Shown: positions 1 through 64,000 of the stretch, piece by piece
How the letters are laid out: each line of letters opens with the position of its first letter
Numbering within the stretch: the stretch's first letter is position 1
DNA from: Microvenator marinus
GTDB lineage: Bacteria > Myxococcota_A > Bradymonadia > Bradymonadales > Bradymonadaceae
Length of the DNA stretch: 64,000 nucleotides
Assembly (NCBI RefSeq): GCF_007993755.1
Contig: NZ_CP042467.1
Coordinates: 2,194,001-2,258,000, forward strand
Direction of reading: 5' to 3'
Translations under genes and position numbers: made by a program
Notes under the pieces: generated by a model
The model's database searches: none
What the model was told of the DNA's origin: nothing
Seen by the model: only the letters and a program-made list of their open reading frames with translations

Positions 1-259
1 AATGGGTGTCCTGCCGTTGCAGTACAAGGGCTCAGACACAACCGAGTCCCTCGGACTGACGGGTCACGAGACCTTCGATATCCAGATCACCGACGACGTC
101 GAGCCGTTGCAAGACATCAAGGTCAAAGCCACGTCGCCGGATGGAAAAGTCACCGAGTTCGTGGCGCAGTGCCGCATCGATACCCCTGTTGAGGTCGATT
201 ACTACCGTCACGGCGGCATCTTGCACTACGTCTTGAGACGAATGGCAGGCCAAGCGTAG
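1..259 (+). CDS. acnA: Aconitate hydratase, C-terminal fragment (5' end outside window)
   Basis: This is the last 86 codons of a gene that begins before the window; the reading frame is set by the codon at 2-4 and ends with TAG at 257-259. The fragment contains hallmark C-terminal aconitase A segments: GVLPLQ near its start, ESLGLTGHETFDI, and the terminal DTPVEVDYYRHGGIL followed by YVLR. The enzyme is the TCA-cycle [4Fe-4S] dehydratase that interconverts citrate and isocitrate in the cytoplasm. The active-site cysteines lie upstream and cannot be seen, so the call rests on C-terminal similarity only. A hairpin with a T-run follows 41 bases after the stop and probably ends this transcript. 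Confidence 0.93.
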   Translation, partial: MGVLPLQYKGSDTTESLGLTGHETFDIQITDDVEPLQDIKVKATSPDGKVTEFVAQCRIDTPVEVDYYRHGGILHYVLRRMAGQA

Positions 260-269
260 GCGATTGTAC

Positions 270-296
270 TTGACCTAAATTATTCGGGAATAGAAT
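270..296 (+). promoter_or_regulatory. Candidate sigma-70 promoter of the Bax-inhibitor gene
   Basis: TTGACC at 270-275 resembles a -35 box, and TAGAAT at 291-296 resembles a -10 box with a short 15-bp spacer; AATTAT at 294-299 is an alternative with 18 bp. The predicted start lies near 303, inside the ascending arm of the aconitase terminator. Transcripts starting there would have only part of the hairpin, which could let them escape termination. This is pattern matching only. Confidence 0.3.
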
Positions 297-299
297 TAT

Positions 300-334
300 A
301 CGGCGCAGATATTTACACTGCGCCGTTTCTTTTT
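300..334 (+). terminator. Rho-independent terminator after aconitase
   Basis: ACGGCGCAG (300-308) pairs perfectly with CTGCGCCGT (318-326) around a 9-base loop, followed by TTTCTTTTTT running to 334. It sits 41 bases after the aconitase stop and directly before the Shine-Dalgarno sequence of the next gene. Confidence 0.85.
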
Positions 335-344
335 GGAGGAGACC

Positions 345-1034
345 ATGGAAGCTCAAGTTTGGAACTCAGTATCGACCGCATCAACAGACGAGCGGGTCGC
401 ATTCATACGAAAAACTTACGCCCACCTTTTGTTCGCCATTCTGGCTTTCGTGGGTATCGAAGTCGCACTTTTTGCGACGGGCCTCGCCGAAGTCATCGCA
501 CAGACGATGCTTAGCGTGAGCTGGCTCCTCGTCCTCGGACTCTTCATGGGCGTGGGTTGGCTCGCGGATTGGTGGGCACATAAAGACACAAGCCCTGGCC
601 TTCAGTACATGGGGCTGATTCTCTACGTGGTGGCTGAGGCGATCATCTTTGTGCCGATTCTCTACATCGCATCGGCGTACTCAGACCCAAGCGTGATTCC
701 ATCTGCCGCCGTCACAACGTTGCTGGTTTTTGCGGGCCTTACCGTGAGCGTCTTTGCGACCAAGAAAGACTTCTCCTTCTTGAGGTCAGGCCTCATGATC
801 GCGGGATTCCTCGCAATCGGTCTCATCGTTGCGGCCTCTCTCTTTGGATTTGAGCTAGGCCTACTCTTCTCAGTGGCCATGGCTGGGCTGGCCGCTGGCT
901 ACGTCCTTTACTACACATCCAACGTGTTGCATCACTACAACACCAACCAGCACGTGGCTGCGTCGCTAGCTCTCTTCTCGGCGGTGGCATTGCTCTTCTG
1001 GTACATTTTGCGCATCTTCATGTCGCGCGACTAA
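345..1034 (+). CDS. Bax inhibitor-1 / YccA family membrane protein
   Basis: This 229-residue protein is almost entirely hydrophobic, with about seven predicted membrane helices after a short polar N-terminus (roughly residues 20-225). The length and pattern fit the BI-1/YccA/TMBIM family, whose bacterial members are inner-membrane proteins; some are pH-dependent calcium leak channels and E. coli YccA modulates FtsH. The ATG at 345 was chosen over an in-frame TTG at 333 because GGAGGAG (335-341) precedes it at normal spacing. The gene stands alone between the aconitase terminator and a short outer-membrane protein operon. Family assignment is from overall topology and sequence feel, not from a single catalytic motif. 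Confidence 0.8.
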   Translation: MEAQVWNSVSTASTDERVAFIRKTYAHLLFAILAFVGIEVALFATGLAEVIAQTMLSVSWLLVLGLFMGVGWLADWWAHKDTSPGLQYMGLILYVVAEAIIFVPILYIASAYSDPSVIPSAAVTTLLVFAGLTVSVFATKKDFSFLRSGLMIAGFLAIGLIVAASLFGFELGLLFSVAMAGLAAGYVLYYTSNVLHHYNTNQHVAASLALFSAVALLFWYILRIFMSRD

Positions 1035-1106
1035 GCACCACTAAACACTTGCCTTATCTCGGCATCCTGCGAAACTACGCGCACTGAGACTTTTGTTGGA
1101 GTGCGT

Positions 1107-1856
1107 GTGTCCAAGATATCTGGTTTTGCAATTCTTCTGGCATTGATTGGGGTTTCGTATTCACCTGATGCCCACGCTCAATACGTGGACAAGGATGATT
1201 TGGCGCGATTTGACTCAGAGCTCGATCGCGACTCGTTCATGGCTACCGCTCGATTCCGTGCGGTCATGGTGCCGCCCTTTCTACTCGGGCTGGCGTTTGA
1301 TGAGCACGCCAACAACTGGCAGGACGGCACCACGAATTTCGCCTACGGCGTGGAGTTTTCGTGGCGCCGAAATCAGGATTTCGAGATTGGCCTGGCCATC
1401 GATTACGCGGACTTGAGCATGCCCGGGCAATTCTGGCTGGCGTCTGACGACCCACCAGACGATGCCGACTGGACCACCGTGGATATTGGACTCCTAAGCC
1501 TTGTTCTCTCTTCGTACTGGTTCTGGGACGTCAATGAGTGGTTCTCGCCCTATATTGGCGGGGGTATCGGCCCAGCTTTGGTCATCGGCGAGGTCAACAA
1601 ATACAATCCGCGTCCGGGCACACCGTGCCGGTCGGCAGGTACTTACAATCCCCCAGGATGTGTGGGGGAGAACGGGGAACCCGACTTGGAAGCCTATTTT
1701 GACCCCGCAGAAAAAGAGAATATTCCTCCAGTTTTGCCCGTCTTGAACCTGACACTTGGAGCACGATTCAATATCTCGAAACACGGTGTGCTCAAGCTCG
1801 AGTTCGGCTTCCAAAACTACCTCTTTGCTGGCATTGCCGCGGGAGGACAGTGGTAG
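1107..1856 (+). CDS. Probable outer-membrane beta-barrel protein
   Basis: A 249-residue exported protein. A signal peptide covers about residues 1-24 and ends in DAHA before QYVDKDD. The rest alternates short amphipathic strands such as FAYGVEFSW and GARFNISKHG, as expected of a small outer-membrane barrel, and the chain ends in an aromatic residue (QW), typical of barrels handled by BamA. A central loop holds two cysteines (TPCRS and PGCVG) that may form a disulfide. GTG at 1107 is preferred over GTG at 1101 because GGAG (1098-1101) is then 5 bases upstream. The next gene begins 4 bases after its stop, so the two are probably cotranscribed. Function is unknown. Confidence 0.65.
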   Translation: MSKISGFAILLALIGVSYSPDAHAQYVDKDDLARFDSELDRDSFMATARFRAVMVPPFLLGLAFDEHANNWQDGTTNFAYGVEFSWRRNQDFEIGLAIDYADLSMPGQFWLASDDPPDDADWTTVDIGLLSLVLSSYWFWDVNEWFSPYIGGGIGPALVIGEVNKYNPRPGTPCRSAGTYNPPGCVGENGEPDLEAYFDPAEKENIPPVLPVLNLTLGARFNISKHGVLKLEFGFQNYLFAGIAAGGQW

Positions 1857-1860
1857 ACAC

Positions 1861-2475
1861 ATGAAAGCATTTGTTTTTGTCTTATTCTCATTGATTTCAT
1901 TCAATGCTTGGGCAACCGAGCCTGTACCGGGTCAAGAGTATACCGGCCCGCAGAAGTTCGAGTTGGCGCAACTCGGCCTCAGCTTTGACCTTCCGAAAGG
2001 ATGGAGTGGCGGGATCCCGCCCGGACAAGAGATCTTCGTCATGGCTGCCCCTGGGGTTGAAGGTTTCATCTTCCTCAGCGTGAATCAGTCCTCTCAAGCT
2101 GAAATCACCCAAACGATGGCCGGCCAGATTCCCTTGGATGAAGGCATGGTGCTCATCCCGAGTGCCACTCCCAAGACCAAGAAGAACAAGGTTACCAACA
2201 CATATACGGTGACGGGCACCGAGTACTCTGGTGAGGGAACGGCCATCATCGGCCCTGGCGGCGTTTCTCTGCTCGTTCTCGCGCTAGCTGCGCCCGCAGG
2301 TATGGATGTTACAAAGAAGGCCGCAAACGCCGTCATAGCCAGCGCAAAGCTCGCCAAACCGAAAGCCGCAAAGTCAAACGTGGGAAAAACAGGCTCCGGT
2401 CCCTGGGACGCGCCGCTCAACCTCAATCGGGCGACACGTGGAGCGTGGAGCTCAATCAAGTTGGGAACGAGCTGA
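1861..2475 (+). CDS. Secreted protein of unknown function with a probable 3' frameshift
   Basis: The frame gives 204 residues: a signal peptide (about 1-18, ending NAWA), then a soluble domain opening with LGLSFDLPKGW. The ATG at 1861 lies 4 bases after the previous stop. The last 17 or so codons in this frame look non-biological (NRATRGAWSSIKLGTS), while the -1 frame across the same DNA reads SGDTWSVELNQVGNELRING and continues to a stop at 2523-2525. A single-base indel near 2415-2430 would join the two into a protein of about 220 residues ending only 5 bp from the convergent Fe-S carrier gene. It may be a real mutation, an assembly error or, less likely, programmed slippage. No domain family was recognised. 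Confidence 0.6.
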   Translation: MKAFVFVLFSLISFNAWATEPVPGQEYTGPQKFELAQLGLSFDLPKGWSGGIPPGQEIFVMAAPGVEGFIFLSVNQSSQAEITQTMAGQIPLDEGMVLIPSATPKTKKNKVTNTYTVTGTEYSGEGTAIIGPGGVSLLVLALAAPAGMDVTKKAANAVIASAKLAKPKAAKSNVGKTGSGPWDAPLNLNRATRGAWSSIKLGTS

Positions 2476-2525
2476 GAATCAACGGTGTGAAGTGGTTTAT
2501 CGATGGGGCGGCAGCTTGTAACTAA
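2422..2525 (+). other. Displaced C-terminal coding segment (-1 frame) of the preceding gene
   Basis: Reading codons from 2424 gives QSGDTWSVELNQVGN, then ELRINGVKWFIDGAAACN and a TAA stop. The segment has balanced hydrophobic and charged residues and a plausible beta-strand pattern, unlike the in-frame tail. It has no start codon or ribosome site of its own, so it is best read as the true end of the gene starting at 1861. Confidence 0.6.
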
Positions 2526-2530
2526 GCTTC

Positions 2531-2860
2531 TTAGACCGCGAAGCTCGTTCCGCACCCGCAACTTCTTTTGGCATTGGGGTTTTGAAACTTGAACCCGCCA
2601 CCGGTCATGGTCGACTCGTAGTCCACTTCGGTTCCGGAAAGATAGAGATAGCTCTTGGGGTCCACGAATACTCGTACGCCATTCTGGACGAACACGCGGT
2701 CGTTATCTGCCGGGGTTTCAACGATATCGAGCACGTAGTTCAGACCTGAACATCCACCGGCTTTCACGCCGACTTTGACACCCGCACTTGCGGTGTCGAT
2801 CTCATTCTCGGTCATAATTCTTAGGGCGTGTTTGGCTGCGTTTTCTGTAATCAAAATCAT
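2531..2860 (-). CDS. A-type iron-sulfur cluster carrier (HesB/IscA/ErpA family)
   Basis: A 109-residue protein with the three invariant cysteines of A-type Fe-S carriers: Cys37 in AGGCSG and Cys101/Cys103 in the terminal SCGCG. Length matches IscA (107) and ErpA (114). These proteins bind a [2Fe-2S] or [4Fe-4S] cluster and pass it to apo-enzymes in the cytoplasm. The second ATG (2860) was chosen because GGAGAGG lies 5 bases upstream; the first ATG at 2881 has no such site. There is no isc or suf operon around it, so it appears free-standing like erpA, but I cannot separate ErpA from IscA by eye. Confidence 0.92.
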   Translation of the reverse strand: MILITENAAKHALRIMTENEIDTASAGVKVGVKAGGCSGLNYVLDIVETPADNDRVFVQNGVRVFVDPKSYLYLSGTEVDYESTMTGGGFKFQNPNAKRSCGCGTSFAV

Positions 2861-2942
2861 AGGTACCTCTCCATGGGCCATTTGGCCTAAACGTAACGCT
2901 CAAAGAGATACCCGAATTCCCCAAAATTGTACAATGGATGAT

Positions 2943-2969
2943 GTACCCGCGGAGAGAGTCCGCGGGTAC
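2943..2969 (-). terminator. Strong hairpin after the OmpA/TSP3 gene
   Basis: GTACCCGCGGA (2943-2953) and TCCGCGGGTAC (2959-2969) form a perfect 11-bp stem with a 5-base loop, 7 bases after the stop codon of the minus-strand OmpA gene. There is no clear T-run, so it may act as an mRNA 3'-end stabiliser or a non-canonical terminator. Confidence 0.6.
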
Positions 2970-2976
2970 GACGTCG

Positions 2977-4680
2977 CTACTGCTCGAGAATGTTGAACTC
3001 GACGCGGCGATTCATAGAACGTGCAGCGTTGTTGCGATTAGGCGTCAACGGCTTGGTCTCGCCGTAGCCTTTGGCCACAAGACGGTCACCGGCGATTTCA
3101 CGCTCCATCAAGTAGAGACGAACGGAGTCAGCACGCTCTTGGGATAGCACCATGTTCTTCTCGTCAGCTCCCACATCGTCGGTGTGACCAGCGATCTCCA
3201 CCTTCTTGATGTCCGGGTTGCTTCTCAGAATGAGGGCAACCTGATCGAGCAAATTGAAGGACTCTGGCTTGATCTCAGCCTTGCCGGTCTCGAAGTAGAC
3301 ACGATCCATGATCTTGATGGCTTCGCCTTCACGAACCGCCTTGGTTTCCTTCGGAGGACAACCGTTGTCTTCTTTCAAGCCAGGCTCGTTGGGACACTGG
3401 TCCTCAGCATCAAAGATGCCGTCGTTATCGTTGTCTGGCTCCGGGCAGCCGTCTTCGTCTTGGAATCCATCCATGTCTTCAGCATCATCGGGACACTTAT
3501 CCGATTCGTTCGGGATGCCGTCACCATCCACGTCCGGATTTGGGCAGCCGCCGTCTTCTTGACGTCCTGGCTCGTTTGGACAGTTATCATCAGCATCCAA
3601 AATGGCGTCGCCATCATTGTCAGGGTCAGGACAGCCGTTTTCATCCTCAAACTCGTCCATATCTTCGGGCTCGTTCGGGCATTGGTCGTCAGCATCAGCG
3701 ATGCCATCGCCATCGTTATCGAGGTCAGGACAACCATCTTCGTCTTCAAAGCCGTCCAAATCTTCGGGGTCGCGAGGACACTCGTCTTTTGAGTTCGGAA
3801 TGCCGTCTTTGTCGAAGTCGCCATCACGAGGCGACCATGAGACGCCAAGGAGCGCACGGAACTCTGGTGTTCCGACGCCGGGGGTTAGACCGGCGCCACC
3901 GGCGGTCATGATCGTGAATCCTGGGTCGATATTGATCTTCGCGCCGAGGAGGCCTTCGAGCGGTGTTTCTTCGCGCCCAAAGATCGAGCTGAAATCACTC
4001 TTTCCAGTAACTTCGGCGCCGAGTTGAACCATGCCTTCGAGGAACGCAAGTTCAGCACCTGTGCCAAAGACGACCTGTTGCGAGGCCTCAAAATCCTGAA
4101 CTCGACGCGAGCCTTGCACAAGCACACCGGCATTCGCCGCAAGAGTGACCATGCCGAGTCGGACGTCGAACAAAAGTTTTGGGGTTGCGGTAAATCCACC
4201 GGACCCAACAAAGGCATCGCCTGAGCCTGTCGGAAAGGTCAAATCGATCATCGCACCTAGCCCGATCATCGAGTCTTCATCGTTGAAAAACGAAAACTTC
4301 GGCCTCAATGAAAGGTCACCTGCGGCAAATCCGCCGCGATCTTCGGCCTGAAAGGTCACGTCATTAACCAGATAGAGCGGCATGGAGAGGTCCACCTGAA
4401 TCCACTCGGTCAAGCCGATTCCGGCCCCGAGGTGCAGCGCCATCTGCTGATCGACGATCGAATTCCGGGTTCCGTCGGGAAATGCCTCAGCCAATGGACG
4501 GCTCGAATAATTGAGCACCACACCGAAAGCAGGATCGAGGTGCTTGAGCGTGCGACCGTACTCCAGAGAGTAAAGTCCATGAGGCCCGACGATCGGTGAG
4601 AAGTTCTGAACGTTCAAATCTTGCGCGCTCGCGAGCGTCGGCAAGGTCATTAACAAGGACACCAAAAAGATTTTTTTCAT
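2977..4680 (-). CDS. OmpA-family outer-membrane protein with thrombospondin type 3 repeats
   Basis: A 567-residue exported protein. Residues 1-20 are a signal peptide (MKKIFLVSLLMT, ending ASAQ); about 21-285 look like a barrel or beta-rich domain; about 288-442 contain repeated Asp-rich TSP3 calcium-binding units (DxDxDGIxDxxDxCP) with regular cysteines; about 450-565 form an OmpA peptidoglycan-binding domain with AGHTDDVG and LSQERADSVR. It probably ties the outer membrane to the cell wall with a calcium-stiffened stalk between. ATG at 4680 follows GGGGA at suitable spacing; an upstream in-frame GTG (4695) lacks one. A perfect inverted repeat lies in the divergent upstream region and a strong hairpin follows the stop. 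This architecture is common in Myxococcota and Bacteroidota. Confidence 0.9.
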   Translation of the reverse strand: MKKIFLVSLLMTLPTLASAQDLNVQNFSPIVGPHGLYSLEYGRTLKHLDPAFGVVLNYSSRPLAEAFPDGTRNSIVDQQMALHLGAGIGLTEWIQVDLSMPLYLVNDVTFQAEDRGGFAAGDLSLRPKFSFFNDEDSMIGLGAMIDLTFPTGSGDAFVGSGGFTATPKLLFDVRLGMVTLAANAGVLVQGSRRVQDFEASQQVVFGTGAELAFLEGMVQLGAEVTGKSDFSSIFGREETPLEGLLGAKINIDPGFTIMTAGGAGLTPGVGTPEFRALLGVSWSPRDGDFDKDGIPNSKDECPRDPEDLDGFEDEDGCPDLDNDGDGIADADDQCPNEPEDMDEFEDENGCPDPDNDGDAILDADDNCPNEPGRQEDGGCPNPDVDGDGIPNESDKCPDDAEDMDGFQDEDGCPEPDNDNDGIFDAEDQCPNEPGLKEDNGCPPKETKAVREGEAIKIMDRVYFETGKAEIKPESFNLLDQVALILRSNPDIKKVEIAGHTDDVGADEKNMVLSQERADSVRLYLMEREIAGDRLVAKGYGETKPLTPNRNNAARSMNRRVEFNILEQ

Positions 4681-4773
4681 TTTAAGATTCCCCACGCGGA
4701 GTGCGACTTTCCAAGCTTAACAGACCCCATGTTAGGCCAGATTTCCGATTTCTACACGAAAAACTTTGAGGAA

Positions 4774-4794
4774 TTTTCGCAACACTTGCGAAAA
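4774..4794. promoter_or_regulatory. Perfect 9+3+9 inverted repeat between divergent genes
   Basis: TTTTCGCAA (4774-4782), CAC, TTGCGAAAA (4786-4794). It sits in the 186-bp space between the divergent OmpA/TSP3 gene (start 4680) and the 304-residue protein gene (start 4867), about 95 bp from the first and 75 bp from the second. Position and symmetry suggest a dimeric repressor or activator site rather than a terminator. No known operator was recognised. Confidence 0.4.
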
Positions 4795-4866
4795 ACGTCC
4801 GAAAATATGTTTAGAGCGTGCGTTGCGCTCTCTTGAAACTCGAATAACGAAATTGAGGAGAACGTC

Positions 4867-5781
4867 ATGGAATATGGCATGAAATCATATCTAGAGCTGG
4901 TCGAACACGGAAACCCTTTGCACCAGGAGGGTCCACAATGCCCGCGAGAAACTCTCTTGGAGTTGATCGACTTTTGCGAATATCGCCCTCCACTGGAAAT
5001 GGCGAGCCCGTGGCGACTGGCGCCCGCAGCGGCTCGCGAGCTCGAGGAAGCCACAGGTTACGCACCTGAAGGAGGTTGGGGAAATTTCGTCACGCTTGCC
5101 GCGGCAGGCGGATTTTTTGCCGTCAAGAACGAGGGGATCTTATGCGTGTTCAATCGTCACACCGTCGAAAAGGAAAACACTGCCGCGGATGTTCAGAAGA
5201 AGCTCCTCGAGGGCTTTACGCGCTGGCTTGCGCCGCCACAAACCATGGCCGGACTTCTGGTGGGCCTGGGCCTGCATCCCATGTGGGGCCTGAGGGTGGC
5301 ACACGAGGTCAGAGCGCGGCATTTCGGTGGGCACATGGAGCTCAAGGACTCCCGGATATTTCCACCAAACCAGCTGGCTATCGTCGAAGAAATGATCTTT
5401 GGCGCTATCGCGGCAATCTTCGGCGTGCTCCAAGAGCTTGACCCAAAGAAGAGCTATCCGGTGGACGCACTCGCCCAGGTGATCGCCGCGTCGATGCATA
5501 GCAGTCGCCTCACTCATGCGGAGAGAATCTCCAACGTGCACGGCGCACTGCCGGTGTTCGTTGACGAGGTCTCACGCTCAGGTTGTTATGAGTTTTCGTC
5601 GAGCGACTTCCTTCGTGCTGTACTGGTTCCCTCTGGGGCAGCCTGCCTCGTTCCGCACGAGCGGTTCGCGGTGGCTCCGGGTGTGTTTGAAGGTCTGAGG
5701 ATAGGGATTTTGACCGAGGACGCTCAGCGCTCCTGCCTCGAATGGCTCAAAGCCGACTCGTGCGCCTCAATGGTGGCTTAG
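4867..5781 (+). CDS. Protein of unknown function, 304 residues
   Basis: I do not recognise this protein. It has no signal peptide and is mostly soluble, with a Gly/Ala/Leu-rich stretch around residues 121-140 (MAGLLVGLGLHPMWGL) and a later amphipathic helix (IFGAIAAIFGVLQEL). It contains several His residues and five or more Cys, but no obvious catalytic signature. The ATG at 4867 is well supported by GAGGAG 6 bases upstream. The gene is divergent from OmpA/TSP3, and its stop overlaps the stop of the convergent lipoprotein gene by four bases (5778-5781). Possible roles cannot be inferred from the neighbours. Confidence 0.7.
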   Translation: MEYGMKSYLELVEHGNPLHQEGPQCPRETLLELIDFCEYRPPLEMASPWRLAPAAARELEEATGYAPEGGWGNFVTLAAAGGFFAVKNEGILCVFNRHTVEKENTAADVQKKLLEGFTRWLAPPQTMAGLLVGLGLHPMWGLRVAHEVRARHFGGHMELKDSRIFPPNQLAIVEEMIFGAIAAIFGVLQELDPKKSYPVDALAQVIAASMHSSRLTHAERISNVHGALPVFVDEVSRSGCYEFSSSDFLRAVLVPSGAACLVPHERFAVAPGVFEGLRIGILTEDAQRSCLEWLKADSCASMVA

Positions 5782-7454
5782 CGAGGAATCCCGTCAAAAA
5801 CTGCGTTGATGGGCGTCCAGTCTTCGGACTGGGCGTCCCATCGACCGACTACCCAAAACTCGTCCACAGCATTGATCAGGCGAGTCATGCGCTCGATCTC
5901 TACGCCGTTTGAATAGACCTTGACGATGGCGCCGGCGCCAGGAAAGGCGAAGAGATTAGAGGCGTGAATTCCAATCTCCCACACATCTGCGCCAGAGTTC
6001 GAGACCACAACTTCTGGTCGATCGCCACTCCAGCTTGTGGAACGTACTTCCGCGCCATCGCATTTAGGCTGCAGGATATGACAATCATTAACTGAACCCC
6101 AACGGGTCGACTCGCCGTTCTGAGCCTTCGACACGTGAAGATCCAGATTCACACCTCGGCCGATGCCACCATCTTCCGGAATCAAATCTCCGATATTCTC
6201 CCACGAAAGCTCCACGTAAAAACGGTCAGTGGGTAGCGCCACGAAGCTCAGCTCCGTTGCATCACACGAGACGCCACTTTCCGAAACACTGCGTTGCGCG
6301 ACGCGGTATCGGCCAATCCAGTCCGCGCGCACGATCATTTCGTTGCCAAAATTCGCGGTCACGACGCGCCCCGCAGCTGGCGACTGGTCAAGCCAGAGTT
6401 CCGCCGGGGTATCCTGCGATTGACTTTCTATGCGGGCGAGCGCACCGGGTGATACCTCGAGCTCGGCAACTTCTGACAACTCTTGCCATTCCGGATCTGC
6501 GAACACCGTCTGTGCCACGTCTTCATTCACACACGGCCCGATGACCCGCCCAGAAATCTGCGAGTCAATCTTCTCTCCCTCGTCCAAATACAAGGTGGCA
6601 TGCCCACTAAACTCGCCCACGGCCGAGGGAGCTTGGACCAAGAGCTCCACATGTTCGCCAGGTCTCACCTCGACCGGCAACTCAAGCTCGGAGGAGATCT
6701 CTAAGTCGCTCGTGAAATCGAGCCACGTTAGTTTTCGAGTCCCACAATTTTGAAGCCAAATCGACTGAGTATCTCCAGGTTCAACGAAGCCCATCTCGAG
6801 CCGAGGCGTAAGAGAAACGCACGAATTCTGGGTGGTAATGGGAATGGAATACGTTGAAAAACTCGAGGTGATCAGTCCAAGCTCCACGCTCCCCTGAACC
6901 TGGCTTAGGCCCGGTGCCGGACGATACTCCACGATGAGCGTTGCCGAGTCTCCGGGCGCCATCCTCAGACGCTGTACAGCGCTTTGAAGTGCAAAGACCG
7001 GCTCTCCATCGGGCTTTAAAGGCCCACGCACTTTGACTTGCTCCACGACCAAGACCTGTGTGCCACAATTCACGATGGTCAACGGAAGACGCTGCGTCTT
7101 GTAATCAGCCTGCACTACAAAGCTCAACTCTCCCGAAGAAATCGAAAACGGCTGGCCCTGATCACACGTATTCTCAATCGGTGTGCAGGTTCCGTCGACG
7201 CATGAAGACTGGTCCTGACAAACACGCACATCAAAATCACTGCCTAACGGGTCGCAGAGAAGGACCGTCTGCGAGCTGGTACAAACTTTGGAATTGGGCT
7301 CACATACTTGAGGAGTCGGCGGGGGCAGCGGATCCGGCAAAGGTTCCGTGGTGATGCCTGGAAGGTCACAGCCAGACGCGAACCACAGGAGGATCAAGAA
7401 GACAATCGCCACCCCACGGCCAGCGTATGCTATTTCTGAATCCTGGTTCCTCAT
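5778..7454 (-). CDS. Lipoprotein with ASH/choice-of-anchor-D-like beta domains
   Basis: A 558-residue protein whose N-terminus carries a lipobox (LWFASGC) after a hydrophobic stretch, so it should be lipid-anchored. A Pro-rich linker and a small Cys-rich module (about residues 45-95: VCEPNSKVC, CVDGTC) follow. Two beta domains then resemble ASPM-SPD-2-Hydin / choice-of-anchor D repeats, with LTIVNCGTQVL near 135 and IWLQNCGTRKLTW near 240. The C-terminal half is beta-rich with no recognised family. ATG 7454 was chosen over 7514 because GGAG precedes it and the lipobox then falls at normal distance. It is divergent from the SRAP gene and tail-to-tail with the 304-residue protein. Probably a cell-surface structural or adhesive protein (inference). 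Confidence 0.72.
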   Translation of the reverse strand: MRNQDSEIAYAGRGVAIVFLILLWFASGCDLPGITTEPLPDPLPPPTPQVCEPNSKVCTSSQTVLLCDPLGSDFDVRVCQDQSSCVDGTCTPIENTCDQGQPFSISSGELSFVVQADYKTQRLPLTIVNCGTQVLVVEQVKVRGPLKPDGEPVFALQSAVQRLRMAPGDSATLIVEYRPAPGLSQVQGSVELGLITSSFSTYSIPITTQNSCVSLTPRLEMGFVEPGDTQSIWLQNCGTRKLTWLDFTSDLEISSELELPVEVRPGEHVELLVQAPSAVGEFSGHATLYLDEGEKIDSQISGRVIGPCVNEDVAQTVFADPEWQELSEVAELEVSPGALARIESQSQDTPAELWLDQSPAAGRVVTANFGNEMIVRADWIGRYRVAQRSVSESGVSCDATELSFVALPTDRFYVELSWENIGDLIPEDGGIGRGVNLDLHVSKAQNGESTRWGSVNDCHILQPKCDGAEVRSTSWSGDRPEVVVSNSGADVWEIGIHASNLFAFPGAGAIVKVYSNGVEIERMTRLINAVDEFWVVGRWDAQSEDWTPINAVFDGIPR

Positions 7455-7516
7455 CTGGTGCTCCAAAAGCTCTTGATAGTATACGTGAGGATGAAGATTA
7501 GTAAAAAGGTGCAATT

Positions 7517-8185
7517 ATGTGTGGCCGTTTCACGCTCGCAACGACACAGGATCAGTTGAGTTCCACCTACGGATTGAGCATGGATCCGCCCGCTCCGCGG
7601 TTCAATATCGCTCCAACACAAGATGTTCTTCTGGTTCGAAAGACACCAGAAACCGGGCTGACGGGTGGCGTTGCTCGTTGGGGCCTCGTGCCCGAATGGG
7701 CCGATGACCTGAGTATTGGCTCAAAATGTTTCAACGCGCGCGGCGAGACGGTTTTAGAGAAGCCTGCGTTTAAGGCAGCAATCCAAAGGCGACGCGGCAT
7801 CTTACCAATGAGTGGGTTTTTCGAATGGACCGAGAAGTCTCGGCGCGCATGGTACATCTTTGGAGAAGAACTCCTGAGTGCTGCAGCTATTTGGGAGTCT
7901 TGGACAGACGGCGACCAGGTCGTTGAATCCTGCTCGATGCTCACGCGGCCAGCAGATGACTTCATGGCTGAAGTGCACGACAGAATGCCTGTTTTTCTGA
8001 GCCCGGAGGACTTTGAACCATGGCTCGACGACCACCCGATAGGGACGCCTGAGATCCAAAGCTACCTTCAGAAATCGGTGCCATTAGAACGCCACGAAGT
8101 TGCGACAAAGGTCAACGATCTCAGCCAGGACTCATCAGAGCTCATCCAGAAGATCGACCCCATTCAAGGCTCGCTTTTCGGCTAA
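7517..8185 (+). CDS. SRAP-family abasic-site protein (YedK/HMCES)
   Basis: A 222-residue SOS-response-associated peptidase family protein. The catalytic Cys2 lies in MCGRF, so the start is fixed at 7517 because Cys2 must become N-terminal. Asn30 (RFNIAPTQ), Glu103 (GFFEW) and His154 (EVHDRMPVF) are the other conserved active-site residues. Family members form a thiazolidine crosslink with abasic sites in single-stranded DNA and so protect stalled forks. Length fits E. coli YedK (222). It stands alone, with its end 3 bp from the convergent vWA protein gene. I see no LexA-type box in the short 62-bp upstream space. Confidence 0.95.
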   Translation: MCGRFTLATTQDQLSSTYGLSMDPPAPRFNIAPTQDVLLVRKTPETGLTGGVARWGLVPEWADDLSIGSKCFNARGETVLEKPAFKAAIQRRRGILPMSGFFEWTEKSRRAWYIFGEELLSAAAIWESWTDGDQVVESCSMLTRPADDFMAEVHDRMPVFLSPEDFEPWLDDHPIGTPEIQSYLQKSVPLERHEVATKVNDLSQDSSELIQKIDPIQGSLFG

Positions 8186-8188
8186 ATG

Positions 8189-10279
8189 TTATTGAACACG
8201 GAAGAAGAGCTCACCGACCTTGTAGATTTCCCCGGCGTGAAGGCCAGTGGTTCCGCCTTCGACCACGGTCTCCTTCTTTGGGTCAAACTTGTTGACCTTC
8301 TTGAGTTCGGCCCCTTCGGACGCTCTGATCACCATTTGATTCTCGCCCACGGCTTCGATGACTGCGGCTTCAGCACCCGAAGCGAGGAACGATTTGGGCC
8401 CACCAATCCTAAGCTGGGCGTTTCGCCTGAAGCCCCGACGTGCGCCGGCGATCTCTCGGATCACACTGCGATTTTTGTCGAGCCTATCGAGCGAATTGCC
8501 CCAGTTTATGCGGGCGTCTGGCGGGAAATCGTGTGGCGAAAGGAACCCGTGAATCAAGAAGATCAAAAATAGGATGGCCAATGTGGCAGCCAAAATCTGA
8601 ATGATGAGGTCTCCCCAACGCTCCCAGAACGTGAGCGGCACAATCCGTACCGAATAAGGAATTTCCACCTTCGCAGGGCCAGACTCAGCACCGAGCAGGC
8701 CGATACTCAACGTAGATTGAACTTCGCCCCCTTCGTGGGCTTCAGATGTCTTTAGTCGAATCTTGAACTTTAGATTTCCGGGCGCAATCTGGGCTCGTGA
8801 AGGCTCTAAACTAAGGCCTGATTCGCCTGTCAAAATCTCCAAGTCAGAGGAGCTCAAGATGGTGGAGCCTTCCAGGTCGATCTCATGCTCCCCAGAAAGC
8901 TCGCCCGCCTTGACCTCTCCAAAATCGATCGCGTCTGCGTTCGCGACCTTGAGCTCCACACGAGTGATTTCAAACGAGCGTGATTCTGCCCCTTTATTGA
9001 GGCCTGATTTCATGCGTGCACGGCCGTTTAAGGTCCAGACGCCCTCGGCGGGAAACGCGTTCATGGCCTTAAGACGACCATCGGCGCCGAGCTGAGGACT
9101 TAGCGCCATCGACTTCCCGTCCGGCCCTGTGGCCTCAAGGGTGGCCACCACACGTTTCAAGAATTCCTGGTCTTGAATCTGCGCCCCGTCCGGGTCCAGA
9201 AGGACCATCCCGACCTCAATCTCTTGCGCCCCAAATTTCGGGACCCCAGTGTCCTTGACCTCAAGCGTCTCAGCGCCCGTAGAAGCCGCATAAAGCCTCG
9301 GGTTCAGACCGTAGTTCTGAATGAGCAACCCGTTGACCTGGCCTGCTGAATCAACCAGAAACTCCCATTCGCCGGCCGTCGGGTTCTGGAGCCGAATCAC
9401 GGTATAATGGGCGCTTCCTACGGATTGGGTGGAGAGATAGTACTGGTCTTCCTTGGTCTCAAACGGGGCGCGCCCAAGAGGCAACGCGAGGCTTTTTGCG
9501 TCGGGCCCCACGGCCCTCGTGACTCGGATGGGTTTATCGGACGTGAGGATCAGCGAGGCGTCGAGCACGTAGGAATCCACGTCAGCTTTGATTTTGCTCT
9601 CGGAGACCGTCAGAGGAGTGGCTTCACTTCCGACCAACCGCGCGAGAATCGTGGCAAAGACTCCCGGGAGGTCAGCTGCCTCCTTGGCCCGGAAATATTC
9701 GCCGTTGGTGGCCGAAGCCAATAGCTTCAGGTCGCGCTCTGGGTCCTCGTTGGCGGTGGCCGCATCGTCGAAAAGCCCAACCGAGAAGACCTGAATGCCA
9801 GCGGCTTTTAGGTCTGAAACGGCCTTGTCGAGCGCCTCGACTTGCTCAGGGCGTATCGGACACATGCCGTCCGAGAGAAAGAGCAGCGCCTTGGTGTTTG
9901 GGTCTGTGGTGAGTTTCTTCGCTGCGAGCCCGAGGGGGCCGGCACAATCCGTTCCGCCATCGAATCGCAATTCCGAGAGGGCCTTCCTCGCTTTGGATCG
10001 CGCTGCACCGGCAGCTTGATAATCGGAGAGAGTGTAGCGTCCGCGGCGCATCGTCTCGATCCCCACCGTGGTGTGGTCAGAGAGCACGTCTAAGAAAATC
10101 ATGCCCGCGAAGATCGAGAGGCGTTTCGGGTCGTTGTCGACCATGCTTCCGCTTGAGTCCAAGACCACCTCTAAGGCGAGTCCCTTCTCTTGAGCAAAGG
10201 CCGCGTTACCCCATAGACAAAGGAGGAGCGCAGAAATGAAGCCGATGACGCCTAGATTTCGAAGATGGACGCCACGCAT
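8189..10279 (-). CDS. Exported von Willebrand factor A domain protein with C-terminal membrane anchor
   Basis: A 696-residue protein: a signal peptide (about 1-29, ending AAFAQ), a vWA domain (about 33-220) with an intact MIDAS motif DSSGSM and downstream GGTDC, a long beta-rich middle, a single membrane helix near 585-605 (LAATLAILFLIFLIHGF), and a cytoplasmic tail of about 90 residues that is beta-rich. The tail could be an FHA-like or sensory domain, but I cannot assign it. The start overlaps the upstream lipoprotein gene by 28 bp, indicating translational coupling in a three-gene operon (11513 to 8189). vWA/MIDAS domains bind metal and mediate protein contacts; here the partners may be the two upstream lipoproteins (inference). 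Confidence 0.85.
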   Translation of the reverse strand: MRGVHLRNLGVIGFISALLLCLWGNAAFAQEKGLALEVVLDSSGSMVDNDPKRLSIFAGMIFLDVLSDHTTVGIETMRRGRYTLSDYQAAGAARSKARKALSELRFDGGTDCAGPLGLAAKKLTTDPNTKALLFLSDGMCPIRPEQVEALDKAVSDLKAAGIQVFSVGLFDDAATANEDPERDLKLLASATNGEYFRAKEAADLPGVFATILARLVGSEATPLTVSESKIKADVDSYVLDASLILTSDKPIRVTRAVGPDAKSLALPLGRAPFETKEDQYYLSTQSVGSAHYTVIRLQNPTAGEWEFLVDSAGQVNGLLIQNYGLNPRLYAASTGAETLEVKDTGVPKFGAQEIEVGMVLLDPDGAQIQDQEFLKRVVATLEATGPDGKSMALSPQLGADGRLKAMNAFPAEGVWTLNGRARMKSGLNKGAESRSFEITRVELKVANADAIDFGEVKAGELSGEHEIDLEGSTILSSSDLEILTGESGLSLEPSRAQIAPGNLKFKIRLKTSEAHEGGEVQSTLSIGLLGAESGPAKVEIPYSVRIVPLTFWERWGDLIIQILAATLAILFLIFLIHGFLSPHDFPPDARINWGNSLDRLDKNRSVIREIAGARRGFRRNAQLRIGGPKSFLASGAEAAVIEAVGENQMVIRASEGAELKKVNKFDPKKETVVEGGTTGLHAGEIYKVGELFFRVQ

Positions 10280-10878
10280 TCTAATAAGACCTCACACTCG
10301 CCTTCCAAACTAGCAGCCTCTTCACAAGGCAAGATACGCTCAAAACTCTCTTCAGTAGTGGTTCGAGCAAGCTGATAACACCCCTGAAAAACCTCAGCAC
10401 GGGTTTCTGAATCCACTTCGCACGAGTCCATAGATTCGATGATTGCGTCGCAACGCTGGGCCCGCTCTTGAGGGAGATCCAAAGACTGGTAGCAAAGCGT
10501 TGGGGCATCGCCGGAGAGGATATCTTCACAGGTAAGGTCTTGGATCACACACTGCCCAAATCCAATGACCGCTTCGTCGCTCCAGGGGCAAGGAAAAGCC
10601 TCATCACAGACGCCCGCGAGGGTCAGCTCACAGTCGCCAACGCAGCCATCATCTTGAGCACCGCACCTGCGAATTCGTTCACACATGGAGGGGCAATCAA
10701 AGTCTGCAATGGCAGATTCACGGCATACCCCCGCGAAGCAGGTATGGCCCGGCCGGCAATCGCTATCGCGACCGTTGCAGACTTCTAGCGCGCTTCCCTG
10801 CTTAACCTCTTGGTCAGCCTTACAACCCGTTAGGGCTAGTGCCGAGGCGACGAATAAAACGACGAAGAGAAGACGCAT
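10252..10878 (-). CDS. Cys-rich lipoprotein, paralog B
   Basis: A 208-residue lipoprotein with a clear lipobox (ALALTGC) and about 19 cysteines after it. It is a tandem paralog of the gene immediately upstream: both share VKQG, DSDCRPG, a GxC/GVC doublet, CERIRRCG versus CARLDECG, and a C-terminal CYQLART versus CYRLART block. The ATG overlaps the upstream stop as TGATG (10876-10880), so translation is coupled. The even spacing of cysteines suggests a disulfide-rich extracytoplasmic domain. It is followed with a 28-bp overlap by the vWA protein gene. The function is unknown. Confidence 0.8.
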   Translation of the reverse strand: MRLLFVVLFVASALALTGCKADQEVKQGSALEVCNGRDSDCRPGHTCFAGVCRESAIADFDCPSMCERIRRCGAQDDGCVGDCELTLAGVCDEAFPCPWSDEAVIGFGQCVIQDLTCEDILSGDAPTLCYQSLDLPQERAQRCDAIIESMDSCEVDSETRAEVFQGCYQLARTTTEESFERILPCEEAASLEGECEVLLECVASIFEI

Positions 10879-11513
10879 CACGCCGGGTCCTCACTGTTCA
10901 AGGTTGCGTTCCCAAGGTCGATCTCAGGATCCAACGAAAGTTCCTCATTGAAGCATGTTGCTATCCCTGAGCAGATGCCTACTTGAAGGGCACTCTCGCA
11001 ACGCTCGAGTCTAGACCATGCTGCCTCGTCTCCGGTACGTGCGAGGCGATAACACGCGGTCTGAAGAGCTTCAAAATCAGCGGAATCAGTGCATTCACGC
11101 GCCCCACCGACCAAGAAGTCGCATTGAGTCCTTCGGTCTGGGTCGAGCGGAATTCGTTCGTAGCAAAGCTGTGGCACAAACGAAGTCTGAGCCTCCTCGC
11201 ACGTGATATTCGCTGCGCACTCGCCGAAGAGTTCTTTTGCCTCGATACTCCAGTCTCGGGTGGTCGCACGGCAATCCACCACACACGAAGATTCGGCTGC
11301 CCCGCACTCATCAAGCCGAGCGCACACGGCGTCGCAATCGTTGGAGGGCTGTTCACCCGCGAGCTGGCAGACACCTTCTTCGCAGACCAAGCCCGGCCGA
11401 CAATCGGAATCGCCTAGTTGGCAGAACTCATTGACATCGCCTTGTTTGACTTGCTCCCCCGCTGTACATGCGGCCAGGACTCCAACAATGGCAAATAAGA
11501 AAAAGCGCTTCAT
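10878..11513 (-). CDS. Cys-rich lipoprotein, paralog A
   Basis: A 211-residue lipoprotein with lipobox VLAAC near residue 16, then a Cys-rich domain of about 17 cysteines and an acidic tail. GGAG lies 7 bases before the ATG at 11513. It opens the three-gene operon with its paralog and the vWA protein. The shared motifs listed for paralog B place the duplication before divergence of most other residues. No database family is recognised; the VCxxGVC-type spacing resembles the small Cys modules in other secreted proteins of this window. Confidence 0.8.
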   Translation of the reverse strand: MKRFFLFAIVGVLAACTAGEQVKQGDVNEFCQLGDSDCRPGLVCEEGVCQLAGEQPSNDCDAVCARLDECGAAESSCVVDCRATTRDWSIEAKELFGECAANITCEEAQTSFVPQLCYERIPLDPDRRTQCDFLVGGARECTDSADFEALQTACYRLARTGDEAAWSRLERCESALQVGICSGIATCFNEELSLDPEIDLGNATLNSEDPA

Positions 11514-11637
11514 GCCGCTACTCCAGAATAGTTCGAAGCATTGCTAACATACTTCTGCCTCTAGTGCGAAGTTTCCACCCCGCACTTTACCACTCACACC
11601 GACATCTAAACCACTGAGCGATGAATTTTCGCCCTTT

Positions 11638-11651
11638 ATCTGATTTCAGAT
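11638..11651. repeat. Short palindrome upstream of the nucleotidyltransferase gene
   Basis: ATCTGA-TT-TCAGAT is a perfect 6+2+6 inverted repeat, 64 bp before the ATG at 11715, within the divergent 201-bp space shared with the Cys-rich lipoprotein operon. It could be an operator; evidence is symmetry alone. Confidence 0.25.
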
Positions 11652-11714
11652 GGAAATGCGCGGAGACGTCACTAAAGGTTAGCCTCGAAAATAGTGTTTC
11701 AAACGAGTTCTCAG

Positions 11715-12494
11715 ATGAGTTCCAAAATGCAAAAGAATCCAGTTGAAGATGCGTTGTTGATGGTAGCCGGCACGGGTTCGCGGCTTAGGCCGCTTACAGA
11801 CAACGTGCCGAAGTGCCTGATCGAAGTCGCTGGCACCCCCATCATCATCCGACTCCTTCGCCAACTTCGTCAAAGCGGTATCAAACGAGCACACCTCGTG
11901 ACGGGATACCTCGACCACGTTCTCGTTGAGCATCTGAGCGGGGTTCCTGATCTTCCGGAGCTGCATTTCACGCATAATGAGGCTTACGAAACGGCCAACA
12001 ATGCCGTCTCCCTGCTCTCCGCTATGGAGCATATGGAGCCTTGCTCGTTTTTGCTCTGCGACGGCGATATCTTGGCGCCAAACGACGCGTGGATTCGCGA
12101 CCTTATCACGGACCCTCGTCCAAACGTGCTCGCCGTTGCGCTGCAGCTTCAGGGCAAACTTGGCGAAGAGGAGATGAAAGTCACGCTCGAGCCAGTGGAT
12201 GTCCCCTGGTATTCGCGCCGAGTCGTGGCGCTCTCCAAGGCCATTCAGCCCCTTTTCGCCCATGGCGAATCCATGGGAGCTCAAATCATCGACAAGTCGA
12301 TGTTTGCGCCGCTCTTGGAGCGCCTCAGAGGAATGACGCCGGCCGAAAGAAAGGTGTTCTACTATGAGGATGTCTTTGCACAGCTGATGACCGAAGGTCA
12401 CGATTTCTACACACTGGCAATCCGCCCAGGGATGTGTACCGAGATCGATACCGTCGAAGACTTGGCTCATGCCGAGTCCCTCATGGTATCCTGA
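11715..12494 (+). CDS. Sugar-phosphate / phosphocholine nucleotidyltransferase (LicC-like)
   Basis: A 259-residue cytoplasmic enzyme with the nucleotidyltransferase signature AGTGSRLRPLT...VPKCLIEV (about residues 16-38). ETANNAVSL near 90 and LCDGDI near 112 match the NNxxSL and metal-binding D features of LicC-type phosphocholine cytidylyltransferases, and EIDTVEDLAHA closes the domain. Expected reaction: CTP (or another NTP) plus a phosphorylated alcohol or sugar to give an activated donor for surface glycoconjugates. ATG 11715 is used; GTG 11694 and ATG 11727 are in-frame alternatives because no strong ribosome site discriminates. It is convergent, 3 bp apart, with the DUF2723 gene, which may use activated donors indirectly (inference). 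Confidence 0.82.
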   Translation: MSSKMQKNPVEDALLMVAGTGSRLRPLTDNVPKCLIEVAGTPIIIRLLRQLRQSGIKRAHLVTGYLDHVLVEHLSGVPDLPELHFTHNEAYETANNAVSLLSAMEHMEPCSFLLCDGDILAPNDAWIRDLITDPRPNVLAVALQLQGKLGEEEMKVTLEPVDVPWYSRRVVALSKAIQPLFAHGESMGAQIIDKSMFAPLLERLRGMTPAERKVFYYEDVFAQLMTEGHDFYTLAIRPGMCTEIDTVEDLAHAESLMVS

Positions 12495-12497
12495 CCG

Positions 12498-14345
12498 CTA
12501 CTTCACTGTGAAATGGGTCACCATCGTGGGTTGACCGGGCACGATAACTTCGCAGCGCCATTCACCAGGCGTCTGTTGGTCGATCTCTAAGAACTCCCAA
12601 CTCATATCCGTCTTGGGCGGAAGCGCGTGGTTCGGGATCACAACTTCTTCGTTGTTCGGCCCAAAGAACTTCCACGTGCCGTTCATCTGCGGGTTGTTAC
12701 GCCACTCCGCGACACACGCGATTTTATCCTTACCGCCTTCGTATTCGTACGAAGAATCGTAGAAGTAGGTACCTGAGCGGAATCGCTTGAAACGTGCGCT
12801 GTAAATGTGAACTCCGTGACGCTGTGCACGGGCATCCGGACGTCCGCGCACCACCTCAAAATGCCATCCTCGGTTGACCGCAAACGAACCGCCGACGTTA
12901 TACGAACCGTTGAGCATTACGTAGAAATTGATATCGGGATTGTTCTCGATCAACCACTGCTGCCAACGTCTCGAGGCAACTACATCTTCGTCTGGCCACT
13001 TCACCCAATCGAAGTGATCGCGGAACCAATCGCGGTACCATGTCTTGTTCGCAAGCCCGAACATCACCGTATCGATGGGCAACATTTGTTCGCGCTCGGG
13101 ATGATTCACAAAACGCTGGTACCACATGGGGAAACTATGGCCGTCAACGGATGTGAAGATGATGGACGGATCCTGCATATCAGCAATGACCTGGGAACTC
13201 ATATCCTCGGCCAGCGCTTCGCGCCACTGGTTGACCGAAGAGCGCCACATCAACGCCCCAATCCAAACCAAACATCCGAGAAGCAGCCCGTGAACCATAT
13301 ACTGTTGCTTCTCCGTGAATCGCTGTTTGACCAACCATTCGATTCCCACACCGGCTCCAAGAATCACCAGAAGGTGCATGGTGGTGTAATACGTGGAGAT
13401 ATCGTTAATTGTGTAGGTCGCAACGTAGACCAAATAGGAGACGAACCCAATGACGAGGACCACCAAAAACCGCCATCTCTTGAATGCCATTTCGATGGCG
13501 CCGAGCACCGCCATCACGAAGATCCCCGGGAAATAGGCGTTCTCCGTGTTTCGCACAAAATCATTCATGTTTTTGGCGATTTTAGAGGTCCCTCGGAAAA
13601 TCGAGTATTCCTGCCCCGTCACGTGAAACCAAAACCGCTCAAACGTCTGGGGATCATTCCACGAGATCCTATCCCCTTCATTGGCCATGGCTTGCCACGG
13701 AAGATAGAGGTAGACGGAAGCACAGGCGGCCGCGATCCCCAGGAAAATAGCCACGTTCTTGGGCTTCAGAATCGCCTTATAGTCTGTCACCATTAGCCCA
13801 ACGACCACCGGAATGATGAGCAAGGCGGTGGTCAAATGATTCGTCAGCCCCAGGCACACGAAGAGCACCGCGAGCCGAGCCTGTTTGATGTCCTTTGTGG
13901 TCTGATAACGAAGCAACCAGAGCAGCGCCAGAGACACGCAGAGGCCGTGAAGCGCATAGACCTCAACGCGCGTGGCCAAATAGGCGACGGTCGCTCCGAA
14001 GACCCAAACCAGGCTCAAGACCGCCGAAAATGCCTGGCGAACCCCAAGCTCCCGACCCAGATTGTACATCACGCCGGCCGTCAGAGCCGTGGGCAGCGCT
14101 GAGAGCATGAAGGCCACGTTGTAGAACGGTGAGATAATCGGAAGCTTGCTCGGAATGTGCGCGAGCATCGTAAAGAGAGGATAACCGCTTGGGTGTGGTC
14201 CACCCAGCAAATACGCGGCCATCACAAGCTCCGGACCATCTCCGTAGGTAAACTTCACCCGAATCAAAGACGCGAACCAAATCAGCGGCAAGAGCACCAC
14301 CGCGAGCTTAATCTGCGTCTCTCGGTCTTTCCAAAACTCTTTCAT
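12498..14345 (-). CDS. DUF2723 / GT-C-like integral membrane protein
   Basis: A 615-residue membrane protein with about ten helices in the first 370 residues and a soluble beta-rich tail. The N-terminal GDGPELVMAAYLLGG followed by HPSGYPLF matches the DUF2723 signature, seen in TMEM260-like protein O-mannosyltransferases with a GT-C fold, where the early acidic residue sits in the first loop. It probably transfers a lipid-linked sugar to proteins on the periplasmic side. The tail (about 490-615) may bind an acceptor. It lies 38 bp downstream of the M16 peptidase gene on the same strand and may be cotranscribed. No strong ribosome site is seen before the ATG. Confidence 0.82.
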   Translation of the reverse strand: MKEFWKDRETQIKLAVVLLPLIWFASLIRVKFTYGDGPELVMAAYLLGGPHPSGYPLFTMLAHIPSKLPIISPFYNVAFMLSALPTALTAGVMYNLGRELGVRQAFSAVLSLVWVFGATVAYLATRVEVYALHGLCVSLALLWLLRYQTTKDIKQARLAVLFVCLGLTNHLTTALLIIPVVVGLMVTDYKAILKPKNVAIFLGIAAACASVYLYLPWQAMANEGDRISWNDPQTFERFWFHVTGQEYSIFRGTSKIAKNMNDFVRNTENAYFPGIFVMAVLGAIEMAFKRWRFLVVLVIGFVSYLVYVATYTINDISTYYTTMHLLVILGAGVGIEWLVKQRFTEKQQYMVHGLLLGCLVWIGALMWRSSVNQWREALAEDMSSQVIADMQDPSIIFTSVDGHSFPMWYQRFVNHPEREQMLPIDTVMFGLANKTWYRDWFRDHFDWVKWPDEDVVASRRWQQWLIENNPDINFYVMLNGSYNVGGSFAVNRGWHFEVVRGRPDARAQRHGVHIYSARFKRFRSGTYFYDSSYEYEGGKDKIACVAEWRNNPQMNGTWKFFGPNNEEVVIPNHALPPKTDMSWEFLEIDQQTPGEWRCEVIVPGQPTMVTHFTVK

Positions 14346-14383
14346 TTAGAGCCCTATATAAATCCATTAATTCTGCTTTCGGA

Positions 14384-16996
14384 CTACTCGACACCAATCT
14401 TGGCCAAGATATCCGCGGGCACTTCGTGAGCCTCGGGCTTGGTGATCGCAACCACGGAGTGTCCGGGCTTCAAATATCGATTCACAAAAGACTGGATGTC
14501 CACGATCGAAACCTCGGAGATTCGGTCGGAATACTCCAAGGTCTTCTGATGGCCAAAACCATAGAGCTCATCAAGTGCAAAGGACATAGCGCGGGAGCCG
14601 TACTTCTGCAGGCCGATATCGTGATTTCCGATCAAATACGTCTTTGCGCGCTCCAACTCATCTGGCGTTACGCCATCATCCAAAAGGCGCTGAACCTCAC
14701 TGTAGATGCCGCTCAGAGCCTGTTCGACCTTCTCGGGACTCGTCCCGATATTGATGGTGAATGTGGAGCACTCAAGTCCCAAGAGCATGGACGCATAGAC
14801 GCTGTAGGCTAGACTTTGACGGTCACGAAGCTCGTAGAAAAGCCTGCCACCCTGGCCACTTAAGATCGCGTAGAGCACTTCCATGGCATAACGAAGAGGG
14901 TCTGCCATCAAGGGGGCGTGAAAGCCCACGGTGACGTAGGCCTGCTCTTTCTCAAGATTCTGCACCGCCAAGAGTGGTGAAGTATGAACGGGAGGAGTCG
15001 GCAGGTTGACGCCCATGGACTCTTCGGATTCGGTCCTTACGAACCACTTTTCAACCAGCGCAGCCACGTGTTCCGCTTCAACATCACCAACGGCTGTGAG
15101 AACAAGCCCAGAAGGGCGCACGAGCTTCTTCAAGAAGGTCCGCGAGGCTTCAGCGCTCAATCCCGAGATGCTCGCCTCGGTGCCCTCTACCGGCATTCCG
15201 TAGGGATAGTCCCCGAAGAACGTGCGCATGAACTGCATGGAGTTCACGTAGCCAAGCTGGTCTCGGCTGGAACGGATCCCTTGAATCTGCAACGACTTCT
15301 CACGCGCAAACTCCTCTTCGGGGATGATCGAATCAGTAAGGCATTCACCAAAGATATCAAAGGTCTTCTCGAAGTATCTAGAGAGCCCTGTGAGTGCCAT
15401 GCCAAATGAGTTTCGACCAGAAATGCCGCTCAGACCGCTCGCCATTCCCTCCATTCGACGCGCAATATCCACGGCACTGCTGCTCGATGTACCCGAAGTC
15501 ACGAGCTCAGAAAGTAGCCCGCTGATCCCGTTGTTCTGAGGAGTCTCAAACCGAAGGCCACCCAGGGTCAGAGCGCGCATCGCGAAGGTCGCGACGCTCG
15601 GGTCCTCTTGAACGATAAGATGAGGACCGTTTGGAAACTTCACGGATGAGAATCCGCCGTTGGACTGCATCACACCGATATCGGTTGCCATAGTCTCCAC
15701 GCGCTCAAACGCCTCGAGAGCCCAGGACTGGAGGTCATCAACCGAGACGTCGGGGCTACTCGCCGAGCGCATGAGCACCGCTGTTAACTGGTCGGGTGTC
15801 AGGTATTTTTGCGCAACTCGAACCAAGTCTTTAGGAGTAACCTTGGCGATGGCTGCGTAATAGCGTTGGTCAAACTCCGGATCGCCGGTGACCAAATCTC
15901 CACGGCCGAGCTTCATCGCGAGCCCCTCAGCGCTTTGCTGCGAATAGATTTCCTGACTTTCTATCTGAACGCGGGCGCGCTCGATGTCTTCGATTGGCGG
16001 GCTTAGGTGGCGGAAACGAAACACCTCTTCGAGGACTGTTTTCACAACGGCTTCGTGAGATTGCTCCTCGAGTTGGTAGTCGGCTCCCACCATGAAGATC
16101 CCAGAATCCTTGGGTGTGTAGGACATGGAATAGACGGCGTTGACCAGCTCTTTTTCACGCTGAATCACGTTGTAGAGGTGAGACGCGTTACCTGCGCCCA
16201 TGACAACGCCAAGAATATCGAGCGCCGGGATATCGTCGTGAAGCACGCCTGGAATATGCCAGGACATTCTCAGGTGATTGTCCTGAATATCACGAGACTC
16301 GACCTTTCCTCGGAACGACTTTTGGGTGGGCTCCTCAGGACGCGCGACCTTCTTCCGGCCTCCAGCGACCCAATCACCAAAATACTTGTCGACCAATGCC
16401 CGCGCGCCGGCTTCCTCGAAATCACCGACCAGAACCAAGGTGGTATTATCTGGACGATAGTGTTTGGAGAAGAAGGAGACGACGTGGTCTCGGGTAAACG
16501 AATCGACCGATTCTTTGGACCCGATCACTGGCAATTTGTAAGGGTGAACTTCAAAGGCTGTATCAAAAAGCATTTGACCCACGACGCGTTGCGGTGAGTC
16601 GTTCCCTCGCTTGATTTCCTCTTGAATCACTTCGAGTTCACGGCCGAGCTCATCGGCATCAAAGGCCGAGTTCCTGATGGCGTCGGACAGAATGTCCACG
16701 CCGGTCTCGAAGAAACGCGAGCTCATCACGACGTAATAACAAGTTTGGTCGAACGAGGTAAACGCGTTGATATGGCCGCCCGCGGCTTCCACATGGCGAG
16801 CAATCTCGCCCACGCCTCGACGCTCGGTTCCCTTAAAGAGCATATGTTCATGAACGTGGGCCAGTCCTGCCTCGTGCGGCTCTTCATCCGCGCTACCAAC
16901 ATCGACCCACACATTGCAGGCCACAACGGGGGCGCTTGGACGCGCTTGAAGAATCACCCTGAGACCGTTTTCCAATTGATAACGAACAACTTCCAT
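14384..16996 (-). CDS. M16-family zinc metallopeptidase (insulinase-like, two-unit)
   Basis: An 870-residue single-chain protein of two M16 units. The N-terminal unit has the inverted zinc motif HxxEH as His47-Val-His-Glu50-His51 (HVHEH), and a downstream EVIQEE carries the expected third zinc ligand near residue 125-130. The second unit (about 440-870) lacks HxxEH and should be the inactive partner that closes the peptide chamber. No signal peptide is visible, so it may be cytoplasmic or exported by another route. Length lies between PqqL-type (about 930) and the two-subunit PMPCA/B type. It is first in a likely two-gene unit with the DUF2723 protein. Confidence 0.93.
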   Translation of the reverse strand: MEVVRYQLENGLRVILQARPSAPVVACNVWVDVGSADEEPHEAGLAHVHEHMLFKGTERRGVGEIARHVEAAGGHINAFTSFDQTCYYVVMSSRFFETGVDILSDAIRNSAFDADELGRELEVIQEEIKRGNDSPQRVVGQMLFDTAFEVHPYKLPVIGSKESVDSFTRDHVVSFFSKHYRPDNTTLVLVGDFEEAGARALVDKYFGDWVAGGRKKVARPEEPTQKSFRGKVESRDIQDNHLRMSWHIPGVLHDDIPALDILGVVMGAGNASHLYNVIQREKELVNAVYSMSYTPKDSGIFMVGADYQLEEQSHEAVVKTVLEEVFRFRHLSPPIEDIERARVQIESQEIYSQQSAEGLAMKLGRGDLVTGDPEFDQRYYAAIAKVTPKDLVRVAQKYLTPDQLTAVLMRSASSPDVSVDDLQSWALEAFERVETMATDIGVMQSNGGFSSVKFPNGPHLIVQEDPSVATFAMRALTLGGLRFETPQNNGISGLLSELVTSGTSSSSAVDIARRMEGMASGLSGISGRNSFGMALTGLSRYFEKTFDIFGECLTDSIIPEEEFAREKSLQIQGIRSSRDQLGYVNSMQFMRTFFGDYPYGMPVEGTEASISGLSAEASRTFLKKLVRPSGLVLTAVGDVEAEHVAALVEKWFVRTESEESMGVNLPTPPVHTSPLLAVQNLEKEQAYVTVGFHAPLMADPLRYAMEVLYAILSGQGGRLFYELRDRQSLAYSVYASMLLGLECSTFTINIGTSPEKVEQALSGIYSEVQRLLDDGVTPDELERAKTYLIGNHDIGLQKYGSRAMSFALDELYGFGHQKTLEYSDRISEVSIVDIQSFVNRYLKPGHSVVAITKPEAHEVPADILAKIGVE

Positions 16997-17166
16997 GGAC
17001 TGCCCTCTACACTCACCAAAGCGGCGAGAAAAAAATCTGGCACACTATGGCTTGTCGTCTGGTCAGGGTCAACCGGGCGCACCAGAAATGAACGTCAATT
17101 CATTGACACAACGAATATGCTCGCACCCGCATGACGCCTAGCCCTCCACGAAAACCGCACAAGCCC

Positions 17167-17194
17167 TTGAAATATAAAGACTCGTGCCTATGTT
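17167..17194 (+). promoter_or_regulatory. Candidate promoter of the 46-residue membrane protein
   Basis: TTGAAA (17167-17172), a 16-bp spacer, TATGTT (17189-17194). It lies 50 bp before the ATG at 17245. Matches are 5/6 and 4/6 to the sigma-70 consensus; no experimental support. Confidence 0.38.
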
Positions 17195-17244
17195 CTATCT
17201 ATACAGTTGAGGAATGGCCCTCTCTGTGTCCCTTAGGAGGCACT

Positions 17245-17385
17245 ATGAGTAACCAAGAGTTTGAAAACGTCTTTGCAGAGGATCGCAAGCGGAAGATGAT
17301 GTACGCCGCCGTAGGTGTGACGTTGCTTATCGCACTCACAGCTTTCGGTGTTTACTTTGGCACCATGGCAGCTACGGCGGGCTAA
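17245..17385 (+). CDS. Small single-pass membrane protein, 46 residues
   Basis: The chain has a polar, charged N-terminus (NQEFENVFAEDRKRKM) and one membrane helix at about residues 19-41 (YAAVGVTLLIALTAFGVYFG). The start at 17245 is set by a near-perfect AGGAGG at 17235-17240; the longer upstream frame has no such site. Charge distribution predicts the N-terminus in the cytoplasm. Small membrane proteins of this kind often modulate larger complexes, but no partner is evident: the neighbours are the divergent M16 gene and a convergent lipoprotein gene 6 bp away. Confidence 0.65.
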   Translation: MSNQEFENVFAEDRKRKMMYAAVGVTLLIALTAFGVYFGTMAATAG

Positions 17386-17391
17386 TCAGAT

Positions 17392-18285
17392 TCACTGAGG
17401 CTTTTTAAAGCGCAAAGTCATACGGTCGCTCTCACCAATCGCGACGTACTTCTCGCGGTCTTGATCCCCGAGTCGTAGCGAAGGTGGGAGTGTCCAAACC
17501 CCTTCCGGATGGTCCTTGGTGTCTTTCGGATTAGCGTTCACTTCGGACTTCTCGTCCAAAACAAATCCTGCCTTTTCGGCAAGTTGAACTACGTAAGACT
17601 CAGGGAGGTAGCCTTTTTTGGCCCATTCAAGGGGGTCTCCTTCTTCAGGTGCGCGGTGCTGGACCACGCCTAGTACTCCGCCTGGCTTAAGGGCATCGAA
17701 GGCGGCCTTCATCACAGCTGCATCATCACCTTTGCCATCACGGGCCAAACCATGAAGGTTTCGGAACGTCACCACAAGGTCCGCCGTTCCTGGCTCACCC
17801 AACTCTACGCGCTCACCCGGGATCAAGTATCCCTCTTCCACAGCTGTGCCGTACACTGCGGCATGTGTGGAGAGGTGCTCGTTGAGGGCCTTTCGAATTT
17901 TGACACGATACGCCTCTGGGTCCCCATCGGCTACGGCATTGTGCGCGAGCACGAGTTTGCCTCCACCTTGGGCAAGTGTTGGTCCGAGAACACTGGTGTA
18001 CCAGCCGCCTCCTGGCCAAACTTCAACCACGCGCATATCCGACTTGAGGCCGAAGAAGCTCAGAGTCTCAGCTGGATTGCGGAATTCATTGCGCACTCGC
18101 CACTCACCACGATGCTCACCATCCACAGCGGCGGCCAAGTATTCAGCGGTCTTGTCGGTCTCAACTTCTGTGGGCTCAGTCTGCGTCACCTCTTGTGGCT
18201 CTTCAGCAACACTCTCCTCGGACACATCCGGTGAAGATGCACATCCAGCCAACAAAGCGAGTCCTAAAATCCAAGATACTTTCAT
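17392..18285 (-). CDS. Exported methyltransferase-like lipoprotein
   Basis: A 297-residue lipoprotein (lipobox LALLAGC) with an acidic linker to about residue 50 and then a class I SAM-methyltransferase-like fold. Motif I appears as VVEVWPGGGWYTSVLG near 85; later strands TADLVVTFRNLH and ALKPGGVLGVVQHR match motifs IV-VI. It resembles the predicted methyltransferase group COG4798, whose members often have signal sequences. A SAM enzyme outside the cytoplasm is odd, because SAM is not expected there; the fold may have been reused for binding. ATG 18285 follows AAGGAGAAGG. A terminator separates it from the upstream transaldolase gene. Confidence 0.8.
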   Translation of the reverse strand: MKVSWILGLALLAGCASSPDVSEESVAEEPQEVTQTEPTEVETDKTAEYLAAAVDGEHRGEWRVRNEFRNPAETLSFFGLKSDMRVVEVWPGGGWYTSVLGPTLAQGGGKLVLAHNAVADGDPEAYRVKIRKALNEHLSTHAAVYGTAVEEGYLIPGERVELGEPGTADLVVTFRNLHGLARDGKGDDAAVMKAAFDALKPGGVLGVVQHRAPEEGDPLEWAKKGYLPESYVVQLAEKAGFVLDEKSEVNANPKDTKDHPEGVWTLPPSLRLGDQDREKYVAIGESDRMTLRFKKPQ

Positions 18286-18313
18286 TCCTTCTCCTTTTTG
18301 TGTTCTCAAGAAT

Positions 18314-18343
18314 AAAAAAGTGCCCTCCTAATCTCATAGGAGG
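18314..18343 (-). terminator. Terminator after transaldolase
   Basis: Read on the minus strand, CCTCCTA (18343-18337) and TAGGAGG (18330-18324) form a 7-bp stem with a 6-base loop, followed 4 bases later by TTTTTT (18319-18314). It lies about 50 bp after the transaldolase stop and before the start of the next minus-strand gene. Confidence 0.75.
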
Positions 18344-18392
18344 CGCCTTTATTCCCAAAATGTTGAAAAATTTTCGCGCACGAACAAATGAC

Positions 18393-19355
18393 TCAGAGGA
18401 GCGCGAGTAATTGAGCCTCCAAGGCTTCCTGAGCGGCGGCAAAGCTCTTGATGCCTTCATCGAGTTTTTCAAAAGCCATCCGGTCCTCTTGGTGCATCCG
18501 GTCAAAAGTACTCTTGTCCATGGGGATTCTGTCGATCGTCATCGCCTCTGACTTCTTGGGGTCGAGCTTGCGCGGAAGCTCCCCGGACGAAGACTGCAGT
18601 TCCTCGAGCAACGACGGAGCGATGGTCAAGAGGTCGCAGCCGGCGAGCTCGGTGATTTCACCCATATTCCTGAAGCTCGCGCCCATCACCTCGGTCTGAT
18701 AGCCGAATTTCTTATAATAATTGTAGATTTCAGTGACCGAGAGCACACCAGGATCTTCAGCCGCAGGATAGCTATCGCGCCCCGTTTCCTTCTTGTACCA
18801 ATCGAGGATACGACCGACAAAAGGCGAGATGAGGGTCACGCGAGCCTCAGCACAGGCCACGGCCTGGTGAATGCCAAAGAGCAAGGTCAGGTTGCAATGG
18901 ATACCCTCCTTCTCCAGCACTTCCGCGGCCTTGATGCCTTCCCATGTGGAGGCAATCTTAATGAGAACACGGTCGTTGGTGATGCCGGCCTCATTGTAGA
19001 GACCGATGAGGTGACGCGCCTTCTCGACGGTTGCTTCGGTATCGTAGGAGAGCCGGGCATCTACCTCCGTGGAGACACGGCCTGGAATGATTTGCAGGAT
19101 TCGTTTTCCGAACTCGACGGCGAGCAGGTCGATAGCCATCGCCACAATCTCAGCTGGATTGGTTGCCCCTGATTCCTTGGCCTGAGAGAGCGCTGATTCC
19201 ACAACGTCTTTGTACTTATCCATCCCGGCAGCAGCCTTGATGAGGGATGGATTGGTTGTGGCATCTCGCGGGGTGAACGCCTCGATCGAGTTGATATCAC
19301 CCGTATCTGCAACCACCACAGTCATCGTCTTAAGTTGTTCGAGCAAATTAGGCAT
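18393..19355 (-). CDS. tal: Transaldolase
   Basis: A 320-residue cytoplasmic enzyme of the non-oxidative pentose phosphate pathway that moves a dihydroxyacetone unit between sugar phosphates. DATTNPSLI (31-39) is the classical signature and Lys133 in [11 protein letters not shown] is the Schiff-base lysine (E. coli TalB Lys132). Length and motifs place it in the TalB subfamily. GAGGA precedes the ATG at 19355 by 7 bases. A perfect -35 hexamer TTGACA lies on the minus strand at 19412-19407, but no good -10 is found at the right distance. A hairpin plus T-run terminates it downstream. Confidence 0.96.
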
Positions 19356-19434
19356 GTTCGTGTCCTCGTGTTGTTCGCCGCAGAGGTCACCGAATCACAC
19401 CCATTTTGTCAACGTCGAACTCGTAGCGAGGAGA

Positions 19435-19737
19435 CTAGAACTGAAAGAAAGGAACGTACGCACTCAGAGCCGCCGTGAAGAGGGCTAGTAGGGCCTGCTC
19501 GACCCTGAAGTGCTTAAATCTAGTGAGGGTATAGATGAAGAAGACTAGCGCTGGGACCGCGGTGAAGTAGGCTAAATCCCGTGCTCCGGTCACATCCATC
19601 CAGAGCAACCATGGAGCACTTGCGAACCAGAAGTTCGCGCTTGTGCAATGATACGACCCGAAAAAATCCGCAAAGAACGGAGCAAAGGCTATCTGACCCG
19701 AAATCACTCCCCACAAGAACCATGTTCTTCGGCGCAT
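19435..19737 (-). CDS. Small hypothetical membrane protein
   Basis: A protein of about 100 residues with three predicted membrane helices (about 5-25, 38-65 and 72-98), two Trp-rich loops and a basic N-terminus (RRRTWFLWG). AGGGA lies before the second in-frame ATG (19737), which is used here; the first ATG at 19743 overlaps that site. The gene lies between the transaldolase and endonuclease genes on the same strand, with gaps of 79 and 75 bp. Function is unknown. Confidence 0.55.
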   Translation of the reverse strand: MRRRTWFLWGVISGQIAFAPFFADFFGSYHCTSANFWFASAPWLLWMDVTGARDLAYFTAVPALVFFIYTLTRFKHFRVEQALLALFTAALSAYVPFFQF

Positions 19738-19812
19738 CCTCATCCCTGCATTATCGCAGGTTTAGGCACTTCAACGCAAGCATTTCGTTAAACTCTCAAC
19801 AAAATGCGCTGT

Positions 19813-21090
19813 TTAGAAGTCCGAAATTCGCCCCACCAATTCTGGGTTTTCGATGAAGGGATTTCGAGAGCCTTGGTACATGGACACGCTGCGATTTCTG
19901 GCCGCTTCGACCTCGGTAGGCGGAAAACGCTGATGCCAATCTCTGAGAACGTTTTCTTCATGAGCAGGGATATCGAGCTGATACATCACTGCCACGTAGA
20001 ACATGGCTCGCGCGGACTTTCCTTTTTGTTCATCCCGCGGCTCAAATCGGGTATCTCCCGAGGAGTCGCTGCCGCGCTTGGAGCCACCTTCCTCCCATGT
20101 CGCTGAATTCACAACGCCAAGATAAAGGTTGCTACGCTGAATGTTGGAATCGGGCGTTGCCGGCGCGAGATGGTGCAAATCACTACGGGCCAGACCATCG
20201 CCACCTCTGGATTGCGGCCAGATATGCTCGGTGTTCATCACTTGTCCGTCCGGGATGCCGCGCGTCTCCACCAGCGTCCCGGTGTAGACGCATTCCACCC
20301 TTCCGTCCTCGTTGTCGATTGCCGAGAACATAAATTGCCGCGCATCACGGTAGTCGAGCACCGTGTGCGTGGCCGAGTGCCTCTCACGCATTGCAGCCTC
20401 GAGTTGGGCGTTGCTCAACCCGGGGAAAGGGTCAACGCCTTCGCAGGCATCCCCTTGACCATTGGAATTCGAGTCTTCTTGGCCCGGATTCTCCACAAAC
20501 GGGCAGTTGTCTTCGGCATCGGGAACACCGTCTTGGTCAGTGTCCGCAAGCGCCTGACGGCAAGGGCCATCGAGGCAAATCAACTCGAACTCAAACTTGC
20601 CTTGAACGTCTGTTCGGTTTTCGACCACGAGGTCGTAAGTGCCCGAGCTAAAGAGCACAAATCCGTCAGAGATATCTGCCTCGTCCCAGGGAATCGAGGC
20701 GTCGCCTTGTTGGGGAAACGAGTAGGCGATGCGGCTCTGAGAGCCTTCTCGGAAAAGGCTTAGACCGGGACCCCAGCTTGATTCTCCGGTGTTCCGAAAC
20801 CAGATTACGAGCGCATCTGATGCGGAGGCTTCTAATTTGATGGTTGCGCGTTGATTTGCATCGACGTGACCCGAAAACCTCGCGCCCGAAACAGGGATTG
20901 AATCGGGAAAATCATAAGGCTCAAACACATCGTCATTGTTGGGCTCTTCGACGAAATCAGGCTCCATGTCCTCTTCGCCAAAATCCTCTTCCGTACTCAT
21001 GTCTTCGACAGGAGGATTAGGGTCTCCCTTGGGCTCTGGAGAAGAACAGCCGAGTCCCAAGAGCAAAAACAAAATCAACAAACGATGCAT
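19813..21090 (-). CDS. Surface lipoprotein endonuclease I (EndA/NucM family)
   Basis: A 425-residue lipoprotein (lipobox LLGLGC) with a long acidic linker (about 20-65), a beta domain (about 70-175), a TSP3-like calcium motif (DTDQDGVPDAEDNCP near 182), and a C-terminal endonuclease I domain (about 220-425). The catalytic core shows NTEHIWPQSRGG and DLHHLAPATPDSN with RSNLYLG, the beta-beta-alpha metal motif of non-specific DNases such as Vibrio Dns/EndA. It probably degrades extracellular DNA at the cell surface for nutrients or biofilm turnover. ATG 21090 follows GAGG by 5 bases. Confidence 0.92.
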   Translation of the reverse strand: MHRLLILFLLLGLGCSSPEPKGDPNPPVEDMSTEEDFGEEDMEPDFVEEPNNDDVFEPYDFPDSIPVSGARFSGHVDANQRATIKLEASASDALVIWFRNTGESSWGPGLSLFREGSQSRIAYSFPQQGDASIPWDEADISDGFVLFSSGTYDLVVENRTDVQGKFEFELICLDGPCRQALADTDQDGVPDAEDNCPFVENPGQEDSNSNGQGDACEGVDPFPGLSNAQLEAAMRERHSATHTVLDYRDARQFMFSAIDNEDGRVECVYTGTLVETRGIPDGQVMNTEHIWPQSRGGDGLARSDLHHLAPATPDSNIQRSNLYLGVVNSATWEEGGSKRGSDSSGDTRFEPRDEQKGKSARAMFYVAVMYQLDIPAHEENVLRDWHQRFPPTEVEAARNRSVSMYQGSRNPFIENPELVGRISDF

Positions 21091-21215
21091 CAAAACCTCA
21101 ATTCAACCGGCGCATATGCTAGCGATTTTAGTAAATCGAGTCCACGCCCGATGTCGATTGACCGCAATCTTGCTGGCCCATACACTCTCAATCTAGTCTT
21201 AAGTTGAGTAGATGA

Positions 21216-21608
21216 TTGAAGAAACTTAGCGTTCATCACATTGCACTGGGCGCCCAAGATCCTCAGCGAGTTGCGGAGTTCTACACGCATTATTTCGGGG
21301 CGCCCGAACTACGCAGAAACTACTACCCGGACGGTAGCTTACGCTCGATTTGGTTGGACTTGGACTTTGTCCTCATGGTGGAACATATCTCGGAGTCCGA
21401 GCGTCCCGAAGAGCACTCAAGCGGGATGCGCCCAGGAATGTTTCTCATTGCATTAAGTGTGGATGCCCAGCAGCGCATCAACCTGGAGACCGCGTGGGCG
21501 GCTGATGGTGTTCAGGTAGACCAGAAGACCGAGTTCACCACGTACGCACGCGACCCAGAAGCAAATCGTGTGGCCATTTCCACGTACCCATTTGAGGAGA
21601 GATCATGA
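21216..21608 (+). CDS. VOC (glyoxalase/bleomycin-resistance fold) family protein
   Basis: A 130-residue protein starting at a TTG codon, with the first beta-alpha unit LSVHHIALGAQDPQRVAEFY and a second half ending DPEANRVAIST, typical of vicinal-oxygen-chelate domains. His7 or His8, Glu65 (VEHIS) and the last-strand residues may bind a metal. The substrate is unknown; relatives include glyoxalase I, dioxygenases and drug-binding proteins. Its stop overlaps the ATG of the acyl-CoA synthetase gene (ATGA, 21605-21608), so the two form an operon and may act on related acyl or thiol substrates (inference). Confidence 0.85.
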   Translation: MKKLSVHHIALGAQDPQRVAEFYTHYFGAPELRRNYYPDGSLRSIWLDLDFVLMVEHISESERPEEHSSGMRPGMFLIALSVDAQQRINLETAWAADGVQVDQKTEFTTYARDPEANRVAISTYPFEERS

Positions 21609-23413
21609 ACTACGATTCTATCGTTGAGAGACTCTATGCTCACGCGCATTTGACGCCCGGGCGTGCAGCGCTCTGGTACAAGGACCAGCGCACCTGGAAG
21701 AACTACACGTGGGAAGCCTACGCAAAGGCCATCACTCGGTTTGCAGGGGCCCTGATTTCGCTCGGGTTCGAGGCTGGCGGTTGCACAGCGATCATTGGCA
21801 ACAACTCTCCAGAATGGCTGATTGCCGACATTGGAACCATGGCGGCGGGTGGTTGCCCGGCGGGAATCTATCAGACGAGCACACAGGAGCAGGCATTCTA
21901 CGTCGCTGACCACTGCGAGGCCGAGGTGCTGGTCGTGGAAGACTTGGGGCTCTTTCACGCTTTGGGACTCGACCAGAACCGCGGGAAGCTCTCCAAGGTC
22001 AAGAAGTTTGTGCTGATACGTGATGCCGAGAAGGTCGACGCCGACGACGTCATGTCGTTCGAAGAATTTTTGGCGCTTGGCGACGCACATGAGGCCGACG
22101 TCGCGCAGCGTCGCGCCGCCATAAAGCCCGAGGACCTGGCCACGCTCATCTACACAAGCGGCACAACAGGACCTCCTAAGGGTGTGATGCTCTCACACGA
22201 GAACCTGGCCTGGACGGCACGCCGTGCTGTAGAAGCCGTGGGCGAGGTGGGCGAGGACGATTGTGTGGTGTCGTATTTGCCGCTCTCTCATATTGCCGAG
22301 CAGATGTTCTCTATTCATCTGGCGATCACAGCGGGCTATCCGATTTGGTGCTGTGACGATATCTCCAAAGTCAAAGAGACGCTCGTTGTGGCGCGCCCCA
22401 CTCTATTTCTGGCCGTACCGCGCGTGTGGGAGAAATTCCGCGTTGCCCTCGAAGCCAGATTTTCTGAGGCCACCGGCCCAAAACGCAAAATCCTCGACCT
22501 CTCTCTAAAGACCGGAAGAGATGTGGGTGAAAAGGTTGTCGAAAAAGGAATTGCGGGCCTTAGCCTTCCAGAACGCGCACAATTCGAGCTCGCCCAACGA
22601 CTCTTTGGAAACAAACTCAAAGCCGCACTCGGTCTAGACAGGCTAAAAGTAGCCGTTTCGGGAGCGGCCCCTATCGGCAAGGACGTCCTCGATTTCTTCC
22701 TCGCAACGGGCATCATCATCCACGAAGTCTATGGGCAGTCCGAAGGGAGTGGACCATCCTCCTTTAACTTCCCGCGCCCGGGAGAGCGTCGGATTGGTTC
22801 GGTGGGAAAGGCCTTCCCTGGAGCCGAGATCAAGATCGCCGAAGATGGAGAAATCCTTGTGAAGGGTAAGAACGTTTTCAAAGGATACTTCAAAGATCCT
22901 GAGTCTACGTCCGAGACGCTGATCGATGGTTGGCTTCATTCCGGCGACGTGGGACGGCTGGACGGCGAAGGGTTCCTCTACATCACAGATCGCAAGAAGG
23001 ACCTCTTGATCACCGCCGGAGGTAAGAATGTGGCGCCCCAGAATATTGAGGCGAAGCTTCGAGAAATCGACGGAATCAGCCAGGCTTTTGTGATTGGCGA
23101 CCGCCGAAAGTTTCTAAGCGCCCTTTTGACTCTGGACCCTGAGCGTGCCCCAGCACTTGCTCGTGAGCGAGGCTGGCCAGAAGACCTGGATTCGTTGGCG
23201 ACTCATGTGGATTTTCTGGCCCATGTAGATCACGGCGTCGAAAAAGCCAACGCGGCGCTTGCGAGGTACGAGTCCGTTCGAAAATACAAAGTGTTGGCGA
23301 ATGATTTCACGACTGAATCCGGTGAGCTCACGCCTACTCAAAAAATGAAGCGCAAGGTCATCAACGAAAATCACGCTGATATCATTGAGAGTCTCTACGA
23401 GGGTCTGGACTAA
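21605..23413 (+). CDS. Long-chain acyl-CoA synthetase (AMP-forming)
   Basis: A 602-residue ANL-superfamily enzyme that activates fatty acids with ATP and CoA. The P-loop motif is YTSGTTGPPKG (residues 183-193), the second core motif is YGQSEGSG near 375, and GWLHSGDVG followed by DRKKDLLITAGGKN (about 435-480) is the hinge and C-terminal catalytic region. The divergence from FadD and the extended C-terminus resemble FAA1-type (COG1022) synthetases. It is translationally coupled to the VOC gene. Expected role: fatty acid uptake and lipid metabolism at the inner membrane. Confidence 0.93.
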   Translation: MNYDSIVERLYAHAHLTPGRAALWYKDQRTWKNYTWEAYAKAITRFAGALISLGFEAGGCTAIIGNNSPEWLIADIGTMAAGGCPAGIYQTSTQEQAFYVADHCEAEVLVVEDLGLFHALGLDQNRGKLSKVKKFVLIRDAEKVDADDVMSFEEFLALGDAHEADVAQRRAAIKPEDLATLIYTSGTTGPPKGVMLSHENLAWTARRAVEAVGEVGEDDCVVSYLPLSHIAEQMFSIHLAITAGYPIWCCDDISKVKETLVVARPTLFLAVPRVWEKFRVALEARFSEATGPKRKILDLSLKTGRDVGEKVVEKGIAGLSLPERAQFELAQRLFGNKLKAALGLDRLKVAVSGAAPIGKDVLDFFLATGIIIHEVYGQSEGSGPSSFNFPRPGERRIGSVGKAFPGAEIKIAEDGEILVKGKNVFKGYFKDPESTSETLIDGWLHSGDVGRLDGEGFLYITDRKKDLLITAGGKNVAPQNIEAKLREIDGISQAFVIGDRRKFLSALLTLDPERAPALARERGWPEDLDSLATHVDFLAHVDHGVEKANAALARYESVRKYKVLANDFTTESGELTPTQKMKRKVINENHADIIESLYEGLD

Positions 23414-23481
23414 TTTCGAACCCCGGCCCTCCTTAAAGGCATCCTTTGGTCACATTTTACCCCAACCCGAGAGGATAAATT

Positions 23482-23952
23482 ATGGCTGAAAACCCTAAAC
23501 TCAATGTCGGAGACGCCGTTCCAACCTTCAGTGCCGAGTCGGATGACGCAGGCACGGTCTCATCAAAAGATCTCAAAGGTAAAAAGTACGTACTCTACTT
23601 CTACCCCAAAGATATGACGCCGGGATGCACCACACAGGCTTGCGACTTCAATGACAACCTCGGGCACTTCAAAGAGCTCGGCTACGAGGTCTACGGCGTC
23701 TCTCCGGATAGCGTCGCCTCGCACGAGCAATTTCGAAAAAAACACGACCTTGGCTTCACGCTCTTGGCCGATCCAGAACACAAATTAGCTGAATCGTTTG
23801 GCGTGTGGCGGGAGAAGAAGAATTACGGAAAGACGTATATCGGTCTTGTTCGCTCTACGTTTTTTGTGGGCGAGGACGGAAAGATTAGCGCGATCTACGA
23901 CAACGTTCGCGCCAAGGGACATGTCGCGAAGCTCCTAAGAGAAATGGCGTGA
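23482..23952 (+). CDS. bcp: Thioredoxin-dependent thiol peroxidase (Bcp/PrxQ)
   Basis: A 156-residue atypical 2-Cys peroxiredoxin. The peroxidatic Cys49 lies in PKDMTPGCT and the resolving Cys54 five residues on (CTTQAC), the BCP/PrxQ signature. It reduces hydrogen peroxide and organic hydroperoxides using thioredoxin in the cytoplasm. GAGAGG precedes the ATG by 7 bases. It ends one base from the convergent PEGA-domain gene. Confidence 0.96.
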   Translation: MAENPKLNVGDAVPTFSAESDDAGTVSSKDLKGKKYVLYFYPKDMTPGCTTQACDFNDNLGHFKELGYEVYGVSPDSVASHEQFRKKHDLGFTLLADPEHKLAESFGVWREKKNYGKTYIGLVRSTFFVGEDGKISAIYDNVRAKGHVAKLLREMA

Positions 23953-23953
23953 T

Positions 23954-24748
23954 TTAAGGCGTAGTCCGTTCGCGGAAGAAGAGCTTGATTCGAGATCCGT
24001 CTCTGACGCGGACGATCTTCTTCTCCGAAATCTCACCCCCATCATACTGGACCTGAACTTCGTGGCGCCCGTTTTCGGACTCTACGGTTCCGGGGGTTTT
24101 TTCACCCGTGTTCTTTCCGTCGATAATGATGGTGCCGGGGGGCTTTGAGTAGACGGTGATTTTTCCGGGATCAGCGCCTTCTTTTTTCTCTTCTTCAGGC
24201 TTTGGTGCTGCCCGAGGCGCAGGTTTAGCCGCCACGGGTGCCGTTCCCGAGAACCCTGGAATCTCCACGATCAATAGGCGCGTCTCGTACGGTTTCAGGT
24301 AGACCTTGTACGCCTTTGTCTTTCCTGCGTGCGTGACCCGAACATCATATGGTCCACCTGCGGGTAGAACAACGCCTTCGGGTTCATCAGGTTCAAAATA
24401 GCTTGGGTAAGGGATGCCGTTTACGGTGACCTCTGATTTTTGGAAGTTCGCTACCACTTGGAGCACGGCCGGCTTTAGGGTTGTCTTTTTCTGTTTCTTG
24501 GAAGTTTGACCCACCAAGTCTTCTTCTGCAGATTCGACCAAAATTGGCTCGGACTCGGCCAGATCCTCGACGGCTTCAAATGGTACCGAATCGGGCGCAA
24601 CATGTGCCACGAACTCTGGGTGAGCCTCAGCCTTCTCTGTCCCCACAAAAGCGCGCTGAGCATCGAGCCCCATGATCACAGAGAGGATCAGGACCAGCAC
24701 GGCGGCCATTGCGATTCCCAAATTCCAAGCTGTGTTCGCGTTCATCAT
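23954..24748 (-). CDS. Membrane-anchored PEGA-domain protein
   Basis: A 264-residue protein with an N-terminal signal anchor (about 9-28, GIAMAAVLVLILSVIMG), a charged linker, one PEGA-like beta unit near 90-165 (VTVNGIPY..VVLPAGGPYDVRV), a Pro/Ala/Lys-rich linker, and a second C-terminal PEGA-like unit near 195-260 (ITVYSKPPGTIIIDGKNTG). PEGA domains are surface beta domains, often next to kinases or other signalling proteins in myxobacteria. A second ATG at 24745 is an equally possible start. Confidence 0.8.
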   Translation of the reverse strand: MMNANTAWNLGIAMAAVLVLILSVIMGLDAQRAFVGTEKAEAHPEFVAHVAPDSVPFEAVEDLAESEPILVESAEEDLVGQTSKKQKKTTLKPAVLQVVANFQKSEVTVNGIPYPSYFEPDEPEGVVLPAGGPYDVRVTHAGKTKAYKVYLKPYETRLLIVEIPGFSGTAPVAAKPAPRAAPKPEEEKKEGADPGKITVYSKPPGTIIIDGKNTGEKTPGTVESENGRHEVQVQYDGGEISEKKIVRVRDGSRIKLFFRERTTP

Positions 24749-24838
24749 TCGTCTCTGGTTAAACCGCGGGGAAATTCACGTCAAGAATCACCGTAGAGTA
24801 TAACGCCAAAAGACCCAAAGATATTCTATGGGCGGAGA

Positions 24839-25933
24839 TCAGGCGTTATGACGGAAATGCATGATATCTCCGTCTTTCACCATGTACTCCTTACCTTCCA
24901 GACGCAACTTACCGGCGGCTTTAATGCCGGCTTCCGAGCCGTACTGCTCCAAATCTTCCAGGGTGAAGACTTCTGCGCGAATAAACCGTTTCTCGAAGTC
25001 CGTGTGGATCACACCTGCAGCCTGAGGCGCTGTGTAGCCTTCGTAGATGGTCCAGGCGCGAATCTCTTGCACGCCTGCAGTGAAGAAGCTGCGAAGCCCC
25101 AACAACGAGTATGTAGCGCGAATCAGAACGTGCAGCGCGGGCTCTTCGATCCCAAGACCGTCGAGCATTTCCTGACGATCTTCTTCGGAAAGCTGGGCCA
25201 ATTCGGCTTCGATGGTTCCGCAAATGGTGACGACCGAGGCATTGGTTTCCTCGGCATATTGCCGCACCTTAGCGACGTGCTCCGAGTTTCCGTCCAGGTC
25301 ATCTTCAGCCACGTTGGCTACATAGAGCACGGGCTTGAGCGTCAAGAGGTGTGAATCATAGATCAACGCCTCTTCCTGCGGGTCGAGACTCACCTTTCGT
25401 GCTGGCATGCCCTGATCGAGCGCGGCATGGATTTTCTCCAAAACCTCCAGACGAGCGATCTCGGTCTTGTCTCCGCTCTTTGCCGCCCTTCTGGTCTTGT
25501 CGAGGCGCTTTTCTACGGATTGTGCATCCGCCAAAATGAGTTCCAGCTCAATCGTTTCAATGTCACGAATCGGGCTGACGCTTCCATCAACGTGCGTGAC
25601 GTTCGGGTCGTCAAAACAACGAACGACGTGCAAGATCGCGTCGACTTCGCGAATATCTGCAAGGAATTTATTGCCGCGCCCTTCACCTTTTGACGCGCCT
25701 CGAACCAAGCCCGCAATATCCCAAATATCCACAGCGGCTGGGATGACGCGATCGGTCGGAATATACTTCTGGATGCGTTTTAATCGTGGGTCTGGAACAG
25801 CAACCACGCCCTTATTGGGGTCGATCGTGCAAAAAGGATAGTTTGCCGATTCAGCCCCCGCGTTGGTCAACGCGTTATACGTAGTGGACTTTCCGACATT
25901 AGGAAGACCGACAATACCCGCAGAAACACTCAT
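24839..25933 (-). CDS. ychF: Redox-regulated ribosome-binding ATPase YchF
   Basis: A 364-residue OBG-family P-loop NTPase with GLPNVGKSTT (9-18), switch segment CTIDPNKGVV and Walker B DIAGLVRGASKGEG. The usual G4 NKxD is replaced by NVAE (in VANVAEDD), the change that makes YchF prefer ATP over GTP. A C-terminal TGS domain includes HTDFEKRFIRAEV. The protein is conserved in nearly all bacteria, binds ribosomes and negatively affects oxidative stress resistance. Confidence 0.97.
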   Translation of the reverse strand: MSVSAGIVGLPNVGKSTTYNALTNAGAESANYPFCTIDPNKGVVAVPDPRLKRIQKYIPTDRVIPAAVDIWDIAGLVRGASKGEGRGNKFLADIREVDAILHVVRCFDDPNVTHVDGSVSPIRDIETIELELILADAQSVEKRLDKTRRAAKSGDKTEIARLEVLEKIHAALDQGMPARKVSLDPQEEALIYDSHLLTLKPVLYVANVAEDDLDGNSEHVAKVRQYAEETNASVVTICGTIEAELAQLSEEDRQEMLDGLGIEEPALHVLIRATYSLLGLRSFFTAGVQEIRAWTIYEGYTAPQAAGVIHTDFEKRFIRAEVFTLEDLEQYGSEAGIKAAGKLRLEGKEYMVKDGDIMHFRHNA

Positions 25934-26018
25934 AATTTACGCCTCGATTCAGCCGCGTCCCGTATTGGTCCGCCAAAAATACGCGCGAACATTACGGGAT
26001 TCTGGCCAAGGCGCAAGG

Positions 26019-26690
26019 CTAACGTTTGCCGAACTTCTTTTCAGCATCCGATCTAAGGCGCCTGACAGTCTCAACACACCCATCTCGGAGAGCGGATCCC
26101 ACCAAAAAGTCTGGCACCCACGTCCCTGGATCAAACCAGAGCCGGTATGAAACAAGGGTTCGCGCACCATTCTCGATAGGTTGCAGAATGTAGGAGCCGG
26201 CCACAACGGTTGCTCGCACTACCCCGTCTTTCTCCTTCGGTCCCTTGGAGTTGTCTTGTACCCATTTCCAACCATAGGGGCCCTTGTTCGTCCCCTCAGG
26301 CTCAAAAAGGTTGAGCTTGACGGTGAAATCGCGGTCTTGAATCCCAGTGGCGCTCACACGCTGGTAGAGATAGCCCCATGTCCCGTAATTGGCGATGGGT
26401 TCGAATTCTTCGATAAACGAGTATGTACGAGCACGTTCCGGGTCAGTGATGATCGGAAACATATCCTTTGCCGAGTACGGCAGAATGACGTCCACACGAA
26501 TGGCGTCCACCCCGGTAGGGACTTTACTGTTGGTGTAGACGGTGATTCCGCCCTTCTCCTTTGAATGGACCTTCCAAGGGCCTTTCTGCCAACCCGTATA
26601 TTTGTACATATGCTGGGCGGTCGCGGGAGCTGACCAACCCACGAAGAAAAGCAAAATCAGAAGAAGGGGCGTAATTTTCAAACGGCTCAT
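26019..26690 (-). CDS. Secreted START/SRPBCC-domain protein
   Basis: A 223-residue protein with a signal peptide (about 1-26, ending PATAQ) and a START-like lipid-binding fold. Signatures include GITVYTNSKV near 50, DVILPYSAKDMFPIITDPER, YQRVSATGIQDRDF, and the C-terminal helix ALRDGCVETVRRLR. START/SRPBCC domains enclose hydrophobic ligands. The single Cys in the last helix is common in secreted bacterial START proteins. ATG 26690 follows GGAG. It is 43 bp downstream of the hybrid kinase gene on the same strand. Confidence 0.82.
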   Translation of the reverse strand: MSRLKITPLLLILLFFVGWSAPATAQHMYKYTGWQKGPWKVHSKEKGGITVYTNSKVPTGVDAIRVDVILPYSAKDMFPIITDPERARTYSFIEEFEPIANYGTWGYLYQRVSATGIQDRDFTVKLNLFEPEGTNKGPYGWKWVQDNSKGPKEKDGVVRATVVAGSYILQPIENGARTLVSYRLWFDPGTWVPDFLVGSALRDGCVETVRRLRSDAEKKFGKR

Positions 26691-26733
26691 TGGGCTCTCC
26701 ATGCGGAGGGTCTCTCAAAAGGTGAACTACAAA

Positions 26734-29343
26734 TCAACTATGGCTTGCTTCTGATGGTGAAACAGTGGTTCGGTTTCGTTCTATTTCGGATTGAAGCCCG
26801 ATTTCACTCTTCGCCCACGCCTGAACAAGCGCCTCAAACAACTTAGACGCATCCCCTGTTCCTTTATTCTTTGCGCTTACCTCGAGGCGCTGTGCGAGCT
26901 CACTGACCCTTGTAGACCCAAAGAGCGAAGCGGACCCCTTTAGCGAATGAGCGGCTACCTCAAGCCCGCCCCAATTCTCTTGATGCAGGGTATCGTCGAT
27001 CTGACCGATCAGCTCACGTCCATTCTCAATATGGTCTTTAATCAGTTCGTTATACTTATCGGGTTGTTTGGCAAACACCTCTTTGAGGCGCATTAAGGGC
27101 TCCTCGTCTCGCTCCAGAGCGGAAACCATATCGTTCGAGGTGGTGATTCCGCGCGCCTTTCCGTATCGCTCAAGCGCGCCGATCAAGCTTTCAATCTCAA
27201 TGGGCTTCCCGATAAAATCGTTCATCCCAGCGTCCAGGCACTGCTGGCGCTGCTCCTCCAACGAGCTTGCCGTCAGCGCTACGATCCATGGCCTACTGGT
27301 CCCGGACTTTTGACGGATTCTTCGCGTGGCTTCGAGCCCATCAACTTCTGGCATGTGCATGTCCATGAGGATCACATCAAACTCGGTCTCGGTGTTCAAT
27401 TCCAGCGCCTGGGCGCCCGTGGCCACAATGTGTGGGTCGTACCCAAGGCCGCGCAGCATGGCCTCGGCGACCTTTTGATTGACCAGATTATCTTCTGCCA
27501 CCAAGACCCGCATAGGAATGCGACGAGCGAACTCGCCGTCAAACGGATTGAGGGAGCGAGGAACTTTGGGAACGGTGGAGGCCTGTCCTCCGAGCAACCC
27601 CTCGAAAGTGTGCACGACCTGCCGATAACGCAAAGGCCTGTAGATGGTGCCCTGGAAACCCGTTTCGCTTGCCACCGACTGCGGATCAGCCAGCGTTCCA
27701 ACCAAAACAATAGGCAGATTCGGCCGGTGTTCTCGCACCGCCTCCAGATGTTCGGGTCTGTAGTCTTCGGCAAAGAATACAGCCATCGCCAAGCCTGGCT
27801 CCAATTCCAAGGTGTGACGAATTCTCACCGGGTCGAGCACGAGGAAAACATCCATGCCCCACTGCATCGCGAATGAGATCAGGGTGTCTCGAGAGATTCC
27901 TGGTGAAGCCACCAGTAGAATCTGCTTTTCGAAGAGTGTTAGGTGGTCGGCGGCCGGGTCCAGCCAGTCAAGATCCCAGCCTGAAACGTCTGCTGCGATA
28001 GCCGGATCGAGGGCCTGCACATTGGACGTGAAGCGAAACGCGGCTCCTTCACCGAGCTTACTCTCGACCCAAATTTTGCCGCCCATGAGCTCAGCGATTC
28101 TCTTGGAAATCGCGAGTCCTAGACCCGTTCCGCCGTATTTGCGCGTGGTCGATGCGTCCACCTGAGAAAAGCTTGCAAAGAGCTTATGCTGATGGGCCTC
28201 ATCAATGCCTATGCCCGTGTCGATCACAGAAACCAGTATCTGCTCCTCCAACATCGATACTTCAACCCGCACCTCACCTCTCTCGGTGAATTTAACGCCG
28301 TTGTTGACAAGGTTGAGCAGGATTTGCCTAAACCGCGTCACGTCTCCCATCACGCGGGTCGGAACGTCCTCCTTCATGGTGTAGCCGAGGTCGAGACCTT
28401 TTTCGTAACTTGGGCCGCTGAAAAGATCGAGCACGTCTTCGATACACTCTCGAAGATCAAAAGCCACGGTTTCGATTTGCACCCCGCCGGCCTCAAGTTT
28501 CGAGAAATCAAGCAAGTCGTTGATAATACTCAGGAGCGACTTTCCCGACTTATCGATGGTCCGCAGGATCTGATGCTGTTCGGGCGTAAGCGGCGTGGCG
28601 AATAGCACGGACACCATACCCAACACGCCGTTTAGCGGGGTCTTAATCTCGTGCGAGACGTTCGCGAGGAACTGACTCTTGATATTTGAGGCTCGAACAG
28701 CCTGGTCGCGGGCACGCTCGAGTTCGGTGGCGTTTCGGCGCAAGGCAATCGCCTTTTCACGCATCAGCTCTTCGTGATGTTGAATGCGGGCAATATAGTG
28801 TTTCGTGGTGCGAAACGATGCGATGGCGAATCCAAGGACCAACCCAACGAGGAACATCTGCCCGAAGAGTAGCTCTTGGCCCGATGAGACGTACTCAGGC
28901 GCAAGGTAGAAATAGTCGCCGGAGAGATGAATCCCCGCGAGCGCGATGCTCACGAGAATCGCCCAGAGCACAGCTGCTCGAGCACCACTCTGGAACACGG
29001 CGAGCAGTGGCGCTGCGGCCATATACCAAAGGGCCATGGCATCTCCCTGCCCCGAAAGGAGCGAGACCACCACAAGTCCTGTGATCGAGATGCCCAGATT
29101 GACGTGCGCAAGCCAACGGTGATGCGCCTCCTCAACTTGTCGAACGATTACCCAGAGAATCCCGGTCAAAGCCAGAACGCCGAGGTCGATCGCCGAATGA
29201 ATCATTCGCCCCTTCATCAGATGAAGCAGCGTGAAGAGCACCCAACCTGCCCCCACAATCATGATGAGCACGTCGAGCCGAGCCCCATGAGGCGGGGTCT
29301 CGATCTTGGCGGAAAGGAGTTCTTGTGTGTCGTTCTTGGCCAT
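26734..29343 (-). CDS. Hybrid sensor histidine kinase with REC and HPt domains
   Basis: An 869-residue membrane signalling protein. About six helices occupy residues 20-185, then a coiled coil, HisKA with the H-box SHEIKTPLNG (His near 232), HATPase_c with GTGLGLAISKRI, a degenerate receiver-like segment (about 475-590), a receiver domain (about 610-730) with DNLVNQKV and phospho-acceptor Asp in LMDMHMPEVDG (near 658), and a C-terminal HPt with HSLKGSA (near 799). The full His-Asp-His relay is therefore in one chain, ArcB/BarA style, and must hand phosphate to a separate response regulator, which is not adjacent. The input is unknown; the membrane part could be a MASE-type sensor. Confidence 0.93.
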   Translation of the reverse strand: MAKNDTQELLSAKIETPPHGARLDVLIMIVGAGWVLFTLLHLMKGRMIHSAIDLGVLALTGILWVIVRQVEEAHHRWLAHVNLGISITGLVVVSLLSGQGDAMALWYMAAAPLLAVFQSGARAAVLWAILVSIALAGIHLSGDYFYLAPEYVSSGQELLFGQMFLVGLVLGFAIASFRTTKHYIARIQHHEELMREKAIALRRNATELERARDQAVRASNIKSQFLANVSHEIKTPLNGVLGMVSVLFATPLTPEQHQILRTIDKSGKSLLSIINDLLDFSKLEAGGVQIETVAFDLRECIEDVLDLFSGPSYEKGLDLGYTMKEDVPTRVMGDVTRFRQILLNLVNNGVKFTERGEVRVEVSMLEEQILVSVIDTGIGIDEAHQHKLFASFSQVDASTTRKYGGTGLGLAISKRIAELMGGKIWVESKLGEGAAFRFTSNVQALDPAIAADVSGWDLDWLDPAADHLTLFEKQILLVASPGISRDTLISFAMQWGMDVFLVLDPVRIRHTLELEPGLAMAVFFAEDYRPEHLEAVREHRPNLPIVLVGTLADPQSVASETGFQGTIYRPLRYRQVVHTFEGLLGGQASTVPKVPRSLNPFDGEFARRIPMRVLVAEDNLVNQKVAEAMLRGLGYDPHIVATGAQALELNTETEFDVILMDMHMPEVDGLEATRRIRQKSGTSRPWIVALTASSLEEQRQQCLDAGMNDFIGKPIEIESLIGALERYGKARGITTSNDMVSALERDEEPLMRLKEVFAKQPDKYNELIKDHIENGRELIGQIDDTLHQENWGGLEVAAHSLKGSASLFGSTRVSELAQRLEVSAKNKGTGDASKLFEALVQAWAKSEIGLQSEIERNRTTVSPSEASHS

Positions 29344-29374
29344 CCGGCGAGTCTATATCAGGCGCGAAAAACTT

Positions 29375-32300
29375 TCACTCATCCCATGGCGTCATTAACT
29401 CGTCTCCATCAGGGGGCGAGAAGCCTTCACCGCAATAACATGGCGAAGCAGGTGGGTTGAGCGGGTCCTCTGGACCATCAGGACAAACACAGACGTTGAG
29501 GAACTGGCATTCTTGCGGACCACATTGTTCTTCACCGACCGGACACGTTGCAGAACCAGCTGGAGGAGGGGTCTCGTTCAGCTCTTCGAATTTCGTATCA
29601 TTTTTGATGTCTACCAGGCCGTCACAATCATCGTCGAGCCCGTTGCAACGCTCCACGGCTCCCGGGAAGATCTCAGGATCGTTGTCGTTGCAGTCGGTGC
29701 CCTCTGGACACGTGGCTCCATCCTTTCCTAGATAACCATCGCCATCGGCATCCCTACAACGATTGCATGCGTCATCGTTCGGACCCGAACACGATACAAC
29801 GCCTCCGACCCCACACTGATAGAGCCCTAGACCACAACCGTTAACAGTCGTGAGCCCATCGGCATAACACGCCGTATTTTCTGGGCTTGTTGCGCTCAAG
29901 CGCACATGGAAGGTCCGTTGTCTTGAGATTTGGAGGAAGTCCTCACCAGGTTGATGCACGCCGAACCTCAGACGATCGTCGGAATTGCTATTGTCGGTGT
30001 GATTTCTCCAGCGATAGGTCATTTCCACTTCACTTAGACTGACCTTAGCTCCGCTCCAACGTGTCATCATCGCGATGGAATCTGCCTCTCGGTAATCATC
30101 GTCGCTGATCTCGTAATCATCGAGATCAAACTCGAGGTCCATCCTTGAGTTTCTGAATCGATCAGGAACGTCGTCACCACGGTCACCGGGCTTCCTATCA
30201 TCCCAGAAAGCAGGGAATGCTTCAGCAATGGTATTTGAACCGGGGAAGCCGAGCCTCATCCTCGCTTCATAATCGTCTCGATTCGTTTCTTGATCACGGC
30301 CCATCGCGTTGATGAAGCTAAGGCCGCCAGTCTTGAGGTCGCGGTACATGGCCATAACCGACCGGTCGACCGCTTGAATATTGGTACCGTCAGTGCTCTG
30401 AATGTCCGTGCTTCCGACACGATCCCGTGAGCCGCGTTGCGTAAAGTTCATCGCATCTTGGACCCGTTGATCTTGGTCAATGGTGGTCATCAGCTGCCAG
30501 GAAGTGGAGTCGGTTCTCCACTCCACCATTGGGAACCGAAGTCTGTCCGGCTCGTCTACCGATCCATTGCAGTTGTTATCGATGCCATCACAAACTTCGA
30601 ATGCCCAAGGCTGAACTGTCTGGGTGCAGCGGCGCTCACCATTTGCGCAATAACTTGTTCCACTGCGGCAGATACCCTCTTTTCCGGTCTGACAGCCCTT
30701 TCCGGCATCACGAGAGTAGTAGTTTGCCCCGGCTTCGGAGATTGCCAATCTCAAGGTCTCACGAGGATCAAGTTCGATCACGCTGCCGTCGGCGTTGATC
30801 CACTCCCATTTCCGCACGTCTCCACTGAACTCTGCGTCGATTTCGATGCTCCAGCCCGAGCTATGATGTGAGCCGAACCTTCCAATCGCGATACTTCCGG
30901 TGTCTTGAGCGCCGCTCGTCACCATGGCGTGAACCACGTATTCGTCGTCAAACTCGCCGTCTTGGACGATGGAGTAAGACTCGTACTCATCGTCCTCAAA
31001 GACCCTGTCCGGCGTTCCCTGAGCGTTGAAAATACGCACACGATAGCTGGCCATCGCCGGCTCCTGCGAGACATCCTTGGAGCCCTGACTCAACCACAGG
31101 ACGTATCGGCCTTCGGGGTTGCTCGTGGTGGCCATCGTCCTGTCGAGGAAGAGTGTTGCCCTAGCCGTGTGAGCCTCAGGTACATCTGGATTTTCGGAAA
31201 CGCCGCTCGAGTAATTTACAAAATTCTGGAAAGTCTGGCCGCCGGCACCGACAAAAGGTTGAGGCCAGAACCAGTGCAAGGAGCTGCGGATACCAACGAT
31301 ATGACCATCTGCGACTCGGAAGATGAAGTTATCGTTGTAGTCGTCGTCGAGCGCTGCACAATGGCTGCTCGCGCACCGTCCGTCCACGCACACATTGGGC
31401 GCTTCGCAAGACGAGCAGTCGTCAAAGCAGATTCCCTGGTGGCAGACCTGAGTCCCGGGGCAGACCACGGAGTCACAGGAATTCGGCTCACACACGCCCT
31501 GATAGCATTGTTCGTCGGCCCCACATTGGGAGTCGTCCGTACATTCACCACGGCATTCTCCGTCTGAGCATGAGTATCCATCGGGGCATACAAAAGCGCC
31601 GCCGAGGCAAGGATCACCCACACAGACACCGTCCAAACAGGCCTCGCCAGCCGCACAATCGGAGTTCTGATTACAAACAGGCTGACAGACCCCGCCGTAA
31701 CAGCTCTCTCCTTTTGGACAGAGCACGTGGTCACACGCTTCTTCTCCACACCTTCCGTCAAAGCAATACTCTTGCGGCTCGCCGGCTTGCTCGGCCGAAG
31801 TCGCCAAGAGCTTCCAATCGCCGGCGTTATCACATGCATCAGTGTCGTCGGAGTCGGTGTCCAGAATTTCGACGAGTTGATACTCACCGAGCGTAGAAGG
31901 AACCACGCACTTTTCAACGACCCGACCGTGCGGCCAGGTCACTCGGAGGTGGTACGGAACGTTCTCACCATAGGGCAAGCCGAAGTGCATGATCGCGGGA
32001 TCTTGGCTACCGCGCCCACGTCCACCGCTGACCTCACGAAGCCCCAAGATATCTCCGTCGGCGTTGCGAATCACCACGGTCGCTCCGATACCATCACGCG
32101 TCGTTCCATCGTTCACATTGGCGCCGATCTCGCGGAGGTCCACCAAAGCTCGGATCATCAGGTATCGCTTGTCCGTGCGTGGGTTTTCCCAAAGTTCATT
32201 TTGGCGATAGGCGTGCACAAGAATGTCGAGTGAACCGTCCCGGTCGTAGTCGGCCATGGCCCCCGAGTAGGCGCGGACACGTGAATCAATTCCAAGGTTC

Positions 32301-35300
32301 TTTCGGACAAATCGCAGCTCGGTCGACGAGCTCTTATTGAGGTAGAGCTCAGAGCCCGCCTCTCCAATCCAGAAGAGGTCTTGACGGCCGTCATGGTCCA
32401 CGTCACCGCATAGCACATCGTTCATATTGGTCATGGCCACACCGGCCGAGGCTCCAGGTTCCCCTGTAGGCGAGAAACTCCCATTGCTGCGCTGAAGCCA
32501 GATCTGATTTGTGCCGTTATCAGTCCAGATGATGTCAAAACGACCATCATTGTTCACATCACAGATCGTGACTCCACCCTTGTTGGAATTGCTCGCGTCG
32601 GAGCCAATGAGCGAGGTCGCAGTGAACGTGCCGTTTCCGCGATTGAAGTAGACCTGATGGTGCGAAAGTGCCGTCCAAGGCCGTGGTTTTCTACAAACCA
32701 GATCCACATTCCCGTCGAGATTCAAATCGGCAGCCGCACAGAAGTCGCCGTTGCGGTCGAAGAAAGCTCCGTCAGTGATTCCGACATCGACCCTATTGAA
32801 CGACCCATCACGTTGGTTCTGATACGTAATGACCCCGTATTCTTCATCTTCAGCAAAGAGGTCGAGCCAACCGTCACCGTCGTAGTCGATCCATGCCATG
32901 CCCTCGCTGTTCATTTGGCTGCGTCCCGAGAATGCACCGCCCGCGGGAATGGTAAAGGCCTGGTCAGAGACCAATCTATAATTGGGAGCACCCGTGTTTC
33001 GATACAACGAGATAATATTGGAGGTATTTCTTGCGAGGTCTGGGTTTCCGTCATTATTCCAATCGCCCCAGATGACCGAGCGTTCACGCGTGTACTTCTG
33101 GAAATGTGACTCACCCGATGAGTCAATCGGTGCCACGGTATCCGTAACGTCGGTAAAGCCAGGGCTTGTACAATTGGCGAGGTAAAGTCTAGAGCCCGCG
33201 GCGGGATCGGCTGTGTTCAACGCCAAGTCGAGGCAACCGTCAGCGTTGACGTCCGCCCATGCAACCCCGGCGAACTTCTGCCAAGGCGTGGCTAGCCCAA
33301 CGCTATCGGCGACGTTTCGGAATCCGGCCGAGCCTACAAATCCAGGGCAATCGCCATTCGTTGCACAAGCCACATGGCAGGTACCGGCACCACACACGGT
33401 ACCAATCGGACAATAGACGCCTTCGCACGGATCGTCGGGGAGACAAACTTCGTTGTTGTAACAGATATGTTCCGGATCGTCGCAGGTGCCGTCGGAATCA
33501 CAAACGGGGGCACAAACACCACCGAAACAGGTCTCGCCGAGCTCACAGAAGACGTTATTGCAAGGCTCGCCGGCGCACCGATCTGGCCCGACTGGGGCGA
33601 TCACGCTCACGTGACATACCTGATAGCTCACACAGTCCTCGCTATCGGTACATGCGGTATGACACCCGTTTTGGTAGCAAACCATGCCACTAGGACACGT
33701 CACGGAACAATCGTTTTCGGCACATATCCCAGAGTAGCAGGCGAAGGGATCCACACACGGATCGGTGTCCGAACAATTGTCCAAACACTGGCCCTGATGG
33801 CATTGAGTTCCAAGTGGACACACGATGCCATCGCAAAGATCCTCGACTTCCAAACAGACCGATGCGTCCATACAGTATGAGTACGGAGGCGTACAATCGC
33901 CTGAATCTGAACACGAAGGAAAACAAGCACCTAAGTAACAGGACTCTCCTTGCGGGCAGTTGACCCCATCACAAGGTGACGGGCCTGGTCGGCACACGCC
34001 CTCGGCGCAAACATCCGTGACGCTACAATCATCATTGGACGTACATTGCCTAAAGCAACTTCCCTCTTCACACGAGAACCCTGCAGGGCAGATTACAAGC
34101 CCGCCGCAGATATTCTCAGGTGCGCAGAATTCCTGGTTGAAGCAGACGGTTCCTGACGGACAATCGGCGTTGTCGTCACACGCTGGCTGGCAGCTAACAC
34201 CTTCGGTACCCGCAGACTCAACGCAAACCTCATCGATTGAACACTGCACAAGGTCACAAGGACTCGAAGTCGGATCATCGGGGGCTGGGCCGCAACCAAA
34301 TGCATACTCGACAAGTGGCGCGGTGCAGACGCTGGTCGTGTCAAAACAACCACCTTCGGTACAGCTCATCCCTGAAGGGCAAACGATGGCATCGCAGGGA
34401 TCTTCAGGGCCGCATGCCGAACTACCCACTGCCGCACCTGCGTAACAAGCTTCGCCCGATCCACAATCGGCATCGGACGCGCAAAGGTCCGAGGAACAAT
34501 CACCCAAGACACATACTTCGCCGGACGCGCACGAGACACCATCACAGGGATCGGCGGGATCCGCACAAACACCCGCATTACAAATTTCGCCGGCGCCACA
34601 ATCGGTGTCTTCGGAGCATTGGAGCACACAATCTACGCCGATGAGCACTTCACCTGGCAAACACGAGATATCCGCAGACACGGTGGATGGATCAGCGGTC
34701 TCACAGAAGCTCGAGTCGTAACATACCTCTCCAGCCGGGCAGTCAGCGTCAACCGAACACGAGGGTTGGCAGGTCAAACCGATACAGACTTCGTTGGCAG
34801 CACATGCCGGACAATTCACCACGAAGATTGGGGGTGACACGGCACGTGTTGTTACAACCTGGACAGGTGGAATCGGCGCCTGAGAAACATTGGCACGCAC
34901 CTCAAATTCACCAGTGCCAAGACTGGAAGTATCCCATGAGAAGTAGTAGTAACGACCGCCTGGCGAGGTCTCAAGTTGTGGGAATTCAAAGAAAGTTGTC
35001 CAAGTGCCAGCGCCTACTTTTCGGTATTGCATTACTACGTCGGCCTTATCGCTCTCAGCATCCCTCAAAAATACGGGGATCGAAGTGATACCTGTAACCG
35101 GCCTTCCTGCGCCGCCATCGTCAAAGTTCAGAGGAAGATTTGGACGATAGACCACTGCTGTAGTCAGTTGGTTTTGCCCAGGGGCCGAATCTACATAGAA
35201 GTTGTTCCACATGATATGGAGCTCGCCGCTCACAGGTGCCAGAACCAGGTCTAGGTCGCCGTCATCATCCATATCGGCCGTCGCACTCGAAGCCCAGGAA

Positions 35301-38300
35301 CCTGAGTCGTCGATTTGTGCGGCGCTGAATCCAAAATCAGGGGAGTTCGGTCCGTTGTTCAAGTAGACTTGGACCGAGTTGTGCGTAGCGCCAACCACCA
35401 CCAGGTCCGGCCAGCCGTCACCGTTGAGGTCCGCAGCCTCCACATCCGTGACAAGTTCTGCTGTGAAGATTTCGGATGGGGTTTGCCAGTCGATTGCAGG
35501 AAATGGTGTCGCAGCAAATGGATCTTGGAGCATGACCGCTGTCGGCTGTCCATCATGCCCAAAGACCACGTCGAGTCGCCCATCGTTATTGAAATCAGCC
35601 AGCGCCACGGCGGTCTGGGTCCAATTGTTCAGATGCGGGAAGTTGTTGTTTTCATACACTATGCCCTCACCATCGTTCCTCAACCATCGAGCCGTTTGAG
35701 CGGCGTCATGCACTCCGCCGATCACGAGATCGGGAATACCGTCTTGGTCGAGGTCGCCAGCAGCGATCACGTTGGTGCGTGCTGAGGAGGCCCCCGTCCA
35801 AGTGGGCAAGAAGCCTTCCGGTGCCATCACGTCGGACTGAAGCAGGTAGTTATATCCCGCTGCATTGCCAACCATGACATCGGCACGACCCGCGGCGGTC
35901 AGCGCCGCCACCACGCCTGAGCTACGCGATAATGCCGGCAGCGCGCTGGTGCGGTCGTTAGAGAGCTCTACCCATGGCCCAAATCCTCCACCGTCAATTC
36001 CATAAGCAATTTGGCTCTTGGCCGAGTCGGTAGACGAGAAGAAGACCGAATCCAGCTTTCCGTCGCTGTTCAAGTCACCAATCGCAAATGACTCATAATC
36101 CGCCGCTGGGTCGTATTCCTCATCTCCATCAGTAAACTCAGGTCCTCGGCGTGAACCAAAATATGTTGACCCGAACGCGAGGTATGCAATGTCCGGATTC
36201 CTGTCGGAGTTGACGTCCGCGACGCGAACTTTTGCGAAGTCGCGGGTTGGTCCACCTATCGATGTGGGCGCCGAGAGCGGAGTCGTCGAACCTGGGTATA
36301 TTGAAAGAATCGTGTTCGCAGCAGTCCTCGCGACTACATCTCTGACCCCGTCTCCCGTCACGTCCACCAAAAAGACCTCGTCAATATCGGTCGATAGATC
36401 CGTATAGAAGAGGGTTGCCCGCGCCCCTCCATATTGCAGCATCGCCATACCGGAGTTGCGAGTGCCGCTGTGGTAAGTACCGGGGAGAAGGATCACCAGT
36501 TCGTCCCTTCTATCTCCTCGAATATCTCCAACGGCTCCGCCGACCGCTCCCCACCCTTGATGGTCAATCAGGCCTAGATACTGCAATTGTGTGGTGTGCA
36601 GGATGGGGTCGTACGCATAGATCAGCGTTCGATCGAACGTGATGATTGCAATCTCTTGTGTATCGGTGTCCGGATCAATGAGGTTGCCAATCTCCAATTC
36701 GAAGGCACTTACATTGATCAAGTCGTTGACCACGGGAATAAAGGTCCAGTTGTTGGGGTCAAATCGATAGACTCTTAGGGTGCCGTTGGCATAAGTTACG
36801 ATTTCGTAATCATCGATCCCATCTATATCTGCGGCTCGCATGAATCCAGAACCATGCGTGACCGTTCCAAGATATCGTTCTTGGAACTCGCAATTCCCAA
36901 GACCTTGAAACACCCGAAGGAAGCCGTTTTGCTCCAAGAGGGCCACGTCCACGTGACCATCCTTATCAAAGTCCACCATCTGAATCTCTTGAGCTTCTTT
37001 TCCCTGATAAAGTGTTTTGCTGAGAGTGACTGCATTGAGACTATGCCCCTCAGTTGAACGCGCAACCATGAGGCTAACGCCCGGGGAGTGCCTTACGCTA
37101 AAGGCGAGATCTGAGATTCCATCGGAGTCACAATCACCAACTCCTTGTGCGTACATCACGCCGTCGACAACACCTGAATTGTCAAAAATGTCGTCTTCAG
37201 TGAAATCCGGTAGAAGAGGATCCACAGTTTCAACTGTGTGAACTTCATTTAATGCCCCCATGCGAAAATTCGCAAAGAAGTCCACCTTACTGTCATTGTT
37301 CAGTTTGGCGGGCGTCATTCCCGTATAGAAGTCAACTTCGGCAAATGTATTGACATTCGACTCGCAACGCCCGTCCGCAGCGCAAACGCCTCCCAACCCA
37401 CAATCATCGTTCACCAGACAAGGCTCATGACACGCGTTTGCCGTGGGATCACACGTGGTACCTGCGGGACAATCTAAATCGTCGGCACAACCGCCGACGA
37501 GGCACTCTCCAAAAACGCAGGCATCATCATTCGGACACTCATCAGATGTCGTACATTGAGTCAGACACTGCCCAGTTCCCTGGTAGCAATAGCTGTTTGG
37601 GAGATACGAACAATCTAAGTTGACCGAACAGAGCTCCCGGCACTGTCCGGCATCGCAATAGGCCGGAGCCGGGCAGTCGGGGTCTGTGAAACATGGCAGA
37701 GCACATTGTCCGTAAACACATGAATCACCAGCCTGGCAACTACCTGCAGTGCAAGGGTACTCACACTGGCCCGTCGCGAGATAGCAGTAGGTCAGACCAG
37801 CCTCAATGCATGGCAGATTGTTGGTGCAAAACTCCAAACACGCGCCTGACCCACTGTTGAGCGTTGTTTCACAATAAGAAGAACCCGCGGGGCAGACAGA
37901 GGGATCAGCGGTGCAAGGAGGCACACAAACTCCCGCGAGGCAGGTATCATCGGCCTCAGGACAGTTCGAGTTCTGAACACAAGGTTTTTGCACGATCATT
38001 CCGATCGTCCCAGGTTGATTTTGCAGAAACACGACGTCGGGCAGACGATCCCCGTTGATGTCTATCTTGCGGAAGTTCCTTAAGGCGTCTCCTCCCGTAC
38101 TCAAGACCTGAACTTGTGTACCAGTCGTCTCTTTAACTTCGAGGACTGAGTTATCGGTCTGTAGGATAAGATCTGGCGAGCTTATTCGATCAAATAGCCC
38201 AACCAGACCAGCACCATCGTTTAAGAGTGGGGTGGTAATGTTGCTGATAGTTAAAGACGACGTGCCAGAGGGTTGTGCATAAGGAACACCCGTATTGTTG

Positions 38301-39109
38301 CTCCCAAAGAAGTAGTAGGTACTGTTCACAAATGAGAAAGGCCCTGCGGTTGCCACGCCCACCGGAGTCACTGGAAGTGGATCGGTCGGGAAATCCAACC
38401 GCAGCGGAGGAAATGGAGCTGCTATCAATGAGATAAACCGTCCTCCATCTACACCTGAGCCCACGAAAACGGTTTGCGGGTTGTGAAGCCGGATATGTCC
38501 AGTAGAATTAAAGCTCGCGATTGCCGGTTGAGGAATCTGGGCCCAGACGGCCCCGGTAAACCGGAACATTCCGAACAGGCCCCCAGTTGAAAATGCGATA
38601 AGATCGTTGTAGGCGTCGCCGTTGCTCGCTTTCATGTCTAAAAGAGCACAATCCACCAACGAGGGGACCCCAATGTCCGCCTCGACCGTCGTTGTCCAAG
38701 AATTTGTCGACTTGCTGAATATCCTCAGCTTAATTGGGGCGCCTCCCATTGTCGCATCAGAGTAAGCCACCAACGCTCTAGTCCCGCTGACCGACAAACA
38801 GTGAATCCTCGGCGGAACCCCGAATGAAGCGGGGGGTATAGAGCTGTCAAAACTGAATACACCCGCATCATTCTTGTAGAAATCAACAGCTTGAGTGCTC
38901 CCAGAAGTTCTTACCAATACGATGTCCCCGTCATCATCATTGTCAAAGTCGCCCACTTCGAAAAAATGAACGTTGCTTAAAAACAATCCTGGAACCGGGC
39001 TGACCGCATTGAAATCCAACTCGTTGCGCGCTTCGAGGTTTTGACTTGTTGAAAAGACAAGAAACAATAGCGATGCGCAGAGAATGCGCCTTATCCAATA
39101 TAAATTCAT
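29375..39109 (-). CDS. Giant secreted FG-GAP/VCBS, Cys-rich, UnbV and MopE repeat protein (3,244 residues)
   Basis: This gene fills 9.7 kb. The protein has a signal peptide (about 1-28), a beta-propeller-like FG-GAP region (about 30-370), a Cys-rich array (about 370-585) of EGF/dickkopf-like units with CxxGxC spacing, a long FG-GAP/VCBS block (about 600-1420) with many DLNGDGxPDLV calcium loops, a second Cys-rich array (about 1433-1920), a further FG-GAP block, a UnbV/ASPIC domain (about 2315-2405, containing IGATVVIRNADG), a third Cys array (about 2450-2590), a beta region, and two MopE-type motifs (about 2806-2853 and 3110-3166; VCDGIDNNCNG, RCNGLDDDCDG). No sorting tail is visible. It is probably a calcium-stabilised surface or released protein that binds metals or partners. 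GGGGAC precedes the ATG. Confidence 0.9.
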   Translation of the reverse strand: MNLYWIRRILCASLLFLVFSTSQNLEARNELDFNAVSPVPGLFLSNVHFFEVGDFDNDDDGDIVLVRTSGSTQAVDFYKNDAGVFSFDSSIPPASFGVPPRIHCLSVSGTRALVAYSDATMGGAPIKLRIFSKSTNSWTTTVEADIGVPSLVDCALLDMKASNGDAYNDLIAFSTGGLFGMFRFTGAVWAQIPQPAIASFNSTGHIRLHNPQTVFVGSGVDGGRFISLIAAPFPPLRLDFPTDPLPVTPVGVATAGPFSFVNSTYYFFGSNNTGVPYAQPSGTSSLTISNITTPLLNDGAGLVGLFDRISSPDLILQTDNSVLEVKETTGTQVQVLSTGGDALRNFRKIDINGDRLPDVVFLQNQPGTIGMIVQKPCVQNSNCPEADDTCLAGVCVPPCTADPSVCPAGSSYCETTLNSGSGACLEFCTNNLPCIEAGLTYCYLATGQCEYPCTAGSCQAGDSCVYGQCALPCFTDPDCPAPAYCDAGQCRELCSVNLDCSYLPNSYCYQGTGQCLTQCTTSDECPNDDACVFGECLVGGCADDLDCPAGTTCDPTANACHEPCLVNDDCGLGGVCAADGRCESNVNTFAEVDFYTGMTPAKLNNDSKVDFFANFRMGALNEVHTVETVDPLLPDFTEDDIFDNSGVVDGVMYAQGVGDCDSDGISDLAFSVRHSPGVSLMVARSTEGHSLNAVTLSKTLYQGKEAQEIQMVDFDKDGHVDVALLEQNGFLRVFQGLGNCEFQERYLGTVTHGSGFMRAADIDGIDDYEIVTYANGTLRVYRFDPNNWTFIPVVNDLINVSAFELEIGNLIDPDTDTQEIAIITFDRTLIYAYDPILHTTQLQYLGLIDHQGWGAVGGAVGDIRGDRRDELVILLPGTYHSGTRNSGMAMLQYGGARATLFYTDLSTDIDEVFLVDVTGDGVRDVVARTAANTILSIYPGSTTPLSAPTSIGGPTRDFAKVRVADVNSDRNPDIAYLAFGSTYFGSRRGPEFTDGDEEYDPAADYESFAIGDLNSDGKLDSVFFSSTDSAKSQIAYGIDGGGFGPWVELSNDRTSALPALSRSSGVVAALTAAGRADVMVGNAAGYNYLLQSDVMAPEGFLPTWTGASSARTNVIAAGDLDQDGIPDLVIGGVHDAAQTARWLRNDGEGIVYENNNFPHLNNWTQTAVALADFNNDGRLDVVFGHDGQPTAVMLQDPFAATPFPAIDWQTPSEIFTAELVTDVEAADLNGDGWPDLVVVGATHNSVQVYLNNGPNSPDFGFSAAQIDDSGSWASSATADMDDDGDLDLVLAPVSGELHIMWNNFYVDSAPGQNQLTTAVVYRPNLPLNFDDGGAGRPVTGITSIPVFLRDAESDKADVVMQYRKVGAGTWTTFFEFPQLETSPGGRYYYFSWDTSSLGTGEFEVRANVSQAPIPPVQVVTTRAVSPPIFVVNCPACAANEVCIGLTCQPSCSVDADCPAGEVCYDSSFCETADPSTVSADISCLPGEVLIGVDCVLQCSEDTDCGAGEICNAGVCADPADPCDGVSCASGEVCVLGDCSSDLCASDADCGSGEACYAGAAVGSSACGPEDPCDAIVCPSGMSCTEGGCFDTTSVCTAPLVEYAFGCGPAPDDPTSSPCDLVQCSIDEVCVESAGTEGVSCQPACDDNADCPSGTVCFNQEFCAPENICGGLVICPAGFSCEEGSCFRQCTSNDDCSVTDVCAEGVCRPGPSPCDGVNCPQGESCYLGACFPSCSDSGDCTPPYSYCMDASVCLEVEDLCDGIVCPLGTQCHQGQCLDNCSDTDPCVDPFACYSGICAENDCSVTCPSGMVCYQNGCHTACTDSEDCVSYQVCHVSVIAPVGPDRCAGEPCNNVFCELGETCFGGVCAPVCDSDGTCDDPEHICYNNEVCLPDDPCEGVYCPIGTVCGAGTCHVACATNGDCPGFVGSAGFRNVADSVGLATPWQKFAGVAWADVNADGCLDLALNTADPAAGSRLYLANCTSPGFTDVTDTVAPIDSSGESHFQKYTRERSVIWGDWNNDGNPDLARNTSNIISLYRNTGAPNYRLVSDQAFTIPAGGAFSGRSQMNSEGMAWIDYDGDGWLDLFAEDEEYGVITYQNQRDGSFNRVDVGITDGAFFDRNGDFCAAADLNLDGNVDLVCRKPRPWTALSHHQVYFNRGNGTFTATSLIGSDASNSNKGGVTICDVNNDGRFDIIWTDNGTNQIWLQRSNGSFSPTGEPGASAGVAMTNMNDVLCGDVDHDGRQDLFWIGEAGSELYLNKSSSTELRFVRKNLGIDSRVRAYSGAMADYDRDGSLDILVHAYRQNELWENPRTDKRYLMIRALVDLREIGANVNDGTTRDGIGATVVIRNADGDILGLREVSGGRGRGSQDPAIMHFGLPYGENVPYHLRVTWPHGRVVEKCVVPSTLGEYQLVEILDTDSDDTDACDNAGDWKLLATSAEQAGEPQEYCFDGRCGEEACDHVLCPKGESCYGGVCQPVCNQNSDCAAGEACLDGVCVGDPCLGGAFVCPDGYSCSDGECRGECTDDSQCGADEQCYQGVCEPNSCDSVVCPGTQVCHQGICFDDCSSCEAPNVCVDGRCASSHCAALDDDYNDNFIFRVADGHIVGIRSSLHWFWPQPFVGAGGQTFQNFVNYSSGVSENPDVPEAHTARATLFLDRTMATTSNPEGRYVLWLSQGSKDVSQEPAMASYRVRIFNAQGTPDRVFEDDEYESYSIVQDGEFDDEYVVHAMVTSGAQDTGSIAIGRFGSHHSSGWSIEIDAEFSGDVRKWEWINADGSVIELDPRETLRLAISEAGANYYSRDAGKGCQTGKEGICRSGTSYCANGERRCTQTVQPWAFEVCDGIDNNCNGSVDEPDRLRFPMVEWRTDSTSWQLMTTIDQDQRVQDAMNFTQRGSRDRVGSTDIQSTDGTNIQAVDRSVMAMYRDLKTGGLSFINAMGRDQETNRDDYEARMRLGFPGSNTIAEAFPAFWDDRKPGDRGDDVPDRFRNSRMDLEFDLDDYEISDDDYREADSIAMMTRWSGAKVSLSEVEMTYRWRNHTDNSNSDDRLRFGVHQPGEDFLQISRQRTFHVRLSATSPENTACYADGLTTVNGCGLGLYQCGVGGVVSCSGPNDDACNRCRDADGDGYLGKDGATCPEGTDCNDNDPEIFPGAVERCNGLDDDCDGLVDIKNDTKFEELNETPPPAGSATCPVGEEQCGPQECQFLNVCVCPDGPEDPLNPPASPCYCGEGFSPPDGDELMTPWDE

Positions 39110-39194
39110 GGGCAGTGTCCCCTTTCGACCTGCGGTTCAAACAAAATTGTACAGTATTCCTTAAATTGGAGGGTACCAAATTCCCCGCAAAAGT

Positions 39195-39206
39195 GAAAAC
39201 GTTTTC
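39195..39206. repeat. 12-bp perfect palindrome GAAAACGTTTTC
   Basis: The palindrome lies between the stop of the DUF1629 gene (39210) and the start of the giant-protein gene (39109), both on the minus strand. It has no loop, so it suits a protein-binding site better than a terminator. It may regulate the giant-protein gene. Confidence 0.25.
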
Positions 39207-39209
39207 GTC

Positions 39210-39779
39210 TTAATTGACTTCGGAGAGGTCATGTAGCGCGAACCCTGAAAATGATTGGGCTTCAAGCGCTTGCGAAAATTCTTCGCTCACAAAAATATGT
39301 TGTGGAAGTCCCCTAACCTTAAAAATCTTGGCTCCCTGAAGCTTCTTTTGTTTGAAGGTTAGGTTATCGACCTGCCACACAAATGAGGGGTCCATCTCAT
39401 GGTAGACAAGCGTAGACTCTTCTTCGTCGATCCCAGAGATATGTTTTGTGAAATGCACGAGCTTGTAGCCGTCCACGGGCGTGCGACCTTGCCAAATTCT
39501 GACATCCAAAACCTGCAAATCAGGCACCTGATTTTCCTCCAAAAACTTCGCGAATCGCTCGCTGACGACCAGGGCGTTTTCGTGGTTCGGAAGCACATCT
39601 CCCATCACTTCTTTGACGCGGTGCCTTCGGTTCACGGCTCCATCGAGCTCAAAGCATCCCTCCCCCAGACTCAAGACGGGCTCGGTCGTCTCCAAAAACT
39701 CAGCGTCGCATTCCAAGAGCTCGCCGAGCGCAGAAACCTCGGGCCCAGCTGTGGGCAAAAACCAAAAAAACTTACTCAT
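39210..39779 (-). CDS. DUF1629 / Imm11-family protein
   Basis: A 189-residue soluble protein. ALVVSERFAKFLEEN (near 75), the VDGYKLVHF strand, IDEEES, and the closing IFVSEEFSQALEAQSFSGF match the DUF1629 family (PF07791), which includes predicted toxin-immunity proteins (Imm11) and is expanded in myxobacteria. GGAAGGTG precedes the ATG at 39779. Its start overlaps the last 8 bases of the sigma-54 regulator gene (ATGAGTAA), so it is translated with a two-component system. No toxin gene is adjacent, so an immunity role is doubtful here; a partner or effector of the signalling pathway is equally possible. Confidence 0.7.
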   Translation of the reverse strand: MSKFFWFLPTAGPEVSALGELLECDAEFLETTEPVLSLGEGCFELDGAVNRRHRVKEVMGDVLPNHENALVVSERFAKFLEENQVPDLQVLDVRIWQGRTPVDGYKLVHFTKHISGIDEEESTLVYHEMDPSFVWQVDNLTFKQKKLQGAKIFKVRGLPQHIFVSEEFSQALEAQSFSGFALHDLSEVN

Positions 39780-41106
39780 GTTCACCTTCCATTTTCTCAA
39801 GTCTGTAGAGGAGCACGTGCCTCGGAATGTTCAAGTATCGCGCGGTTGCCGACTGATTTCCTTGATGCATATCGAGCGCAGCCCTGATGATATCATTTTC
39901 CAATTTTTTCAAGTCGAGTTGACCTGGTGGCAGCATAAAAGGAAGCCCCGACACGTGTGAGGCCTTTGCGCTGAGTTCCCCCGGCAGGTCACTGAGCTCC
40001 AGGGTGTCCGTGCGCCGGAGCACTAACATGCGTTTCGCCACGTTCTCGAGTTCGCGCACGTTTCCTGGCCAATGGTATTGAATGAGCGCGGCATCAAGTG
40101 CTTTTGAGACTTGCACATCCTTGTCTTGCGCGTGTTTACGCAGGAAGAACCGCAAAAGTACGGGGATGTCTTCGGGGCGATGCCTGAGCGGCGGGATAAA
40201 GAGCGGCACCACATTGATTCGGTAGAAGAGATCTTCGCGAAAATGGCCTTCTCGCATCAAGGCCTCGAGGTCCTGATTAGTGGCGGCGATCACCCGGATA
40301 TTCACAGGTTTTGGCGCGCCACCACCTACCACCTCGAGCTCCGATTCCTGCAAAATCCTCAGGAGTTTCGCCTGCAAACGAAGCGACATCTCTGCGATTT
40401 CATCGAGGAAGATGGTTCCCCCGTCGGCGAGCAGAAACTTGCCTTCGTGACGAGCTGTGGCGCCGGTGAACGCGCCTTTTTCGTGGCCGAAGAGCGTACT
40501 TTCCAAGAGCTCGTCTGGAATCGCCGCACAATTGACCGCAACAAAAGCTGCCTTGGCGCGGCTAGACCCGTTGTGCAGGGCTCTAGCGACCAACTCCTTT
40601 CCAGTTCCCGACTCACCGCGAATCAAAATGGTGTGGTCCGTGTCTGCCACACGATCCACCACCTCGAGTAGATGGCTCATGCTCGGGCTTGCGGAGATGA
40701 TCTCGTGTTTTCGGCTGCGCAGAGTCTGGTTTTCAGCCCGAACTCTCGAAAACTCCAGCGCCCGCTCCACGATGGCAAGAAGTGCCTTCGCGTGGACGGG
40801 CTTCTCCACGTAATGAAAGGCCCCCGCTTGCATGGCGGCTACCGCACGGTCAGTCGAGCCATACGCCGTCAGAACTACTGCCGCAGCGGAGACGTTGAGG
40901 GCTTTGAGCTTCGCTAGGAACTCGAGGCCGTCTGTCCCCGGCATATTCAGGTCGGTCAAAATGAGTTCGAAGCTCTTCAAGTCGAGGCTCAAGGCCTCGT
41001 CGGCGCTCGGAGAGTAGGTCACATGATGACCGGCTTCTTCGAGGTGGAATTGCAAGACTTTTGCTAGGTTTTTGTCGTCTTCGACGAGCAGAATTTGGCC
41101 ACTCAT
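39772..41106 (-). CDS. Sigma-54-dependent response regulator (NtrC family)
   Basis: A 444-residue regulator: a receiver domain (1-120) with Asp near 52 in LTDLNMPGTDG, an AAA+ sigma-54 activator domain (about 140-370) with Walker A GESGTGKE, the sigma-54 contact motif GAFTGA (near 210) and Walker B GGTIFLDEIAEM, and a FIS-type helix-turn-helix (about 400-444). Its start overlaps the kinase stop as ATGA (41103-41106), with GGAGGAG upstream. It should receive phosphate from that kinase, remodel sigma-54 polymerase, and may control its own operon, since a candidate -24/-12 promoter lies before the kinase. Confidence 0.96.
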   Translation of the reverse strand: MSGQILLVEDDKNLAKVLQFHLEEAGHHVTYSPSADEALSLDLKSFELILTDLNMPGTDGLEFLAKLKALNVSAAAVVLTAYGSTDRAVAAMQAGAFHYVEKPVHAKALLAIVERALEFSRVRAENQTLRSRKHEIISASPSMSHLLEVVDRVADTDHTILIRGESGTGKELVARALHNGSSRAKAAFVAVNCAAIPDELLESTLFGHEKGAFTGATARHEGKFLLADGGTIFLDEIAEMSLRLQAKLLRILQESELEVVGGGAPKPVNIRVIAATNQDLEALMREGHFREDLFYRINVVPLFIPPLRHRPEDIPVLLRFFLRKHAQDKDVQVSKALDAALIQYHWPGNVRELENVAKRMLVLRRTDTLELSDLPGELSAKASHVSGLPFMLPPGQLDLKKLENDIIRAALDMHQGNQSATARYLNIPRHVLLYRLEKMEGEHE

Positions 41107-42170
41107 GGCTCCTCCGGAAAACACGCCCAAAACACCGTATGATCGCCCTGTTCCAAGTCCAAGATCCCGCCGTGTTTCTCCATGATCGTATTGGAGATGC
41201 TTAGCCCTAGCCCGCTTCCATCAGATCGCGTTGTAAAATACGGCTCAAAAATCGTCTCCGCCAGCGAATCTGGAACGCCCTCGCCGTTATCCTTCACTCC
41301 GAAACACGCGTAAGGCTTTCCGGCGATTTTCCTGCGCTCAAAAACGATCACAACCGTGGGATTTTCTGCGCTTTGGGCGGCATCGGCGCCGTTCAAAACC
41401 AAATTCAAGAGCACTTGGCCGGCCTGGTCTGAGTCGAGTTCAACCATCTCGTCGGGCACCTGAGTTTCGAGTCGAATCTTTCGGCCTTCTAGCGTGGTCC
41501 GCAAGAGCCCTTCGAGCCTTAGAACCAGTTCACGCGCAGAGATCTTTCGCTTTTCGGGTGGTGCGGGACCCGCGAACTTCAAGAACCCGCTGACCACCTG
41601 ATCGAGCCGCGAAATCTCATCGAGGAGTACCCGAGTCAACGGATACTTCCGATGCTCTTCCTCAAACTCACTCGTGATGGCCTCAGCGCTCCCAAGAATT
41701 GACGCCAACGGGTTGCGGATTTCGTGCGCGAGACCGGATGTGAGTTGGCCGAGCGCGCTCAACTTGCCGGCCCTAACTAGCTGTTTTTCAAGCACCTCTT
41801 TCTCGTTGAGCGCCACCGAAAGCCGAGCGTGCGCGCGCCTTTGGAGCTCCACAAGCCACCCGGTCAAGAGACCGATCACGAGATAAAGAACAATTTCCAG
41901 AAGCTTATCGACCGTGGGTGCGGGGTCTCGATGATGCGAGAAAAACGCATGGGGAATGTAGGCTGCGCTGACGACAAGCGCCATAACTCCGCCTCCTTTG
42001 AGGCCGTGGGCGAAAGCGGCGAGCACGATTGGGAGATAGTAGAGTCGTCGGTAGACGTTGTGGAAGGCCACGTGGTGCATGTCGGTGACGTAATGCCCCG
42101 CTGTGATGCCGAGCACGATGACCACGGCGGCAATGAGTAGATTTCTTCTCGTTTTTTGCGATTGAAACAT
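41103..42170 (-). CDS. Membrane sensor histidine kinase
   Basis: A 355-residue kinase: N-terminal membrane region (about 10-105, four or five helices, with NVYRRLYYLPIVLAAFAHG), a short coiled coil, HisKA with LAHEIRNPLASI (His near 149) and HATPase_c with DNGEGVPD and GSGLGLSISNTI. It is the first gene of the kinase/regulator/DUF1629 operon. The NtrB/ZraS-like catalytic core fits a sigma-54 activator partner. The membrane domain, without a large periplasmic loop, suggests it senses a membrane-related or intramembrane signal. Confidence 0.94.
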   Translation of the reverse strand: MFQSQKTRRNLLIAAVVIVLGITAGHYVTDMHHVAFHNVYRRLYYLPIVLAAFAHGLKGGGVMALVVSAAYIPHAFFSHHRDPAPTVDKLLEIVLYLVIGLLTGWLVELQRRAHARLSVALNEKEVLEKQLVRAGKLSALGQLTSGLAHEIRNPLASILGSAEAITSEFEEEHRKYPLTRVLLDEISRLDQVVSGFLKFAGPAPPEKRKISARELVLRLEGLLRTTLEGRKIRLETQVPDEMVELDSDQAGQVLLNLVLNGADAAQSAENPTVVIVFERRKIAGKPYACFGVKDNGEGVPDSLAETIFEPYFTTRSDGSGLGLSISNTIMEKHGGILDLEQGDHTVFWACFPEEP

Positions 42171-42205
42171 AGTCTGGGATCGCCGGGTTCTCTGTGCTCT
42201 CGATC

Positions 42206-42220
42206 GTGACAGCCTGTCAC
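42206..42220. promoter_or_regulatory. Inverted repeat before the kinase gene
   Basis: GTGACA-GCC-TGTCAC, a perfect 6+3+6 inverted repeat, 36 bp upstream of the kinase start and just downstream of the candidate sigma-54 start point. It could be an operator that blocks transcription or an mRNA hairpin. Confidence 0.35.
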
Positions 42221-42232
42221 ATTTAGCCCTTT

Positions 42233-42248
42233 TGCACCAAAACAGCCA
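42233..42248 (-). promoter_or_regulatory. Candidate sigma-54 (-24/-12) promoter of the kinase/regulator operon
   Basis: On the minus strand the sequence reads TGGCTGTTTTGGTGCA from 42248 to 42233. GG and GC dinucleotides are exactly 10 bases apart, as sigma-54 needs, and TGGC and TGCA match the core of TGGCAC-N5-TTGCA; the positions between are poor. Transcription would start near 42222. The downstream regulator is sigma-54 dependent, which makes autoregulation plausible. Confidence 0.35.
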
Positions 42249-42398
42249 ACGCCATTCAATTTACACATCTTGCGCACATTATCCTACATCACACTACACC
42301 CGGCCCCAGATTTGCAACAATAGCGGAATTGAGTAGTGGAAAACACGAATTGGAAAGTGCTAATAGGTTTGTTGACCAAAAAAGCTGGAGTCATAGGC

Positions 42399-43010
42399 AT
42401 GAAGAGAATGTTGTGGGTCGCGTTGTTTGCGATCGGTTGTCACGAGACGGTCTCATCCCCGGTTGAGACTCAAGAAAGTACGCTGGAGGCTGAAAGCCCG
42501 AGTGTCGTAGATTCGCTGGATGTGGAACGGACTGAAAAGCTCAAATGGTCTGAACCTCATCAAATCGCCCAGATCGATTGGACGGAAGTCAATAAACATC
42601 AATCCGCCAGCCCTGGCCTCTTGCCAGCAGCTCAGTCTGCGAAAATCGCCGGCCTGGGCGTGCCGGTCCTGCTTCCTTCAAATCCTGAACTTATCTCGCG
42701 CGCTGAGATCGTCACGGGCGCAACGTGGTACGCCGCTTCGATGAATCACGACGGCATCAATGTGGTCATTCACGGTTCCAAGCAGTCCGAGAATCTGGAA
42801 TTGAATGTAACCGACGAGGCCCGTGAGTTGATGCGCAACTTCACAGTCTATCGCACGCACGAAATCGTCACGCTAACCTTCAATATGTACGGCGTCGCGT
42901 ATTCGTTGGACATCGAGTGCGCCGCTCCCACCACCGACGATCGTTGCAACAAAGACGAGACCGTCATGACCATGGCTGAAAACCTCGTGCTCGCAGGAGG
43001 TCAGCCATGA
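42399..43010 (+). CDS. Lipoprotein of unknown function, partner of the M23 peptidase
   Basis: A 203-residue lipoprotein with a short lipobox (LFAIGC) at residue 13, a low-complexity acidic linker, and a soluble domain from about 45. I recognise no domain. ATG 42399 was chosen so that the lipobox has a normal leader; upstream in-frame codons would give an implausible long leader. Its stop overlaps the ATG of the M23 peptidase gene (ATGA, 43007-43010), so the two are translationally coupled and the protein may be an accessory of the peptidase at the envelope. Confidence 0.7.
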   Translation: MKRMLWVALFAIGCHETVSSPVETQESTLEAESPSVVDSLDVERTEKLKWSEPHQIAQIDWTEVNKHQSASPGLLPAAQSAKIAGLGVPVLLPSNPELISRAEIVTGATWYAASMNHDGINVVIHGSKQSENLELNVTDEARELMRNFTVYRTHEIVTLTFNMYGVAYSLDIECAAPTTDDRCNKDETVMTMAENLVLAGGQP

Positions 43011-44407
43011 AAAACCTTGCCTTTTTGATACTCTTGACCATGCCCGGCCTCGTATTTGCCAACGACTTTGCATATCAGCCGCCTGGCCAACTTGTTTCGG
43101 GAAGTGGCACCGGCCGCTCGGACAATACGGTTTACGTAGAGAATATGCGCTATCCCATCGAGAACGCGCCTTCGTACCCGAACTCTCAGGTGTGGGGTGT
43201 TGGCGGCTCGCAGGGTCCTGCCGGCGGTCAATGCGATTCACGCAATTACTCTTATCCATGGTGGGATAATTTCTGTGAGTCTCGAAGCTGGGATATGCCA
43301 CTTTGCCCAAGCGGAAGAGGCCACCAGGGCCAAGATATTCGCCCGGCCACGTGCGAAAATAAGGTCCACGGGACCGTTGCGGCCGAAGCCGGAACGATTA
43401 CCAGTATCGGAACATACAGCGTTTACCTCACAACGGCCTCCGGCACGCTCCATCGCTACCTTCACATGGACCCGGGAACTTTGGCCGTAAGCCGAGGTCA
43501 GACCGTGACCAAAGGCCAACGACTCGGTCTGGTCTCGAATGCCTTTGGCGGAACCCCCACCACGATTCATCTCCACTACGATATCATGAAGAACGTGAGT
43601 GGCTTCGGTCAGGTCTATGTGCCGCCCTATATGAGCCTTGTTCGCTCGTACGAAACACTCATCGGCCAACCTGCCGTGCCATGCGCCATCCTCCCTGCGG
43701 ATGGTGGTGTTTTGGACAACCAGGGACCTTGCTTCACGCAGTACGGGCCATCGCAATATTGGCGAGTGGTGGATGGTCAGGGCGAAGGCGGTAGCTTCCA
43801 GTGGACGAACGCATTTGATGGCGCAAACCCAAGCAATTGGGCGTCATGGAGAATCCACGTGGAGCAAGACGGTGAGTACACCGTAGAGTTCAACGTGGTA
43901 CCCGGATTCAACAAGTCCAAGCAAGTGCCCTATCTCGTCAAACACGACGGCGGCGAGGACCGCAAAGTCGTTGACCAGAGTACCGTACCGACCTGGCATA
44001 TGCTTGGAACCTACACGTTCAAGGCCGGCGGAGACAATCTCGTCGCCGTCTATGATAATACCGGCGAGTCCGCGAGTGATATGCATATCACGGCGGATGC
44101 GATTCGCGTTCGTCCAGTATCCGCGGGACCAGACCCAGAGCCGATGCCGGACCCAGATCCAGATCCAACTCCAGATCCCACACCTGACCCGACTCCGAAC
44201 CCTACGCCGGACCCTGACTATCCAGACGATCCAAAGGTGGATCCAACGATTCCCGGTGGCGAGCTTCCCGAGGGTAGGAATCAGGTTTCGACGAGCAATG
44301 GTTGCTCAGCTGCGCACGGGTCGCCGGGATGGTTGTTGCTCTTGCTTGGGTTTGGATTTGCGCGGCGTAACTTGTCAGCAGAATCTAGAAAACATCGGCC
44401 ATTTTGA
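43007..44407 (+). CDS. M23 metallopeptidase with golvesin-like domain and MYXO-CTERM-like tail
   Basis: A 466-residue exported protein. After a signal peptide (1-19, ending VFAND), an M23/LytM domain carries His106 and Asp110 (GHQGQDI) and the HxH pair His188/His190 (TTIHLHYDI), the zinc ligands of peptidoglycan endopeptidases. A golvesin-like beta domain follows (about 245-370, WRVVDGQGEGG to ADAIRVRP). A (D/P)PDPTPDP linker leads to a C-terminal GCS motif at 432-434, a hydrophobic LLLLLGFGF stretch and a basic end, the MYXO-CTERM pattern for surface anchoring. It may cut peptidoglycan or prey walls. The last 23 bp overlap the convergent aminotransferase gene. Confidence 0.93.
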   Translation: MKNLAFLILLTMPGLVFANDFAYQPPGQLVSGSGTGRSDNTVYVENMRYPIENAPSYPNSQVWGVGGSQGPAGGQCDSRNYSYPWWDNFCESRSWDMPLCPSGRGHQGQDIRPATCENKVHGTVAAEAGTITSIGTYSVYLTTASGTLHRYLHMDPGTLAVSRGQTVTKGQRLGLVSNAFGGTPTTIHLHYDIMKNVSGFGQVYVPPYMSLVRSYETLIGQPAVPCAILPADGGVLDNQGPCFTQYGPSQYWRVVDGQGEGGSFQWTNAFDGANPSNWASWRIHVEQDGEYTVEFNVVPGFNKSKQVPYLVKHDGGEDRKVVDQSTVPTWHMLGTYTFKAGGDNLVAVYDNTGESASDMHITADAIRVRPVSAGPDPEPMPDPDPDPTPDPTPDPTPNPTPDPDYPDDPKVDPTIPGGELPEGRNQVSTSNGCSAAHGSPGWLLLLLGFGFARRNLSAESRKHRPF

Positions 44408-45479
44408 GCTCCTCCATTGTTCTTCCAACGAGGACAGAGCCCTCGTTGACAAGTGGCAATGACAAAACCTCGCGATGAAGCCTCGACGACACCCCTAAAT
44501 CTCCGGTGCGCGAGCCCTTCAGAAGCGGTTGCTCACTCGATTGCAGGGGATAATACACTTGAGTCTCGATACCTCGCTGACTCAGTGCTGCCCGCACTTC
44601 ATCCCGCTTTGCGAGGGTAATCGTGTACTGATGCCAGTTCGACTCCGCCTTGGGTTTGGGAAGCCCGATTCCAAGCCCATCCAGGCACTCATCGTAAAAC
44701 TCGGCCACCTCACGACGCCGCGCGTTCCACCCGTCCAAATGGGGCAGTTTTGCGCGCAAAATGGCGGCCTGAAGGGCGTCCAGTCTAAAGTTGCCCCCCA
44801 CCCTGACGTGCTCGTACTTATGCGTTCCGGTACCATGCGAGCGCATGGACCGGATCTCGCGAGCGACTTCGGTCCCACACACAATTGCGCCACCATCGCC
44901 AGCCGCCCCCAAGTTCTTGGTCGGAAAGAAACTAAAGGTCGCCATATCACCGAACCCACCAGCCATGCGCCCCTCGAGCGAGGAACCGATGGCCTGGGCG
45001 GCATCCTCCACAAGCAAGAGCCCGTGTCGCTCAGCCAGGGCTCGAAGCCCCTTCCAATCCGGCAGGTCGCCAAAGAGGTCAATCGCCACCACCATTCGAG
45101 TCGCAGGTGAAATCAACCTCGCTACAGACTGCACGGAGATCTGGAAGTCGGGCCCGACATCCGCAAAAACACAGGTCGCACCAAGACGAACAACGCATTC
45201 AGCAGCTGCGAAATAGCCAAAATCTGGAAGGATGACCTCGTCTCCGGGGCCGATTCCCGCGTGCATCATGCACATCAAGAGCGCGTCGGTCCCGCTTGAG
45301 ACCCCTACAACTTCGCGGTCCTGGCCCAAGCCCAGATAGGCGGCCAGCTCAGACTCAAAAGCGCTAACCTCGGGCCCGAGAATATACTGACCGCTCTTCA
45401 GAACTCGGCGCAGTGCTTCTTCGATTTCCTCTGAAACTTCATGCGTTTGAGCAGCTATATCGACGAATGGGACCTTCAT
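44385..45479 (-). CDS. DegT/DnrJ/EryC1/StrS-family sugar aminotransferase
   Basis: A 364-residue PLP enzyme of fold type I. SSGTDALLM (61-69) is the phosphate-binding region, and Lys188 in FFPTKNLGAAGDGG is the PLP lysine. ATG 45479 is supported by GGAAGGTCAGG upstream, whereas the longer frame would start with a sequence unlike the family. Members transfer an amino group to keto-sugars of nucleotide-activated or surface glycans. No glycan operon surrounds it; the neighbours are an M23 peptidase (convergent) and a helicase (divergent). Confidence 0.93.
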   Translation of the reverse strand: MKVPFVDIAAQTHEVSEEIEEALRRVLKSGQYILGPEVSAFESELAAYLGLGQDREVVGVSSGTDALLMCMMHAGIGPGDEVILPDFGYFAAAECVVRLGATCVFADVGPDFQISVQSVARLISPATRMVVAIDLFGDLPDWKGLRALAERHGLLLVEDAAQAIGSSLEGRMAGGFGDMATFSFFPTKNLGAAGDGGAIVCGTEVAREIRSMRSHGTGTHKYEHVRVGGNFRLDALQAAILRAKLPHLDGWNARRREVAEFYDECLDGLGIGLPKPKAESNWHQYTITLAKRDEVRAALSQRGIETQVYYPLQSSEQPLLKGSRTGDLGVSSRLHREVLSLPLVNEGSVLVGRTMEELKMADVF

Positions 45480-45557
45480 CCTGACCTTCCGAAACATGGT
45501 TCGAGCTAGCGATCTCAAGACTATATCTGTTAAGGCTAGCCTCACCAAGGAGCGATG

Positions 45558-48104
45558 ATGAGTACCACAGTCACAACGTTAGCCGAGAGGTTCGACGCCC
45601 TAGAATCACGCGATAACGACACTCTATTTGACGTTTTTGTGGAGTGGGCCATCGACCGTGGACTTGAGCTCTATCCCGCTCAGGAAGAGGCCATCCTCGA
45701 GATTTTCGACGGCAATCACGTCGTTCTCAACACGCCTACGGGGTCCGGAAAGTCGCTCGTCGCACTCGCCATGCACTTCTACTCGTTCGCGCACGGAAAA
45801 CGCTCGTACTACACCTCGCCGGTCAAGGCCCTAGTGAGCGAGAAGTTCTTCGACCTATGCCAGCATTTTGGCGCGGAGAACGTTGGCATGATGACCGGAG
45901 ACGCGTCCATCAATGCAGGTGCTCCGATCATTTGCTGCACCGCAGAGATCCTAGCTTCCGCGGCTCTCTCGGACGGCGCGCTCGCTCTCATTCATCACGC
46001 CGTTTTGGACGAGTTTCACTACTATGGGGACCGAGAGCGCGGCATGGCCTGGCAGCTTCCGCTCTTGTTGATGCCTCAGACCACGTTTTTGCTGATGTCC
46101 GCGACGCTCGGCGACACGCGCGATATTATTCGCCAGCTCGAGGACCGAAGTGGGCGGCCGGTGGCTCATGTGAAGTCCAACCAGCGTCCGGTGCCGCTTG
46201 AGTTCAAATACTCTGAGACGCCACTCTTAGATACCATTGAGGAGGTCACGCGAAAGGGCCTGACGCCACTCTATATCGTCAACTTTTCGCAGCGAGAATG
46301 CGCCGATCTGGCCCAGAGCCTGATGAGCATGAACTTCTGTTCGAAGGAAGAAAAGCAGGCGATTCAAGACGAGATGGACGGCGTAAAGTTCCCGACGCCG
46401 TACGGCAAAGTGATTCGGAAATTTCTCTCGCACGGAGTCGCGATCCATCACGGTGGACTTCTGCCGAGATACAGGCTGCTCGTGGAGAAGTTGAGCCAGA
46501 TGGGGCTACTCAAGATCATTGCCGGCACGGACACGCTCGGCGTAGGCATCAACCTTCCCATCAGGACGGTGCTCTTCACCAAGCTTTGCAAGTACGACGG
46601 CCACAAGGTTCAGATCTTGAGCGTTCGCGATTTTAAACAGATTGCCGGCCGCGCGGGGCGAAAAGGCTACGATACCGAAGGTCTCGTCATCGCTCAGGCC
46701 CCGGAACACGTGATCGAGAATATCAAGATCAATCAGAAGATTTCCGAGGACCCGCGCAAGAAGAAGAAACTTCAGTTTAAGAAGCCACCCGAGCGCGGTT
46801 TTGTGCATTGGGACGAAGACACCTTCAACCGGCTCATCGAGAGCGATTCTGAGGCGCTGACATCGCGCTTTACGGTTACCCACGAGATGCTTCTCAATCT
46901 GCTCCAGCGCCCTGAAGAGAGCGAACAACCCATGGGATATCGTGCGCTTGGAGAGCTGATTGAGGCCAGTCACGAACCCATGGCTCGAAAGTCGCAACTT
47001 CGTCGAAAGGCGAAGATGATCTTCAAGTCGTTGCGGTCTGCGGGGATTCTTCAGGTCGTACCTCGGGAGGAGCGAAGGGGCTCCAAGGTTCAGCTCGCGC
47101 CGGATCTGCAGCACGATTTCTCGATTCACCACGCGCTCTCGCTCTTTTTGGTCTGGGCAGCCGAACAACTCAACCCGGAGGCGCCCGAGTTTCATCTCAC
47201 CCTGCTCAGCTTTGTGGAGGCTATCCTCGAAGACCCGCACTCGGTCCTCAATCACCAGAAGGATAAGGTGATTCGGGAAGCGATTGCGCAGATGAAGGCC
47301 GAGGGGATCGAGTACGAAGAGCGAATGGAGAAGCTCGAGAAGATTACGTACCCGCAACCCGATGCGGATGCGATTGAGGCGGGCTATCGTGAGTTTGAGC
47401 GCCTTCACCCGTGGGTTTCAGGCTTTGAGCCGAGCCCCAAATCGGTGGCTCGAGATATGGTGGAGCACTACAGCTCCTTCAATGATTACGTGAATAAGTA
47501 TGGGCTTGAGCGCTCCGAGGGCATCCTTCTTCGGCACCTCACCCAGACCTACAAAACGCTCAAACAAAACGTCCCTGATCAGTTCAAGACCGATGGTGTC
47601 TACGAAGTAACGGCCTACCTCAGGGACGTGATTGCACGCGCGGACAGCTCGCTCATTCAAGAGTGGGAAAGCATGCGCTACGCGACCGAAGAGGAGGAAG
47701 TCGAGACCGGCCCGCAGCCGCTCGACGCCGACACCAAAGCGTTCACGGCCAGGGTTCGGGCCGAGCTTCGCTCTCTGGTCCAAGAGATTGCGGCGGACAA
47801 CTTGGAAGAGGCCGTCGGGCTCGTGCGAAACACGCCGGAGCACTTCTGGACTCCAATGAAGCTTGAGCGCGCTTTGGCCGGCTTCTTCGAAGAATATGAC
47901 CATATCGTCTTCAACCACCGCGCGCGTGCCACGGATCTACTTACTTTGAGGCGAGTCGGCCCAGGCCAGTGGTCTGTGGTTCAGGTGCTAGTGGACCCAG
48001 AAGACCACAACGAGTGGTTCCTGCGCGGACATATCGACGTGCGCCCCGAGGTCTTTCCTGATCCGGAAGAACGACTCTTCGTCCTCGAGGAGATCGGGTC
48101 TTGA
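45558..48104 (+). CDS. Ski2-like DEAD/DEAH helicase with DUF3516 domain
   Basis: An 848-residue superfamily 2 helicase. Motif I is NTPTGSGKS (about 59-67), motif II is DEFH (about 150), motif III is MSATLG (about 181), and motif VI is QIAGRAGRKGYDTEG (about 361-375). The C-terminal half, with alpha-helical repeats, corresponds to DUF3516, found fused to these helicases in Actinobacteria and Myxococcota. RNA remodelling is likely, as in Ski2/Mtr4 proteins. The second of two adjacent ATGs (45558) was used because AGGAG lies 5 bases from it. Confidence 0.93.
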   Translation: MSTTVTTLAERFDALESRDNDTLFDVFVEWAIDRGLELYPAQEEAILEIFDGNHVVLNTPTGSGKSLVALAMHFYSFAHGKRSYYTSPVKALVSEKFFDLCQHFGAENVGMMTGDASINAGAPIICCTAEILASAALSDGALALIHHAVLDEFHYYGDRERGMAWQLPLLLMPQTTFLLMSATLGDTRDIIRQLEDRSGRPVAHVKSNQRPVPLEFKYSETPLLDTIEEVTRKGLTPLYIVNFSQRECADLAQSLMSMNFCSKEEKQAIQDEMDGVKFPTPYGKVIRKFLSHGVAIHHGGLLPRYRLLVEKLSQMGLLKIIAGTDTLGVGINLPIRTVLFTKLCKYDGHKVQILSVRDFKQIAGRAGRKGYDTEGLVIAQAPEHVIENIKINQKISEDPRKKKKLQFKKPPERGFVHWDEDTFNRLIESDSEALTSRFTVTHEMLLNLLQRPEESEQPMGYRALGELIEASHEPMARKSQLRRKAKMIFKSLRSAGILQVVPREERRGSKVQLAPDLQHDFSIHHALSLFLVWAAEQLNPEAPEFHLTLLSFVEAILEDPHSVLNHQKDKVIREAIAQMKAEGIEYEERMEKLEKITYPQPDADAIEAGYREFERLHPWVSGFEPSPKSVARDMVEHYSSFNDYVNKYGLERSEGILLRHLTQTYKTLKQNVPDQFKTDGVYEVTAYLRDVIARADSSLIQEWESMRYATEEEEVETGPQPLDADTKAFTARVRAELRSLVQEIAADNLEEAVGLVRNTPEHFWTPMKLERALAGFFEEYDHIVFNHRARATDLLTLRRVGPGQWSVVQVLVDPEDHNEWFLRGHIDVRPEVFPDPEERLFVLEEIGS

Positions 48105-48124
48105 GATCGAGGGGATTTTGTATT

Positions 48125-48153
48125 TTGGAAAGCTGACCAAGATCCCCTATACT
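48125..48153 (+). promoter_or_regulatory. Candidate sigma-70 promoter, near-leaderless, before the 476-residue membrane protein
   Basis: TTGGAA (48125-48130), 17-bp spacer, TATACT (48148-48153; 5/6 to consensus). The start of transcription would fall near 48160, one base before the ATG at 48161, giving a leaderless or almost leaderless mRNA; a GAGGG just before the ATG would then not be transcribed. Confidence 0.42.
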
Positions 48154-48160
48154 CGAGGGC

Positions 48161-49591
48161 ATGAAGACGCTCGCCGTAGTTTGCATTTTCGGGGTGACAG
48201 CCACACTCACCGTGCTCGCCGTGGCGTTTACGCAATGGTGGCCACCGCTACAACCACTCTGGGTAGGCATTGGGGCTATCGCGCTTCCAATGCTTTTGGC
48301 GATGGCGTTTTTAGAGCCCGAATTCCGTCAATTCAATATCGTGACCATCGCACTGAGCCTCGCAGCCAGCATGATTTTGGGCGTGGCATTGCCGGGGCTC
48401 TGGGCCAAACCCGAGGTCCGAAGTGCCGTAGCGGCTCATACGACCACTCGAAACGTGGACCTCGCGCTCGGCGACGAAAACCCTTCAGTTCAAATGGTAG
48501 CCTGCCATCAAACCTTCGCTCTCAATCTGCCCGTCATCGATGTTTTGGGACTTCTAGAGCCGCATCCAACGATCGCGGTTGAATGTCTGGGAAGAGAAGA
48601 CGCTGGAAATATCCCCGAACAAATGGTCGCTCGCTGGGGCTCAACGCTGAATTTCGGGGACTCATGTGAGCTCCTCGAGCCTATCATGAGTTTGGGCAAT
48701 GTGGACCCCAAGGCCAAAGCGATCGAGGTCCTACAATGTGGCGTGACGGCGAAGTCTGATACCGTTCGCGCCTGCTGCCTTGATAGCTTGAGCAAACTTG
48801 GCAAGCCTGAAGATTACAAGGCCTGGATTTCTAGAATGAGCTTCGACGTGGACCAGCGCGGCTGGCTTGCGGACCTCGTCTTGGCGTCTCATCTGCAAGG
48901 CGACTCTGTCCCTAAGGCCCTTATGGCAAAGACGGCCTCATCGGGTTTGAGCTCCCCTGACGTCAAAGCAGGGATTCTCTTCGCGGGATGCGAGGCCTAC
49001 CTGGGAACGGCGAAATCCGCAGGACTTGGCGGCGCTATGCGTTGGGCCATCGGGGAACACACATCGTGCATCTCCGAGCAGTCCACCCTTGAGGTGTCCC
49101 CTGCGGTTGATGAAGTTTGCAGGGAATACATCTCGAGTAAACCGTCATTGGAGGCGTTTTGCGCAGCCAATGAACAGGCGAGGTTGAGCCGAATCGCCGC
49201 GGATGAAGCGGTCGCGCAAACACAATCGTCGGAAGAACTCGGGGCCCTAGCAGGGGCAATAAACTCGGGATACAACCGCGAAGCTGCTGTGACTATCGAC
49301 GACTACCTCCACGCCGCCGACCAAATCCAACGAGGTGAAAAGCCGCGCCATTTCACGGCAACCGAACGCGAAGCCTTGAGGCGAGATGTCGCAAGGACAA
49401 GGCCAAACGTTCGAGGCAAAGAGGATATCACCTCCATTGTCTCTCAAACTCAGAAGCGGATTGCTGAATTGGAGAAGAACCCGGACCTAAAGAAGCTCAA
49501 GGAGGCTAAGACCAAGAGCGAAGTCGATAAGATCCGTCAGGGATTTATCGAAAGAGAGAAGAACGCAGGTGGGGCACCTAAGTCCCAATAA
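48161..49591 (+). CDS. Membrane protein of unknown function (476 residues)
   Basis: Three closely spaced membrane helices occupy residues 5-80 (TLAVVCIFGVTATLTVLAV, LWVGIGAIALPMLLAMAF, IVTIALSLAASMILGVALP), followed by a large soluble domain. That domain has helical pairs with many Cys in CLDSLSKLGK-like units, reminiscent of HEAT/armadillo repeats (about 95-330), and a charged, Glu/Lys-rich C-terminus (390-476) that looks coiled-coil. The gene is followed 141 bp downstream by the TadE-like operon and may belong to the same functional group. No catalytic motif is seen. Confidence 0.65.
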   Translation: MKTLAVVCIFGVTATLTVLAVAFTQWWPPLQPLWVGIGAIALPMLLAMAFLEPEFRQFNIVTIALSLAASMILGVALPGLWAKPEVRSAVAAHTTTRNVDLALGDENPSVQMVACHQTFALNLPVIDVLGLLEPHPTIAVECLGREDAGNIPEQMVARWGSTLNFGDSCELLEPIMSLGNVDPKAKAIEVLQCGVTAKSDTVRACCLDSLSKLGKPEDYKAWISRMSFDVDQRGWLADLVLASHLQGDSVPKALMAKTASSGLSSPDVKAGILFAGCEAYLGTAKSAGLGGAMRWAIGEHTSCISEQSTLEVSPAVDEVCREYISSKPSLEAFCAANEQARLSRIAADEAVAQTQSSEELGALAGAINSGYNREAAVTIDDYLHAADQIQRGEKPRHFTATEREALRRDVARTRPNVRGKEDITSIVSQTQKRIAELEKNPDLKKLKEAKTKSEVDKIRQGFIEREKNAGGAPKSQ

Positions 49592-49629
49592 TGCGAGATC
49601 TGTGACACGAACGCACACCTAATCGCAAG

Positions 49630-49647
49630 AATCATCGCTAGATGATT
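49630..49647. promoter_or_regulatory. Inverted repeat before the TadE-like operon
   Basis: AATCATC-GCTA-GATGATT is a perfect 7-bp stem with a tetraloop, 38 bp after the stop of the 476-residue protein gene and 86 bp before the TadE gene. There is no T-run, so it may be an operator or a weak terminator. Confidence 0.35.
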
Positions 49648-49732
49648 GAATTCGAGTCACTTAATGAAAATGGATCGATTTTTGCTTGGTTATAAGACCA
49701 AGAAATTTGTTGTAAAACACATAGCCCGCTGA

Positions 49733-50719
49733 ATGCGTATGCAAACCACGACTGGAAAACTCACTCGATGGCTAGGTTGGGGCGTTGCTCATAGCCTTGG
49801 AATCGCAACCATTGCGGTACTTTTTAGCTTCTTCGCCTTTGACCTGACCCGGTTCCAACTGGCCTGGAAGTCGCTTGGAAATGGATTCCAAATTGATTGG
49901 GCGTCACTTGCGCTCCACGTTGGCCTTAGCGCCTGTGCGTGGTTCCTTCTGATCATTGCTATCATGTGGGGCGTTGAGCGGCGGCGCGAATCGAAACGCA
50001 AAGTTGTCAAACTGACGCGTGGCTCGATCATGATCGAGTTCTTGATCATCTTAACCCCATTTCTATTGCTCACGAGCGGCTTGGCCCAGCTGACGATGCT
50101 CAATATCACCGGTATGCTCGCAGACCTTGCAGCATTTGAGGCGGCTCGTGTGGCGTGGGTATGGGCCCCAGAATTGGACGCAGACCGGAACGTGACGCCC
50201 TACTTGGTCAAAGACCGCGCACGCGCTACAGCCTCCATGGTCTTGGCCCCAACGGCACCCAATGATTATTATGTGGGTCGAACAACGCCTCCGGGTAGTT
50301 CCAACTACTACCGGCGCCAACGCGCGATTTTGACCGGGGCATTCCAAGCTGATGGGACCCAAGGCCCCTCGGTGTACGAATGGAGTGGAGGTCAAACAGC
50401 CTTGACTGGAGGAGGCGCTTTCGACCTCGACGTTGAAGAGGCAAGCTCCGAGAACCTCTACTTCCACCGCTCCTTTGACGAATCGTCGTTTGCGCACCGC
50501 GCAGCAAGGAAAATGACTTTTGCTGAATGGGGACTCTGGGATGATTTCGAAGTGATTCAGGGCGACCGGACAGGGGTTCGATTTACGTATCGATACAATC
50601 TGATTTTCCCATGGTTCGGCTATATCTGGGGCCAGAAGAACGAGGTCGGTATGCGCGAGGGATATTATTCTCCCATCCCTCGTGAGCACACGTTCGCAAG
50701 CCAGAGGAGTATGGAATGA
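49733..50719 (+). CDS. TadE-like protein with two extra N-terminal membrane helices
   Basis: A 328-residue protein. It has two membrane helices (about 18-40 and 62-84), a basic linker, and a third helix with pilin-like entry RGSIMIEF (Gly97, Glu102) that matches the TadE motif (G....E then hydrophobic), followed by a soluble domain of about 190 residues ending in hydrophobic-polar alternation. Canonical TadE starts near its motif, so the two preceding helices are unusual. No strong ribosome site precedes the ATG; 49739 is an alternative. The next gene overlaps its stop by ATGA (50716-50719). Confidence 0.7.
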   Translation: MRMQTTTGKLTRWLGWGVAHSLGIATIAVLFSFFAFDLTRFQLAWKSLGNGFQIDWASLALHVGLSACAWFLLIIAIMWGVERRRESKRKVVKLTRGSIMIEFLIILTPFLLLTSGLAQLTMLNITGMLADLAAFEAARVAWVWAPELDADRNVTPYLVKDRARATASMVLAPTAPNDYYVGRTTPPGSSNYYRRQRAILTGAFQADGTQGPSVYEWSGGQTALTGGGAFDLDVEEASSENLYFHRSFDESSFAHRAARKMTFAEWGLWDDFEVIQGDRTGVRFTYRYNLIFPWFGYIWGQKNEVGMREGYYSPIPREHTFASQRSME

Positions 50720-52068
50720 AAGAGCTCATCTCCCGCACGCTTGAGCGTTTCCATAAGTCGCAATCTGGTGCCGTGGCGCTTCTTTGCCTCGCTTCCTTGC
50801 TCATTCTCTTTATGTGCGCGCTCATCATGTACGACGCGAGCCTCGTGATTCGAGGTAAAACAGACGCCCATATGGCGGCTGACACAGCGGCCTATTCGCA
50901 GGCCTCCGTCGAGGCCCGTTCCATGAACATGATCGCCTTTGCTAACGTGGGTAAACGCACCATCGTCGGCATCCACAACATGTACTATTTCCAGTACCCG
51001 ATGTACCTGATTTGGTGGCTCGGTCAGTGCTCCAAATGTTGCTGTGGTTGGTATTGTGGGTGTTGGACCGAGTGCTTCAACTGTTTCGGAAACCTCATAG
51101 ACGGCTCTCCCATTATGGAGGCCATCGACTGGGCTAGTTTCCTCGGCAATGACGACCTCGAGCAAAATCTAGAAGATCTCGATACCTTCCAAGACGACTT
51201 GAGAGAGTATGCGGCGTACTGGGGTGTGGGCGAGGCCATGGTGCGTGGCGTCAGAAATGGCGCGAACATGATCACGAACTTCCCTGCCCCCGACAATAGC
51301 GAGTATGGCCCGCTACCGTTGGAGCGAGGCAACCCGTCAGAATCATGCCTGACCCCGACACCACTGGCGGATAACCCTGTCACGCTCGTGACCTTGATCG
51401 AGTGGTATGCAAACTTCCAAGATTTGAAGGACCGAAGTACCAGCAGCCCGAACATCGCGAGCGAAGGCCCTGCCGAGCGCGTTAATATAGCGTACTCGTT
51501 CCTCGCTTGCCCGCTAATGACGCCGGATGAGGGGGCTCCGTTCTTTAACGCGGCGGACTCCAATAGCAGCGAGCACATGCTTCAGCGCTCCAACTACGTC
51601 TGGTCGTACAAGCACACGCCAGATAACGACGGGATATTGCGCAATAACTACATGTTCATGTCCAAGGAATACACGCCACCTTCAAACGTCACGATGCCCA
51701 AAACGGGCATTTGGTCTATCGCTCGAAGCGAGTTCTACTTCCCGCCGAGCAACAAGCCGGACACCATCCTCTTTGACGGTGCGCACGATATGTGGATGTT
51801 CCACCCCGGTTGGTACGGAAAGATCAGGCCGACCACGCTGCCACGCGAAGAACCTCCGGTGGATCACGACGAGATGTTCGACGAATCGCTTGAGCTCGGA
51901 CGAGACATGGCTCAGGGCCAGTTCTTCATCTTCGCAGTCGATAACTTCGATTTCATGGGCTTCCAAAACGATATTCGATACATGCAGCGAAACGTCACCC
52001 CTGCAATGAAGGGCATGGTCGACAACGGTGGTGAGGATCGCCACATCACAGACGGGATGTCACGATGA
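50716..52068 (+). CDS. TadG-like pseudopilin protein with Cys-rich insert
   Basis: A 450-residue protein with N-terminal KSQSGAVALLCLASLLILF (Gly18), a TadG-type entry of pilin-like proteins that lacks the +5 Glu, then a predicted single helix and a large extracytoplasmic domain. An exceptional Cys run occupies residues 105-123 (QCSKCCCGWYCGCWTECFNC region, 8 Cys in 19 residues), likely disulfide-bonded or metal-binding. The rest is soluble with aromatic-rich loops. Its start and end overlap the neighbouring genes by ATGA, indicating stoichiometric coupling. Confidence 0.68.
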   Translation: MKELISRTLERFHKSQSGAVALLCLASLLILFMCALIMYDASLVIRGKTDAHMAADTAAYSQASVEARSMNMIAFANVGKRTIVGIHNMYYFQYPMYLIWWLGQCSKCCCGWYCGCWTECFNCFGNLIDGSPIMEAIDWASFLGNDDLEQNLEDLDTFQDDLREYAAYWGVGEAMVRGVRNGANMITNFPAPDNSEYGPLPLERGNPSESCLTPTPLADNPVTLVTLIEWYANFQDLKDRSTSSPNIASEGPAERVNIAYSFLACPLMTPDEGAPFFNAADSNSSEHMLQRSNYVWSYKHTPDNDGILRNNYMFMSKEYTPPSNVTMPKTGIWSIARSEFYFPPSNKPDTILFDGAHDMWMFHPGWYGKIRPTTLPREEPPVDHDEMFDESLELGRDMAQGQFFIFAVDNFDFMGFQNDIRYMQRNVTPAMKGMVDNGGEDRHITDGMSR

Positions 52069-52823
52069 TTCAAAAGATTAGATATTGGATTCGAAACGAA
52101 GATGGCGTGGCCATGACCGAGTTTGTGATCACGCTCCCAGTCTTCATCTTGATCTTCACCGGGATCGTGAACCTGCACAAACTCGAGTGGAACAATAACC
52201 GCGTGAAATACCTGGCAGCCACCGAGATGTGGGACAATGCCATGGCGATTCACGACACCAACCTGATCGGCATGCTGCCGTTTGAGCATTCGTTCCCGAT
52301 GTATTCCGCTGCAATGGAACTCAGCGAAATTGGCTCTCATCAAAGTCCACAAGGTGACATTCAAGCTATGCAAATCGCATTTGGACTCTTCGATGGCTCC
52401 AAAGGCGAAGCCGAAGCAGCAGGCGGATTTGCTGATGGCGGTTCTACCGCTTACGAATACGGCTCCGATTTCTCAGAAGACATGACCAAAGACACCGGGA
52501 TTAACCCACTCAGCTTCTCGGGCAAGACGGCAATGATGGCGTTCAATGTGGCCGTACCGTTCACGTACATGGGCACCAGACACGCCTCGGCACTCGGTAC
52601 CCGATACGGAATCGTAACCGGTGAAAACTCAAGAACCGTGAGCATTCCGGGACACACAGGCAATTTCAACTACGGATACGATGTCCTCGTATCCCCAACC
52701 TCAGTACCTGGCGGATTCCTCAACGAACTCATCGTCGTGGGTCACTCAAGGCTGGCCGCTGAGGATTCACCCTGTCTCAGCTCGGTGCTGAAGATCAGCA
52801 ATGACGGAGATTACGATTGTTAG
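52065..52823 (+). CDS. TadE/pseudopilin-like protein
   Basis: A 252-residue protein with a TadE-type N-terminus: NEDGVAMTEFVITLPVFILIF (Gly14, Glu19), followed by a helix and a soluble C-terminal domain of about 210 residues. The G/E pair matches prepilin processing and assembly signals. The start overlaps the previous stop (ATGA). The next gene begins 7 bases before its stop. It should be a minor pilin-like component or a periplasmic assembly factor. Confidence 0.72.
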   Translation: MIQKIRYWIRNEDGVAMTEFVITLPVFILIFTGIVNLHKLEWNNNRVKYLAATEMWDNAMAIHDTNLIGMLPFEHSFPMYSAAMELSEIGSHQSPQGDIQAMQIAFGLFDGSKGEAEAAGGFADGGSTAYEYGSDFSEDMTKDTGINPLSFSGKTAMMAFNVAVPFTYMGTRHASALGTRYGIVTGENSRTVSIPGHTGNFNYGYDVLVSPTSVPGGFLNELIVVGHSRLAAEDSPCLSSVLKISNDGDYDC

Positions 52824-54136
52824 AGCAACTTCCAAAAGTATTCGCCAAATTCGCGCTCAGTGGGGCTGTGCTTGGGGGCATCTTTTGGGGCGTCATGACG
52901 CTCTATCCCTCGACTCGCGGTGTAGAAGTTAAGCCATCTGATGCCGATATCTTGACCTTCGGTTTTGCCGGTCCCTCGGACATGCAAAAGTTCAGTGAGG
53001 CGCTGAACCGAATGGGACACGAGACCCCCCGTGTCTACAACATGAACGAAAACACGGTTTTCTTCTCGACCGCCGTTCATCCGTACAAAAAGCCCGACGA
53101 AGTTCTGCGTGAATATCAAGAGGAGTTTGTGCGCCAGGGCGTCAACAAGAAAGCCTATCGGCACGCTCCAGGAAAACTCCTCACCATGGGTCAAGAGGGA
53201 GCAGACGAAGAGTTTAGGGCCATGCAAGAGGGTTCGCTCAACGGCGAAGTCATCCCTTATCAAATCTCCTCAAACCATTTCGCCATGGGTGGCACCCAAA
53301 TGGATCTCGGAGACGAGGACCCTGACTCTGAAGATTTCAAACGCAAGGTCGACCTACTCGAGAAGAACGTCCACATGATTTCTGGCGCCTATCGCGCATG
53401 TGGGGGCAAGCCCCTTTACGAGCCACAACCCGCGGCAAAGAAGACGTTCGTTGAGACAGCGAATGAGGACGTCAATAAGGCGGCAGCCAAAGAGTGCGCT
53501 AGCGAAGGCGGCTTTTGTGAAGAGACGCGTAGCCGACACGCAGAGCTCTCGGCGGAGCTCGGTGTGCTTCAGCGCGCAATCCAAGCGCAGCCACATCTCA
53601 AGCAATGTGAGATCATGAAAAAAGTCGGCGAAGGCATGATGGGGAACGCCACCGACGAGTTCGCGCGCCGCGTCAAGAGCTTCAAAGCGCTCGAGGCGTT
53701 CTACGATGCCGAGCGCAATATGACGCACGTCAGCGCAACGTGGACGGATGTAGATTTCGACGCGACCAAGACCACCCCAAATCAGGCGAACCCTCTCAAA
53801 GAAACCAACGTCTCATCGCGCCTCCCGCTCTGCGAAGGATGCGAGCGCACTTGGGATTTTGGAGGCAGTGGTAAGGAAAGCAACTACTCGGTTGGCCAGG
53901 TAACAAGCCCTCAATCCGTACGTCAGACCTCGGATTATTATATTCGTGAACTGACCCGCAAGGGCTGGCAGGTTTCGGAGGCACAATCCGCCATCAACGA
54001 GATTTATCGGCTTTCCGGCAAGCAGGACGACGGCAATCGCTGGCTACGTGTCGTCAGAGGGCGCGAGCATATGACGGTTCATATTCGCCCCGGCGAAGGT
54101 GGAAGCAGTCGAGTGACGGCGACCACAGCGAACTGA
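52817..54136 (+). CDS. Membrane-anchored protein of unknown function, last of the TadE-like operon
   Basis: A 439-residue protein beginning at a TTG (52817) that overlaps the upstream stop by 7 bp. One membrane helix (about 10-29, FALSGAVLGGIFWGVMTLY) is followed by a large soluble domain with several Cys (KECASEGGFC, LCEGCERTW) and a His/Met-rich segment. I recognise no family. Position and overlap suggest it is an accessory of the pilin-like proteins. A hairpin including its stop codon forms the boundary with the convergent lipoprotein gene. Confidence 0.6.
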   Translation: MLEQLPKVFAKFALSGAVLGGIFWGVMTLYPSTRGVEVKPSDADILTFGFAGPSDMQKFSEALNRMGHETPRVYNMNENTVFFSTAVHPYKKPDEVLREYQEEFVRQGVNKKAYRHAPGKLLTMGQEGADEEFRAMQEGSLNGEVIPYQISSNHFAMGGTQMDLGDEDPDSEDFKRKVDLLEKNVHMISGAYRACGGKPLYEPQPAAKKTFVETANEDVNKAAAKECASEGGFCEETRSRHAELSAELGVLQRAIQAQPHLKQCEIMKKVGEGMMGNATDEFARRVKSFKALEAFYDAERNMTHVSATWTDVDFDATKTTPNQANPLKETNVSSRLPLCEGCERTWDFGGSGKESNYSVGQVTSPQSVRQTSDYYIRELTRKGWQVSEAQSAINEIYRLSGKQDDGNRWLRVVRGREHMTVHIRPGEGGSSRVTATTAN

Positions 54137-54149
54137 TTTCAATCAGTTC
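54130..54149. terminator. Hairpin at the convergent gene boundary containing both stop codons
   Basis: GAACTGAT-TTCA-ATCAGTTC (54130-54137 and 54142-54149) forms an 8-bp stem with a 4-base loop. The plus-strand TGA (54134-54136) and the minus-strand TGA (54145-54143) lie in opposite arms. It lacks a T-run on either side, so termination strength is uncertain. Confidence 0.5.
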
Positions 54150-55441
54150 TCGGGCGGCCCATACACTGGGATCCGCTCACCGCTCCATTGTAAATAGAGA
54201 GGGATGATATCCGTGGCATCACTGGTGAGGTCGAGGATATGAACCACTGCGCCCGGCTGTGCGGATTGTAGGTCGAGCACCACAAGTCCGGTGGTAATTT
54301 GGCCAAGGAGCTCAGCCGTGCGGCTAAATCGCGCGAGCTCAAGCTCCTCGCCGGTCAAGATATTGAACTGAACGAGCACACTCGCGTCGTCTTCTTCAAA
54401 GACCTGATAGAAACTTGCGCCATTGCCAACCACAGCGCCCTTGGGCTGAGGAAACTCCACGCGCTCACCACCTGGTCCGAGGTAAATCACGGAGTCCTGC
54501 TGGAAATAGGCGCGAACCATGGAACCCGGAATGAGTCGTGCCAGAGCGGGTGAAAATGGCGCCTCAAACTCGATTTCCTCGTCGGAGTTCAAGGGTAAGA
54601 AACTCATCTTGGGGTCAGTCGGGAGCGGACGCCGCACCAAGATCAAGGCGCTATCCGCAAAGAAGTTCGCCTCGATGGGCACCTCGGACTGCAAGGTCTT
54701 GATGCGTGTCGAACGCTCAAGATCGTATACCACGATGCGGCTGTCTTCGGTGGGCACCGCCACGAGCGTGCCGGTTTCTGAGACCTGCGCGTCTTGCCAG
54801 AGCATCGCACCTTCGCCTTCTTCAGCGGGAATCTCTACTTTGGTGAGCGTGAGTGCTTCACCTGGCCTATCGACTGGAGCCGACGCAAAATAGAATCCGT
54901 CTTCTCGCCACTCGTAGATTTGAACCCGCGTATTGGAGGCTGTCACGTAGACGTTCTCACCGAGGTCGGCCGAAAACACACTCGCTCCCGCCGGTCTGAC
55001 GAGTGCGACGCGACCGAGTTCTTCGTTCTGATAGAGCCAGCCCGTTCCGTCTGGCGTCCGTGTCACAAACGCGAACTCGGAGTCGGGATGAGTTTTCAAC
55101 GCGAATCTGGGGCGAATAGGGAACTCCAGTGCACGGATATCCGAGTCTTCTGGGTCCATGACCAGCATAAGAGGCGTTGTGGGCCCGTCCGGCTTTCCCT
55201 GACCTGAGACGCGCGCTGTGGCGCCATGTACCGTAATGGTGTGGCGGTCCTGATATTCCCACTCTTCTTCTTCGCAAACCTCTTCGGGACACGGGAGCAC
55301 TTCTGGGCGCTCGGCCTCAACCACCACCAGGTCTGCGGCGGGAACCACGTACGCAGCTGTAACCTCGTAGCGAGGCATTGGCGTGGAAGAGCAGGCGCCC
55401 AAGACGAGCCCCAACAAACTAACTAACAAGAACGGTTTCAT
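54143..55441 (-). CDS. Lipoprotein of unknown function (432 residues)
   Basis: A lipoprotein with lipobox LVLGAC near residue 17. The remainder is beta-rich with repeated short strands such as VYVTASNTRVQIYEW and RIVVYDLERSTRIKTL, consistent with a beta-propeller of seven or fewer blades, but repeat boundaries are not clear enough to name a family. Two Cys lie near residue 50 (LPCPEEVCEEEEW). ATG 55441 is preferred over an upstream GTG (55444). It is tail-to-tail with the TadE-like operon and 71 bp downstream of another lipoprotein gene on the same strand. Confidence 0.7.
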   Translation of the reverse strand: MKPFLLVSLLGLVLGACSSTPMPRYEVTAAYVVPAADLVVVEAERPEVLPCPEEVCEEEEWEYQDRHTITVHGATARVSGQGKPDGPTTPLMLVMDPEDSDIRALEFPIRPRFALKTHPDSEFAFVTRTPDGTGWLYQNEELGRVALVRPAGASVFSADLGENVYVTASNTRVQIYEWREDGFYFASAPVDRPGEALTLTKVEIPAEEGEGAMLWQDAQVSETGTLVAVPTEDSRIVVYDLERSTRIKTLQSEVPIEANFFADSALILVRRPLPTDPKMSFLPLNSDEEIEFEAPFSPALARLIPGSMVRAYFQQDSVIYLGPGGERVEFPQPKGAVVGNGASFYQVFEEDDASVLVQFNILTGEELELARFSRTAELLGQITTGLVVLDLQSAQPGAVVHILDLTSDATDIIPLYLQWSGERIPVYGPPEN

Positions 55442-55515
55442 CACACCCTCTCAGCTCAAAATACGCGAGCCAAGATCCCCCAGAGTGTCCGCCAGAGCAA
55501 CTTTAATCGCTGTGT

Positions 55516-56322
55516 TTACCGAACGCCCGCATCGGATTCTGGAATCGGGTCATGAAGATCAGGTCCCGTAATACAGTACGAGTGCACCATCGTGACGAGG
55601 TCATCTCGACGGGAGAGTTCGTAGTCAAATCGGCCTGTGGCATCCGACTCTAGCTCGGTTTCCAATGTCTGGAGCTCGAACGAAGCTCGTAAGTTCTCGG
55701 GTAGCTCATCACACTCTAAAGGCTGGTGCTGAAACGCCCACGTACCATCGTCAGTTCGTTGAGCCATCGGGAAGACAATTCCACTTGCGCCGGATTGGTC
55801 TTCAGCACTGAATACCAGAAGTTCTTGGCCCACCTGAACACCAGACGTCTCCGTCCATGCGAGGGTGCTTGAGAGTTCAATCGCCGGCTCAAGCTCTGGC
55901 TTCCACTGACCCTCCACCTTCTGCAACGGCAAGCTTCTCCAAAGCAGGTTCTTTGGGGTGAGGTAGAGATCCAAGGTGTCCCCACTTCCCTTAATATTCT
56001 GTGAAACATCCAAGCTAACTTTGATGGTCCACGTATATAGCAATGGTCGACATTCGCCTTCAGCGGGATCGTGTCGGCCGTCAAGTGTACGCAGCTCGTC
56101 AACAAATTGGATATCTCGCACCTCGCCGACCGCAATGCGATCCGCGAGAGCCATCAAATCTCCGCCAGTTATCTGAGTAACCTCGATGCAACTGCTGGAT
56201 GCATTCGTACCAGGCAATGAAATCTCTTGCTCGGTGACGTTGCTTGGTTCGCCACCTGATTCTGGCGGCTGGCACCCAAGCACTCCAAACAGAACAATCG
56301 CTAGACATACGTTAGTCTTCAA
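55516..56322 (-). CDS. Lipoprotein of unknown function (268 residues)
   Basis: The predicted start is a TTG (56322) with GGAG 7 bases upstream. A lipobox (FGVLGC) sits at about residue 17, then a Gly/Glu/Ser linker and a soluble domain with three or four scattered cysteines. No family was recognised. It is divergent from the export-gate operon and may share its 184-bp control region. Confidence 0.65.
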   Translation of the reverse strand: MKTNVCLAIVLFGVLGCQPPESGGEPSNVTEQEISLPGTNASSSCIEVTQITGGDLMALADRIAVGEVRDIQFVDELRTLDGRHDPAEGECRPLLYTWTIKVSLDVSQNIKGSGDTLDLYLTPKNLLWRSLPLQKVEGQWKPELEPAIELSSTLAWTETSGVQVGQELLVFSAEDQSGASGIVFPMAQRTDDGTWAFQHQPLECDELPENLRASFELQTLETELESDATGRFDYELSRRDDLVTMVHSYCITGPDLHDPIPESDAGVR

Positions 56323-56407
56323 TCAAAACTCCCACAGATAAAACCCTGCTCCATGTCTAAGGGTGAAGATTATTGGGGTTGAAGTCAAACACTTAGTCAA
56401 ACATCGG

Positions 56408-56436
56408 TTGAACAATCGAAAAACACACGCTATGTT
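56408..56436 (+). promoter_or_regulatory. Candidate promoter of the export-gate operon
   Basis: TTGAAC (56408-56413), 17-bp spacer, TATGTT (56431-56436), about 70 bp before the ATG at 56507. Matches are 4/6 each. The gap otherwise holds a good ribosome site (AAGGAGA at 56497-56503). Confidence 0.4.
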
Positions 56437-56506
56437 CAGGTCACATTCGAGATCCGTTCTTTCCCTGTAGTCGTAAAGTGGGGGGAACCCGGTAAAAAGG
56501 AGACTC

Positions 56507-57688
56507 ATGCGAGATTTGCGCTGGGTAATAGTTTTAATCGCTATCTATTCTTCCGAGGTCATGGCCGCTACACCCGTGGTGGAGACGCCGAGCTACGGAT
56601 GGGTGCTCTTCCGCATGGTGCTCATGCTCGGAGCGGTCTGCATACTCGCCTGGGTGAGCCTAAAATGGGGGCTTAAACGTTGGGTGACACCAGACGCCAA
56701 AGCGGGACCTATGCAGGTGCTCGCGCGATTGCCGTTAGAGCCAAGGCGAACCATCAACCTTATCAAAGTAGGTCAACGCGTGCTGGTGGTGGGAAGCAGC
56801 GAGCACGGCATGCACGCGCTCGGCGATTTGAGTCTCGATGAGGTTGAACTCGAAGAATTGGACGCGAAATCAGAAGACGCAGAAGAGGCCGAGCCTAAGG
56901 ATGAGGACTCTGAGTCAAGTCCGTTCAAGAATATTCTCGACCAGGTCAAGCGTGCAGGGCTCATCCTTCTGACTGCGCTTCCGGTGACTTTGATCTCCGA
57001 TACGGCGTTCGCTCAGGTTCCCGGGACATCACAGAGCCCGCTGACGCTCGTAGCGCTCCTGGCCATCCTGGCTCTTCTTCCCTTCCTCTTGGTCATGGTC
57101 ACGAGCTTTGTGAAGATCGCGGTGGTCTTGAGTATTTTGAGGACGGCTATCGGCGTCCAACAGGCTCCGCCCAACCAGGTCATCACAGGTTTGGCCATGA
57201 TTCTGAGCCTCTACGTGATGGCGCCGGTGGCCATTGAGGCGTGGGAGGCGAGCAAGCCGTCCATAGACCAGATGGAAGCGGGTGAATTTGATGCGTCAGT
57301 GGCGAATTACCAGTCGCTGGGCGAGGAAGCCGCAGCGCCGCTGAAGACCTTCTTGCTCAAACACACCGATGACGAAGAGCGCGTGCAACTCTACGAAATC
57401 TCGCTGCAATTGCGTACCGAAGAGCAGCGAAAATCCATCACTCCAGAAGACCTTCTGATAGTGATACCGGCCTTCGTCATGACCGAGCTCAAAGAAGCCT
57501 TCATGATAGGTTTTGTGCTCTTTATCCCGTTCATTCTGGTGGACCTTGTGGTGGCCAATATCCTGCTTAGTCTCGGCATGCACATGCTCAGTCCCACCAC
57601 GGTCAGCCTCCCATTCAAACTCTTGCTCTTCGTGCTCGTGGACGGATGGACACTGGTGATTCGGGGACTTTTGCTGGGGTATGTCTGA
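56507..57688 (+). CDS. sctR: FliO-like domain fused to type III export-gate protein SctR/FliP
   Basis: A 393-residue fusion. Residues 1-21 look like a signal peptide; 30-55 are a membrane helix, and about 70-107 form a FliO-like small domain with LPLEPRRTINLIKVGQRVLV and VGSSEHGMHAL. An acidic linker (about 108-140) leads to a second signal-peptide-like segment LILLTALPVTL..DTAFAQ, ending AFA-Q at residues 167-170, and then a complete FliP/SctR domain of about 245 residues with SILRTAIGVQQAPPNQV and LSPTTVSLPFKLLLFVLVDGW. FliP of E. coli is made with a similar cleavable signal (AFAQLPG). Signal peptidase could therefore split the product into FliO and SctR (inference). No in-frame start is present at the junction. 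The stop overlaps sctS as TGATG. Confidence 0.9.
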   Translation: MRDLRWVIVLIAIYSSEVMAATPVVETPSYGWVLFRMVLMLGAVCILAWVSLKWGLKRWVTPDAKAGPMQVLARLPLEPRRTINLIKVGQRVLVVGSSEHGMHALGDLSLDEVELEELDAKSEDAEEAEPKDEDSESSPFKNILDQVKRAGLILLTALPVTLISDTAFAQVPGTSQSPLTLVALLAILALLPFLLVMVTSFVKIAVVLSILRTAIGVQQAPPNQVITGLAMILSLYVMAPVAIEAWEASKPSIDQMEAGEFDASVANYQSLGEEAAAPLKTFLLKHTDDEERVQLYEISLQLRTEEQRKSITPEDLLIVIPAFVMTELKEAFMIGFVLFIPFILVDLVVANILLSLGMHMLSPTTVSLPFKLLLFVLVDGWTLVIRGLLLGYV

Positions 57689-57951
57689 TGCAAGATCTAC
57701 TGCTTCAATTGGCACGTGAGGGCATTTATCTCTCGCTGATCGTCTCGGCGCCACCGGTGCTCGCGAGTATGGGGATCGGTCTCGTAATCAGCGTGATTCA
57801 GGCCACGACGCAGATTCAGGAACAGACACTGACGTTTGTTCCTAAACTCGTTGGGGTTTTTGCGAGTCTCGTGATTACGGGCCCGTGGATCGGCTCGCAG
57901 CTCGTTCGCTTTACGCGGGTGCTCTTCGAGACCATTGCGGTGATGGGGTAG
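57688..57951 (+). CDS. sctS: Type III export-gate protein SctS/FliQ
   Basis: An 87-residue protein with two membrane helices, QIQEQTLTFVPKL between them and the family-typical TGPWIGSQLVRF end. Length matches FliQ/SctS (about 88-89). In the export gate, four SctS subunits wrap the helical SctR5-SctT1 core. It starts at an ATG overlapping the sctR stop (TGATG), so it is coupled. SPs and ATPase genes are not next to it. Confidence 0.95.
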   Translation: MQDLLLQLAREGIYLSLIVSAPPVLASMGIGLVISVIQATTQIQEQTLTFVPKLVGVFASLVITGPWIGSQLVRFTRVLFETIAVMG

Positions 57952-57955
57952 ACTG

Positions 57956-58759
57956 GTGCAAGGGCTGATCAACACAGGCTACGTTTTTCAGGAGGGATTT
58001 CTGCTCGTCATGATCATCTCGGCGAGAATTGTGCCTGTAGTCCAGCTCGTGCCGTATCTGGGTGGCAAAGCCACGCCACAAGTCGTCAAGATGGGCATCT
58101 CGCTTTGCCTGGCCCTGCTCTTGATGCCGCTCGTCTGGCAAACAAAAGACGCACTTCCGAACTCCCCACCGGCGCTCGCCGTCATCATCGCCAAAGAGGT
58201 CTTGGTAGGCATGACCATCGGGTTTGTGGGCGCGCTGGTCTTTGAGGCGTTGCGTATCGCAGGCCAGATCATGGACACCACGCGCGGCCAAAATATGGCC
58301 ACCGCTATGGTCCCCCAACTCCCAGAGCGCGTGAGCCTCTCCGCGGATGTCTTGCTTCAGCTTGGGATCGCAATCTTCCTGATCATCGGCGGCCACCGCG
58401 TCCTGATTTCGGCGCTCTTGATAAGCTACAAAGCTGTCCCTGTGCACGTGTTGCCGGATGCGGCCACCACCACCCAGGCGGCCGCACTGATCGCGGAGCT
58501 CTTTGGGGCGTCGTTCACCGTTGCGCTCCTGATGGCATTCCCCGTGGTCGCGTCGGTATTGCTGGCTGAACTGGTTCTCGCGCTCATCAACAAGTCAGCA
58601 CCCAACGTCAACGTCTTCTTTCTCGGCATGCCGCTAAAAGCCATGATCGGCCTCTTCGCCCTCATGGTTTCGCTAGAATCCATCATCAACCTGATGATTT
58701 CCGAGTCCTTGTTTGAACTCCGCGCACTCAGCGCCCTTCTGGAGAGTCTCGCGCCATGA
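57956..58759 (+). CDS. sctT: Type III export-gate protein SctT/FliR
   Basis: A 267-residue membrane protein with about six or seven helices, starting at GTG (57956) 4 bases after the sctS stop. It carries the family pattern SARIVPVVQLVPYLGG (about 22-37) and MGISLCLALLLMPLVW, plus a central gating region GQIMDTTRGQNMATAM. In the export gate it completes the SctR5SctT1 channel. The end overlaps sctU by ATGA (58756-58759). Confidence 0.94.
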   Translation: MQGLINTGYVFQEGFLLVMIISARIVPVVQLVPYLGGKATPQVVKMGISLCLALLLMPLVWQTKDALPNSPPALAVIIAKEVLVGMTIGFVGALVFEALRIAGQIMDTTRGQNMATAMVPQLPERVSLSADVLLQLGIAIFLIIGGHRVLISALLISYKAVPVHVLPDAATTTQAAALIAELFGASFTVALLMAFPVVASVLLAELVLALINKSAPNVNVFFLGMPLKAMIGLFALMVSLESIINLMISESLFELRALSALLESLAP

Positions 58760-59817
58760 GTGACGATAAGACAGAAGAGCCAAGTGCACAGAAACTTCGT
58801 AAAGCCCGTGAAGAAGGCAATGTCCCCAAATCCCAAGAATTCACGGGTATGCTCGTCATGGTCACGGCGCTGGTTGCCACTCTTGCGTGGTGGCCGTCTG
58901 CGGCCGGGCGAATTCTAGGGTTCTTTAGGGAAGCCTCAGAATTTGCAGCGCGCACGCCGGACCACAATGACCTGCTCAACTTTCTAAAAGACTCCGTAGA
59001 AGTCATGGCCTTTGCCATCACGCCCATTTTGGCGGCGAGCTTCGCGATCGCCCTCTTTGTGAACTACGTGCAAGTTGGCCCTGTATTCGCCAAGAAGCCG
59101 CTGATTCCAGATATGACCAGGCTCAATCCGGCGGGCGGTCTCAAGAATATGTTCACCAAGCAGAAGCTGATCGAACTTGGTAAGAACCTGCTCAAACTAG
59201 CCATGATGGGTTGGGTTGGGACTTGGCTCTATACAAAGTATGTTGGCCAACTCGCGCTTTCACCACGACTTGAGCTCATCCAGGCCATCGCTACGTTCTA
59301 TGAGATCGCCTACCAACATGCGAAGTACTTGGTGGGCGGGCTTGTGATCTTTGCGATCATCGATCTCCTCCTGGTTCGTCGTAAGTATCGGCAAGATATG
59401 ATGATGTCCAAGCAAGAGGTCAAAGACGAGTACAAGCAGAGCGAAGGCGATCAGAACGTCAAAGGTCAGCGCAAACGCTTACACCAAGAGATGCTGCGTG
59501 AAGCCGGCACTAGTCGCGTCAAGAAGGCAGATGCGGTGGTGGTCAACCCCACGCATATCGCGGTGGCGATTCTCTATGACGAAGACACCATGCGCGCCCC
59601 CGAGGTGATCGCGAGTGGGCGCGGGGGAAAAGCGGATGAGATACGCCGCCTTGCCAAACGGCATGGCGTACCGATCGTTCGCAACGTCAACCTTGCGCGC
59701 GCATTGATCAACGTGGACGTGGAGGACGAGATCCCGGGCGATCTCTATGAGGCCGTGGCCGAAGTTCTTATGTTTGTTTACGATTTGAGGAAGAAAGATG
59801 CCGCTGAAAAAAGATGA
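58756..59817 (+). CDS. sctU: Type III export switch protein SctU/FlhB
   Basis: A 353-residue protein with four membrane helices in the first 215 residues and a cytoplasmic domain. The autocleavage motif NPTH is intact (Asn264-Pro265-Thr266-His267), followed by IAVAILYDEDTMRAP. The start TEEPSAQKLRKAREEGNVPKSQEF is the conserved family N-terminus. SctU/FlhB closes around the SctS ring and switches substrate class after self-cleavage. It is followed with a 20-bp overlap by a TPR gene. Confidence 0.96.
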   Translation: MSDDKTEEPSAQKLRKAREEGNVPKSQEFTGMLVMVTALVATLAWWPSAAGRILGFFREASEFAARTPDHNDLLNFLKDSVEVMAFAITPILAASFAIALFVNYVQVGPVFAKKPLIPDMTRLNPAGGLKNMFTKQKLIELGKNLLKLAMMGWVGTWLYTKYVGQLALSPRLELIQAIATFYEIAYQHAKYLVGGLVIFAIIDLLLVRRKYRQDMMMSKQEVKDEYKQSEGDQNVKGQRKRLHQEMLREAGTSRVKKADAVVVNPTHIAVAILYDEDTMRAPEVIASGRGGKADEIRRLAKRHGVPIVRNVNLARALINVDVEDEIPGDLYEAVAEVLMFVYDLRKKDAAEKR

Positions 59818-60166
59818 ACTCTACAGTGTGTCCATGCTTGGCCGAGAACTTTTGGAGCTCGGGCGCCTAGACGAGGCAAGGGCGATTTTTGAAGGCCTCA
59901 GCGCCACCAACCCTTCGGAACCTTTTGCGTGGATGGGCCTTGGGTGTGTGGCGCGGGCAAAGGGCCAGCTTGACGCGAGCGTTGATCTTTTTGCGCATAG
60001 CGTGAAGCTTGGCGCGGGTTCGCAGGCCCAGCTCTACCTGGCGGAGGTCCTCCTGAGTCTTCGGAAGATTCCGGAAGCCAAGGCACAGATCCAAGCTCTG
60101 CTCAACGATGCGGACCCCGATATCCGGGGCCGCGCGACGATCCTGCAGCGAAGATTAAACGGATAA
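59798..60166 (+). CDS. Small TPR protein, possible type III chaperone
   Basis: A 122-residue soluble protein with about three tetratricopeptide units (LGRELLELGRLDEARAIF, AWMGLGCVARAKGQLDASVDLF, AQLYLAEVLLSLRKIPEAKAQI). Class II T3S chaperones (SycD/LcrH) and SctG/YscG are small TPR proteins of similar size. Its start overlaps sctU by 20 bp, which supports a role with the export gate; substrate translocators are not encoded nearby. A general TPR adaptor remains possible. Confidence 0.75.
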   Translation: MPLKKDELYSVSMLGRELLELGRLDEARAIFEGLSATNPSEPFAWMGLGCVARAKGQLDASVDLFAHSVKLGAGSQAQLYLAEVLLSLRKIPEAKAQIQALLNDADPDIRGRATILQRRLNG

Positions 60167-60280
60167 GGTCGAAACTTTCACATTTTTTTGAAAATTTTGT
60201 AGGGAGTGCCTAGTCTTTGGAATTCGAAACGGGTAAGAGTGTTCTTTCCATGTGGAGACGCCCGTTACGAGGCAAAAGAT

Positions 60281-61270
60281 ATGGCAACGAACCCACTCTC
60301 GGAAACCCTGATCTCTCAAGTCGAAGCGGCGAGGGATCTATCGAACGCATTGAACGACGTGGAAAACCTCTTAGAGGCGACGTCGAGCGCTGCTGGCCCA
60401 GCGTCAGCGATCATCAAGCACGTCCTAAATGCCGGTGGAAAACGGATTAGGCCTCGCCTTGCTCTGCTGATTTCTGGAAGCCTTGGCGGCCCGTTTCCGG
60501 TGGGATTTGCGGCGGCATCGGAGCTTATCCATACGGCTAGCCTGCTTCACGACGATGTGATCGACGAGGGTACGGTGCGCCGTGGCCAGCCTACGGCCCG
60601 CCTTCAGTGGTCCAACACCGAGAGCGTGCTGGCCGGCGATCATTGCCTCGCTGGCGCCGTTGAACTTATTCGCCAGGAGGATACCGCCGAAACGCTCTCC
60701 GAATCTCTCAAGGCGGTTCAAGACCTTGTGAATGGTGAGCTCCTGCAGCTACGTCTTCGCGGCCAGCTCATGACAAAGACTAGTGAGTACGAAGACATTT
60801 GTGACCTTAAGACCGCATGCCTCTTTGTATGGACCGCTCGCGCTGCCGCTCGCTACAGTGGCGCCGACCAAGCCACTATAGCGGCGATGGGTGAAATGGC
60901 TCGAAAGGTCGGGCTTGCATTCCAGATTCGTGACGACTTGTTGGACATCGCGGGAGACGAGAAGTTTGGCAAACGCCTGCTGGACGATTTGCGCCAGAGC
61001 CGAATGACGCTGCCAGTTTTGGTCGGCATCGAGAAAGACACCACCCTACTTCCGCTTCTTGAACGCGTCTTTGCCTCCGATGAGCCGCAGAGTGATGACC
61101 TCTTGGAAGTCAGACGCAAAGTCCTTGAGAGCGGCGCCATTGATGACGTCAGCGCCCGCATCAAGGCCCTTTCCGAAGAAGGCATTGCCCTTTTGAGTCA
61201 TCTCCCTGAGAGCCCCTACCGAGACTTGATCGAAGAACAGATTGAATTGCTCGGTCAACGCGTCGTTTAA
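60281..61270 (+). CDS. Polyprenyl diphosphate synthase (trans, IspA/IspB-type)
   Basis: A 329-residue prenyltransferase with GGKRIRPRL (52-60), the first Asp-rich motif DDVID (91-95, in LLHDDVIDEG) and the second (DDLLD, in FQIRDDLLDIAGD, about 218-222). Both motifs bind Mg-pyrophosphate. Length fits octaprenyl/solanesyl synthase (IspB/HepT) better than farnesyl synthase (about 300), so it probably makes a quinone side chain. ATG 60281 is supported by GAGG; an upstream frame gives an improbable leader. It ends in a 4-bp overlap with the convergent lipoprotein gene. Confidence 0.93.
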   Translation: MATNPLSETLISQVEAARDLSNALNDVENLLEATSSAAGPASAIIKHVLNAGGKRIRPRLALLISGSLGGPFPVGFAAASELIHTASLLHDDVIDEGTVRRGQPTARLQWSNTESVLAGDHCLAGAVELIRQEDTAETLSESLKAVQDLVNGELLQLRLRGQLMTKTSEYEDICDLKTACLFVWTARAAARYSGADQATIAAMGEMARKVGLAFQIRDDLLDIAGDEKFGKRLLDDLRQSRMTLPVLVGIEKDTTLLPLLERVFASDEPQSDDLLEVRRKVLESGAIDDVSARIKALSEEGIALLSHLPESPYRDLIEEQIELLGQRVV

Positions 61271-61995
61271 CGCGATCCGCCCCTGGGTAATTGCACCCAC
61301 TCAGTGCCTGGGGAAACGGACTCTGGAGAAATCTGACACCGAATGAAGTGATGATACTGCGTGGTCGTGTTGTAGTTATCCTCTCCTCGCACACAGGTTT
61401 CTTCCCAATAGTGCCCCATCGAAGGAACCTCTAGACGAAGTAAGATCTCATCAAAATTGTGAATATCCTCGTCCCAAGGAAGCCTTGATTCCTTGGTGAG
61501 ATCGGTTAATCGCAGGGAAAGAAAAGAACCGGTATCTGCGATTAAACTCCCGTGAACCCAAGGATGGACATATGGAGACGGCTGTGAATATGACCTTTCC
61601 CATTTGAAGTTGAAACGTCGAGGTCGGGGGTCCGGAGAGTTTGGAAACGAGACTATCAACCAGCGAGTTTCTGTCTTCGAAGGAATCATCCAATGTGGAA
61701 AAAAGGGCATCTCATGTCGCGGTCCGGGTATTGTAGGCCAGTAGATCGAAATAGTGACACCTCCGATGGGCTGAGCCTGAACATCGCCCGTTGTAGCCCG
61801 CCTGTGTTCTATATCCCAAACTTCACGGTAACGCTCTCCATTGGGGTCGGCATTAGAATCTGAAGCCGGTTGTTCTGCGGATCTCTCTTCAACGGGTTCT
61901 TCCACCATCCAACCATCTGTGGGCTCCACTACTGGGCTTGTACACGCCGCAATCGAGGAAGCAACCAAGAACAAAATTGAAGTAATCTTCCTCAT
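61267..61995 (-). CDS. Lipoprotein of unknown function (242 residues)
   Basis: ATG 61995 gives a lipobox (SIAAC) at residue 16; the longer in-frame start at 62049 would make the leader implausibly long. Residues 20-55 are acidic and Ser-rich, then a beta-rich domain with Trp-rich segments (ISIYWPTIPGP, FFPHWMIPS). Only two Cys follow (near the C-terminus: ETCVRG, IRCQIS), possibly a disulfide. No family recognised. The stop codon shares TTAA with the convergent prenyl synthase gene. Confidence 0.68.
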   Translation of the reverse strand: MRKITSILFLVASSIAACTSPVVEPTDGWMVEEPVEERSAEQPASDSNADPNGERYREVWDIEHRRATTGDVQAQPIGGVTISIYWPTIPGPRHEMPFFPHWMIPSKTETRWLIVSFPNSPDPRPRRFNFKWERSYSQPSPYVHPWVHGSLIADTGSFLSLRLTDLTKESRLPWDEDIHNFDEILLRLEVPSMGHYWEETCVRGEDNYNTTTQYHHFIRCQISPESVSPGTEWVQLPRGGSR

Positions 61996-62443
61996 TTTTT
62001 TTCTAAACTCCCAACCGGAGGACTTCCGCTCGGAGCTCCGGCTTTGCATTCATTTGGTGTATCTCGCGCAGTTGGCACTGAAGTACAGTAGGCTTGAGCG
62101 CCTTTGATCACAGAATTGGAATCACGGAAGACCCTTAGTCCCGATATCGACATTTCACCCTGACCATTTGAACAGCTAAGAGTCGAGTTAGGGCCTGTTT
62201 TTTTGACTACTTGGAAGGGTACAATTGACGGTTTGGGATTTCAAGGACCCAGCCCTGGCAACTAAAGTTGCCACAACATAGTGGCCACTAAAGTTTAATC
62301 CGCCACCTCTTTTGTGTTAGAATTCACCTGACAAATTAACCAAACTTGGTAAAAGACGCGTGAACTCTCCACTTAGAGAAGAAGCTGTGCTCTGGCACGT
62401 GCTTTGCTCCTACTAAGTCGGACCAATGTTTTTTGGAGCACTA
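61996..62443. other. 448-bp intergenic region with operator-like repeats
   Basis: No gene, tRNA or known ncRNA was recognised in this gap between divergent lipoprotein genes. It contains GGCAAC-TAAA-GTTGCC followed by a related GGCCACTAAAGTTT (see separate entry), and a 5+2+5 inverted repeat ACCAA-AC-TTGGT at 62339-62350. A T-run (TTTTTTT) lies around 62205. It is unusually long for this compact window and may hold control elements for both genes. Confidence 0.45.
62257..62296. promoter_or_regulatory. Twin AACTAAAGTT-type repeats, likely operator
   Basis: GGCAAC-TAAA-GTTGCC (62257-62272) is a perfect 6+4+6 inverted repeat. A second copy, GGCCACTAAAGTTT (62283-62296), starts 26 bp after the first and keeps the CACTAAAGTT/AACTAAAGTT core. 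Repeated half-symmetric sites on nearly the same helix face suggest cooperative binding of a dimeric regulator. It lies about 150-190 bp before the last gene. Confidence 0.4.
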
Positions 62444-64000
62444 ATGATGAAAATACGGGCGCTCATATTTCTTTTGATTATCTCGATGTTCGGAGCCGCA
62501 TGTGGCACTGACGACGCCGAATCTCAACTTCCTGCTGATGAGTGGGGACGCACACTTTTTGACCCTACTGGGGATGAAGAGATCGCCCCTACCAAGGACG
62601 ATGCGGTCACCGGCCAGCGCGGGCTTCCTGTGTCGGTGGACACAGCTTCCACGGCGGTTTGGGAAGTAAAGAACGCGTGGGAAGACACCAATACGGCAGC
62701 GGCACGCGCGGCAGGCATCGCCTGGGGCGAAAACAGCGGCCTGAACTGGGATCAGAAGTATCAGGCGTGGATCAATTCTATGCCCAAGACTCAGACCGAG
62801 GGTGGATACAGCAGGGATACCTTCATGCTCAAGACTCCATGGGGAGTCGAGCTTCCTGCGCCTGCCCTTGAGTGCGCCGAAGTCGCCATTTTCCTTCGAG
62901 TGGCATTCGCGAGTTGGTACAACCTCCCATTCTTCATGGAAGCGCGTGACCGCGAAGGCCGCATCTACTTTGGCCACTTTGGGATGCGCCGCGACTCGGG
63001 CAAATACGGCTCGATGCCTGACTTTAAAAACCGCTACCGCGACTATAGCGATCGTGCACTTGACGTGATGGCGGGCGGCGACTGGCCTAGCGATCCGGAC
63101 CTTGCGAAAAAGAAGATTCCTGGTTCGTTTGACGACGCTCAGCCGATGATCGGCCCCGATGCTCACGCTGGTGCGTATTTTGACCGCGTCTTCTTGAACA
63201 AGCGAACCGGCCATTTCCTCTCCATCTTGCTCGCCTATTTCGGCTCGGTGAACCTTGCCGACCCTTCGAACACCTTCAATATCAAGGCGGAGGCCGTTCA
63301 AGCTGGTGACGTCTTGGTTGACCGTTGGCAAGCTCAAGGTATTGGCCACGTGATGGTGGTCGTACGACGAAATGATGCCGGCCAGAAGCAGGTGGGTGAC
63401 GAGATGATTCCTCAGATCGAGGCCGAGCTCGCTTCGGGTTCCATGCCTCGCCGTCAGCCAGTTTGGGAGTCGCCAGGCTCGTCCAAGTACGCGTTCACCA
63501 AGTCCAGCACAGGTGGTGAAGGTTATGAAGCAAACAACGGTGGAATCAAGCGATGGAGAACCGCAAAGAATGTTGGCGGCTCTTGGACCAACGTCGTTCC
63601 AGCCACTCACACCCGTGACTGGATCAACAGCACGGATAAAGAGGCTATCGCGGCCCGCCCTGAGCGCTTCAAGGAGATCCTTGTTGAGCTTAGCCCTGAC
63701 CAAAAACGCGACGTTCTCCTCGAGACGATCGAAGCTCGGCGCCAACACCTTCAGCAATATCCGGCGAGCTGCTCGGCACGTATCAAGCGTGAAGAGGCCT
63801 TCGACGCGTTCTATGTCTTGATGAAGGAAGAGTTCAACATGGACCCAGCCACCGTAGACGCTGAGTACAGAACTCTTGCTGACTATGTCTTTGCTGAGCT
63901 CGATTACGGCTCTTCAAAAACCTGCTGCTGGAATCGGTCCACGTCCAACATGTACGAGATCGCCATGGACTATAACGTCAAGCTCCAGGAGACCCAGTGT
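62444..64000 (+). CDS. Large lipoprotein resembling a cysteine peptidase/amidase (3' end outside window)
   Basis: The open frame runs from ATG 62444 to the window end, 519 codons with no stop. GGAG lies 5 bases before the ATG. A lipobox (MFGAAC, Cys20) gives a lipid-anchored product. An ECAEV segment places a possible nucleophile at Cys144, and GDVLVDRW with GIGHVMVVV gives His302, a pattern of NlpC/P60, CHAP and transglutaminase-like enzymes, but spacing is wide and the family is not certain. The long minus-strand frame at 62441-63757 is a shadow. It is followed by further sequence beyond the window, so domain order is incomplete. Confidence 0.78.
   Translation, partial: MMKIRALIFLLIISMFGAACGTDDAESQLPADEWGRTLFDPTGDEEIAPTKDDAVTGQRGLPVSVDTASTAVWEVKNAWEDTNTAAARAAGIAWGENSGLNWDQKYQAWINSMPKTQTEGGYSRDTFMLKTPWGVELPAPALECAEVAIFLRVAFASWYNLPFFMEARDREGRIYFGHFGMRRDSGKYGSMPDFKNRYRDYSDRALDVMAGGDWPSDPDLAKKKIPGSFDDAQPMIGPDAHAGAYFDRVFLNKRTGHFLSILLAYFGSVNLADPSNTFNIKAEAVQAGDVLVDRWQAQGIGHVMVVVRRNDAGQKQVGDEMIPQIEAELASGSMPRRQPVWESPGSSKYAFTKSSTGGEGYEANNGGIKRWRTAKNVGGSWTNVVPATHTRDWINSTDKEAIAARPERFKEILVELSPDQKRDVLLETIEARRQHLQQYPASCSARIKREEAFDAFYVLMKEEFNMDPATVDAEYRTLADYVFAELDYGSSKTCCWNRSTSNMYEIAMDYNVKLQETQC

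Follow-up and report, generated by a model that had tools for sequence, protein, structure and literature searches.

Five paralogous minor-pilin cassettes as probable alternative tips for a single Kil-type Tad pilus in a member of the Bradymonadales

The cassette described here is probably one of five that each encode an alternative tip complex for one Tad pilus of the Kil type, the tips of Tad pili having recently been shown to set the range of contact-dependent killing in Myxococcus (PMC12075869). What appears to be new, as read from the sequences, is a set of five old and unlinked tip types, the protein X5 as a partner with an invariant CxxC, and a leader with two transmembrane (TM) segments before the KilL cleavage site.

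The cassette lies within a stretch of 64,000 nt (the window, 2.194-2.258 Mb of a 5.85 Mb source genome in one contig) and has the gene order L-N-M-X5, here preceded by X1:

48161..49591, plus strand: X1, 476 aa, open frame, optional member just 5' of the cassette
49733..50719, plus strand: KilL/TadE-like minor pilin, 328 aa, TadE (PF07811) at residues 97-139
50716..52068, plus strand: KilN/TadG-like large minor pilin, 450 aa, N-terminus matching Tad (PF13400)
52065..52823, plus strand: KilM-like small minor pilin in the TadF position, 252 aa, TadE (PF07811), G/xxxxE site DG/VAMTEF
52817..54136, plus strand: X5, 439 aa, TTG start

All five frames are open, and the successive KilL-, KilN-, KilM-like and X5 frames overlap by 4, 4 and 7 bp, as an earlier note on this DNA had read for the membrane protein gene that follows the pilins. 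The same note had called the three pilin-like frames a TadE/TadG-like cluster, and the Pfam profiles bear this out: the KilN-like protein matches PF13400 at 25.4 bits (cut-off 22.3) and the KilM-like protein PF07811, also at 25.4 bits, with the first gene a borderline case that falls under the PF07811 cut-off of 22.9 in hmmscan (21.7 bits) and over it in the genome search (26.4 bits). Judged by motif, the KilL- and KilM-like proteins carry a putative prepilin cleavage site. G/xxxxE stands before the hydrophobic helix in all 50 KilL-like proteins of the non-redundant loci, and in the KilM-like proteins the pair is G/E in 42 of 49, A/E in six and G/V in one, an overlong ORF. KilN-like proteins mostly keep the G, but position +5 is L instead of E (G/L in 35/50).

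It is apparent that the cassette is not alone, as the source genome carries five paralogous cassettes of KilL-KilN-KilM type and every PF07811 and PF13400 match genome-wide falls inside one of them. The earlier note held that the cluster stands without Tad machinery, which is true of the window, where genome-wide profile searches for T2SSE, T2SSF, Peptidase_A24 and Secretin place no match, and also of its immediate surroundings, where there is no standard tad locus; it is not true of the genome. At 4.936-4.945 Mb, 2.7 Mb from the cassette, lies a Tad locus with RcpC, Secretin, a T2SSE ATPase fused to FHA (TadA, KilF-type), two T2SSF platform proteins, and FHA, TPR and Flp-like proteins, at which no TadE, TadF or TadG minor pilin was found. 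The window cassette is thus encoded outside the tad locus that holds ATPase, platform and secretin, and it is not an orphan, since the same genome has that locus lacking TadE/F/G together with four further cassettes. Five cassettes, a distant Tad locus without TadE/TadG and the confinement of all pilin-profile matches to cassettes support the tip reading, as do the gene order L-N-M, which is that of mxan_4658-4660, the FHA-fused ATPase and the four paralogous tip clusters (Tip1-4) of M. xanthus (PMC12075869). An FHA-fused ATPase is a stated signature of Kil (PMC8460266), although it is not exclusive to Kil machines, since both tad loci checked in other families also carry FHA-TadA.

Further support comes from conservation. 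Cassettes were found in 20 of the 21 genomes of the source family, to which Lujinxingia vulgaris belongs, at one to five each, and homologous blocks in the same gene order occur at all 50 non-redundant KilL loci examined, so that the cassette is not a product of chance. The counts over loci leave out 11 loci that duplicate contigs already counted and one from Lentisphaerae with weak matches (L082); in the profile searches of the phylum up to seven candidates were scored per genome, and copies beyond the seventh would go uncounted. The conserved five-gene unit of the earlier note survives as a multi-gene unit with a core of four genes, L-N-M-X5, the fifth (X1) being optional. The synteny proposed for other Myxococcota is also there, but inside tad loci, where the block sits between the prepilin peptidase and RcpC. 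Among those loci one (L165) has no match to the N profile, and at three (L166-L168) the L profile is unmatched and the protein at that place matches the M profile.

The first pilin-like protein had been credited with two extra helices, and hydrophobic segments at residues 18-36 and 59-77 do precede its pilin helix, making a leader of 97 residues with two TM segments ahead of the cleavage motif RG/SIMIEF. Across loci the KilL leader ranges from 70 to 191 residues, which is approximate because the mechanical ORF start is overlong at some loci. Folding used 15 KilN and 11 X5 sequences from the window and related loci, smaller sets than the 50 (KilN) and 40 (X5) of the motif and TM tally. The KilN-like model has a long alpha1, a second long helix, a beta part and distal regions of low confidence; its mean pLDDT of 67 and a Foldseek comparison with PDB folds in which none of 20 matches was significant (best E 0.87) count against the tip reading.

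X5 has a single N-terminal TM segment, is predicted to be periplasmic and carries an invariant CxxC (C339, C342), and its copy number follows that of KilL at about 1:1, while in the tad loci of other Myxococcota it is located between the minor pilins and RcpC. No family match was found for the X5 alignment in Pfam and PDB sequences or for one X5 protein in NCBIfam, and Foldseek gave nothing at E <= 0.001 (best 0.032). By VIA-align the modelled C-terminal domain is closest to PA1624 (Z 9.6, rmsd 3.6, 106 aligned) and DcrB (Z 8.7, rmsd 3.0, 89 aligned), followed by SciW (Z 7.6, rmsd 2.9, 79 aligned), PsbP (Z 7.0) and BamC (Z 6.7). The resemblance to DcrB/PsbP-like folds is a hint, as PA1624 and DcrB alone exceed Z 8, the level that the tool calls common. 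SciW is a T6SS chaperone within the same fold group.

X1, found 5' of 20 of the 50 non-redundant cassettes and accompanying three of the five in the source genome, has three N-terminal TM segments followed by a predicted periplasmic Cys-rich HEAT-like domain. In an alignment of 17 sequences Cys 115, 142, 205, 277, 320 and 334 are invariant and 169 is nearly so. That a HEAT-like membrane protein precedes the operon holds at the level of the profile, which matches HEAT-like alphaRep structures (17 sequences, best E 8.7e-12), whereas the Pfam HEAT match of the window protein alone is weak and under the cut-off (E 0.0054).

Some 2.4 kb downstream of the cassette is the export gate of a second, non-flagellar type III secretion system (T3SS):

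56507..57688, plus strand: SctR with an N-terminal FliO-like domain; TIGR01102 233.4 bits (cut-off 208.6), FliP model below its cut-off, FliO 43.6 bits
57688..57951, plus strand: SctS/FliQ-type export protein, 87 aa, scoring above the FliQ and the SctS cut-off
57956..58759, plus strand: SctT/FliR-type export protein, under both equivalog cut-offs
58756..59817, plus strand: SctU/FlhB-type export switch protein, under both equivalog cut-offs

Two minus-strand genes separate these from the cassette, so SctRSTU stands outside its operon, and the idea of a conserved unit of both was rejected, there being no T3SS match beside the other examined cassettes. Nor is SctRSTU a flagellar set, as a separate flagellar locus (L129, most gene names assigned by eye from translations) has its own FlhA, FlhB, FliR and FliP. 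With SctV, SctN, SctJ and SctL the T3SS set is spread over three loci; SctR, SctV and SctN score over their cut-offs, and SctJ, SctL, SctT and SctU match below them. A genome-wide search found three secretin proteins, none at the T3SS loci. This set without a secretin at its loci supports the tip reading. So does the finding that Bradymonadales prey in a contact-dependent manner and upregulate T3SS export genes in doing so (PMC7460792). Against it stand the lack of SctRSTU adjacency at any other examined cassette and one genome of the family (G086, 93% complete) with an SctU-type gene in which no cassette was found.

Prey contact, prey killing, trimer formation and tip position are all proposed by analogy with M. 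xanthus, where the KilL/KilM/KilN Tips of the Kil pilus let the predator touch and kill prey (Herrou 2025, PMC12075869). The three minor pilins would enter the inner membrane and, once processed by a prepilin peptidase, assemble as a heterotrimer; its N-terminal helices, bundled together, would cap and prime an Flp filament, and the large KilN-like protein would turn its distal domain towards the target cell. The distant Tad locus would supply the parts that push the filament out, namely the secretin, the platform proteins and the TadA ATPase with its FHA fusion, and the pilus may join a T3SS without its own secretin in prey contact. At the level of a guess, X5 would be a membrane-anchored periplasmic partner, needed one per tip type, with loading or folding/assembly as its likeliest task, and X1 an extra periplasmic scaffold for some tip types. 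More tentatively still, each tip may have its own periplasmic X5 that loads or matures it, together with a cleavable two-TM hairpin leader on KilL, making a swappable arsenal in Bradymonadales; on that view X5 would supply the Tad tips of Myxococcota in general with a fourth component that has so far been missing.

Tad pili generally need TadE, TadF and TadG, which counts for these being ordinary minor pilins of an adhesive pilus, with unlinked copies for attachment to surfaces or particles and no killing, as does the block within ordinary-looking tad loci of other Myxococcota families. We consider this unlikely, as the one to five old tip types per genome and the non-flagellar-type SctU matched in 19 of the 21 family genomes agree with the Myxococcus predation set, and the group preys by contact (PMC7460792). 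It is very improbable that the cassettes work as an independent surface or secretion system that makes no use of the Tad locus, since for all their distance from it and their extra conserved genes X1 and X5 they hold no ATPase, platform or secretin, are physically within tad loci in other families, and are exactly the parts which the Tad locus of the source genome lacks. The reading as a decayed leftover, with the rest of its tad locus lost, is suggested by the absence of machinery genes nearby in profile searches but has been dropped as scarcely credible, the five frames being intact, overlapping and conserved across genera in a genome with a complete-looking Tad locus. If the cassettes are indeed pilus tips, tip choice could be tested against prey range independently in a second lineage of predators, one whose genomes hold up to five old tip types that are unlinked and can be recognised from sequence. 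X5, as a fourth conserved cassette protein, offers a concrete point of attack on the assembly of Tad tips.

With the Tips of M. xanthus the cassettes share the order L-N-M, several paralogous clusters, a short KilM and a large KilN, and with its Kil system an FHA-fused ATPase machine and a coexisting T3SS, which in M. xanthus lacks a secretin and works with the Tips (PMC12075869) and here has none at its loci. The likeness is one of gene order, gene content and machinery. The source genome differs in having five cassettes, all of them with X5 and three also with X1, two genes that we did not find described for those Tips; the two-TM leader of KilL may be a further difference. With standard TadE/TadF/TadG the cassettes share Pfam families, prepilin sites and, in other Myxococcota, a place inside tad loci, but here they are unlinked from the machine, multiplied, and in the order L-N-M plus X5. 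The needleless T3SS* of Myxococcus likewise has SctRSTU, V, N, J and L, but here the set lies at three loci and SctR carries a fused FliO-like domain. According to Herrou et al., Tips beyond the myxobacteria were not found by sequence searches, which counts against the tip reading, and they predicted a potential Tip by structure in Bradymonas sediminis, of the same order Bradymonadales (PMC12075869). That Tip-like minor pilin complex is the nearest parallel in kind, whereas here a family-wide repertoire, with paralogue clades and accessory genes, is recognised by sequence.

Downstream of a gene for a HEAT-like membrane protein (X1) lie genes for three minor pilins resembling KilL, KilN and KilM of the Myxococcus xanthus contact-killing Tad pilus (L, N and M) and for a single-TM protein with a CxxC motif (X5).

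48161-54136, plus strand: X1, L, N, M and X5, five genes with open reading frames

The last four genes overlap by 4, 4 and 7 bp. In Pfam, L and M match TadE and N the TadE/G-like Tad family, with no good family match for X1 or X5 when the single window proteins were searched. The earlier note described three TadE/TadG-like genes here with the Tad machinery absent from the window, and this observation stands, as genome-wide profile searches for T2SSE, T2SSF, A24 peptidase and secretin gave no match within it. The most plausible reading makes the cluster a tip module of a Kil-type Tad pilus, interchangeable with four others in the genome. Two further window genes encode a fusion of an M23 peptidase and a Golvesin C-terminal domain (43007-44407) and a 3244-aa protein (29375-39109, minus strand) in which FG-GAP repeats occur together with MopE-type Cu-binding motifs and a UnbV/ASPIC domain.

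The machine itself is found elsewhere in the genome carrying the window (G000), which is a single contig of 5,847,748 bases; the window spans its positions 2,194,001-2,258,000.

4,935.7-4,945.0 kb: Tad locus L022, by profile matches
2.820 and 5.104 Mb: two A24 peptidases
2.326, 5.147, 2.855 and 4.944 Mb: four weak Flp matches, all under the cut-off

L022 encodes RcpC, a secretin, an FHA-fused T2SSE, two T2SSF, an FHA protein, a TPR protein and an Flp-like protein, TadE/TadG being absent from it when PF07811 and PF13400 were searched across G000; all matches to these families (three and four respectively) fall within L-N-M-X5 cassettes. There are five such cassettes in G000, A (the window), B (L024), C (L033), D (L034) and E (L037), all in the order L-N-M-X5, with X1 upstream in A, B and E, and with E starting ~2.6 kb past one A24 peptidase gene. 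Proteins of B to E share 27-33% (L), 26-31% (N), 24-33% (M) and 23-29% (X5) identity with their window counterparts. In a tree of the joined L, N and M alignments the five fall in five separate clades, each shared with cassettes from other genera: A groups with G131/G145/G007, B with G042, C with G131 and E with G042 (local support 1.00 in each case), and D with G042 (0.98). The copies thus look like old tip types and not recent duplications.

An L profile built from five sequences matched 37 of 282 phylum genomes (E <= 1e-5), with 1-5 copies in all but one member of the window's family (20/21, a count that includes G000) and much weaker matches in 17/261 outside it (best 3.6e-14). The X5 profile (31 sequences) matched 39 of the same 282, 19/21 within the family and 20/261 outside. 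Among the 12 family genomes that are >=90% complete and <=5% contaminated, L and X5 copies are equal in 11 (5/5 in G000, G023 and G033; 4/4 in G007, G013, G042, G062 and G145; 3/3 in G018; 2/2 in G047; 0/0 in G086), the sole exception being G072 (3/4); in the remaining nine they are equal in four (G090, G111, G131, G188) and unequal in five (G081, G140, G183, G202, G212). A scan of named genomes returned 15 loci, Lujinxingia vulgaris TMQ2 being among their sources; Lujinxingia is placed in the Bradymonadales. G086, 93% complete, has an SctU-type gene and zero cassettes, and offers a natural comparison for tip loss.

In the non-redundant set of 50 L-containing cassettes the arrangement is L-N-M-X5 in 29, X1-L-N-M-X5 in 11, X1-L-N-M without an adjoining X5 in nine, at least one of which (L091) is truncated where its contig stops, and L-N at a contig end in one. 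Three genomes, all from genus g3, have an X1-type cassette that lacks a neighbouring X5, and an X5 is found 62-63 kb further along that contig (L098, L102 and L108, against X5 at G013:C4:174240, G023:C2:359998 and G033:C135:250075).

Outside the family, all seven genomes matching both profiles have L and X5 a few kb apart on one contig. Of thirteen other-family loci (L156-L168) picked for X5 matches, 12 match the N profile and 10 the L profile, and the three without an L match have a TadE-like protein at the L position. In the loci checked by Pfam, an A24 peptidase is a neighbour at L156 and L159, Flp at L156, and RcpC, secretin and FHA-T2SSE at both L156 and L164; judged by these neighbouring tad genes, tad loci in other Myxococcota normally include L-N-M-X5 as a block, which in Bradymonadales is unlinked and multiplied. 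The change probably ran in that direction, from tad-locus block to unlinked, multiplied block.

Window L has a 97-residue leader with two hydrophobic segments upstream of RG|SIMIEF. Two TM segments wholly N-terminal to the G/xxxxE glycine are predicted in 43/50 L proteins at a hydropathy cut-off of 1.6 (one in 4/50, none in 3/50) and in 47/50 at 1.3. This predicted leader is conserved in the cassettes, yet not exclusive to them, as the leader is long in 6/12 of the L-position proteins examined from other families, five of these having two segments and the sixth a single one, and short without TM segments in the other 6/12. Most X5 members have one TM segment, and the CxxC is invariant (31/31 sequences). 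The AlphaFold model of X5 (mean pLDDT 72.2) gave no significant Foldseek match; VIA-align matched its modelled C-terminal domain to DcrB/PsbP-like proteins, at Z values close to the common background. Most X1 members have three TM segments, and six cysteines beyond the TM region are invariant, consistent with a periplasmic HEAT-like domain there.

A second T3SS of G000 is split over three loci.

56507-59817 of the window, plus strand: SctR (FliO-like fusion), SctS, SctT and SctU, by profile matches
56507-57688 of the window: SctR, with the FliO-like domain N-terminal in the same frame, first gene of this second, non-flagellar set
1.073 Mb: SctV, apart from the others
1.786-1.790 Mb (G000:C1:1786000-1790000; L154:12376-15630): SctN, SctL, an unassigned 186-aa protein and SctJ, together

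None of these loci has a secretin, all three secretin proteins found in G000 lying elsewhere, and a separate flagellar locus has its own export set (L129). Window-type SctU is matched in 19/21 family genomes, with a second, weaker match in four, G000's known flagellar copy among them; taken together, this T3SS gene set fits the Kil-T3SS pairing. Adjacency of cassette A and SctRSTU is not conserved among the other fetched cassettes checked.

Kil-like systems have been reported from Bradymonadales (Seef et al. 2021, PMC8460266), as has contact-dependent predation with T3SS export genes upregulated (Mu et al. 2020, PMC7460792), and Tad-like and T3SS genes are named in bradymonabacteria (PMC11509652). 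Titles and abstract beginnings from a limited search of the open literature gave no description of X5, X1 or a multi-cassette repertoire in Bradymonadales. The kind of module is already known; what is new is the unlinked repertoire of five, together with X5 as a partner and the leader of KilL. According to Herrou et al. (2025, PMC12075869), M. xanthus has four KilLMN tip complexes (Tips), partly redundant in killing, whereas G000 has five L-N-M-X5 cassettes; potential Tips in Bradymonas sediminis were predicted there by structure, whilst the cassettes of G000 and its family were found by sequence profiles.

Follow-up and report, generated by a model that had tools for sequence, protein, structure and literature searches.

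A FliO-SctR gene fusion with an internal signal peptide in a non-flagellar type III secretion system of Microvenator marinus

Introduction

The FliP/SctR subunit of the type III export gate is hard to assemble, and the role that FliO plays there is still debated. In Salmonella the signal peptide of FliP (Met1-Gln22) is cut off; FliO binds to FliP but is not retained in the finished basal body (PMC5542437, PMC5542435). FliO is bitopic, with a cytoplasmic C-terminus (PMC2947984). What, then, does a single gene that encodes both proteins produce, which secretion system does it serve, and how did it arise? Such a gene is found in Microvenator marinus, a marine predator within the Bradymonadia (Myxococcota); a needleless T3SS* with a role in prey lysis has been proposed for the Bradymonadia (PMC11509652). 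As in M. marinus, FliO and FliP are joined in one gene in Buchnera sp. APS, a fliO-fliP fusion cited in PMC2947984; that case belongs to the flagellar system of a reduced endosymbiont, however, and the likeness considered here is the joining of the genes.

We analysed the M. marinus gene within a 64,000-nucleotide stretch of the genome (NZ_CP042467.1, positions 2,194,001 to 2,258,000), here called the window. An earlier note on this DNA described a natural FliO-SctR fusion that keeps the signal peptide of SctR, and suggested either an evolutionary intermediate or a chain from which signal peptidase releases two 1:1 products.

Results

The fusion gene is a single ATG-initiated, stop-free frame of 393 codons, with AAGGAG just upstream (Table 1). 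Translation together with Pfam and NCBIfam searches confirmed the order that had been read from the sequence, namely FliO, an acidic linker (15 D/E and two K/R over residues 110-140) and SctR preceded by a signal peptide ending AFA^Q (residues 167-170). The Pfam FliO model (PF04347) matches residues 54-148 with 43.6 bits (cut-off 22), and this half has the one transmembrane helix and the small cytoplasmic beta domain, here of four strands, that belong to the FliO family. The Pfam FliP model (PF00813) matches residues 184-388 with 225.6 bits (cut-off 26.9) over positions 1-191 of its 191, which places a full-length domain in the SctR/FliP export-gate family. Within that family, the C-terminal half belongs to the non-flagellar SctR branch, scoring 233 with the SctR model TIGR01102 (cut-off 208.6), 198 with the flagellar FliP model TIGR01103 (under its cut-off of 217), and falling in a tree clade supported at 100/100. 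The suggestion that SctR, S, T and U all look injectisome-like held for SctR, by model and tree; S, T and U score about equally with flagellar and non-flagellar models.

Table 1. Features of the fusion gene and of the genes that follow it (window positions).
Feature	Position	Strand	Residues and evidence
fliO-sctR fusion gene	56507..57688	+	393 aa; translation, Pfam, NCBIfam
N-terminal signal peptide, FliO half	56507..56566	+	residues 1-20, VMA^A; hydrophobic segment 4-25, predicted helix 2-20
FliO transmembrane helix	56594..56683	+	residues 30-59; hydrophobicity and structure model
FliO cytoplasmic beta domain	56711..56833	+	strands 69-109; PF04347, predicted strands with pLDDT about 85-88
Acidic, poorly structured linker	56834..56920	+	residues 110-138; pLDDT <50 at 126-136
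Internal signal peptide of SctR	56921..57013	+	residues 139-169, AFA^Q; predicted helix 139-166, break 168-172
Mature SctR	57014..57685	+	residues 170-393, expected 24.5 kDa if cut; PF00813, TIGR01102
sctS (FliQ family)	57646..57951	+	PF01313; likely start ATG 57691
sctT (FliR family)	57956..58759	+	PF01311
sctU (FlhB family)	58756..59817	+	PF01312
TPR protein, SctY/SycD-chaperone-like	59798..60166	+	TIGR02552 and NF052415, both below cut-off

A rule-based scan called two signal-peptide-like segments in the fusion. The internal one has a positive n-region, a hydrophobic core and small residues at -3 and -1 (FKNILDQVKRAG-LILLTALPVTLISDTAFA^Q), and its hydrophobic stretch (147-169) ends AFA^QVPG. 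In an AlphaFold model of the fusion (47 sequences, mean pLDDT 75.6, pTM 0.51), the FliO beta domain is followed by a linker of poor order, a helix and, at the predicted cut site, a break with pLDDT <50; little weight can be put on such a break when a single chain is modelled. A PDB search returned known FliP/SpaP gates only.

Before asking what becomes of the chain, we considered whether the joint is real and whether it is translated as one. The two genes are separate in all other genomes of the family, as the earlier note had thought close relatives might show, and in the sister species the pair is one stop codon away from fusion, so that an erroneous joining during sequencing or assembly deserves attention. 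We nevertheless regard it as very improbable: the genome is one contig of 5,847,748 bases, the coding score stays positive in frame 0 and above the other frames across codons 97-157, where the other frames have stops, the longest homopolymer over the joint is 3 bases, and the same architecture has evolved elsewhere. An ancestral ATGA overlap at 56901, tried as a hidden frameshift, was rejected since the frames are incompatible with a single indel. SctR could also be made separately by internal initiation, the fusion being a read-through by-product, and a TTG at codon 118 and a GTG at codon 160 are available for this. However, a start at TTG118 would place some 20 residues of the acidic linker, plus the n-region, ahead of the hydrophobic core, GTG160 lies inside the core of the internal signal peptide, and by eye neither has a well-placed ribosome-binding site. 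Between these two codons there is no in-frame ATG, GTG or TTG, and SctR is therefore left without a clean start codon, which also speaks against an error. Internal initiation is very unlikely, if slightly less so than a false joint.

We then compared 21 genomes of the family, 18 of which have SctR; the fusion occurs only in M. marinus. Of the 17 other genomes with SctR, 16 also have FliO, mostly directly upstream of sctR, with a 4-base overlap, abutting ends or a spacing of up to about 160 bases. In one genus (two loci) the two genes are encoded on different strands and hence are not co-transcribed. The view that FliO is absent from non-flagellar systems is accordingly outdated for the Myxococcota, in line with a 2025 study that associates FliO with their non-flagellar T3SS, including the predation-linked M. 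xanthus system (PMC12403147); the FliO of those systems is described as the product of a separate gene. The closest SctR, at 72% identity, is that of genome G043, in which the TAG of fliO is followed at the next base by the ATG of sctR in the same frame, so that loss of a single stop codon would give the fusion. In unfused relatives SctR begins with a signal peptide of this type (AxA^Q/E), although some, including G043, have none.

A FliP/SctR tree of 73 sequences (support values as the tool prints them) places the fused SctR as sister to G043 (99/91) within the family clade (100/100), and the non-flagellar Myxococcota together with injectisome-type sequences form one side of the tree (100/100). 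The phylogeny that the earlier note had called for thus puts the fusion among non-flagellar lineages and not in an ordinary flagellar operon. A FliO tree, which is weaker (110 columns, few resolved forks), agrees: the FliO half groups with the non-flagellar FliO of the family, away from the flagellar FliO of the same genome. Since both halves nest among Bradymonadia non-flagellar systems with separate genes, and one genome only is fused, the M. marinus fusion is a recent, derived event at a tip inside these systems.

The genes of the M. marinus system were located by family searches. Besides the operon, whose TPR protein has a relative near sctR in five of eight family loci compared, SctV lies at a second locus, SctJ, SctL, SctN and a FliJ-like SctO at a third and SctQ at another, giving at least four dispersed loci. 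The genome has three secretins, of which two are identified by models as PilQ and GspD and the third is taken as Tad RcpA for its short length (475 aa) and the FHA/secretion-ATPase-like ORF after it; all three score far below the SctC cut-off, and no SctC was found in the genome. With SctRSTUV, SctJ, SctN and SctQ present and no T3SS secretin found, the system lacks the secretin by which, together with the needle, a classical injectisome is defined. The fusion is thus part of a non-flagellar T3SS of the needleless T3SS* type, without a secretin and with its genes dispersed. This system resembles the T3SS* of Myxococcus xanthus (PMC12075869) and the 'Myxo' group, which branches early (PMC3459982), in having SctR-V, the ATPase and sorting-platform parts and no secretin, but it differs in its dispersed loci and in the fusion of SctR to FliO. 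The same genome also encodes a flagellar set, in which fliO and fliP are separate and overlap by 4 bases, providing an internal control.

Fusions were also found outside the family. An alignment-based scan of genome contigs gave 80 loci. FliO-FliP fusions occur in 11 genomes from five Myxococcota families and at three Nitrospirota loci (L099:4704-5759, L111:4932-5939 and L114:4968-6023). All have the order of M. marinus, that is FliO, linker, internal signal peptide and FliP, but differ in being flagellar genes on separate tree branches. The Myxococcota fusions are part of flagellar operons, among neighbours resembling MotA/B, FliL and FliM, with FliQ, FliR, FlhB and FlhA beside them by eye from the ORF list, and both of those that were scored pass the FliP cut-off. 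A contig titled Nitrospira (SBBF01000021.1) carries a Myxococcota-like non-flagellar fliO-sctR pair, owing to either assembly contamination or transfer.

The flagellar fusions form two further clades, one of Myxococcota (100/99) and one of Nitrospirota (100/99). A single clade of all fusions was rejected (AU p about 1e-54), as was a grouping of the M. marinus sequence with the flagellar fusions (AU p about 1e-5), and the flagellar fusions arose independently of that of M. marinus. A clade sharing the fusion, which the earlier note had sought as support, is hence missing in the non-flagellar case and present as an independent flagellar one. Parsimony counts three changes across the fusions; a single clade of the Myxococcota and Nitrospirota flagellar fusions was not rejected (AU p 0.40), so that their separate origin is argued from parsimony.

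A signal-peptide-like segment before FliP/SctR is kept in all 15 fusions (the two flagellar clades and M. marinus). Of the 11 Myxococcota flagellar fusions, ten have Ala at -1 (column entropy 0.44 bits, in a gappy alignment with one sequence shifted by one residue), the -2 column is free (2.48 bits), and most linker and signal-peptide columns lie at about 2-2.7 bits; the n-region has Arg in nine, and the linker columns vary freely. Conservation of -1 beside a free -2 looks like the mark of selection by the peptidase rather than of an anchor.

Discussion

We propose that the fliO-sctR pair of a Bradymonadia needleless T3SS was fused in the Microvenator lineage and is probably made as one chain that is cut in two, with FliO as a local chaperone. 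The chain would insert via Sec, with the FliO half N-out and its beta domain and the acidic linker in the cytoplasm. The retained signal peptide of SctR would cross the membrane again and present AFA^Q to the periplasm, the side on which FliP, after its known cleavage, has its mature N-terminus (PMC5542437), so that cutting would need no change of topology. FliO would then serve as a local assembly chaperone for the SctR ring. We infer here the cleavage, the chaperone role in the M. marinus system and the benefit of coupled 1:1 synthesis; as for selection on the fusion within the non-flagellar system, a single genome carries it.

Signal peptidase probably cuts the chain into FliO and SctR, judging from the sequence comparisons: co-synthesis followed by cleavage is supported by the flagellar fusions, which keep the internal signal peptide and conserve the -1 alanine in an otherwise free-running linker. 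The chain could instead stay whole, the internal segment acting as a signal anchor that tethers a FliO to each SctR and sets about five FliO domains around the gate. The flexible linker of the model would permit such tethering and, as some unfused SctR proteins, that of the sister species among them, lack a signal peptide, this segment is not essential to SctR; a tethered N-terminus is perhaps tolerated, and the M. marinus segment could hence be an uncut anchor. The pattern at -1 and -2 in the flagellar fusions argues against this, and we hold the uncut chain to be a doubtful alternative, though a far more credible one than a flagellum-injectisome intermediate preserved in the lineage. For the latter it can be said that the non-flagellar systems of Myxococcota form an early branch in which FliO and the signal peptide are retained (our tree; PMC3459982; PMC12403147). 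The intermediate nevertheless fails against the tip position of the fusion within the Bradymonadia and its rejected grouping with the flagellar fusions; in our trees no fusion is seen at the base of the non-flagellar clade, and we give this reading almost no weight.

Beyond M. marinus, we lean towards seeing FliO-FliP/SctR fusions with an internal signal peptide as a convergent route to a 1:1 membrane polyprotein that would be split by signal peptidase during insertion, with at least two and probably three or more origins. A membrane polyprotein thought to be split in this way at an internal signal peptide is the cytochrome b-c1 precursor FbcH of Bradyrhizobium, whose proteins are unrelated to FliO and SctR. 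If the convergent reading is true, a chaperone would be placed beside each new gate subunit and would gain a second membrane anchor. The natural fusions suggest that the pairing of FliO with SctR/FliP extends to a non-flagellar T3SS of the predation type. They also provide a culturable system for approaching the stoichiometry and timing of FliO through a single cut site, and the cut site conserved in independent flagellar fusions makes a prediction that can be tested directly. In the literature searched (subscription journals, preprints and supplements lay outside it), we found no description of a FliO-SctR fusion, nor of flagellar fusions from Myxococcota or Nitrospirota in which an internal signal peptide is conserved. 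The main text of PMC12403147, as covered by its sections 7 and 8 and a text search for 'fusion' and 'fused', does not mention natural fusions.

Two further observations concern the surroundings of the operon. On the minus strand, at 29375-39109 of the window, lies an open frame of 3244 aa that seems to carry a signal peptide. TadE/TadG-like genes lie at 49733-52823, 3.7 kb upstream of the T3SS operon. In M. xanthus, the Tad (Kil) pilus is paired with the T3SS*. As a conserved partner, the upstream Tad-like genes were rejected, being not adjacent to sctR in the relatives.
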